Positions 1 to 34,569 of a stretch of DNA of 34,569 nt are shown piece by piece. Source of the stretch: Candidatus Hydrogenedentota bacterium (lineage in GTDB: Bacteria > Hydrogenedentota > Hydrogenedentia > Hydrogenedentales > SLHB01). The notes under the pieces were generated by a model. It did not search any database. It was not told the DNA's origin and worked only from the letters and a program-made list of their open reading frames with translations. The stretch's first letter is position 1. Every line of letters starts with the position of its first letter. A program made the translations under genes and the position numbers. The stretch is from assembly GCA_016209895.1 (NCBI GenBank), contig JACQVH010000285.1, forward strand, positions 1-34,569, read 5' to 3'.

Positions 1-391
1 AATCCATACCTGTGGCACCACACTTTCGCCCTCACCCCCGGCCCCATACCCCCAAGCCTTGCCAATCAACCACTTACAACAATGCACCTACCCCAAATCC
101 AAAACCAACTGTAGAAGATGGGTCAAGAAGGCCATCGAACAGATGGGCGCGCACGCTTAGAGCCACTAACAAAATGCTCCCACGAGTTTCTGTCGTCCCT
201 ACGGGACTTTCTTCCCCGAAATCCAGAGAGAATCCAACAAGGTAGGGCGACGGGTGGCACCCCAAAACTCGCTGGGGGTGTGTGCGCGCCCCCTAACAAG
301 TCACGGGGTGCTATCCGGTTTTGTTAGAAGCTCCAAGATCCGAGGGCTAACGGGTCCGCTGGGACGAATGAAGCCCGTCGGAACTTCCATG

Positions 392-1051
392 TCACGGGCA
401 TCGGTCGTAGAATTCGGTATCAGGGTAGCCATACATTGCCTCGAGCTCGGTTTCGGTCGACTTGTAGACACCCGCGCCACCCCATTTCCCGACGAACCAG
501 GCAAAATACGACTCAAATTCAATACGCGATCCGTGTTGGTAGTCAAATTCGAAAACTCTCTTGCGACCATGGCCGGCGATATCCGGATCCCATGGATAGG
601 GTTGGGCCGTGTCGTAACAGGCTGCAATGAAAGGCTTCGGGTCATATAACCAGACGTCGGTGCGTCCCACCATGTAGGCATAGCAATCGTAACGCGCGCT
701 TGGCGCGCTCATCCGCCACTGCTCCGGCGGGCCCGAGGGGGCGGTTTCGGTGAGTCTGTTTATGTCTTCTTGCTGTTGTGCAGTAAAATCTGAATCGGCA
801 AGCACGCTATACGCGACGGGGTTTCCTTGGCATGTCTTGACGGGCCAACTTTCACACGCCGGACTACCCAGCACAGGGATTTGATCGTAGACCAGATAGT
901 ACTTCCGAATCCAGTATTCTGTCCCGTTGGGGGCTTTAGCTCCGAAGTCCAGAAATCCCTGGGCCCCGTTCACGGCCCAGCATGCCGTGCAATAGACCCA
1001 AGAACTCGCCACTATCATGATGCTTGGCAGTGCCTTCAACATTCTGCCCAT
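392..1051 (-). CDS. Hypothetical exported protein (219 aa), Cys-containing; loosely resembles DUF7689-like 'CYAwaxGxTDxW' proteins
   Basis: N-terminal signal-like segment MGRMLKALPSIMIVASSWVYCTACWA; internal RYDCYAYMVGRTDVWLYDP and YG...EFYDRC; downstream of and co-directional with 1078..2118. Family resemblance is from memory only. Confidence 0.6.
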   Translation of the reverse strand: MGRMLKALPSIMIVASSWVYCTACWAVNGAQGFLDFGAKAPNGTEYWIRKYYLVYDQIPVLGSPACESWPVKTCQGNPVAYSVLADSDFTAQQQEDINRLTETAPSGPPEQWRMSAPSARYDCYAYMVGRTDVWLYDPKPFIAACYDTAQPYPWDPDIAGHGRKRVFEFDYQHGSRIEFESYFAWFVGKWGGAGVYKSTETELEAMYGYPDTEFYDRCP

Positions 1052-1077
1052 GGTATCTCCTCCTTTGAGTATGCGGT

Positions 1078-2118
1078 TTACTTGGGAATATCTCCGTTCG
1101 AAATCGTTGACCCTGCAATGCGCTCAGCGAATTCTAGAATGTCCGATTGGTACGTGTAATATCCTTGGCTACTGTCAGTCCACTTGATGCGGTTTGCGCT
1201 GTACTCGACCAGCATTTGCGCCTGGTCCTGAGTCAACTCCAGTCCCGGTACATTCCCTTCTGCCCATCGGCTTAGGATCTGGTCGCTTGAATACGCCAAC
1301 ACCATTCCGTATCGGCTCATTACGTACGGGTGTTCCAGTAGTACCTTCTGGAAGTCCTCGCCCCTTTGTGTTCGGATATGATCCTTCGTGGCAGCCTGTC
1401 CTCGACGGTGCATTTCCACGATAAGATCAAGACTGCTGGGCGAGCTCTCTGTCTCGGCAAGAACCAAGGACAGACCCAAGGCGCCACCAGGCGATGTTAA
1501 GGTCGGCTGAAAGGGTTCGCCCTCGGGTATAAAGGGTGGCATTTGGTCCAAGGCAGACGAGAGTTTCTCTCTTACTTCTTCAGCCAGCCATTGTCGCTCG
1601 GCGTCGCTACCGTTGCGAGCGATGTCTAGTAGTTTTCTCACGCGGGGTTCGTCCAAGACCCGGTGGAGGTAGGTGCTGTGCGAGCTCGCAAAGTTATCAG
1701 CTAACGGGTCTTCCAGGAGTTTCGCAATCGTCTCTTCAACCGGTTCGTTTCTGACCTCTACCTCGATGGCTTGTTTTCTGAGCTTAGCGGCCGCGAGGCG
1801 GAGGGCCGCGTCCAATCTGGCGCGCTCCCATTTCTCACGGGCGGGGTCTACAGTGGACGTAGGTGCCGCGACTTTCTGAGCCGCACTGTGAGGCGCCGGA
1901 CTTACCTTGGTTACAGGAGTATTTGCAGATTGAACCGCCTTGGGTAACGAAGTTGGTTTCGTGACTTGGCTTGCGACGGTGGAACGTTTTACGCGTGGAG
2001 TGTCGCGCCCGATGAGCACTATCGTGACGAGGATTGCCCCAGCTAACGAAGCTGCAGCAAGAAACACGCCACGGCTTCTGATATCGTTGGTTGCCGGCCA
2101 ACGCTTCCACTTCTTCAT
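1078..2118 (-). CDS. Hypothetical membrane-anchored protein (346 aa) with one N-terminal TM helix
   Basis: MKKWKRWPATNDIRSRGVFLAAASLAGAILVTIVLIG gives a single TM segment, followed by a Pro/Ala/Thr-rich linker and a helical domain; long ORF, no family recognised. Confidence 0.65.
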   Translation of the reverse strand: MKKWKRWPATNDIRSRGVFLAAASLAGAILVTIVLIGRDTPRVKRSTVASQVTKPTSLPKAVQSANTPVTKVSPAPHSAAQKVAAPTSTVDPAREKWERARLDAALRLAAAKLRKQAIEVEVRNEPVEETIAKLLEDPLADNFASSHSTYLHRVLDEPRVRKLLDIARNGSDAERQWLAEEVREKLSSALDQMPPFIPEGEPFQPTLTSPGGALGLSLVLAETESSPSSLDLIVEMHRRGQAATKDHIRTQRGEDFQKVLLEHPYVMSRYGMVLAYSSDQILSRWAEGNVPGLELTQDQAQMLVEYSANRIKWTDSSQGYYTYQSDILEFAERIAGSTISNGDIPK

Positions 2119-2423
2119 ATGATAGGAACCCCAAGAACCGAATTACATCGTAGCATACCTCCCCCCCCCCGATGTCAAGGAACTTCTTGCCTGTTATCTT
2201 CATTGGGCACACGGAACTTTGTGGGTGACGAGCGACTTCCGGGGTCGCCGCCGGACGCGTCCGTCCAAGATCACAAACGCGAAATTTCTAGTGGGTTCAT
2301 AGAGCGCCTTGCCGTGTCATATCCCTCAAGTTGGTGCGATTGCCCTGCTCTTAGACTTTCGCTCCCTTATGCGCATATGATGACGTTCAAACCGCATATG
2401 CAAGCGTCCGGGAGTTCTGTTGA

Positions 2424-4793
2424 ATGACGGATCGGAATAGCGCTAATTCGGCAACAGGCGACTACTTGCCGCTTCTTCCATTGAAAGACATGGTGGTGTT
2501 TCCGCGCATGGTGGTCCCGTTGCTGGTGGGACGACCGGCCTCGTTGATGGCCGTCGAAGATAGCTTAACTTCGGGCCGATCCTTGTTTCTATGCGCCCAA
2601 CGCGACGCCACCATCGAGTCTCCAGGCCGCGACGATTTGCGCAATGTCGGCACCGTGGCCAGCATCCTTCAAACGTTACGGATGCCGGACGGCAGCCTGA
2701 AAATTATTGTCGAAGGTATGGCGCGCGCGGAACTGCGACGTTTGGTGGACCGCGGAAACTTTGTCGAAGCCGGCATTTCACGGGTTGAAGAACTACCGCC
2801 ATCCGAGCCGGACGCGATCGCGGCCATGCGCTTGGTGTTAACCCAGTTTGAAGGTTATGTCCGTCTAAGCCAGCGAGTCGCGCCGGAAGTCGTGGTCTCG
2901 CTGCGGAATATTGAAGAGGCCGGTCCGTTGGCGGACCTCATCTGCGCCCACTTGCCGCTTCGCGTTGAAGAGCGCCAGGAACTCCTCGAGATAGAATCAG
3001 TCCAAACTCGCTTGGAACGTATCACCTCGATCCTGATACGGGAGCAGGATTTACTCGAGATCGAACGCAAGGTCCGGGAGCGCGTCCGGGAGCAAATGGA
3101 ACGCGGCCAACGCGAGTACTATCTGCATGAACAGTTGAAGGCCATCCACCAGGAACTCGGCAACCGGGAAGAAGGCAGCGACGAATATGCCGAGCTCAAG
3201 AAGCAAATTGAAAAGGCGCAGATGCCGGACGAAGTGCGGGAGAAGGCGGTTCGAGAGTTTGGTCGTTATGAACGCATGCCCGCGATGAGCCCCGAAGGCT
3301 CCGTGATCCGCACCTATCTCGAATGGCTAATTGACATGCCTTGGGCCAAACGTACGCGCGACGCGCTTGACCTCGGAACCGCCAAGCGCGTGCTGGACGA
3401 AGACCACTACGGCCTGAGCAAGGTGAAAGAACGTATCCTGGAGTTCCTGGCGGTCCGCAAGCTGAGTAAGAGCACGCGCGGTCCGATCCTCTGTCTGGTG
3501 GGCCCGCCGGGCGTGGGCAAAACGTCGCTGGGTCAGTCCGTGGCGCGCGCCATGGGTCGCAAGTTTGTCCGTATTTCGCTGGGCGGAGTACGCGATGAAG
3601 CCGAGATTCGCGGTCATCGGAGGACCTATATCGGGGCCTTGCCCGGCCGGATCGTTCAAGGAATCAAGAAGGCGGGTGTGAAGAATCCGGTGTTCATGCT
3701 GGATGAGGTAGACAAGATGAGCATGGACTTCCGCGGCGATCCTTCCTCGGCCTTGCTCGAAGTACTGGACCCGGAACAGAACAAGATGTTCAGCGACCAT
3801 TATCTCGAGGTGGACTTGGACTTGCGCGAAGTCTTCTTCATCACGACGGCCAACAGCGAGTATGACATTCCCCCGGCGCTGCACGATCGCATGGAGTTGG
3901 TGCGCCTGTCGGGATATTCAACCTATGAAAAGGAACGTATTGCCCAGCTATATTTGATTCCAAAGCAGATGAAGGAATGCGGGCTCAAACTCCGCCAGCT
4001 TCACTTCACAGGTGAAGCTATCCGCACCATGATTCAACGCTACACCCGTGAAGCGGGCGTGCGCGAATTGGAACGTCAAATCGCGAACATCTGCCGGAAA
4101 GTGGCCAAGCGCCTGGTAACGCGCGGGCGCGTGCGCAAAGTGAACCTGGATGAAAGACAGGTGCTCGAACTGCTGGGACCCGAAGAATATAGCGAAATGC
4201 GGGCCGAAGTGGAGCCCAAGGTCGGCGTCGCGGTCGGACTCGCCTGGACCATGGCTGGTGGCGACATCTTGCACATCGAGACGAGCACCACCAAGGGGAA
4301 AGGCATTCTCACCCTCACGGGCCAGCTTGGCGAAGTGATGAAGGAATCGGCCCATGCGGCGTACACCTATCTGCGCGCCCACGCGAAAGAACTGCGCATT
4401 TCGCCAACATTCTATCGGAACATGGATTTACACGTGCACGTGCCGGAAGGCGCGATCCCCAAAGACGGTCCGTCGGCCGGGGTAGGAATCGCCGTGTCCA
4501 TGCTCTCCGCCTTGCGCAATCGGCCCCCGAAGGCGCTTTTGGCGATGACCGGTGAAATCACGTTGCGCGGCCGCATCCTGCCGGTCGGCGGCGTCAAAGA
4601 AAAAGTCTTGGCCGCCCACCGCGCCGGTATTAAAGAAGTTATATTGCCCAAAGAAAACCAGAAAGACCTGACCGAAGTGCCGTCCGAGGTTAGAGAAGAA
4701 TTGAAGCTTCTCCCGGTAAGCACCATGGAAGAAGTCCTTCGTCAAACCTTCAGTGACAAACACCCTAAATCTGAATCTGCACAATCGCGATGA
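2424..4793 (+). CDS. lon: ATP-dependent protease Lon (LonA type, 789 aa)
   Basis: N-domain LPLLPLKDMVVFPRMVVPLLVGR; Walker A GPPGVGKTSLGQSVA; VFMLDEVDKM; catalytic PKDGPSAG and EKVLAAHRAG. Confidence 0.97.
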   Translation: MTDRNSANSATGDYLPLLPLKDMVVFPRMVVPLLVGRPASLMAVEDSLTSGRSLFLCAQRDATIESPGRDDLRNVGTVASILQTLRMPDGSLKIIVEGMARAELRRLVDRGNFVEAGISRVEELPPSEPDAIAAMRLVLTQFEGYVRLSQRVAPEVVVSLRNIEEAGPLADLICAHLPLRVEERQELLEIESVQTRLERITSILIREQDLLEIERKVRERVREQMERGQREYYLHEQLKAIHQELGNREEGSDEYAELKKQIEKAQMPDEVREKAVREFGRYERMPAMSPEGSVIRTYLEWLIDMPWAKRTRDALDLGTAKRVLDEDHYGLSKVKERILEFLAVRKLSKSTRGPILCLVGPPGVGKTSLGQSVARAMGRKFVRISLGGVRDEAEIRGHRRTYIGALPGRIVQGIKKAGVKNPVFMLDEVDKMSMDFRGDPSSALLEVLDPEQNKMFSDHYLEVDLDLREVFFITTANSEYDIPPALHDRMELVRLSGYSTYEKERIAQLYLIPKQMKECGLKLRQLHFTGEAIRTMIQRYTREAGVRELERQIANICRKVAKRLVTRGRVRKVNLDERQVLELLGPEEYSEMRAEVEPKVGVAVGLAWTMAGGDILHIETSTTKGKGILTLTGQLGEVMKESAHAAYTYLRAHAKELRISPTFYRNMDLHVHVPEGAIPKDGPSAGVGIAVSMLSALRNRPPKALLAMTGEITLRGRILPVGGVKEKVLAAHRAGIKEVILPKENQKDLTEVPSEVREELKLLPVSTMEEVLRQTFSDKHPKSESAQSR

Positions 4794-4828
4794 AGACCGT
4801 TATGTCCTCCGTGGCCTCTTGTACTTCT

Positions 4829-4862
4829 CAGACCCGTCAGACCTGTCGGACGGGTCGGACCT
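4829..4862. repeat. Short tandem repeat of a ~9-bp unit (cagacccgt/cagacctgt/cggacgggt/cggacct)
   Basis: Direct reading between lon and engB: four degenerate 9-mers in register. Confidence 0.65.
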
Positions 4863-4896
4863 CTAGGTGCTCCTCTGTGAGGGCTGAGAAGGGGAT

Positions 4897-5496
4897 GTGA
4901 GTGGGGTGAAAATCATCTCCGCCGAATTTCTAAAGAGCACGCTGCGTCCACAAGACTTCCCGAACGATGGCCGCCCCGAAATCGCGTTCGCCGGACGCTC
5001 CAACGTCGGCAAGTCAAGCCTGATTAACGCCTTGCTCAACCGTCGGGGTTTGGCCAAGACCAGCAAGAGTCCGGGTAAGACTCAAACCATCAACTTCTTC
5101 GACATCAACGGCCAATTCTACTTTGTAGATTTGCCTGGCTATGGGTATGCCGAGGTACCGAAAAGCTTGCAACAGGAATGGGGACAGGCCATCACTTCCT
5201 ATCTGACCCATCGTCGGACGTTGCGCCTCGTGGTCCACCTCCTCGATGCGCGCCATCCGCCAACTAAGAATGACTTTCGATTGACAGAAGTGCTCCGTTT
5301 CGCCAATCTTCCCCCCTGCTACGTCGCCACCAAGGCCGACAAGCTTACCCGGAACTCTCTGGTCCAGGCCCTCGCGACCATCCGCCATGAACTCGGCTTG
5401 CCTGATCACGCAACCGTGATCCCGTTTTCCGCCATCACCAGCACCGGCGCAAAAGAACTTTGGCAAGCGATTGGCCAGCGCCTCGGCCGCGGTTGA
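4897..5496 (+). CDS. engB: Ribosome biogenesis GTP-binding protein EngB/YsxC (GTG start)
   Basis: GRSNVGKSSLINALL (G1), SKSPGKTQTINFF, DLPGYGYAEVP (G3), TKADKL (G4). Confidence 0.95.
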   Translation: MSGVKIISAEFLKSTLRPQDFPNDGRPEIAFAGRSNVGKSSLINALLNRRGLAKTSKSPGKTQTINFFDINGQFYFVDLPGYGYAEVPKSLQQEWGQAITSYLTHRRTLRLVVHLLDARHPPTKNDFRLTEVLRFANLPPCYVATKADKLTRNSLVQALATIRHELGLPDHATVIPFSAITSTGAKELWQAIGQRLGRG

Positions 5497-5503
5497 GAAG
5501 ACT

Positions 5504-6649
5504 CTATAGGGACGTTCCAATAGCGTTCAATGGTAGGACCTCAATTCGATCATCGAGAGGATAACGTTGAGTACCGGGATACACCACAGAAAGGCGATCA
5601 AGGCGCAGGTCATTCATCACTGCACGCATGGCTTGGGAGGTCCGAGGCGCATCCTGAAACTTGAACTCAAATCCCAATCGCTTCCCTCCCCTGATAAGTA
5701 AGAGGTCCAGCTCTGCGCCGGCGTGCGTCTTGTAGAAATAGGCGTCATGTTCTGCCTGCAAACGGCAAAGCACCTCTTCCATCGCGAAACCTTCCCAGGA
5801 AAAACCAAGCCGTGGGTGCCCCAATACCTGCTCCAAATTGCGCAAGCCAAGGAGAGCGTGCAAGAGACCCGTATCCCGAAAATAGACCTTCGGCGCCTTC
5901 ACAATCCGCTTTCCCACGTTTTCGAACCACGGCGGCAGTTGACGCACCATAAATGTACTGCAAAGAATGTCGAGATAATGGCGAGCGGTGCGTTGATGGG
6001 TGTCAAGCGCCCGCGCGAGTTCAGAGGCGTTCCAGGTTTGGCCGTGCCAGTGCGCAAGCATGGTCCAAAACCGTCGGAGGGTTGGTCCCGGAACTCGAAT
6101 GCCTAATTGAGGTATGTCTCGTTCCAAGAAGGACTGAATGAAATTCTGCCGCCAGGCATAACTGTGCTCATCGTCGGACGCCAGAAACGAAACTGGGAAT
6201 CGGCCGCGACTCCAAAGCTTGCGCCAACGGTCAGCGCCAACTTCATCCAGATCAAATCCGCCCATCGGAACGTACGCGACCCGACCCGCGAGCGATTCAG
6301 ACACACCCTTCACCAACTCGGGTGACGCACTGCCAAGAAGGAGGAAATGCGCCGGCAGAGGATGGCGGTCAGCCAACACCCGGAGCAGATTGAACAACTG
6401 TGGCAGCCGCTGAACTTCGTCAATTACCACGAGACCGCTTAACCCTCGCAGGATTAGCGCGGCGGACTCCGCAATGAGCGGCGTTTCGGGGTCTTCCAAA
6501 TCGAAATAGTGGGCTGAACGCTCGCGGGCTAATGCGCGCGCCAACGTCGTTTTCCCGCACTGACGCGGGCCCAACAATAAAACGACCGGATATGCTCGGG
6601 TTTCTCTCCGCACCCGTTTCTTCAACACAAGTCGTTCGATGTAGATCAT
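5504..6649 (-). CDS. AAA ATPase with C-terminal DUF4143-like domain (381 aa)
   Basis: Walker A LLLGPRQCGKTTLARALA; VIDEVQRLPQLFNLLRVLAD; LLGSASPELVKGVSESLAGR; C-terminal KVYFRDTGLLHALLG and GAELDLLLIRGGKRLGFEFKF. Confidence 0.92.
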   Translation of the reverse strand: MIYIERLVLKKRVRRETRAYPVVLLLGPRQCGKTTLARALARERSAHYFDLEDPETPLIAESAALILRGLSGLVVIDEVQRLPQLFNLLRVLADRHPLPAHFLLLGSASPELVKGVSESLAGRVAYVPMGGFDLDEVGADRWRKLWSRGRFPVSFLASDDEHSYAWRQNFIQSFLERDIPQLGIRVPGPTLRRFWTMLAHWHGQTWNASELARALDTHQRTARHYLDILCSTFMVRQLPPWFENVGKRIVKAPKVYFRDTGLLHALLGLRNLEQVLGHPRLGFSWEGFAMEEVLCRLQAEHDAYFYKTHAGAELDLLLIRGGKRLGFEFKFQDAPRTSQAMRAVMNDLRLDRLSVVYPGTQRYPLDDRIEVLPLNAIGTSL

Positions 6650-6795
6650 GCTTGAAATTTAGCACTTATTGGTATCAATTTTCAAGGCTAATCCTGAACC
6701 GGCGTGTCCGACCTTCAAGTGCTTCGATAGGTAAATTTCCGCTCGCGCCGGGCAGCGCGTATTGCACTCATAGGCCGCGGGGCCGTATACTGTCT

Positions 6796-7518
6796 GTGAC
6801 CCAGGGGACGTTAACCGTGCAGGCAGAAGACCGGCTCATTCATTTCTCGACGGAGTGGTTTCATCCGCCCGTTCAGCACAAGGTCGCGGCGCTGCAGAAG
6901 TTGTATTATGAGTTGTCCCAGGTCAGGACGGCGGCTTATGACAGCAGCGATTTCAGTTTGCCGGGTCAGCCTAAATTCCATTCGCGGCGCGGCCAGCGAA
7001 GTCAGTCCATTGCCGTGTTCTTGCCCGATCGAGTGGCGCTAATCGAAGAATGGGCGGACATCCCGCTTTCAACGTTCCTGGAGAAGTGCCAGGAGGTGTC
7101 GCACCGGGTGCTCGAGGTGCTTCAAATCCCGGTCTTTGTTGCCCAAAGCGTCACCTTGCGAGCCACCTTGGCACTAACGCATTTCGAAGATGCGCGCGTG
7201 TTCCTCCTCGAACATGTCTGCTGCCAGGAAGGCCGCATTGGGCCGTATTTCAGCCGTCCGCTGGCCACGGCCGGTCTGCGGTTGGTCTTTCCCGAAACTC
7301 CGGACCATCCCGGAAACTTACAAATCACCATCGAACCCTACCGACACAGCCGGACTGAAGTCTTCGTCGAGGTGCGCGGCATGTTCACGGGATTGCAGAT
7401 CGGTCGCGACACCTGCGACGCGCTGCGCGGAAACATTGTCTCGGTTCGATCCTTCATCACCAACCATATTTTCCCCTACCTGAATCAGTACGATGTCCGT
7501 GCGGGGGATGCGGTGTAG
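6796..7518 (+). CDS. Conserved-looking hypothetical protein (~240 aa, GTG start)
   Basis: ORF 6532..7518 extends upstream over the divergent gene; in-frame GTG at 6796 gives MTQGTLTVQAEDRLIHFSTEWF..., a compact protein without TM; family not recognised. Confidence 0.6.
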   Translation: MTQGTLTVQAEDRLIHFSTEWFHPPVQHKVAALQKLYYELSQVRTAAYDSSDFSLPGQPKFHSRRGQRSQSIAVFLPDRVALIEEWADIPLSTFLEKCQEVSHRVLEVLQIPVFVAQSVTLRATLALTHFEDARVFLLEHVCCQEGRIGPYFSRPLATAGLRLVFPETPDHPGNLQITIEPYRHSRTEVFVEVRGMFTGLQIGRDTCDALRGNIVSVRSFITNHIFPYLNQYDVRAGDAV

Positions 7519-7556
7519 GGTCCAGGGTCCAGGGTACAGAGTCTAGGGTTCAGGGC
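7518..7556. repeat. Low-complexity gggtccagg/gggttcagg-type repeat
   Basis: gggtccagggtccagggtacagagtctagggttcaggg directly after the stop of the preceding ORF. Confidence 0.6.
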
Positions 7557-7754
7557 AACGGGTTATCGGTACTATGATCGCCAAGAAGACGCGGGCGAGT
7601 TTCGATTGATGATGCGCGATTGGGAATCTGAAATTTGAGATTCGAGATCGGAGATTACGAGCACCACGAGCAGTTACACGTCCTGACCCCACCCGTCTTT
7701 CAGTCGTATCGGGACAGCGACGCCAACAGTACGACGTGAGGGACGGCGTCTCCT

Positions 7755-8747
7755 ATGAACGTGTCCATTCTGATGCCGGTGTTTAACGCCCAGGAAACTC
7801 TGGGAAATTCGATCGAAAGTATCCGCGGGCAGTCTTGGACCGATTGGGAGTTGATTTTGGTGGACGACGGTTCGACGGACGATTCGGGGCAAATCGGAGC
7901 CAACTTTGCGAATCGCGATTCTCGGATTCACAACATCAGAAAACGTCACGAGGGTATCGTGGCGGCCTTGACCGCTGCAGCCGATCGCGCCGAGGGACGA
8001 TACTTGGCAAGGATGGATGCCGACGATACCGCGCATCCGGACCGGCTTGCCAAACAACTTACCCTGGTGGAACAAGACCCACGAATCGCCCTGTGCGGAA
8101 CTCGCGTGGAAATGGTTGGTTCCGATCTAGGTTTGGGACGACAGCGGTATGAGAAGTGGATAAACAGCCTGTGCTCCCACGAGGAGATCCTGCGTGAGCT
8201 GTTTGTCGAGTGCCCTCTTTCCCATCCCACATTCATGATGCGGCGCGACACCTTCGAAGCCGTCGGCGGTTATCAGGACCACGGCTGGGCCGAGGACTAT
8301 GATTTGTGCATGCGGCTCTTCCTTGCAGGGGCGCGTTTTGGAAAGGTGCCGGAACCCCTGCTGCTCTGGCGGGATTCGCCAGAACGACTCTCCATGAATG
8401 ACGACCGGTACAGTTTCCTCCAATTCCGAAGGTTGAAGCGACACTATCTCTTCAAATCCTATCTGAAAGCTGGAACATCCTTTTTTCAGTGGGGTGCGGG
8501 CGAGGTAGGCAAATATTGGCTAAGAGAATGGGGCCAAGACCGTCCCGAAGCGGTGGTTGACATCCACCCACGCAAAGTCGGTCGGCGCATTCACGGGTAT
8601 CACGTCATCGCACCGGAAGAGTTGCCGGGGCCGGGCGCGGCGTTTATCGTGGTAGCCGTGGGCGCACCCGGCGCCCGCAATGACATCCGGAACTGGCTGA
8701 ACCCTAAAGGGTACGAGGAATTGAGAGACTATTTGTTCTTGGCCTGA
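7755..8747 (+). CDS. Family 2 glycosyltransferase with C-terminal Rossmann-like extension
   Basis: MNVSILMPVFNAQETLGNSIESIRGQSWTDWELILVDDGSTDDS, ARMDADDTAHPDRLAKQ; C-terminal FFQWGAGEVGKYWLREWG...VDIHPRKVGRRIHGYHVI. Confidence 0.93.
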   Translation: MNVSILMPVFNAQETLGNSIESIRGQSWTDWELILVDDGSTDDSGQIGANFANRDSRIHNIRKRHEGIVAALTAAADRAEGRYLARMDADDTAHPDRLAKQLTLVEQDPRIALCGTRVEMVGSDLGLGRQRYEKWINSLCSHEEILRELFVECPLSHPTFMMRRDTFEAVGGYQDHGWAEDYDLCMRLFLAGARFGKVPEPLLLWRDSPERLSMNDDRYSFLQFRRLKRHYLFKSYLKAGTSFFQWGAGEVGKYWLREWGQDRPEAVVDIHPRKVGRRIHGYHVIAPEELPGPGAAFIVVAVGAPGARNDIRNWLNPKGYEELRDYLFLA

Positions 8748-8903
8748 AGCATACTGGGACCGGCCCGGGCGCCGCAAAAACGTTCAAAGCCGTAAACCTC
8801 TGCCGTAGACGTAGGGCAGAAGGCAGACCTTCTAGCCGGCCCTGTGATTGCCAAGAAAACAGTCGGTACTGTAAACCTTTTACTGGGGATACGCGTTTCA
8901 TCA

Positions 8904-9494
8904 ATGGTCAATGGAAATGAGGCAGACCGGCGTCAACTTGACGACGAAACCTTGGCGCTGGCTTTGCAGGCCGGTGACGATCTCGCGTTTGCGGAACTTG
9001 TTCACCGGCACCAGGGTCGTGTGTACGCCGTAGCATACCGCGTCACATCGAACCGGGAAGACGCGCTGGACGTGGCCCAGGAGGCCTTCATCCGCGTTTA
9101 CCGAAAGATCAACGCTTGGCGGCCGACGGGAAACTTCCTGAGTTGGCTGCTGCGACTGACTACGAACCTGGCGATAGACATGCTGCGCAAGCAGCGACGG
9201 CGTCAAGTCGAGCCCCTCGAAGACCGTACCGGACGAGAGCCACTGATAACGCAGTCCCTGATGTCGGACACGGCCCGACAAGCGGGCGCTCAGGAGATCG
9301 CGGTTCGGGTTGAAAGCGCCCTGACGGCCTTGTCGCCGATGCAGCGGACGGTGTTTGTGTTGCGCCATTACGAGGGTCTGCAATTGGCAGATATCGCGAA
9401 AGCGCTCGGATGCACCGTAGGCAGCGTGAAAGTACACCTGTTCCGGGCGCTGAAGAAACTTCAGCAGGAATTGGCCGATCTGCATGAACGATAA
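8904..9494 (+). CDS. ECF RNA polymerase sigma factor, RpoE-like
   Basis: DLAFAELVHRHQGRVYAVAYRVTSNREDALDVAQEAFIRVYRKI (region 2) and LSPMQRTVFVLRHYEGLQLADIAKALGCTVGSVKVHLFRALKKLQ (region 4); start set at ATG 8904. Confidence 0.95.
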   Translation: MVNGNEADRRQLDDETLALALQAGDDLAFAELVHRHQGRVYAVAYRVTSNREDALDVAQEAFIRVYRKINAWRPTGNFLSWLLRLTTNLAIDMLRKQRRRQVEPLEDRTGREPLITQSLMSDTARQAGAQEIAVRVESALTALSPMQRTVFVLRHYEGLQLADIAKALGCTVGSVKVHLFRALKKLQQELADLHER

Positions 9495-9526
9495 GAGCTG
9501 CTGAATCATGAAGGAGCACTGAGACC

Positions 9527-10582
9527 ATGTGGGGATGTCGGAAAGCGCAAGGGCTAATCGCGGCTTCAATTTACGAGGCGCTGGATGACGGGGACCGGCG
9601 GCGGCTGGACAGACATCTGGCCAGTTGCCCGGCGTGCCGGGCGGAGGCGCAGGCGATGATTTCGGTCGCCCGTCGAATACCCGAAGCCCCGATTCCCGAA
9701 TTGCCGCGCAGTCTGATGCCGGCGATAAAGGCCCGCCTCGCCCAAAATGAGGTCCCAGTGCCTTTTGCCTGGCGGTACGCCGCCGCGGCCATGGCTACGG
9801 TGGTCGTGCTCGGCTCGGTCTCCTATGGGCTTCTATATTCAGGACTCTCCGGTTCCGGGGTGCAGAACCTAGCTGACAATCGCCCTGTCCAAGTAGATTC
9901 CGCACTGCAGCCGACGCTCGATCAGGCGGCAGCGCTCATGGAACAACGTCAGTACGCCGATGCGTACCGTGTCCTCGAAGCCGGACTACGAGTGCACTAC
10001 CGCGATGCCCGCGCGGGCGAAGGCCAGTTGCTCTTGGCGGACATCGCATTCACGCATTTGAAACAATATCCAGTGGCCTATTCCGCCTACCAGCGGGCGC
10101 AGCAGTTTTACTCCTCCGCGATCCTGGCCAGTCCGGACCGAAATACGATCCTGGAACGCTGGGAAACACTCGCAGAGGCGCGAAAAGTGGAATACGCCTC
10201 GCTCTATGCGCTGGACGCCGCGACGCGCGATCGGTCCGATACCTTCGCAAAGCTCGAGCAAGTCGTAGCCCGATATCCCGAAAAATACGTGGGGGCGATG
10301 GCCGCTGAGGAAATGGCGAAGCTGATGGTGGCCGCCGGGGCGGTCCAGGTGGGCGAACAAACACATTTTCTGGCCATGCAAGAAGCCAGCCTGCGGTGTA
10401 AAGACCCCATCGCAGCGACACGGCTGAAGCTTGAAATGGCGCATATCTACCGCGATGAGCTTAATAACCCGGAAAAGGCGCGCGAGTACTACGGGGAAAT
10501 CGCTGCCAATTCGAACGAGGTGTTGGCCCGACTTGCCCGGGAATCGCTTTCCAGCCTGGAAGCTGGGGCATCCCGCGAATAG
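9527..10582 (+). CDS. Membrane anti-sigma factor: ZAS zinc-finger plus TM plus periplasmic TPR-like region
   Basis: RHLASCPACRAEA = HxxxCxxC ZAS motif; TM segment AAAMATVVVLGSVSYGLLYSGL; C-terminal repeat-like helices; directly after the ECF sigma gene. Confidence 0.88.
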   Translation: MWGCRKAQGLIAASIYEALDDGDRRRLDRHLASCPACRAEAQAMISVARRIPEAPIPELPRSLMPAIKARLAQNEVPVPFAWRYAAAAMATVVVLGSVSYGLLYSGLSGSGVQNLADNRPVQVDSALQPTLDQAAALMEQRQYADAYRVLEAGLRVHYRDARAGEGQLLLADIAFTHLKQYPVAYSAYQRAQQFYSSAILASPDRNTILERWETLAEARKVEYASLYALDAATRDRSDTFAKLEQVVARYPEKYVGAMAAEEMAKLMVAAGAVQVGEQTHFLAMQEASLRCKDPIAATRLKLEMAHIYRDELNNPEKAREYYGEIAANSNEVLARLARESLSSLEAGASRE

Positions 10583-10644
10583 ACATCGGTCGGATACGCC
10601 GTCCACCTTATAAAGACTTTGACAACGCCCTACGATAGTAGTCG

Positions 10645-10673
10645 TTGCGGTTACCCCACATGTGTGCTAACAT
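10645..10673 (+). promoter_or_regulatory. Possible sigma70-type promoter for the T2SS operon (TTGCGG-N17-TAACAT)
   Basis: ttgcgg 10645-10650, 17-bp spacer, taacat 10668-10673, upstream of gspE ATG 10717. Confidence 0.35.
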
Positions 10674-10716
10674 ACGATCAAATAAGGACTTCGAGCATGA
10701 ATACGGAATTTCTTGA

Positions 10717-12453
10717 ATGAAGAGCCCCTTCGAAAAACTGTTGGTTGCCGACGGCATCGTAGATGAAGCCATGTTGGCCCAATTGAGGTCGGAAGGGCCC
10801 AACGGCACCCCTCTACATGAAGTCCTGGTACGGCTAGGACATGCCTCGGCTGACAAGGTATACCGTTGTCTGGCCAAATTCTGTGAACTGCGGTTCGTCG
10901 TGCCGTCGAAAATGGACATTCCGGCCAACGTGGTAGCCAAAGTCCCAGCCCGATTTGCCACCCACTATCGGTTCGTCCCAATTGGCGAGAACAACGGCGC
11001 CCTGATGATCGCGGTGGGCGACCCTTTGAACTCGCAACTTCTCGACGATATCCGACTGGTTCTAAAGCGACGTATCGAGGTCGTAGTCGCGACTCCGGAT
11101 GAAATTGAGCGCGCCACCAAGGTCTTGTACGGCGTCGGCGCGGAAACGGTAGAACGTATTCTGAGCGAGACCGAGCCGAGCGCGGCCGCGCTCAATCTCG
11201 ACCTAACCGCCGGCACCAACCTGGCCGACGACAGCCTTGAAGCATCTATCATCAAGTTTGTAAATGAGCTCTTGGTGGAAGCCATTCGTTCAGCAGCGAC
11301 CGACGTTCACCTGGAACCGTTTGAGGACCAACTGCGGGTGCGCTATCGAATAGACGGGATTCTGCACCAGGCGCCCACGCCGCCGAACATCCGTGGTCTG
11401 CACGCTGCTATCGTCTCCCGCATCAAGATCATGGCGAATCTCAATATCGCCGAGCGTAGACTACCGCAGGATGGAAAGATTTTGGCTACTCTTGCCGACG
11501 GGCAGTATGACCTCCGCGTATCGGTCCTGCCCACTCCCCACGGCGAGACGGTCAATATTCGTATCCTGAGCCGATCCTCCATGTTTCTAACCCTCGAACA
11601 GCTCGGGATGCTTTCGGACGACCTCCAACTATTCAACACCTTCATCCACCGCCCGCACGGTATGATCCTGGTCACGGGTCCCACCGGCAGCGGCAAAACC
11701 ACGACCCTTTACGCGGCCTTGAGCAAGCTAAACAAGCTCGAACACAAAATTATCACCATTGAAGACCCGATCGAGTATCAACTCAAGGGGGTCACTCAGA
11801 TGCAAGTCCTTCCGCAGATCGGGTTCGACTTTTCGAATGCATTGCGGTCCATGCTGCGCCACGATCCGGATATCATGCTGGTCGGAGAAGTTCGGGATTA
11901 TGAGACGGCCGAGATGGCGATTCGTTCTAGTCTAACCGGGCACCTGGTATTCAGCACGCTGCACACGAACGACGCTGCGGGCTCCATTATACGGCTGACG
12001 GACATGGGCGTCGAGCCGTATCTGATCGCGAGCACGATGATCGCCGCCATTGCTCAACGGTTAGTGCGCGCAATCTGCGAGGAATGCGCCGAGGATTTCC
12101 AGCCAGAACCGGAACTCCTGCGGGAGTTTCATGCCACGACAGCGCAGGTGCGGGCGGCGCGGTTCCGGCGCGGTCGCGGGTGCGATGCCTGCAGAAACAC
12201 CGGATATCGCGGACGATTTGCAATCTATGAGTTCCTACCTTTCACCCATGCCGTCAAAGATTTGACCGTACGCCGCGCCCCTTCCACCGAGATCAAGCGC
12301 AAAGCCGTGGAAGGGGGTCTGAGGACCCTGCGCCAAGTCGGCTGGCAACGCGTGTGTGAAGGCAGGACCACTTTTGAAGAAGTGTTGCGAGTCACCGGAG
12401 ACGTGGACATCGCCGATCCAACCGAGGCGGGCAATGCCGCAGTTCCGGTATGA
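10717..12453 (+). CDS. gspE: Type II secretion ATPase GspE (578 aa)
   Basis: MshEN-like N-domain; Walker A GPTGSGKTTTLYAAL; IEDPIEYQLKGVTQMQV; LRHDPDIMLVGEVRD; CEEC...CDAC zinc motif. Confidence 0.95.
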   Translation: MKSPFEKLLVADGIVDEAMLAQLRSEGPNGTPLHEVLVRLGHASADKVYRCLAKFCELRFVVPSKMDIPANVVAKVPARFATHYRFVPIGENNGALMIAVGDPLNSQLLDDIRLVLKRRIEVVVATPDEIERATKVLYGVGAETVERILSETEPSAAALNLDLTAGTNLADDSLEASIIKFVNELLVEAIRSAATDVHLEPFEDQLRVRYRIDGILHQAPTPPNIRGLHAAIVSRIKIMANLNIAERRLPQDGKILATLADGQYDLRVSVLPTPHGETVNIRILSRSSMFLTLEQLGMLSDDLQLFNTFIHRPHGMILVTGPTGSGKTTTLYAALSKLNKLEHKIITIEDPIEYQLKGVTQMQVLPQIGFDFSNALRSMLRHDPDIMLVGEVRDYETAEMAIRSSLTGHLVFSTLHTNDAAGSIIRLTDMGVEPYLIASTMIAAIAQRLVRAICEECAEDFQPEPELLREFHATTAQVRAARFRRGRGCDACRNTGYRGRFAIYEFLPFTHAVKDLTVRRAPSTEIKRKAVEGGLRTLRQVGWQRVCEGRTTFEEVLRVTGDVDIADPTEAGNAAVPV

Positions 12454-13642
12454 AGTAAAGCGCGCGCCCGGTCAGTCTGCCAGCGGAGTCATCGAGGCCG
12501 AAAGCCAGCGAGCCGCAGTGGCCCGCCTCCGCGACTTGGGGTATATACCGGTTGCGGTCGAAGAGGATTCGGGCAAACCGGCGAGAACGCTCAAACACAC
12601 CCTGTCCCGGATACGCCTGAAAGACCGTAACGTCTTTTTGCGCCAGTTAGCCAATCTCTTCGAGTCCGGGATGCCCATCACGCGTGCGCTGGGCACACTG
12701 ATCCAACAGACTGAGAATCCCAAGCTGACCGTGGTCATCGAAGAAATCCGCGATGATGTGCAGCGCGGGAGCACGCTCGCCGAGGCGTTTGAACGCCATC
12801 CCAAGGTTTTTTCGGCAATCCACTGTAATTTGGTCCGTGCGGGCGAAGCGGGCGGCATGTTGGACGAGGTCTTCTGGCGGCTCGTAGCTTTCGGAGAACA
12901 AGAAGAAGAATTGCGCGGGAAAGCAGTATCGGCGCTGGTTTATCCGATTTTCCTTCTCATAATGGGCAGCATTTCAGTGTTCATACTGGTGTCCTTCGTG
13001 TTTCCCAAGTTTGTCGTGATCTTCAACGATTTCAACGCGCGGCTGCCTTGGCCTACTTTAGTTGTGATGGGGCTGTGCTCGTTTATGGGCCGCTTCTGGT
13101 GGGCGGTGCTGCTGGCGATCAGCTTGCTAGCGGCCGCCGGCGTTTCGTACCGGCGCAGCGATTCTGGCCGAAAGCAACTCGACCATCTGGTGTTGCGGCT
13201 GCCCGTCATCGGCAAAGTCATTCAGAAATACGAGATGGCTAAGTTCGCTCGGACGCTCGGCACTTTGCTGGACAACGGTGTGCCTATTCTGTCCGCGTTG
13301 CGGATCACCGAAGATACCCTGAACAATACCGCCATCGCCTCGGAACTTAACGCGGTTCAGGGGCGCGTGGCCGAAGGCGACAGCATCAGCGAGAGTCTGG
13401 ACGGAGCCGTCCATTTTCCGCCGCTCGTGGTCAACATGTTTGCCGTGGGTGAGGAAAGCGGACGCCTGGGCGCCATCACGAAACGGATTGCGGAAGCCTA
13501 CGATGCGGAAGTGGACCGTGCTGTGAAGGGCATGGCGGCCCTGTTCGAGCCGCTCATGATTGTAGTCATGGGCGCGATCATCGGCTTTTTGGTGATCGCG
13601 ATGCTGTTGCCGATGTTAACTTTAAGTGCCAATGTCTCATAA
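12434..13642 (+). CDS. gspF: Type II secretion inner-membrane protein GspF
   Basis: MPQFRYEVKRAPGQSASGVIEAESQRAAVARLRDLGY; LFESGMPITRALGTL; RAGEAGGMLDEV; VGEESGRLG; start overlaps the gspE stop. Confidence 0.94.
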   Translation: MPQFRYEVKRAPGQSASGVIEAESQRAAVARLRDLGYIPVAVEEDSGKPARTLKHTLSRIRLKDRNVFLRQLANLFESGMPITRALGTLIQQTENPKLTVVIEEIRDDVQRGSTLAEAFERHPKVFSAIHCNLVRAGEAGGMLDEVFWRLVAFGEQEEELRGKAVSALVYPIFLLIMGSISVFILVSFVFPKFVVIFNDFNARLPWPTLVVMGLCSFMGRFWWAVLLAISLLAAAGVSYRRSDSGRKQLDHLVLRLPVIGKVIQKYEMAKFARTLGTLLDNGVPILSALRITEDTLNNTAIASELNAVQGRVAEGDSISESLDGAVHFPPLVVNMFAVGEESGRLGAITKRIAEAYDAEVDRAVKGMAALFEPLMIVVMGAIIGFLVIAMLLPMLTLSANVS

Positions 13643-13736
13643 ATGTGAAGACGAGATTCTCGTCTGGACTCGGAACTCCCGAGCGGCGTGTCTCAACCAA
13701 CACGACATGTCTGCATACCAAAAACACCATCTAGGT

Positions 13737-13814
13737 GTCATTCTGAGCGCAGCGAAGAATCTCGCATACCGTGGACTTGGGCGTGAGAGATTCTTCGCCG
13801 CGCTCAGAACGACA
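13737..13814. repeat. Dispersed palindromic element, copy 1 (gtcattctgagcgcagcgaagaatctc...gagattcttcgccgcgctcagaacgac)
   Basis: Long imperfect inverted repeat; related to 23984..24071 and 24109..24189. Confidence 0.85.
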
Positions 13815-13846
13815 GATGGAGGATCGCCCTCACGAAGGAGATACCG

Positions 13847-14248
13847 ATGAAAGACAACGCAGGTTTTACACTCATCGAATTAATCCTGGTGACGATCATT
13901 ATCGGGATTCTCGCCGGGATGGTCGTAATCAATGTGGCCGGCCGCGCGGAAGAGGCTCGAGTTCGACGCGCGCACGGCGATATCGCCACCTATCAGAATG
14001 CCATTGATCTCTACGCCCTGGACCACAATGACAAATATCCAAAATCGTTGAACGAATTAATGGGTGGGAAAAGAGATTACGTCCGCAAGCTGACCAAGGA
14101 CCCCTGGGGCAATGACTACGTGGTCGTGGTTCCGGGCAAGTACCGAAAGAACAGTTATGACTTGTACTCGCGTGGTCCGGACGGGATCGCGGGCAACGGC
14201 GACGATATAACCAGTTGGAGCGACCAAGCACCCGACGCGGCCTCGTAG
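13847..14248 (+). CDS. gspG: Type II secretion major pseudopilin GspG
   Basis: GFTLIELILVTIIIGILAGMVVINVAGR; DLYALDHNDKYPKSLNEL; KDPWGNDY; SRGPDGIAGNGDDITSW. Confidence 0.95.
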   Translation: MKDNAGFTLIELILVTIIIGILAGMVVINVAGRAEEARVRRAHGDIATYQNAIDLYALDHNDKYPKSLNELMGGKRDYVRKLTKDPWGNDYVVVVPGKYRKNSYDLYSRGPDGIAGNGDDITSWSDQAPDAAS

Positions 14249-14285
14249 GATACATCCGACGCTGGCCCCGGCGGTTAGAAAAATC

Positions 14286-14786
14286 ATGCAGCCTTTCGAG
14301 CGACACGGCTTTTCCCTCCTTGAGCTAATCGTGGTACTGACGATACTCGCGGTCATGTCCGCGGCGGTAGTGCCCCTATATCGGAATTCGTTGATCCGCT
14401 CCCGCGGAAACGCCGCCCTCCAGGACCTGCTTGCCACCTTGAAGTACGCCCAGCAACGCGCGGTCACAGACACTCAAGAATATAGGGTCTACCTCAATCA
14501 CAAGACAGGTCATTACTGGGCGGCTCGCCCAGTCGTCACGAAAGAGGAGGAAATAAGCTTCGAGACCTTGGGCGAGCCGGGCACGGAGCCCGTGAAACTC
14601 CCGGAAGGCGTCAAGATGAGCCAGCCCAAGGCGCGAAAGGATCGGGACCAGGAAGCGTACTACATTAGCTTCTATCCCAGCGGCGCGTGCGACGTAGCAA
14701 CGGTCGCATTGGACTATGAGGACGGCAAGACGGTGCGAGTCCAAACAAAGGGAAAGATCGGACCCTTCGAGGTGAAAGAGCTGTGA
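14286..14786 (+). CDS. gspH: Type II secretion pseudopilin GspH-like
   Basis: GFSLLELIVVLTILAVMSAAVVPLYRN class III signal; Sec-minor pseudopilin position in operon. Confidence 0.85.
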   Translation: MQPFERHGFSLLELIVVLTILAVMSAAVVPLYRNSLIRSRGNAALQDLLATLKYAQQRAVTDTQEYRVYLNHKTGHYWAARPVVTKEEEISFETLGEPGTEPVKLPEGVKMSQPKARKDRDQEAYYISFYPSGACDVATVALDYEDGKTVRVQTKGKIGPFEVKEL

Positions 14787-15256
14787 GGCGGCCGACCACG
14801 ATACGAGGGTATATCCTGGTAGAGGCGATGGTGGCCATGGTCGTGCTCAGTCTCGGCATCTTGGCATTACGCAGCGCGCAGCAGCAGACAACCCTGGCCC
14901 GTGGTCAGGCTCGGGACTATACGCAGGCCCGATTTCTTCTCGAACGACTCATAGCCGAACTTGAAATACTGCCAATCTTACGGGAAGGGGCAAGTTCGGG
15001 CGTGTTTGAAGGCGATTTCTCACGCTTCCGTTGGTCTCGAACGGTATCCAGAGTAAGCCTTCCGGGAATGGAGCCACCAGTACAACTCTTGCCGGGAATG
15101 ATGGTGCAGGCCCCGGACGCTTTTGTCGGAAAAATCACTGCCACGGTTTTCTGGACCCGCAGCGGTCAGGAATTTCAAGAGACGGTCGAAACCTTGGTTG
15201 CTCCCGCGAAACTTCCACAGGCGGAAAATGAGATCACACTCTCCCCTACATCCTAA
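14783..15256 (+). CDS. gspI: Type II secretion pseudopilin GspI-like
   Basis: GYILVEAMVAMVVLSLGILALRSAQQQTTLARGQARDYTQARFLLERLIAELE; overlaps gspH stop. Confidence 0.82.
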   Translation: MRRPTTIRGYILVEAMVAMVVLSLGILALRSAQQQTTLARGQARDYTQARFLLERLIAELEILPILREGASSGVFEGDFSRFRWSRTVSRVSLPGMEPPVQLLPGMMVQAPDAFVGKITATVFWTRSGQEFQETVETLVAPAKLPQAENEITLSPTS

Positions 15257-15998
15257 CGGTGGATTTACGCTCGCTGAACTTATCGTAGCGAGTGCCGTTC
15301 TGGCGCTGGTCATGGGCGGAGTTTACACGGGCTTCAGTGCGTCCGTGCGCACTTGGCGCATCGGCGAAGCGGACCTGGCCGTGTATCAAGACGCCCGACT
15401 AACCTTGGGAATCGTGGCCCGGGAACTGCAATGTGTATTGCCGCAGACGGCGCACCTGTTCGAAGGCGAAGACGATGAAATCCAGTTCTACGCCCTGACC
15501 GCCCCAATGAACCTCGAAGATGGTTCTGATCCGCGAATCCTACGCATTCGGTATCGTCTCAAGCCCGATCCCAATGGCCGTGGATCGGTGTTGCTTCGTG
15601 AAGAAGCGCCCATCGAGAGTCCTCTCCCCCCGCCGCCGGTCAAGGGTCAAGAATTGGATACGAGTATTATCGAAGAAGGTCGAGAACAGTCCTTCGAATT
15701 GGTCGCCGGCGTCGAGGCCTTCGACGTGGAATATCTCTGGGCACCGTCGCCAGAACCCGGAGTTTCCACCATGTCACCATTTTCTCTGGCCCAGCCGCCC
15801 GTCATTACCATGACCGAGAATCCGATCAGGTCAGGATTGCCCCAAGGGCTGAATATCAGACTTGCCCTCTACGAGCCGAGCGCCGAAGCCGGAGTGACCA
15901 GTTATTCTACCCACCTCGTGTTCCGCGGCCCGACGACGCCGTATGACGAAGGAGAATCCGAGGCTACTTCTCCAACCCTGGGAGCCGGCGGCGTATGA
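15228..15998 (+). CDS. gspJ: Type II secretion pseudopilin GspJ-like
   Basis: ATG 15228 in-frame: MRSHSPLHPNGGFTLAELIVASAVLALVMGGVYTGFSASVRTWR. Confidence 0.82.
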   Translation: MRSHSPLHPNGGFTLAELIVASAVLALVMGGVYTGFSASVRTWRIGEADLAVYQDARLTLGIVARELQCVLPQTAHLFEGEDDEIQFYALTAPMNLEDGSDPRILRIRYRLKPDPNGRGSVLLREEAPIESPLPPPPVKGQELDTSIIEEGREQSFELVAGVEAFDVEYLWAPSPEPGVSTMSPFSLAQPPVITMTENPIRSGLPQGLNIRLALYEPSAEAGVTSYSTHLVFRGPTTPYDEGESEATSPTLGAGGV

Positions 15999-16936
15999 GA
16001 AACTCATCTCAGGGCTTTGCGCTCGTGTGTGTCTTGTGGGTCTTGGCTATTTTGACGGTCATTACCATCAGCTACGGCCATCGCGCGATGCTCGATCGCC
16101 GGGCTGCAGCCTATTCCTTGGACTATCTCCAGGCCATGCAGATGGCGCGGGGCGCGGTCGAACGAGGGATCGTGGCCATGCGCCACAAAGCATCTGTGGA
16201 TGCCGCGGCAAGAGCGTCGCGACGCTCGACGCGGGAACCGTGGCGATTCGACACTGTGGACCTCCTCGCCGAAAGGCGATTCTACTCGTTGAGCGGCGGC
16301 CAAGAATTGGAGGGGGAAGAATGCACGTACCGCCTTCGTGACGAGGAACGTCGCATTTCGCTCAACAAGAGTCCCAAAGAAGTACTGGATGAAATTGATG
16401 ACCTGAGTTTCACGGTCGTGAATGAAATCATAGACCGGCGTCGCGAGGGAACGATCTCGGGGCGACCGTCCCTCTTCGTAGCCGTGGAAGAGTTGCTCAA
16501 CTTGGACGACGTAAGCGAGTCTACGTGGTACGGCGACGAGTCGCGTCCGGGTCTGCGCGACCTGTTGACGCCGTGGGGCGACGGCCGCATCAATCTTAAT
16601 ACCGCCTCCGCGGACGTGTTGCGATGCATCCCGAATGTTCGCGGTGATCTCGTGGACGAAATCGTCGCGTACCGGGCCGGGCCGGATGGAAAACCGGATA
16701 CGGCGGACGATCAGGTGTTCAGTAGTCTTGGGGAAATCTCAGGCGTGGTCAATGCCAGCGCGGATGATATGAAGCAGTTGGAACCTTATTGCAAGCTGGA
16801 TTCGCAGTTCTTTACAATCACCGGCACGGCCACGCAACGGCAGAAGCGTGTGCGCGCAATCTGTTCAGCATTGGTACGGATCGAGGCGGAAAACTTCGAG
16901 GTGCTCCAATGGCGGGAGGGGGATTTTGGCTCGTAA
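15995..16936 (+). CDS. gspK: Type II secretion pseudopilin GspK
   Basis: GFALVCVLWVLAILTVITISYGHRAMLDRR; INLNTASADVLRCIPNV helix-hairpin-helix-type segment. Confidence 0.9.
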   Translation: MRNSSQGFALVCVLWVLAILTVITISYGHRAMLDRRAAAYSLDYLQAMQMARGAVERGIVAMRHKASVDAAARASRRSTREPWRFDTVDLLAERRFYSLSGGQELEGEECTYRLRDEERRISLNKSPKEVLDEIDDLSFTVVNEIIDRRREGTISGRPSLFVAVEELLNLDDVSESTWYGDESRPGLRDLLTPWGDGRINLNTASADVLRCIPNVRGDLVDEIVAYRAGPDGKPDTADDQVFSSLGEISGVVNASADDMKQLEPYCKLDSQFFTITGTATQRQKRVRAICSALVRIEAENFEVLQWREGDFGS

Positions 16937-18482
16937 ATCAGGAAACATCAGCATCCTGCAGATTGGCGAGCATCTCATCTCCCGGCTGCGGGTCCGTCCC
17001 AGCCTGCGTGGAGTGGAGGTACTCGACTTCGCGCAAGAACGCGGTACCTGGGCGCTCCAGGACGGCTCCCTACAATCCGCGCTAACGGCGTTCGCCCACC
17101 AGCATCGCCTCGTCGAAGATGCGGTATATGTGGTGCTCCCTCGTCATGAAGTAGCCGCCCGCATTGTTACGTTTCCTTCCCATGACCTGACTGAAATCAA
17201 AGGAATGGTCCGCCTCAGCGCGGAAGAGTACGTGCCGTATCCGGCGGAAGAGTTGGTTATAGACGAATGCATCTTGGAGAAACTGCACGGCGGCGAGGCG
17301 CGTGTTCTTGTGGTGCTGGCGCACCGCGACGTCGTCGAGGGTTACGTCCGGCTTCTGCGGCAAGCCGGGTTGGAGCCCCAGGAAATCCTGGTGAGCACCG
17401 CCTGCCTTGCGTCCGCCATGGCCGCGACCGGTGTGCTCAGGAAGGACGCTATTCCGCCGCAACAGACCGATGTCTCTCTCGTCGTGCCTGCCGCCCGGGA
17501 AACTGAACCGAGACGAGCCGCGCTGGTACATCTCTTACCGGGGGGTATCGAGATTCTGATCTTTCGCGGCAACCATTTGGAGGCGGTACGAGGCGTCGCG
17601 AACGCTCAAGATTGGATGCGCGACAGCATTCAGTCCGCAGCAGCTATAGGCGAACTCGCAAGTGAAGTGCGTGGGGCCTTGGCGTCTTTCCGCCGCGAAT
17701 TAGAAGAAAGCACCACAATCGAGTCGCTACTGGTGAGTTCTGACGTCGCGGACGCGACTGAATGGGCCAAGGCCCTCGAGCCGGAGGCCGGGCTATTATG
17801 CTCGTCCGTTCCGGCCATGGGTACTCTCGTAACCCGCGGCCAGGAGCACTTGGCCAACGCTCAGCCGTTGGCGCTGCTGGGGGCCGCCTGCGTAGCTCAA
17901 GCCCGCGCGGCCGTACCGATCAGCCTCGTGCCGGAATCGGTGCTCCACGCTCGCCAACGGCTCGCCCTGCGGCGAATCGCGCGGCGCGGCGCTCTGCTGG
18001 TCGGAGCGGTGCTTGTCGCGTGGTTTGGACTGTTCTTTCAGGCGGTAGCCAAACGAGCGCACTACGCACACGAATTGGAAGACCGCCATCACAGCATCGC
18101 GCAGGACGCGCGAGGCGTAGCCGAAAAGCACCGGCAATTGCAGGCTATCTCGCGTCAGGTGGACCGTAAAGGGACCGCCGTCGAGCTCTTGGCACGACTC
18201 TGCGAAGTGGCCCCCTCCTCCGGTTTGAACATCACGCGCGTCGTGTTTGTGCGCGGGCAGGGCGTGACCGTCGAAGGGCGCGCATTGGACGTGTCCGCGG
18301 TAGATCAATTCGCGGAGAACCTGCGGCAGTCCGGTCGTGAACGGGTGCCGCAATTCGCTCAGGCCCGTACGATCAGCACCCAAGGCCAGACCGAGCAGAA
18401 TCAAGGCGTCACCCAATTCGAAATCAGCGTTCCATTTCCGCAAATCGAGGAGTCCGAACAAGCCGAGGCCGCGGTTGAATAA
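16926..18482 (+). CDS. gspL: GspL/PilM-like T2SS actin-fold protein with fused TM/periplasmic region (TTG start)
   Basis: In-frame TTG 16926 gives MARKSGNISILQIGEHLI; PilM-like VVLPRHEVAARIVTFPSHDLTEIKGMVRLSAEEYVPYPAEELVID; C-terminal TM and PilN-like domain. Confidence 0.78.
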   Translation: MARKSGNISILQIGEHLISRLRVRPSLRGVEVLDFAQERGTWALQDGSLQSALTAFAHQHRLVEDAVYVVLPRHEVAARIVTFPSHDLTEIKGMVRLSAEEYVPYPAEELVIDECILEKLHGGEARVLVVLAHRDVVEGYVRLLRQAGLEPQEILVSTACLASAMAATGVLRKDAIPPQQTDVSLVVPAARETEPRRAALVHLLPGGIEILIFRGNHLEAVRGVANAQDWMRDSIQSAAAIGELASEVRGALASFRRELEESTTIESLLVSSDVADATEWAKALEPEAGLLCSSVPAMGTLVTRGQEHLANAQPLALLGAACVAQARAAVPISLVPESVLHARQRLALRRIARRGALLVGAVLVAWFGLFFQAVAKRAHYAHELEDRHHSIAQDARGVAEKHRQLQAISRQVDRKGTAVELLARLCEVAPSSGLNITRVVFVRGQGVTVEGRALDVSAVDQFAENLRQSGRERVPQFAQARTISTQGQTEQNQGVTQFEISVPFPQIEESEQAEAAVE

Positions 18483-19572
18483 TTGGTGGAAAAAACTCTC
18501 TAGCCGGGAGCGCAACCTTGCGTTCGCTACGCTGGTGGTCGCCATAGCTTCCGTTTTGTACTTTGCCGTCTCCTGGGCATGGGATACCGTACGGGATTTA
18601 GACGCACGCATTGACCGATTACAACAAGACGTTCTGAACTCGGTATATGAGGCTGCCCTCCGATATAGCGTCGAGACTGCGTACGTCGAAATTGCGGCGC
18701 AGCATTCCAGTAAGTGGACGCAAGAGGAAATCCATGATCGGTTGCGCCAGGAAATCTACCGGCTTGCCCAAAAGAACCCGCCGCATCCGGGCAGTAAAGA
18801 GGCCCTGGCGGGGACGACCAATCCCCAGTGGCTGCTGGAAATCCGCTCCCTCGGCGAAGGAAAGCTGGAGGACAGTGGGAGGGGTTATCGCGAGTACAAG
18901 ATTGGCTTCAAGACTCTACCTACGGATATTCAATCGGTTATCTTGTATCTATCGCGATTGCAGCAGAGTCCGCAATTGTTGCGCATTGACAATCTGGAGA
19001 TCGTTAGGCCGGTTCCGGAAACGCCGGGCGTGATAGCGACCATCGAAGTAACCCGTACCGTGGTGGATAGCGCCATCGAGGGAGTGTCCGAAACCCCCAC
19101 GATATCCCCAATACTAGCCGGCGCCGGCAATTTGAGTCGAAACCCGGGATTCGAAGAATGGGACCGCCTCCAAGGTAAGTTCCCCCAATGGGATTCCGCA
19201 AGCTGCCGGTTGCTCGAGGACACGGAACATGCAACTGAAGGGTCGGCTTGCGTGCGCGTCGAGACGGCCGGCGACGGGGCGGCGTTCTACCAGCAACAGG
19301 AACTCGTGGCCGGGAACGTCTATGAATTGACGATGGATATTACGGCATCCGCACCTATGCGGCTGGCAGTAATGAATGACCGCGAGAAAGCGATTCTGCC
19401 GGAAACTCAGGACATAGTCGGAGACGGTCTCCCGCGGCAGTATTACTGTGAGCTTCGTGTCCCTGGAACGCCCGGCACCAAAGCAAGTCTCCGTGTTCCA
19501 TGTATCATCATGTCCCAACAAGGCTCCGTGGCATACGTAGACAATGTACTCTTGATGGAACGCAAGAACTAG
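18475..19572 (+). CDS. GspM-like inner-membrane protein with C-terminal CBM4/9-like (galactose-binding fold) domain (TTG start)
   Basis: NNWWKKLSSRERNLAFATLVVAIASVLYFAVSWAW at N-terminus; C-terminal NLSRNPGFEEWDRLQGKFPQWDS...GSACVRVE...YQQQELVAGNVYELTMDITA...VAYVDNVLLME resembles the CBM_4_9 pattern. Confidence 0.7.
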   Translation: MNNWWKKLSSRERNLAFATLVVAIASVLYFAVSWAWDTVRDLDARIDRLQQDVLNSVYEAALRYSVETAYVEIAAQHSSKWTQEEIHDRLRQEIYRLAQKNPPHPGSKEALAGTTNPQWLLEIRSLGEGKLEDSGRGYREYKIGFKTLPTDIQSVILYLSRLQQSPQLLRIDNLEIVRPVPETPGVIATIEVTRTVVDSAIEGVSETPTISPILAGAGNLSRNPGFEEWDRLQGKFPQWDSASCRLLEDTEHATEGSACVRVETAGDGAAFYQQQELVAGNVYELTMDITASAPMRLAVMNDREKAILPETQDIVGDGLPRQYYCELRVPGTPGTKASLRVPCIIMSQQGSVAYVDNVLLMERKN

Positions 19573-19574
19573 GA

Positions 19575-20063
19575 ATGATAAGAATCCTTTTCACGTTCGG
19601 TTGGTGCGCTTTGGCAGTGGCGGTTGCGCTGCTGATCCTCGGCGTTTTCACGGATCCAGTTAGAGACCAGCGCGTGTGGCTTGAGACCGAGCTGACCAAC
19701 GTGGCGCCACCGGCTATCACTTTCGACACGGCTCCGGACGTGGACTCGACCGCGCTTCAACGGACCATTACCGGCAAAGCCAATCTTTGGCGCGGCCTCG
19801 TAGCGCCACCCAAACAGGCGGCTACAGCCCCGAATTTCGGTAACGAAATGGCGGGGGTGGTGATTACGCGAGACCAGATCGGTACGGGAGACCAGGTTCA
19901 GGTACGGGTGCGGGTGGGTAACGACACGCGGGGTCAGTGGATGGGTAAGGGCGCTGTCGTCAAAGGATGGACAATTGTTGAAATCTTACCGCGTGAAGTG
20001 AAGTTCTCGAAAACGCAGAATGGTACCGAGTATACTGGCGTTCTTCCGCGAGGGAACAGATGA
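19575..20063 (+). CDS. Small membrane-anchored T2SS-operon protein, GspC-like by position
   Basis: MIRILFTFGWCALAVAVALLILGVFTDP TM segment; lies between the gspM-like gene and gspD; GspC identity is positional inference. Confidence 0.55.
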   Translation: MIRILFTFGWCALAVAVALLILGVFTDPVRDQRVWLETELTNVAPPAITFDTAPDVDSTALQRTITGKANLWRGLVAPPKQAATAPNFGNEMAGVVITRDQIGTGDQVQVRVRVGNDTRGQWMGKGAVVKGWTIVEILPREVKFSKTQNGTEYTGVLPRGNR

Positions 20064-20075
20064 CCTTGATCGGCC

Positions 20076-20119
20076 TTTGCGCTCTAGAGGAAGACGTGTC
20101 AGCGTTGGGAGAGCGCAAA
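20076..20119 (+). promoter_or_regulatory. Perfect 10-bp stem hairpin between the C-like gene and gspD
   Basis: tttgcgctct (20076-20085) and agagcgcaaa (20110-20119) are exact reverse complements. Confidence 0.6.
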
Positions 20120-20179
20120 ACGTTATAAGTGGGAGTAGTCGCCGCGGGATAATGGTGGCTGCAAGCGAGAAGGAACTAT

Positions 20180-22543
20180 ATGAAGCCATCTTTTAACACC
20201 ATTCTGCACGGAATCGTATTCGCCTTCTTGCCTTCTGTTCTCGCCGTAGCGCAATTACAGTCGCCGACGAGTCCGGCACCCGAAACTGACGTAACCGGCC
20301 TCGCGGAGCAAGCCTTTCGTGGTGGCACCGCAACACAGCGTTATCCCGGACGCAAAGGTGCGACCGCACCGACTCCGAAGACCGGCACGCCTGAGCGCGA
20401 GCGACCTCGTTCGACCGTGCGAACCATTCAGCCGGGTACGAGCGGCCCGGTGCATACCACGGGCCAAGGCGCATTTGAGCCGGTCCTGAATAACAAAATC
20501 GAGTACGGCGACATCCCGGAAATGGGCGAGCTAATTTCCCTCGCCGCCACCGATCAGCCCATTAAAGTCCCCCAGTTACTGGATACCTTGGCCGTAGCGA
20601 CGAATTGGAACATTGTGGCCTCGGAAACACTCGAGAACAAGAGTGTTCGCTTCTGGATCAATCAAGTTACCGCGAAGCAAGCCCTCGATGTTCTCCGATT
20701 CAACGGCATCTATTACGAATTCATCCCGGAGACTAAATTCCTCTACGTGATGACGCAGGAGGAATATTTACGGCAAGAGCACGGCGCCATTGAACATTCG
20801 GAATTCGCAATCAAGCACGCCGAGGTGGCGGACATGGAAGCCATCCTCACTTCGTTGCTCTCGTCTTCCGGCCGGATCATCTCCGATCCGCGCACGGGGC
20901 GCATTCTGGTCTGGGACACCGAGGCGAACCTGAAAGCGATGCAAGAGGCCGTCGTTCGGCTCGACGTGCAACTTGAGCCGCGCGTATTCGCCCTAAAATT
21001 CGTGTCCGCCGAGAGTTTGCTCGAGAGCATCAGCAGCCTCCTGACGGAACGCGGTCTGGCGCAAGCGGACCCTCGCACCAACACGCTGGTCATCAGCGAT
21101 CTGCCTTCACGTCTCGACCAAATTGCCGCGGTCTTGGAGGCACTGGACAAGAAGGTGGAAACGAAGACCTGGACCCTCAGCTACGCCGACCCCAAGAGTA
21201 TAGTGGAACGCCTGGAGAATATCGTTCCGGAAGAAATGGGCATCGTAACAGTGGATGAAGATACACACCAAGTCAGCGCCACTGCGATCCCCGAGCGATT
21301 GACGGAGATTGACGAGTTAATCAAAGCCTGGGACAAGAAGCGAAAACAGGTCGAGATTGAAGCCTACTTGGTGGCGGCTTCAACCGAGATTACGCGAAAC
21401 CTGGGTGTTGACTGGTCCTACTTTGATCAACATTCCGGCGGTCCCTTTGCCATCCAGAGCGGTCCCAACGTGCCCGATTACTCGGCGATACCGGAAAGCG
21501 GGCAGCGTTTGACCATCGGGACGTTGCCGTTCCAGGTCCCGTTGCGAAATCCGCTCACGAGCGCGCCAATTCTGGATATCAATGGAAACGCGATACCGGA
21601 TGATGAATTCCGTGGGAACCGTATTTCGGTCGTGCTCAACTACCTGGATTCCAAAGGCGATGTGACGATTCTTTCACGCCCGCGTGTAACCGTCATGGAC
21701 GGTGAAGAAGCCAACTTCCAAAACACCGAAGACCGGCCGTATCAAGAGGGCGGCTATTCGCAGTTCACGGGCACCAGCGTGCTTGATCCCAGTTTCAACC
21801 GGGTCATCCCGCTGCGCGTGCAGTTTATCAAGGTGGGCACCATTCTCAAAGTCACCCCGTTGATCGGCGAGGAAGCGAATATCCAAATGAAAATCTCTGC
21901 GGAAGACAGTACGGCCGAGAACGTAACCGTCACCGTTGGCGACCAGAGGAGCACCATTCCACAGAAGCGCGAGAATAAGACCGAAACCCAGGTGCTGGTG
22001 CACGACGGACAAACGTTGGTGATCGGCGGCTTGCGCTCCGCCACCATCGAGGATCAAGTGCAGAAGGTTCCGTTCCTGGGCGACGTACCGTTCCTGGGCC
22101 GCTTATTCAAAAACACCGAAAAAGACCATCGGCACCGGGAGTTGCTCATCTTCATTACGCCGACATTGGTGGATGAGTACACGCGTCCCGAAGCCGAGCG
22201 CCTGGCCGACTTGGAAGGGACCGTCTCCGAGACTCTGCGTCACTCTCAGAAACCTATGCTCGAGCGGATGGAAAGCCGACTCTCCCGAGGACGAAACGAA
22301 ATCGGCGTCTCCATCGGCGAGAGCGGGAGCATCCATTCCAAGGGGAACCTAGTGACTCTGGAAGACTTGGAAAAAGTGTTCGGCGAGGTCCAATCCTCCC
22401 CCAAGACCACTGCGGTCGTGATCCGCAAACATCCCAATGCGCCCGAAAATGTGAGCGCGACCATCGCGGAACTAGCCAAAACGGCGGGGTTGGAAGTCGA
22501 ATTCGACGAGAAGATGGTACCCTTTGTTCCCGCCTCGCCATAG
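20180..22543 (+). CDS. gspD: Type II secretion secretin GspD (787 aa)
   Basis: Signal peptide; N0/N1 domains; secretin core VTILSRPRVTVMDGEEANFQNTEDRPY, RENKTETQVLVHDGQTLVIGGL, VPFLGDVPFLGRLFKNTEKDHRHRELLIFITPTLV. Confidence 0.96.
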   Translation: MKPSFNTILHGIVFAFLPSVLAVAQLQSPTSPAPETDVTGLAEQAFRGGTATQRYPGRKGATAPTPKTGTPERERPRSTVRTIQPGTSGPVHTTGQGAFEPVLNNKIEYGDIPEMGELISLAATDQPIKVPQLLDTLAVATNWNIVASETLENKSVRFWINQVTAKQALDVLRFNGIYYEFIPETKFLYVMTQEEYLRQEHGAIEHSEFAIKHAEVADMEAILTSLLSSSGRIISDPRTGRILVWDTEANLKAMQEAVVRLDVQLEPRVFALKFVSAESLLESISSLLTERGLAQADPRTNTLVISDLPSRLDQIAAVLEALDKKVETKTWTLSYADPKSIVERLENIVPEEMGIVTVDEDTHQVSATAIPERLTEIDELIKAWDKKRKQVEIEAYLVAASTEITRNLGVDWSYFDQHSGGPFAIQSGPNVPDYSAIPESGQRLTIGTLPFQVPLRNPLTSAPILDINGNAIPDDEFRGNRISVVLNYLDSKGDVTILSRPRVTVMDGEEANFQNTEDRPYQEGGYSQFTGTSVLDPSFNRVIPLRVQFIKVGTILKVTPLIGEEANIQMKISAEDSTAENVTVTVGDQRSTIPQKRENKTETQVLVHDGQTLVIGGLRSATIEDQVQKVPFLGDVPFLGRLFKNTEKDHRHRELLIFITPTLVDEYTRPEAERLADLEGTVSETLRHSQKPMLERMESRLSRGRNEIGVSIGESGSIHSKGNLVTLEDLEKVFGEVQSSPKTTAVVIRKHPNAPENVSATIAELAKTAGLEVEFDEKMVPFVPASP

Positions 22544-22549
22544 CCCGAA

Positions 22550-23008
22550 ATGCCCGTCCCGGTCCGTAAGATAGTCTCCGGCGGCCAAACCGGTGTAGAC
22601 CGTGCGGCACTGGACGTGGCCCTGGACGTAAACATACCCTGTGGCGGCTGGTGTCCCCAAGGCCGCCTTGCTGAAGACGGCGTCATCCCCGCGCAATATC
22701 CACTTCGAGAAACTCCTTCTTCTGATTATGCCGAACGAACGGCCTGGAATGTCCGCGATTCGGACGGGACATTGATCTTGACCTGGGGACCACCCACGGA
22801 AGGCACGGCCTTCACTATCGCAATCGCGGAGCAACTCGGAAAACCAGATTTGACCGTGGACCTCTACGAAACTTCAGATACGGAACCGATCGAGCAATGG
22901 ATTCGCCAAAACTCCGTCCGAACACTTAATGTCGCCGGACCCCGCGCCAGCAAATGCCCCGACATCTACGAACACGCGGCGGAACTACTGCGGCGCTTGC
23001 TCGCCTAA
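22550..23008 (+). CDS. Putative molybdenum carrier / YpsA-like Rossmann protein
   Basis: KIVSGGQTGVDRAALDVALDVNIPCGGWCPQGRLAEDGVIP...YPLRET, family-typical N-terminus. Confidence 0.88.
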   Translation: MPVPVRKIVSGGQTGVDRAALDVALDVNIPCGGWCPQGRLAEDGVIPAQYPLRETPSSDYAERTAWNVRDSDGTLILTWGPPTEGTAFTIAIAEQLGKPDLTVDLYETSDTEPIEQWIRQNSVRTLNVAGPRASKCPDIYEHAAELLRRLLA

Positions 23009-23018
23009 CACACCGACC

Positions 23019-23045
23019 GTAGCGCCCGCCCTCTGCGGCGGGCGT
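23019..23045. repeat. GC-rich palindromic element (terminator-like) that recurs inverted at 29843..29869
   Basis: gtagcgcccgccctctgcggcgggcgt; exact reverse complement of 29843..29869. Confidence 0.8.
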
Positions 23046-23426
23046 TCTTCAGACCCGGGCGGTACCAGGACGGCGGTTGGATGAATCCCCACAAGGGCCT
23101 CTATTCGACCGTCGCGGCTGACGGCAGTATGGGGGCGACGGGAATAATCTGCCAGAAATATTACGCCGAAACTGGCCGCGCTGAATCGACACTTCAAATG
23201 TAAAGCCTTATAGTGTAACGCTTTATTGTCGCCATGGATTTGTTAGAAATTTATTCCGGAATAGCCGTCATAGAGTGGAACGACTTCTGAGCTTCCCTCC
23301 CGAATCGGGCTGAATCAATTTGTAGTGAGACCTGGTTTCAACCAAGCTCGGCACAACTGAATATCCAAACGTAATCGAATTATGCACGATTCATCGAAAG
23401 CGCAGTCCCTGTTCATTAGAAATGTG

Positions 23427-23455
23427 TTGACAAGGGGCCATCTCGGGCTTATACT
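23427..23455 (+). promoter_or_regulatory. Near-consensus sigma70 promoter (TTGACA-N17-TATACT)
   Basis: ttgaca 23427-23432, 17-bp spacer, tatact 23450-23455, ~80 bp upstream of ATG 23533. Confidence 0.7.
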
Positions 23456-23532
23456 AAGTAAACATCCTATTTCATTGGAAATTGGGAAAGGGAAGCCAGT
23501 TCGGTGGGAAGCGCAAAAGGGAGGGTCATCAC

Positions 23533-23901
23533 ATGAAACTCAGGCGAATGTTCATTGCATTAGGCTTGGTGGGGGTAGCGATTGCTACGGGCGTGTTCAC
23601 CGCGTATGCCAGTTATTTCAGTAGCCTGGCTACGGGCACGAACGGCGGCGTTTATGTGGGAATCGGTACCGATACGAATCCAGGGACGCGAACGCTGCAA
23701 TTCGCCGAACCGGGAGCATTGGGCCAGGTAGAAGGGCTAATCTTGTTTGGGAACAACAACGTCAATCAGATTAGCACGGCAGAAACGCCGGCCGGTTATG
23801 AGACCATGGAGTTGAAGGCCACCGAGGTTCGACTTGCAACGCCCAATAACGCCCAAGTTATCGCTAGCGGCAAAGATGTGATCGTTCAGCTTGGGCAATA
23901 A
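23533..23901 (+). CDS. Small exported protein (~122 aa) of unknown function
   Basis: In-frame ATG 23533 with preceding gggagggt RBS: MKLRRMFIALGLVGVAIATGVFTAYA signal/TM followed by GGVYVGIGTDTNPGTRTLQF. Confidence 0.75.
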   Translation: MKLRRMFIALGLVGVAIATGVFTAYASYFSSLATGTNGGVYVGIGTDTNPGTRTLQFAEPGALGQVEGLILFGNNNVNQISTAETPAGYETMELKATEVRLATPNNAQVIASGKDVIVQLGQ

Positions 23902-23983
23902 GTGAGAGGCACGCAACTGGTCGCAACCAGCAATGAGGAGTATCGGGAACGATATGGGATGTACGCGAAAGCCACTTCCGCCT

Positions 23984-24071
23984 TGTCATTCTGAGCGCAG
24001 CGAAGAATCTCGCATGCCGAAGTCTCGGGTGCAAGAGATGCTTCATCCGCCACGGCGGACTCAGCATGACA
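23984..24071. repeat. Dispersed palindromic element, copy 2
   Basis: tgtcattctgagcgcagcgaagaatctcgcat...agagatgcttcatccgccacggcggactcagcatgaca. Confidence 0.82.
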
Positions 24072-24108
24072 GGTGGGGCAGGTGTTTGGGATGAAGACAT
24101 AGCCCTTT

Positions 24109-24189
24109 TGTCATTCTGAACGGAGTGAAGAATCTCGCATACCAAAGACTGGTGTACAAGAGATTCTTCGCTGGCGCTCAGAATGACAG
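24109..24189. repeat. Dispersed palindromic element, copy 3
   Basis: tgtcattctgaacggagtgaagaatctcgcatacc...aagagattcttcgctggcgctcagaatgaca. Confidence 0.85.
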
Positions 24190-24339
24190 AGGGGCGGGCA
24201 TAGGACAGCCCCAATCGAGGCGAAAGCGAATAACGTATCGGGAGCTTATTACGGTTTACGTTTCCAATTGAGGCCGTTCCAGAGTAAATCGAAAACAGAC
24301 TCGTACTCCTAATCGGGGAGGACGGGGGAGGGGTGAACG

Positions 24340-27300
24340 ATGGCGGGACGCACGGCAGTAGCGACACGGGGTATAATAGTGTTGGTGACGGTCATGACGT
24401 TGGGAATTCAGCGCGCAAGTAGCGGGGCAGCGAGGCCGACCGGCTACGATGCCGTAGCGCCGGACTGGCAGGAGCGGCCGGCGGAGGCGACCTACTACGG
24501 CTGGCGCGGAGTGCGAACACCGCTGTATCTATCCTCCGGACGCGTCGGCATCACGTTCGAGCCGGGAGTCACAGCGGACGCGATGCGCAGCGCCCTGACT
24601 ACCGCGCCGACCTTGAACGCGGGCACGGTCACATTGGACTTCGAACGGTTGGACTATGCCCGTACCTTCGTGGTGGACACCGCGGCGGGAACGCCGACGG
24701 AATCCATCACCGGTATCGTGCAAGCGCTGCGCGCCTTGCCCGGCGTCGAGTCCGTGAACCCGGTATTTGAGACCTCACCCGGCAAAGAGTCGTTGCTTAC
24801 CGATTATCTCTACATCAACGTTTCCTCAGCGACGCCCGAATCGCAAGTGCAGAGCCTGATCACGGCCAAGCGTCTGGAAGTCTTCAAGCGCAACGACTAC
24901 AGCGAGATCGGCATTATCGGCTACCGGCTCAAAGTCCCCAAAGCCACGCGCGCCGCCACGGGCAAGCACGCCCTGGACCTCGCCAATGAGCTGCAAAGCG
25001 ACCCACTCGTTCTGGAATCGGCGCCGACCTTCGCGCCGCTGTACAATCTTTTCACCGACATAGTCCCGAATGATCCGGTCTATCCGGCACCCAATCAATA
25101 TCCCGAAGACCTGGGTGCGCGCGTTGGTCAGTGGCACCTTCCGCGCATTAGGGCGGAGCAGGCCTGGGGTCTCGTCTATGGCCAAACCGGGCTCTATTAC
25201 TGGCCCGCATGTGGGAGCACTTCTCCTATTGAAAACGACCCGCCTTCGTGTGACCCGCCAGCCGGCACACCCCGGATCGTTGTTGCCGGGCTGGACGACG
25301 GCGTTTCGCTGGATTACATCACTGCGTCGCGGACCTACAACGGTCAGTCGTACACCATTCCGGGACCCGGTCCCGGCCCCGATAATGGTCTCTATATTCT
25401 GGATAACTCGAAGAACGAGAACTTGCTCGGTCACGTGGACTTGAATTCGAATCAATGGTTGAACTTGGTGGAAATTCAGGGCACGTTGAATGCTGATGAC
25501 GATGGCAATGGAAAGGATGACGATTACTTCGGCTGGGACTTTGTCGGGAAAGACCCCTTTGTTGATACCGAAGACGACCGTATACCATTCCCGGATTTTC
25601 AGAGCAATCCGATCCTGGCCACGAGCCGTGGTCACGGCAATGGAACTATCTCTCGGGCTGCCGCGCGCGGCCACAATTACAAGGGCGTTGCCGGAGTGTG
25701 TTGGAGCGCCCGAATCATGCCGATACGCTACCACATTAACACGGCATCTAACGACAACACCCGGAGTTACGATGTGTATTATGCCGGGCGCGGTGAGGAC
25801 GCAATTAACTACGCCGTAGACACCGGTGCAGACGTGCTCTCGATCATGATGCCTCTGGACGTTTACGATCCGGGTATTTACAACGCCGTCAAGAGCGCGC
25901 GAAAGGCGGGCCGGGTGATCGCGGTACCCGCGGGCAACGACAGTTGGTCCATGGATGCGTATCCCATCTATCCGGCCGTATGGCCGGAAGTGATTGCGGT
26001 GGGGGCTTCGACCAAGGTTGAAGACCCGGAAAGACGCAGCAGCTATTCCAGCTATGGCTGGGCGCTCGACGTGGTAGCTCCATCGAGCGACGCGTTAACG
26101 CTCAACAACCACGCGGGCGCCTCCATGGGCCGCCAAGTGTTTGACGACCAGGGGAACCTGCTCTATACTGATCCTCCCGCTGAACCATACCACCGCTACG
26201 GAGCCGGGGGCGGGACATCTTCCTCGACGCCCACCACAGCAGGCTTGGCCGCCTTAGTATTGACCGTGAATCCTGACCTCTGCCCCGCCGAGGTTCAGGC
26301 CATCTTGCAATGGTCAGCCCATGATTTCGTATACACCTATGGTAGCGAGGAAGCGGCGGCCGGTCGAGATTATTACACAGGTTGGGGCCGGCTGGATGCC
26401 GAGCAGGCAGTTTTACTGACTCAGAAAGCCCGGTTTGCCTTCAAGAATCCAGAAGGTCGCACCGTAATGTCCTGGGACGAGGACGGTCGATTCGTTATGG
26501 ATGGAGTGCTGAAACAGAACGCCACCCCGGCCGAACTGACGCCGCTCGACACCGTCGGTGAGTTCATTCTTAAGAACGCTGTGGGAACGGTGGTTGCGCG
26601 GTTGGACCCGACTTGGACGAGCCCCTATCAGGGCGGCGCGTACCATCCCGCGACTTTATACCTCAATGGACGCATTCAAACCACTTGGCAACCTCCAAAT
26701 CCGGGGGTGGCGGCGTTCAAGATCAATAACCCCACCGGAACCACGGTCGCCTATATTGATGCGGCTGGGAACATGTACCTGAACCTACAACAGAAGTTTA
26801 TAACCGCGAGTGCGGACGCCAACGGGACCTACACGGTGAACGCACCGTTGGGTAGCGAAGGTATTGTCGATTTTGCATACGACAATGGGAACGGCCTGCA
26901 GACGGCTATTACGGCGGTACCTGTCCACAGCATCATCATCGTGTTTCCCGGACCAAACAACCAGCCTTATAATCCGATCGGTTTTGATGGCAAGAATGTG
27001 GTGGTCCGTTCAAGCAATCCCTATGACGCGACCACCGTGGCAAACACGATCATCCAGGGAACCGCTTCGGCACGCTGCGTAACGTTTGCTGGGACGGAGA
27101 CGACGGACTGTGCCTTGATCGGCTTTACGATCAAGGGTGGACATCAGTCTATCGGAGCCGGAATCCTGGGATCGTACAATCCGAGTCCGATCAATGGCAC
27201 CAAGGCCCGTATTGAGAACAATGCGATCTACGGCAATGTCGCGACACTGTGGGGCGGGGCCATCGCCTATTGTCATGGGGTGATAGCGTATAACGTGATC

Positions 27301-28161
27301 GGGAAGATTGGCCAAGGAAACACCGCCCAGCACGGTGGCGGCCTTTACATCTGCAATGGCCGCATTTGGCGAAACAAGATCATGTACAACCAGGCGACGG
27401 CGTCGAACGGCGAGGGCGGTGGACTGCTCCAATGCGACGGCGATGTCTGGCAGAACTATATCGCGCGCAACACAGCGGTCTATGGCGGCGGACTTTCTCA
27501 ATGTGACGGGTATACCCGCAGCAACCTCATTTATGCCAATACGGCCACGACCCAAGGCGGTGGACTGTACAATTGCGACAAACTCCTGTCCGGCGACCCG
27601 AATTACGGTGACGCGCTCGACGACTCACTCGGCACCGCGCCGAGCCGCGGCATGATCGAGCACAACACGATCGTCTCCAACGCGGTCACGGTCGCGAGTA
27701 AGTTTGGCGGCCTTTACGACTGTGACTCGACGGCCCAGCGCCTGCGTAACAACATTGTTTATTGGAACACCTCGGCCGGCAGCGAGACTAACGCCCAAGT
27801 AGACGGCGGCTCGGAAGCCCCCCGGTACTGCTGCATCGAAGGCTGGCCCGCCGGAAACGGCAACATTTCCAGCAACCCGACTTTTGTCAACTACGTTCCC
27901 AATCCTACCGCGCCGTGGGAAGAGTTCCTGCATCTACGGTCGGATTCGCCATGTATCGATAAAGGGGAGACACCGAGGAAAGACAACGATCCTAACAAAC
28001 CGTACCGATTTCGCGATTTCGACCATCGAAGCGGACCGGTGGACGGCGACAATGATCAAGAGCACACAATCTTGCGTGATATGGGCGCGGATGAGTATCC
28101 CACGCCGTCTCCCGGTATGTTTACATACTGGTGGGAAGGTTTTGGCAGTTCGCCAGAATAG
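24340..28161 (+). CDS. Secreted S8 (subtilisin-like) protease fused to KN-repeat linker and right-handed beta-helix (1273 aa)
   Basis: Signal peptide; Asp region IVVAGLDDGVS; His region SRGHGNGTISRAAARGHNYKGVAGVC; VIAVPAGND oxyanion region; Ser region GGGTSSSTPTTAGLAALVL; then repeated GGGLxxCxG...NxIxxNTA beta-helix rungs. Confidence 0.92.
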   Translation: MAGRTAVATRGIIVLVTVMTLGIQRASSGAARPTGYDAVAPDWQERPAEATYYGWRGVRTPLYLSSGRVGITFEPGVTADAMRSALTTAPTLNAGTVTLDFERLDYARTFVVDTAAGTPTESITGIVQALRALPGVESVNPVFETSPGKESLLTDYLYINVSSATPESQVQSLITAKRLEVFKRNDYSEIGIIGYRLKVPKATRAATGKHALDLANELQSDPLVLESAPTFAPLYNLFTDIVPNDPVYPAPNQYPEDLGARVGQWHLPRIRAEQAWGLVYGQTGLYYWPACGSTSPIENDPPSCDPPAGTPRIVVAGLDDGVSLDYITASRTYNGQSYTIPGPGPGPDNGLYILDNSKNENLLGHVDLNSNQWLNLVEIQGTLNADDDGNGKDDDYFGWDFVGKDPFVDTEDDRIPFPDFQSNPILATSRGHGNGTISRAAARGHNYKGVAGVCWSARIMPIRYHINTASNDNTRSYDVYYAGRGEDAINYAVDTGADVLSIMMPLDVYDPGIYNAVKSARKAGRVIAVPAGNDSWSMDAYPIYPAVWPEVIAVGASTKVEDPERRSSYSSYGWALDVVAPSSDALTLNNHAGASMGRQVFDDQGNLLYTDPPAEPYHRYGAGGGTSSSTPTTAGLAALVLTVNPDLCPAEVQAILQWSAHDFVYTYGSEEAAAGRDYYTGWGRLDAEQAVLLTQKARFAFKNPEGRTVMSWDEDGRFVMDGVLKQNATPAELTPLDTVGEFILKNAVGTVVARLDPTWTSPYQGGAYHPATLYLNGRIQTTWQPPNPGVAAFKINNPTGTTVAYIDAAGNMYLNLQQKFITASADANGTYTVNAPLGSEGIVDFAYDNGNGLQTAITAVPVHSIIIVFPGPNNQPYNPIGFDGKNVVVRSSNPYDATTVANTIIQGTASARCVTFAGTETTDCALIGFTIKGGHQSIGAGILGSYNPSPINGTKARIENNAIYGNVATLWGGAIAYCHGVIAYNVIGKIGQGNTAQHGGGLYICNGRIWRNKIMYNQATASNGEGGGLLQCDGDVWQNYIARNTAVYGGGLSQCDGYTRSNLIYANTATTQGGGLYNCDKLLSGDPNYGDALDDSLGTAPSRGMIEHNTIVSNAVTVASKFGGLYDCDSTAQRLRNNIVYWNTSAGSETNAQVDGGSEAPRYCCIEGWPAGNGNISSNPTFVNYVPNPTAPWEEFLHLRSDSPCIDKGETPRKDNDPNKPYRFRDFDHRSGPVDGDNDQEHTILRDMGADEYPTPSPGMFTYWWEGFGSSPE

Positions 28162-28227
28162 CCGTGAGATCAATTGATGCTGCACATTGCCATTGTAGGA
28201 AGCATTTGTGAATATCGGACGTAACTT

Positions 28228-29787
28228 ATGAAAAACCACGTTTGGCAGTCATCAGGATGCACGGTTTGTCGCGACTCCCTAGTCAAATGGACGGTCCCTC
28301 TTGTAGGCATCCTTCTTGTGACCAGCGACGTGACGGCGGCGGTATGGTACGTGGATAGGGACAACCTGTCGGGAATGCAGGACGGGTTACGTTGGGCCAC
28401 GGCTTACAACGCGATCCAGCCAGCGATTGATGCAGCTTACGCAGGCGGGGGTGGCGAAGTTTGGGTGGCCGAAGGCATTTACGATGAGCGACGGACGACT
28501 TATGTGTACCCTCGCATACCAAGTGTCAATAACGGGGCATTGCTGTTGAAGTCGGGTATTGAACTCTATGGGGGATTCTCCGGGATTGAAACCGTGCGCG
28601 AGGAGCGGGACTGGAGAATGCATCCTACGGTAATTGATGGAAGCACTGCCCGCGACGGTTATCCGAGCTATCAGGTGGTTTGGGTCGAGAGTCGCGCCAC
28701 GATATTGGACAGCGTCATTGTCCGGGGCGGTCGAGCAGAAGGGGACTACGCGGAAATGAGCAGTGGCGGTGGCATCGGCGGCTATGATCCTGCAGTTACC
28801 GCCAACTGCACGATTAAAGAGAACTTCGCCGTCGCTCCGGGCGCCGGCATGGTTATCGGTGAGGGAACCCCGGTTATTGTCAACTGCACGTTTCAAAATA
28901 ATGAATCCATGCAGAGCGGTGGCGCGGTCGACCTCGCGAACAGCGCGTCGCGACCCGAGATCGTCGGCTGTTGGTTCATCGGAAATACGTCGCAATCGGG
29001 CGGCGGCGGTGCCATCGGTGGATTTGGCGGGCATCTCACGGTGCGCAATTCCGTGTTCGTAGGCAATCGCGCGGGAACAATACCCGGAGGGGACGGATAC
29101 GGGGGCGCCATTCACAAGTTTTTTGACGTGATGACTTTAGAAAACTGCGTATTTTTCGGGAACCACGCTTCCACTGAGGGGGCCGCGCTTAGAACCTCCG
29201 GGTCATTCAACCCGGAAATGGGGGAGTACGATACGCGCATCTACCTACATAATTGTACGTTCTGGGCCAATGTGGCCGGCGAGGGCAGCGCGGTGTTGCA
29301 CAACACGGGCGCGGTAGTAAACGTTCGGAATTCCGTTTTCTGGAACAACACGCCGCTGCAGATCGTGAACAACGTGACAGACTACCCGCCGCTCTTCTCG
29401 GTGCATCATTGCTTGGTGCAGGGCGGTTATGAGGGCGAAGGCAACCTTGATCTCGACCCGCAGTTTGTGGACGCCGTTAACGGCGACGTGCGCCTTCGCC
29501 CGACGTCGCCGTGTATTGACGTCGGAACGGTGGACTTCGCCCCGGCCGCGGACATCCGCGGCGTGGCGCGTCCACAGGGCGCGGGCGTGGATATCGGCAC
29601 GTACGAATACCAGGCCGGCGACGAACTCGATATAGACGCCAGCGGCGGCACGGACGCGGTAGACGTCCAACTGGTCATCAACGGCGCCCTCGGCCTCGAC
29701 TCCCGCGCAAGCTCCGACGTAGACGGCAACAGCGTCGTAGACGCGATAGACGTGCAACTCGTGATCAACGCCGCGCTGGGATTGTAG
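28228..29787 (+). CDS. Secreted right-handed beta-helix protein with C-terminal dockerin-like pair (519 aa)
   Basis: AAVWYVDRDNLSGMQDGLRWATAYNAIQPAIDAAYAGGGGEVWVAEGIYDE; polymorphic Gly-rich rungs; two DxDxxxxxDxxDVQLVINxALGL loops at C-terminus. Confidence 0.88.
   Translation: MKNHVWQSSGCTVCRDSLVKWTVPLVGILLVTSDVTAAVWYVDRDNLSGMQDGLRWATAYNAIQPAIDAAYAGGGGEVWVAEGIYDERRTTYVYPRIPSVNNGALLLKSGIELYGGFSGIETVREERDWRMHPTVIDGSTARDGYPSYQVVWVESRATILDSVIVRGGRAEGDYAEMSSGGGIGGYDPAVTANCTIKENFAVAPGAGMVIGEGTPVIVNCTFQNNESMQSGGAVDLANSASRPEIVGCWFIGNTSQSGGGGAIGGFGGHLTVRNSVFVGNRAGTIPGGDGYGGAIHKFFDVMTLENCVFFGNHASTEGAALRTSGSFNPEMGEYDTRIYLHNCTFWANVAGEGSAVLHNTGAVVNVRNSVFWNNTPLQIVNNVTDYPPLFSVHHCLVQGGYEGEGNLDLDPQFVDAVNGDVRLRPTSPCIDVGTVDFAPAADIRGVARPQGAGVDIGTYEYQAGDELDIDASGGTDAVDVQLVINGALGLDSRASSDVDGNSVVDAIDVQLVINAALGL
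29627..29784 (+). other. Dockerin-like tandem Ca-loop domain (copy 1)
   Basis: DIDASGGTDAVDVQLVINGALGL...DVDGNSVVDAIDVQLVINAALGL. Confidence 0.75.
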
Positions 29788-29788
29788 C

Positions 29789-29808
29789 GTCCGACCTCTG
29801 CGTCGGAC
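29789..29808 (+). terminator. Palindrome directly after stop codon (gtccgac-ctctgc-gtcggac), possible terminator or dispersed repeat
   Basis: 7-bp perfect inverted arms 2 bp after the stop; no U-tract follows. Confidence 0.45.
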
Positions 29809-29842
29809 GAGAACCTTGGCGAGCCGGCGTTGGCAAGGATTT

Positions 29843-29869
29843 ACGCCCGCCGCAGAGGGCGGGCGCTAC
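29843..29869. repeat. GC-rich palindrome, inverted copy of 23019..23045
   Basis: acgcccgccgcagagggcgggcgctac. Confidence 0.8.
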
Positions 29870-29890
29870 CGGTGACCGTGGACTGGGCAT

Positions 29891-29984
29891 CGTGCTGTAG
29901 GTTTACGTAGACGCGACGTCCTCGGCGCGTTTTATCGGGAGGCGCATGGACAACGCGACGAGGACGTCGCGTCTACACAGCACG
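29891..29984. repeat. Large inverted repeat with 18-bp perfect arms plus 8-bp outer arms
   Basis: gtagacgcgacgtcctcg (29907-29924) / cgaggacgtcgcgtctac (29959-29976); outer cgtgctgt / acagcacg. Confidence 0.85.
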
Positions 29985-30008
29985 TGGATGCGGCGCAGAC
30001 CCAGGTTG

Positions 30009-30064
30009 GTAGTGCGCCCGTCAGGGCGTGATGGATGGGCTCGAACGCCTGACGGCGTCACTAC
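30009..30064. repeat. Imperfect inverted repeat (gtagtgcgcccgtcagggcgt / acgcctgacggcgtcactac)
   Basis: Direct reading; arms nearly complementary. Confidence 0.75.
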
Positions 30065-30204
30065 GAACGAGGCCGAGTCGCGGAGTTGTGTCAAATTCGA
30101 AGGCCGGTGTGATAGCGCATTGGCTGCGGTGGGCCGCCAGAATCTTGGTCGTGGAAAGGGGTTCTGTCGTCCCGAGGGGACTTATAATGGCCGGACGACT
30201 GGGA

Positions 30205-30224
30205 CCCAGCGATAAATCGCTGGG
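30205..30224. repeat. Perfect palindromic hairpin cccagcga-taaa-tcgctggg
   Basis: Direct reading. Confidence 0.75.
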
Positions 30225-30276
30225 CTATGTTCGTTGGTCCTTATGGGACCTTTTCCCCGAAATTGGGAGATGATCG

Positions 30277-31590
30277 GTGCAGAAGGCATCGTTGGGGCCG
30301 ATTGTCGAACACAGCGTGATTGTCGTCTATCCGAACTACGATGCCGGCTGGAATCCGGTCGCGACGCCGTTTAGTCCGATTACGTTTTCGGGTGTAGACG
30401 TGGTGGTGCGTTCGAACGACCCGGCCGACGAGAATGTCGTGGCGGCGTGCATCATCCAGGGGACGAGTTCGTTGCGTTGTGTCACCTTTGACGGCGATGA
30501 GACGGCGGATTGCGCCTTGATCGGCTTCACGATCAAGGGCGGCCACCAATCGCCCGGTTCGGGAATTCTGGGCGCGACCAACGGCAGCCCTACCGTGGGT
30601 ACCAAGGCGCGCATCGAATACAACGTAATCTACGGCAATGGGACCGCGAGCACTGGAAACGGCGGCGCGATCGCCTATTGCCACGGTCTGATCCACGGCA
30701 ACATCATCGGCAAGGCTGGGAGCGGCAACGCCAATCTGGCCCAGTACGGCGGTGGCCTGTACGTATGCAACGGCACGATCCGCCGGAATAAGATTTGGTA
30801 CAACACGGCCTCCGCGGCCGGCGGCGGCCTGTACAACTGCGATGGGACCTTCACCTCCGGTGTGGACCAATTCAACCAGCCAATCCCTGCGGCAATTGCC
30901 GAAAACTACATCGCCCACAACACGGCGTACAACGGGGGCGGGATGGCGGCGTGTGACGCCAGGATTCGCAGCAATCTGATCTATGCTAACACGGCCAACG
31001 GCCAGGCGGGCGGGATGTATAACTGCGACGCCATCGCGCTCGAACAGAACACCATTGTCTCCAACACCGCGCCAGGCGGTACGGGCAAGATGGGCGGTCT
31101 GTGGGGTTGTAACCCCGGGCTCGGACCGGCACCAGACTACGTGTCTTGGCTCCGCAACAATATCATCTATTACAACACCGCCGGTGGTGCAACTACGGGT
31201 AAGCAACTCGACACCACTTCGTCCACCCCTGAGTACTGCTGCATCCAGGAATGGAGCGGGAATGGTCGAAACAATATCGTTGCGGACCCGGCTTTTCGGA
31301 GTAATTATCCGATCGCGCCCTGGGAAGAGTTCCTACACCTCAAAAACAAAAAGGACACGCCGCCCCAGCAGTCGCCATGTGTTGACGCGGGGTATACGGA
31401 AACCTATACCGACCAACAGGGAAAGACTCAGTTGAAGAGATTCTATGATTTCGACCACCAGGCCAGCCCGATCGATGGGACAGAAAACGGAACTATCGAA
31501 CGCGATATCGGTGCAGACGAAGCCCCGACACCACCGCCTGGGAGTCAGACTTACTGGTGGGAAATATTTGGTCCAGCACCAGAGCCGTGA
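30277..31590 (+). CDS. Beta-helix protein, truncated paralog of the C-terminal part of the S8 protease (GTG start, no signal peptide); possible pseudogene
   Basis: GVDVVVRSNDPADENVVAACIIQGTSSLRCVTFDGDETADCALIGFTIKGGHQSPGSGILG aligns with KNVVVRSSNPYDATTVANTIIQGTASARCVTFAGTETTDCALIGFTIKGGHQSIGAGILG of 24340..28161; TGA at 30271 closes the frame upstream. Confidence 0.75.
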   Translation: MQKASLGPIVEHSVIVVYPNYDAGWNPVATPFSPITFSGVDVVVRSNDPADENVVAACIIQGTSSLRCVTFDGDETADCALIGFTIKGGHQSPGSGILGATNGSPTVGTKARIEYNVIYGNGTASTGNGGAIAYCHGLIHGNIIGKAGSGNANLAQYGGGLYVCNGTIRRNKIWYNTASAAGGGLYNCDGTFTSGVDQFNQPIPAAIAENYIAHNTAYNGGGMAACDARIRSNLIYANTANGQAGGMYNCDAIALEQNTIVSNTAPGGTGKMGGLWGCNPGLGPAPDYVSWLRNNIIYYNTAGGATTGKQLDTTSSTPEYCCIQEWSGNGRNNIVADPAFRSNYPIAPWEEFLHLKNKKDTPPQQSPCVDAGYTETYTDQQGKTQLKRFYDFDHQASPIDGTENGTIERDIGADEAPTPPPGSQTYWWEIFGPAPEP

Positions 31591-31591
31591 T

Positions 31592-33151
31592 ATGGATAGC
31601 AACATGATTTGGAGATCGCATGGCCTTAATCAACAGACAAGGTTGAGAACTGCGGCTATCGCGCTAGGGAATTTTGTGGTCGTTGTCTCGTTGTTCTTCT
31701 CGGTTTTTTCAACCGGTATCCACGCAGGGGTCTGGTATGTAGATGTGGATAATACGTCTGGGATCGAGGACGGAAGAGCGTGGGGCACGGCATTCCGAAC
31801 GATTCAACCTGCAATAGATTGGGCCGTCGAACCGAGCGGTGGCGAGGTCTGGGTCGCGGAAGGCGTGTACAGCGAAGATCGGGCGAGGTCGTCGCCCGAC
31901 GGCTCTTTCGACGGCGCTTTAAGGGCGCGCGCCGGTGTCGAGCTTTACGGCGGGTTCACTGGAGGAGAAACTGAAAGGGGTCAACGTGATTGGCAAGCTC
32001 ATGTTACAGTCATTGACGGTAGTCAGGCGCGCCGAGGACAACCCGCTTATCACGTGATAAAAAGTGTCGGCGACGAGACCGTGCTCGACGGCTTTACCGT
32101 TCAAGGTGGCAACGCAAACGGACTATATGCTGATGACAGAATTACCGGCGGAATCGGTGTCATCGGGGCGGCTGTAATTGCAAATTGTATCATTCGCGAC
32201 AACCGATCGGATCTGAGCGTGGGAGGCATCGGTATTGGTGGAGCTGAGCCGCTCATTGTCAACTGCACGTTTGTAAACAATCAGACCAGTCAGAGTGGCG
32301 GCGCTATAGACCTGGCAAACGCCTTCTCTCGTCCTACGATCATTGGGTGTTTGTTCATCGGAAACCGCAGCGGCAGCGCGGGCGGCGCGATCGGCGGCGG
32401 CTTTGGTGGAGACCTCGTGGTGCGAGACTCGATTTTCCTCAATAATGAGAGCGGTTTCGGTGGTGCGATAGGTAAATTCTCTGAGGATCTGACGCTCGAG
32501 AATTGCCTGTTTATCGGTAATCATGGTTGGACCGGCGGTGCCGTGTCCACCGGTGGCGAGTACGAGTGGGAACTGGGTGTGTACGGTACCCATGTCTCGA
32601 TTAGAAATTGTACCTTCTTCGCTAACGTCGCGGCTGAAGGGAGCGGGGCAGTTCACAACGGCGGCGCAGTCACTACCGTCTGGAATTCCATTTTCTGGAA
32701 CAACACGCCGTTGCAGATCGTGAACAATGTCACAGCGTTCCCGCCGCCGTTCTCGGTGCATCATAGCCTGGTCCAGGGCGGCTATGAAGGCGAAGGCAAT
32801 CTCGAACTCGACCCACAGTTTGTAGACGCCATCGCCGGCGATGTGCGCCTGCGGCCCACGTCGCCGGCGATTGACGCGGGCACCGCTGTGGACGCCCCGG
32901 CGGCGGATATCCGCGGCGTGGCGCGTCCACAAGGCGCGGGCGTGGATATCGGCGCGTACGAATACCAAACCGGCGACGAACTGGACATAGACGCCAGCGG
33001 CGGCACGGACGCCGTGGACGTCCAACTCGTGATCAACGGCGCCCTCGGCCTCGATTCCCGCGCAAGCTCCGACGTAGACGGCAACAGCGTCGTAGACGCG
33101 ATAGACGTGCAACTCGTGATCAACGCCGCGCTGGGAAAGTATGAAGTATGA
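31592..33151 (+). CDS. Secreted right-handed beta-helix protein with C-terminal dockerin-like pair; paralog of 28228..29787
   Basis: In-frame ATG 31592; TM/signal NFVVVVSLFFSVFSTGIHAGVWYVDVDNTSGIEDGRAWGTAFRTIQPAIDWA; dockerin-like pair at C-terminus. Confidence 0.88.
   Translation: MDSNMIWRSHGLNQQTRLRTAAIALGNFVVVVSLFFSVFSTGIHAGVWYVDVDNTSGIEDGRAWGTAFRTIQPAIDWAVEPSGGEVWVAEGVYSEDRARSSPDGSFDGALRARAGVELYGGFTGGETERGQRDWQAHVTVIDGSQARRGQPAYHVIKSVGDETVLDGFTVQGGNANGLYADDRITGGIGVIGAAVIANCIIRDNRSDLSVGGIGIGGAEPLIVNCTFVNNQTSQSGGAIDLANAFSRPTIIGCLFIGNRSGSAGGAIGGGFGGDLVVRDSIFLNNESGFGGAIGKFSEDLTLENCLFIGNHGWTGGAVSTGGEYEWELGVYGTHVSIRNCTFFANVAAEGSGAVHNGGAVTTVWNSIFWNNTPLQIVNNVTAFPPPFSVHHSLVQGGYEGEGNLELDPQFVDAIAGDVRLRPTSPAIDAGTAVDAPAADIRGVARPQGAGVDIGAYEYQTGDELDIDASGGTDAVDVQLVINGALGLDSRASSDVDGNSVVDAIDVQLVINAALGKYEV
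32982..33138 (+). other. Dockerin-like tandem Ca-loop domain (copy 2)
   Basis: DIDASGGTDAVDVQLVINGALGLDSRASSDVDGNSVVDAIDVQLVINAALG. Confidence 0.75.
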
Positions 33152-33248
33152 AGGCTGAAGTCTGAAAGCTGGAAACTCCAAGCCGGGAACCCTTAACCAG
33201 GGACTAGAAACCAAGTACCAGGGACCAGATAACCGGAAACTGAATCCG

Positions 33249-33767
33249 CTAACCGATTGGCGTTGACGACACGCTCGGGGCGCTGCCATCGGCGGTGAAT
33301 CGGATGATCGAGCTTTCGTCCACGAAGAACTGCCGGACGCCGGTCCGTCCCGGGCTGGTTGGAACCGCGAGGCATTCGTAGGCCGGCGTTTGTGTCGCGG
33401 TTCCCGGCGTCACCGCGATGGTAAAGGAGTAACCGTGCTTGGCGCCGGAACCCAGCGAGGGATCGATGAACGGCGCCTGCTGTCCCGTGCTCGGGTTAGC
33501 AAGGTCCTGAAGCGCCCCGTAGTCTCCGTCGCCGTTCCCGTCCGCGTCCAAGATGATCGCCGAGCGGAAGGCCTGCTCGGCGGTCGAGATGGTGCGAACA
33601 CACCCGACGGCCGCCGTCTCGTTGACGTTCATGCGGGTGCGCAGCATGAGCGGCACGGCAATCCCGATGATGATCGTTATGATACTAATCACGATCAGCA
33701 ACTCAATTAATGTGAACCCTTCGCGCTGATGCGTAAGGCCATACCATTGGCCCAACGTGCCTCGCAC
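33249..33767 (-). CDS. Orphan type II pseudopilin-like protein (GTG start at 33767 or TTG at 33755)
   Basis: REGFTLIELLIVISIITIIIGIAVPLMLRTRMNVNETAAVGCVRTISTAEQAFRSA; the listed longer ORF runs into nadA, so a shorter start is likelier. Confidence 0.8.
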   Translation of the reverse strand: MRGTLGQWYGLTHQREGFTLIELLIVISIITIIIGIAVPLMLRTRMNVNETAAVGCVRTISTAEQAFRSAIILDADGNGDGDYGALQDLANPSTGQQAPFIDPSLGSGAKHGYSFTIAVTPGTATQTPAYECLAVPTSPGRTGVRQFFVDESSIIRFTADGSAPSVSSTPIG

Positions 33768-33783
33768 CCGATACCGCGCGGCC

Positions 33784-34569
33784 TCAGCGGATGGCAAGCA
33801 TACGGTCAATGGGAAGTCGCGCCTTTTGAACGAGGTCGGGCGAAAGCTCGACACGATATTGAATGTGCAAGAGTGATTCCAACGTATCTTCCAAGGTAAT
33901 TTGATTCATGTGCGGACACCGGATGCCGCAGAGCCGCAGCATCTCGCGGTCCCGAAACTCCGCCGCAATATTGTCGCCCATGCTGCATTCGGTCAGTAGC
34001 AGATAACGGGGCGCCTTGACGTCGCGGACGTAATCAATCATTTGTTTCGTGCTGCCGGAGAAATCGCAACGCGCGATCACTTCCGGACTGCACTCCGGAT
34101 GGGCCAGGATCACGACGTCGGGGAACTGTCGCCGCACGTTCTCGACGTCCTCGACCGTGTATTTCTCGTGCACTTCGCAACGGACCCGCAGCCCCAGAAT
34201 CACCGGCTCACCCTCCGCCAGCGGAGGCTCGAGTTCGGAACCGGCCGCCGGCACAAATCGAAACGCGATACCCATTTCGGCCGCCGTGTTCCGCGCCAAA
34301 TACTCGTCCGGAAGAAAGAGTATTCGCCGGTGTCCCTGTTGAAGCAGGTATTTGATCATTTTCGCCGCATTGCCGGACGTGCAGCAATAATCGGACTCGG
34401 CCTTCACTTCGGCATAGGTATTCACGTAGCTCACCACCGGCACGCCCGGAAACTGCTGCTTCATCCGCCGAACGTCCCCGGCGTTCACGCCCGCCGCCAA
34501 CGAGCATCCCGCTTTCGTTGACGGGATCAACACGGTCTTTTGGGGATTCAGTATCTTCGCGGTCTCGGC
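33784..34569 (-). CDS. nadA: Quinolinate synthase NadA, 5' end truncated by window edge
   Basis: AETAKILNPQKTVLIPSTKAGCSLAAGV...PVVSYVNTYAEVKAESDYCCTSGNAAKMI...ILFLPDEYLARNTA...VILAHPECSPEVI...TECSMGDNI; frame open to the window end. Confidence 0.94.
   Translation of the reverse strand, partial: AETAKILNPQKTVLIPSTKAGCSLAAGVNAGDVRRMKQQFPGVPVVSYVNTYAEVKAESDYCCTSGNAAKMIKYLLQQGHRRILFLPDEYLARNTAAEMGIAFRFVPAAGSELEPPLAEGEPVILGLRVRCEVHEKYTVEDVENVRRQFPDVVILAHPECSPEVIARCDFSGSTKQMIDYVRDVKAPRYLLLTECSMGDNIAAEFRDREMLRLCGIRCPHMNQITLEDTLESLLHIQYRVELSPDLVQKARLPIDRMLAIR

Follow-up and report, generated by a model that had tools for sequence, protein, structure and literature searches.

The window, the whole 34,569-nt stretch of DNA analysed here, belongs to a 5.34-Mb draft metagenome assembly of 312 contigs and carries on its forward strand two consecutive pairs of genes for beta-helix proteins. 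The first pair consists of A1 (24340..28161, 1273 aa), with a signal peptide, an S8 subtilase domain, short repeats, a beta-helix and a C-terminal YWWE motif, and B1 (28228..29787, 519 aa), in which a signal peptide and a beta-helix precede a choice-of-anchor Q domain and, at about 29629-29772, a dockerin-like tail with two loops. The second consists of A2 (30277..31590, 437 aa, GTG start), a predicted beta-helix-only paralogue of A1 residues 863-1273, and B2 (31592..33151), a B1 paralogue that has the same four parts, its dockerin-like tail lying at about 32984-33136. All four open reading frames lie where the original prediction had placed them; for B2 the mechanical ORF runs from 31445, and the start at 31592 was chosen as it leaves a signal peptide. 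The signal-peptide-like N-termini of A1, B1 and B2 were read by eye, and A2 has none. Between the pairs, on the same strand, lie a spacer block with two hairpins (29788..29869) and a further spacer (29870..30276), largely composed of dispersed hairpin repeats with genome-wide matches, that ends just 5' of the A2 start.

Upstream of A1, also on the forward strand, is a 122-aa ORF for a small secreted protein (23533..23901) with a signal-peptide-like N-terminus. A Pfam search assigned it to no family, and a homologue stands upstream of the S8-bearing A gene on contig C22 (blastp 30% over 136 aa, E 2.4e-9). Still further upstream, Pfam matches outline a type II secretion/type IV pilus-like cluster (10717..22543, forward strand) that comprises a T2SSE ATPase (10717-12453), T2SSF (12356-13642), a PilM/PilN-like region (16848-18482), a sub-threshold T2SSM-like match (18337-19572) and a secretin (20180-22543). 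An intergenic hairpin repeat beginning TGTCATTCTGAGCGCAGCGAAGAATCTCGCA occurs in three copies (13736-13814, 23984-24044 and 24109-24169), the last two just 5' of A1. No RNA families were found within the window.

Residues 313-683 of A1 match the Pfam subtilase family (PF00082, E 1.5e-26, 93.9 bits against a cut-off of 21.8), and its profile matches include thermitase and other subtilisin-like proteases. The catalytic motif residues are D319, H432 and S627, and the triad columns are invariant in three S8-bearing paralogues. B1 and B2 both exceed the cut-off of 25 for choice-of-anchor Q proteins (NF041518), with 48.8 bits (6e-13) and 60.5 bits, respectively. Their description as beta-helix/dockerin-like proteins stands insofar as the tails are real: direct reading of the translations reveals two calcium-loop motifs of the DxDxxGxxxxxD type, DIDASGGTDAVD and DVDGNSVVDAID. 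The dockerin profile (PF00404) nevertheless scores 18.0 and 18.3 bits, below its cut-off of 22.9. A structure model of B2 was too poor for use (mean pLDDT 44.8). The B-type dockerin-like tail occurs at about 75 loci of the source genome, which suggests a large docking proteome.

The second unit as a truncated tandem copy

Both members of the second pair are homologous to their counterparts in the first. Residues 863-1273 of A1 and 12-436 of A2 are identical at 230 of 456 positions of a gapped alignment (50-51%, E 8e-126), and B1 and B2 at 309 of 484 (64%, E 0). Generic similarity among Gly-rich beta-helix proteins, an explanation raised with the original prediction, does not account for these values: cross pairs of A and B reach 21-25% identity at most, against 51% for A1/A2 and 64% for B1/B2. 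At the DNA level, a single alignment joins 26964-29786 to 30366-33141 with 62.7% identity over 2918 columns. Because this homologous block spans the border between the A and B genes, the gene pair was copied as one unit. Landmarks are offset from unit 1 to unit 2 by 3355-3379 nt in B and by about 3384-3408 nt in A, so that the earlier estimate of ~3.36-3.39 kb was roughly right, if slightly low.

The tandem duplication of a two-gene unit is thus borne out by protein and DNA homology of both pairs. The homology of A2, claimed for the C-terminal ~400 aa of A1, is confined to A1 863-1273, and the second copy does lack the protease, PF00082 being found in A1 only. Together, these data support a secreted two-gene module that was duplicated in tandem, with the protease missing from the second copy. 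A2 begins where the beta-helix does and lacks the S8 domain, the linker and the signal peptide; no Pfam family was found in it. Unit 2 is a tandem copy truncated at its 5' end, comprising the last third of A and the entire B. A partial tandem duplication starting inside A accounts for the missing part, and the later domain loss that had been proposed is unnecessary. Likewise, the idea of a duplicated secreted two-component module is right in that the pair was duplicated, but with no signal peptide on A2, unit 2 is not an intact module.

Recurrence of the array and its history

The same architecture is found elsewhere in the source genome. The end of contig C22 (reverse complement) and the start of contig C287 share an exact 30-nt overlap across which the reading frame stays open; combined, they hold a small secreted ORF, an S8-bearing A gene, a B gene, an S8-less A gene and a second B gene. 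Contig C47 carries an S8-bearing A gene followed by B up to the contig end, and contigs C73 and C168 begin within an A gene and continue into B. Past its B gene, C73 encodes 40 residues matching A1 741-780 (E 2.6e-6), and is probably a third junction from B to an S8-less A. The 5' end of the second A differs by locus: A2 starts at the beginning of the beta-helix, the second A of C287 about 60 residues deeper into it and that of C73 in the linker. A one-off event is rejected by this recurrence at a second and probably a third locus, the truncation point differing from one locus to the next. The assembly breaks inside repeats of the A/B family, and the numbers of units at these other loci are uncertain.

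C168 and C73 are 99.5% identical over their first 200 nt and then diverge steadily (L047:1-400, L048:1-400). Their S8 parts are absent from the six S8 matches of the assembly and are probably an unassembled shared repeat. Beside the C287 array lies a 688-aa ORF in which sigma-70-like domains are fused to an extracellular solute-binding domain (L045:5433-7499).

A match to A was found in 8 of 98 other genomes. Among other genera, one has an S8-bearing A gene followed by the start of a B gene (PUOI01000180.1, Ca. Hydrogenedentota), and another has an S8-bearing A gene without a following B. The synteny check suggested at the outset thus recovers the pair in another genus, next to the paralogous loci of the source genome. 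A narrower profile search for relatives returned mostly generic S8 proteins outside Hydrogenedentota.

Phylogenies group the A copies by locus. A1 and A2 are joined with support of 96/92 and the A copies of C22 and C287 with 89/93; treating the second copies as orthologues (a clade of A2 and the C287 copy) is rejected (AU p 8e-7). For the beta-helix part of B, B1 and B2 are joined (95/97). Of the two C287 copies, C287a groups with B1/B2 and not with C287b (82/90), though a pairing of C287a with C287b is not rejected (AU p 0.22). In the B tail, pairing is strictly by locus (100).

Silent sites were compared at fourfold positions of codons sharing their first two bases. Within the B pairs, 31-36% of these sites are the same in the helix, a share that rises to 79-83% in the tail (Fisher 2.5e-7 to 2.8e-10). 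Tails of different loci agree at 56-68%, and part of the tail excess is therefore common to the whole tail class. Protein-level selection alone does not predict the step in silent identity from helix to tail, and this homogenisation of B 3' ends within each locus indicates recombination or gene conversion. A patch in the A copies of C22 and C287 has 26 of 28 fourfold sites equal, with lower flanks. To describe the units simply as diverging, as had been done, is therefore inaccurate, recombination having apparently gone on after the duplication.

The block at 29788..29869 shares 83% identity with the spacer that follows the first B of C287. In the whole genome, its first hairpin is found only behind the first B of each of these two loci; its second is a dispersed repeat of about 25 copies. 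Further dispersed repeats fill 29870..30276, one of them ending about a dozen bases 5' of the A2 start, and the hairpin at 29905-29980 has a predicted energy of -49.2 kcal/mol (z -8.0). On C287, the hairpin almost directly adjoins the truncated A. Repeat-associated breakpoints are likely, though the dispersed-hairpin spacer may postdate the rearrangement rather than have caused it.

Two histories may apply: either each locus underwent its own tandem duplication, or a single ancestral array was followed by conversion inside the loci. The sequence trees favour independent duplications, whereas the unique hairpin spacer after the first B, common to both loci, favours the ancestral array. Under the latter, an arrangement of S8-A, B, A' and B would predate the split of the window and C22/C287 loci and would have been reworked by gene conversion within each. 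We consider this quite possible, if somewhat short of probable. It would explain a hairpin unique to the same position at both loci, in an 81-nt block 83% identical, as well as the patchy silent-site identity within loci and the grouping of the C287a helix with B1/B2, weakened as that is by the AU result. It would also require conversion over nearly the whole A helix, given that the A copies pair by locus with the alternative strongly rejected, and the hairpin may be left over from what once flanked a single unit on its 3' side.

The domain loss originally envisaged, in which a full unit was duplicated in tandem and a deletion of ~2.6 kb then removed the signal peptide, S8 domain and linker of A2, is a more doubtful prospect. 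Separate deletions would give the differing 5' endpoints seen across loci, and with 44 of 48 family-conserved columns retained in A2 the truncation could be recent. Against this, no protease relic was found in the 489-nt spacer 5' of A2 (tblastn best E 0.72; blastn no match), and a deletion adds one event per locus relative to partial duplication.

Coding status of A2

The GTG start of A2 lies 7 nt after a GGGAG, and no promoter or terminator consensus was found in the spacer before it. Its stop codon lies 1 nt before the start of B2, and B2 has no evident Shine-Dalgarno sequence; translational coupling of A2 and B2 is therefore plausible. A structure model of A2 has pLDDT values mostly of 60-86 over about residues 11-280 and is unreliable beyond 300. 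A fold search with it gave beta-helix lyases and related folds as the best PDB matches, none at E < 0.001.

Might A2 be a decaying pseudogene fragment with no role? We lean against this reading while granting it some weight. A2 is 5'-truncated, without a signal peptide or recognised promoter, and its branch is longer than that of A1 (0.62 against 0.35). On the other hand, its 437 codons contain no stop or frameshift although the fourfold sites shared with A1 approach saturation (39 same, 74 different), the conserved columns are retained, and substitutions relative to A1 follow a coding pattern (dN 0.36, dS 3.3). In simulations, random substitution at 20% of sites left the A2 frame free of stops in 0.15% of trials. 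The intact frame counts as an argument only if the truncation is old: in that case selection has kept A2, whereas A2 may be a relic if the truncation is recent. Probably the A2 product is cytoplasmic, or else A2 is important mainly through translation running into B2.

That unit 2 is an assembly chimera of strain variants is very improbable: the source is indeed a draft MAG of 312 contigs in which contigs of the A/B family end inside shared repeats, but unit 2 lies inside a 34.6-kb contig, the DNA of A1/A2 and B1/B2 differs by about 37%, far past strain variation, and the identical architecture stands at another locus.

Possible export, attachment and comparison with known systems

The tandem duplication at this locus is real, recurrent and mosaic; it affects a family of secreted proteins and is a recognisable type of gene-family evolution. 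Our overall reading, which we consider probable, is of a multi-locus family of exported pairs in which unit 2 is a truncated tandem copy and recombination among copies and at hairpins shaped the locus. Such recombination would have exchanged or converted, within each locus, the 3' ends of B and, at other loci, patches of A as well.

The T2SSE, T2SSF and secretin genes directly upstream suggest that A1, B1 and B2 would be exported by Sec and then released by the type II secretion system encoded there. The S8 domain of A1 would cleave protein while its beta-helix might bind substrate, matrix or a partner. The two calcium loops of B could tie it to surface proteins that bear cohesins; B would then sit docked on the surface, with A at work next to it as a protease. 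Cohesins (PF00963) have six matches in the source genome, five of them over the cut-off, and were found in 57 of 67 genomes searched. A protein of ~380-395 aa with a signal peptide, one cohesin, a Pro/Thr/Ala-rich linker and a C-terminal membrane segment occurs in four genomes of the family (L060:820-1965, reverse strand; also L145, L153 and L154). It is a candidate cell-surface receptor for the many dockerin-like tails.

The 'planctosome', a non-cellulosomal cohesin-dockerin protease complex proposed for freshwater Planctomycetes, also ties extracellular proteolysis to cohesin/dockerin modules in a Gram-negative phylum, and both proposals are hypotheses (PMC6461901). In the planctosome, docking modules sit on the peptidases themselves (M12B, M14), whereas here partner B bears one and the S8 protein has no dockerin; the phylum is also different. 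The Hydrogenedentota papers searched contain no mention of a cohesin-dockerin surface system. Our analysis documents in this phylum a recurrent architecture of S8-beta-helix and beta-helix-dockerin genes with truncated tandem copies, and connects it with a broader putative surface system of cohesins and dockerins there.

In silent-cassette variation (e.g. pilS/pilE), unexpressed truncated donors alter an expressed gene within a population. The arrays resemble such systems in having 5'-truncated, apparently promoterless copies beside a complete gene and conversion-like tracts. They differ in that B2 has its own signal peptide and no dedicated recombination signal was identified. We find it improbable that the truncated second copies are silent donors, diversifying the surface beta-helix by gene conversion in arrays with conserved ends while protease and docking parts stay constant; if true, the arrays would serve an uncultured lineage as a diversification system.

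Individually, the proteins have familiar relatives. Like Peptidase S8 exoproteases, A1 has a signal-peptide-like N-terminus and an S8 domain that contains the D/H/S motif residues, but has linker repeats and a beta-helix fused C-terminally, and A2 and the second A of C287 are protease-less. B1 and B2 pass the curated cut-off for choice-of-anchor Q proteins, but carry a dockerin-like tail behind that domain. With chlamydial polymorphic membrane proteins (PF02415), the profile match is sub-threshold (16.4 against 20.6, B2 only) and no autotransporter barrel was found, although a Gly-rich beta-helix, FxxN-type repeats and multi-copy families are common to both.
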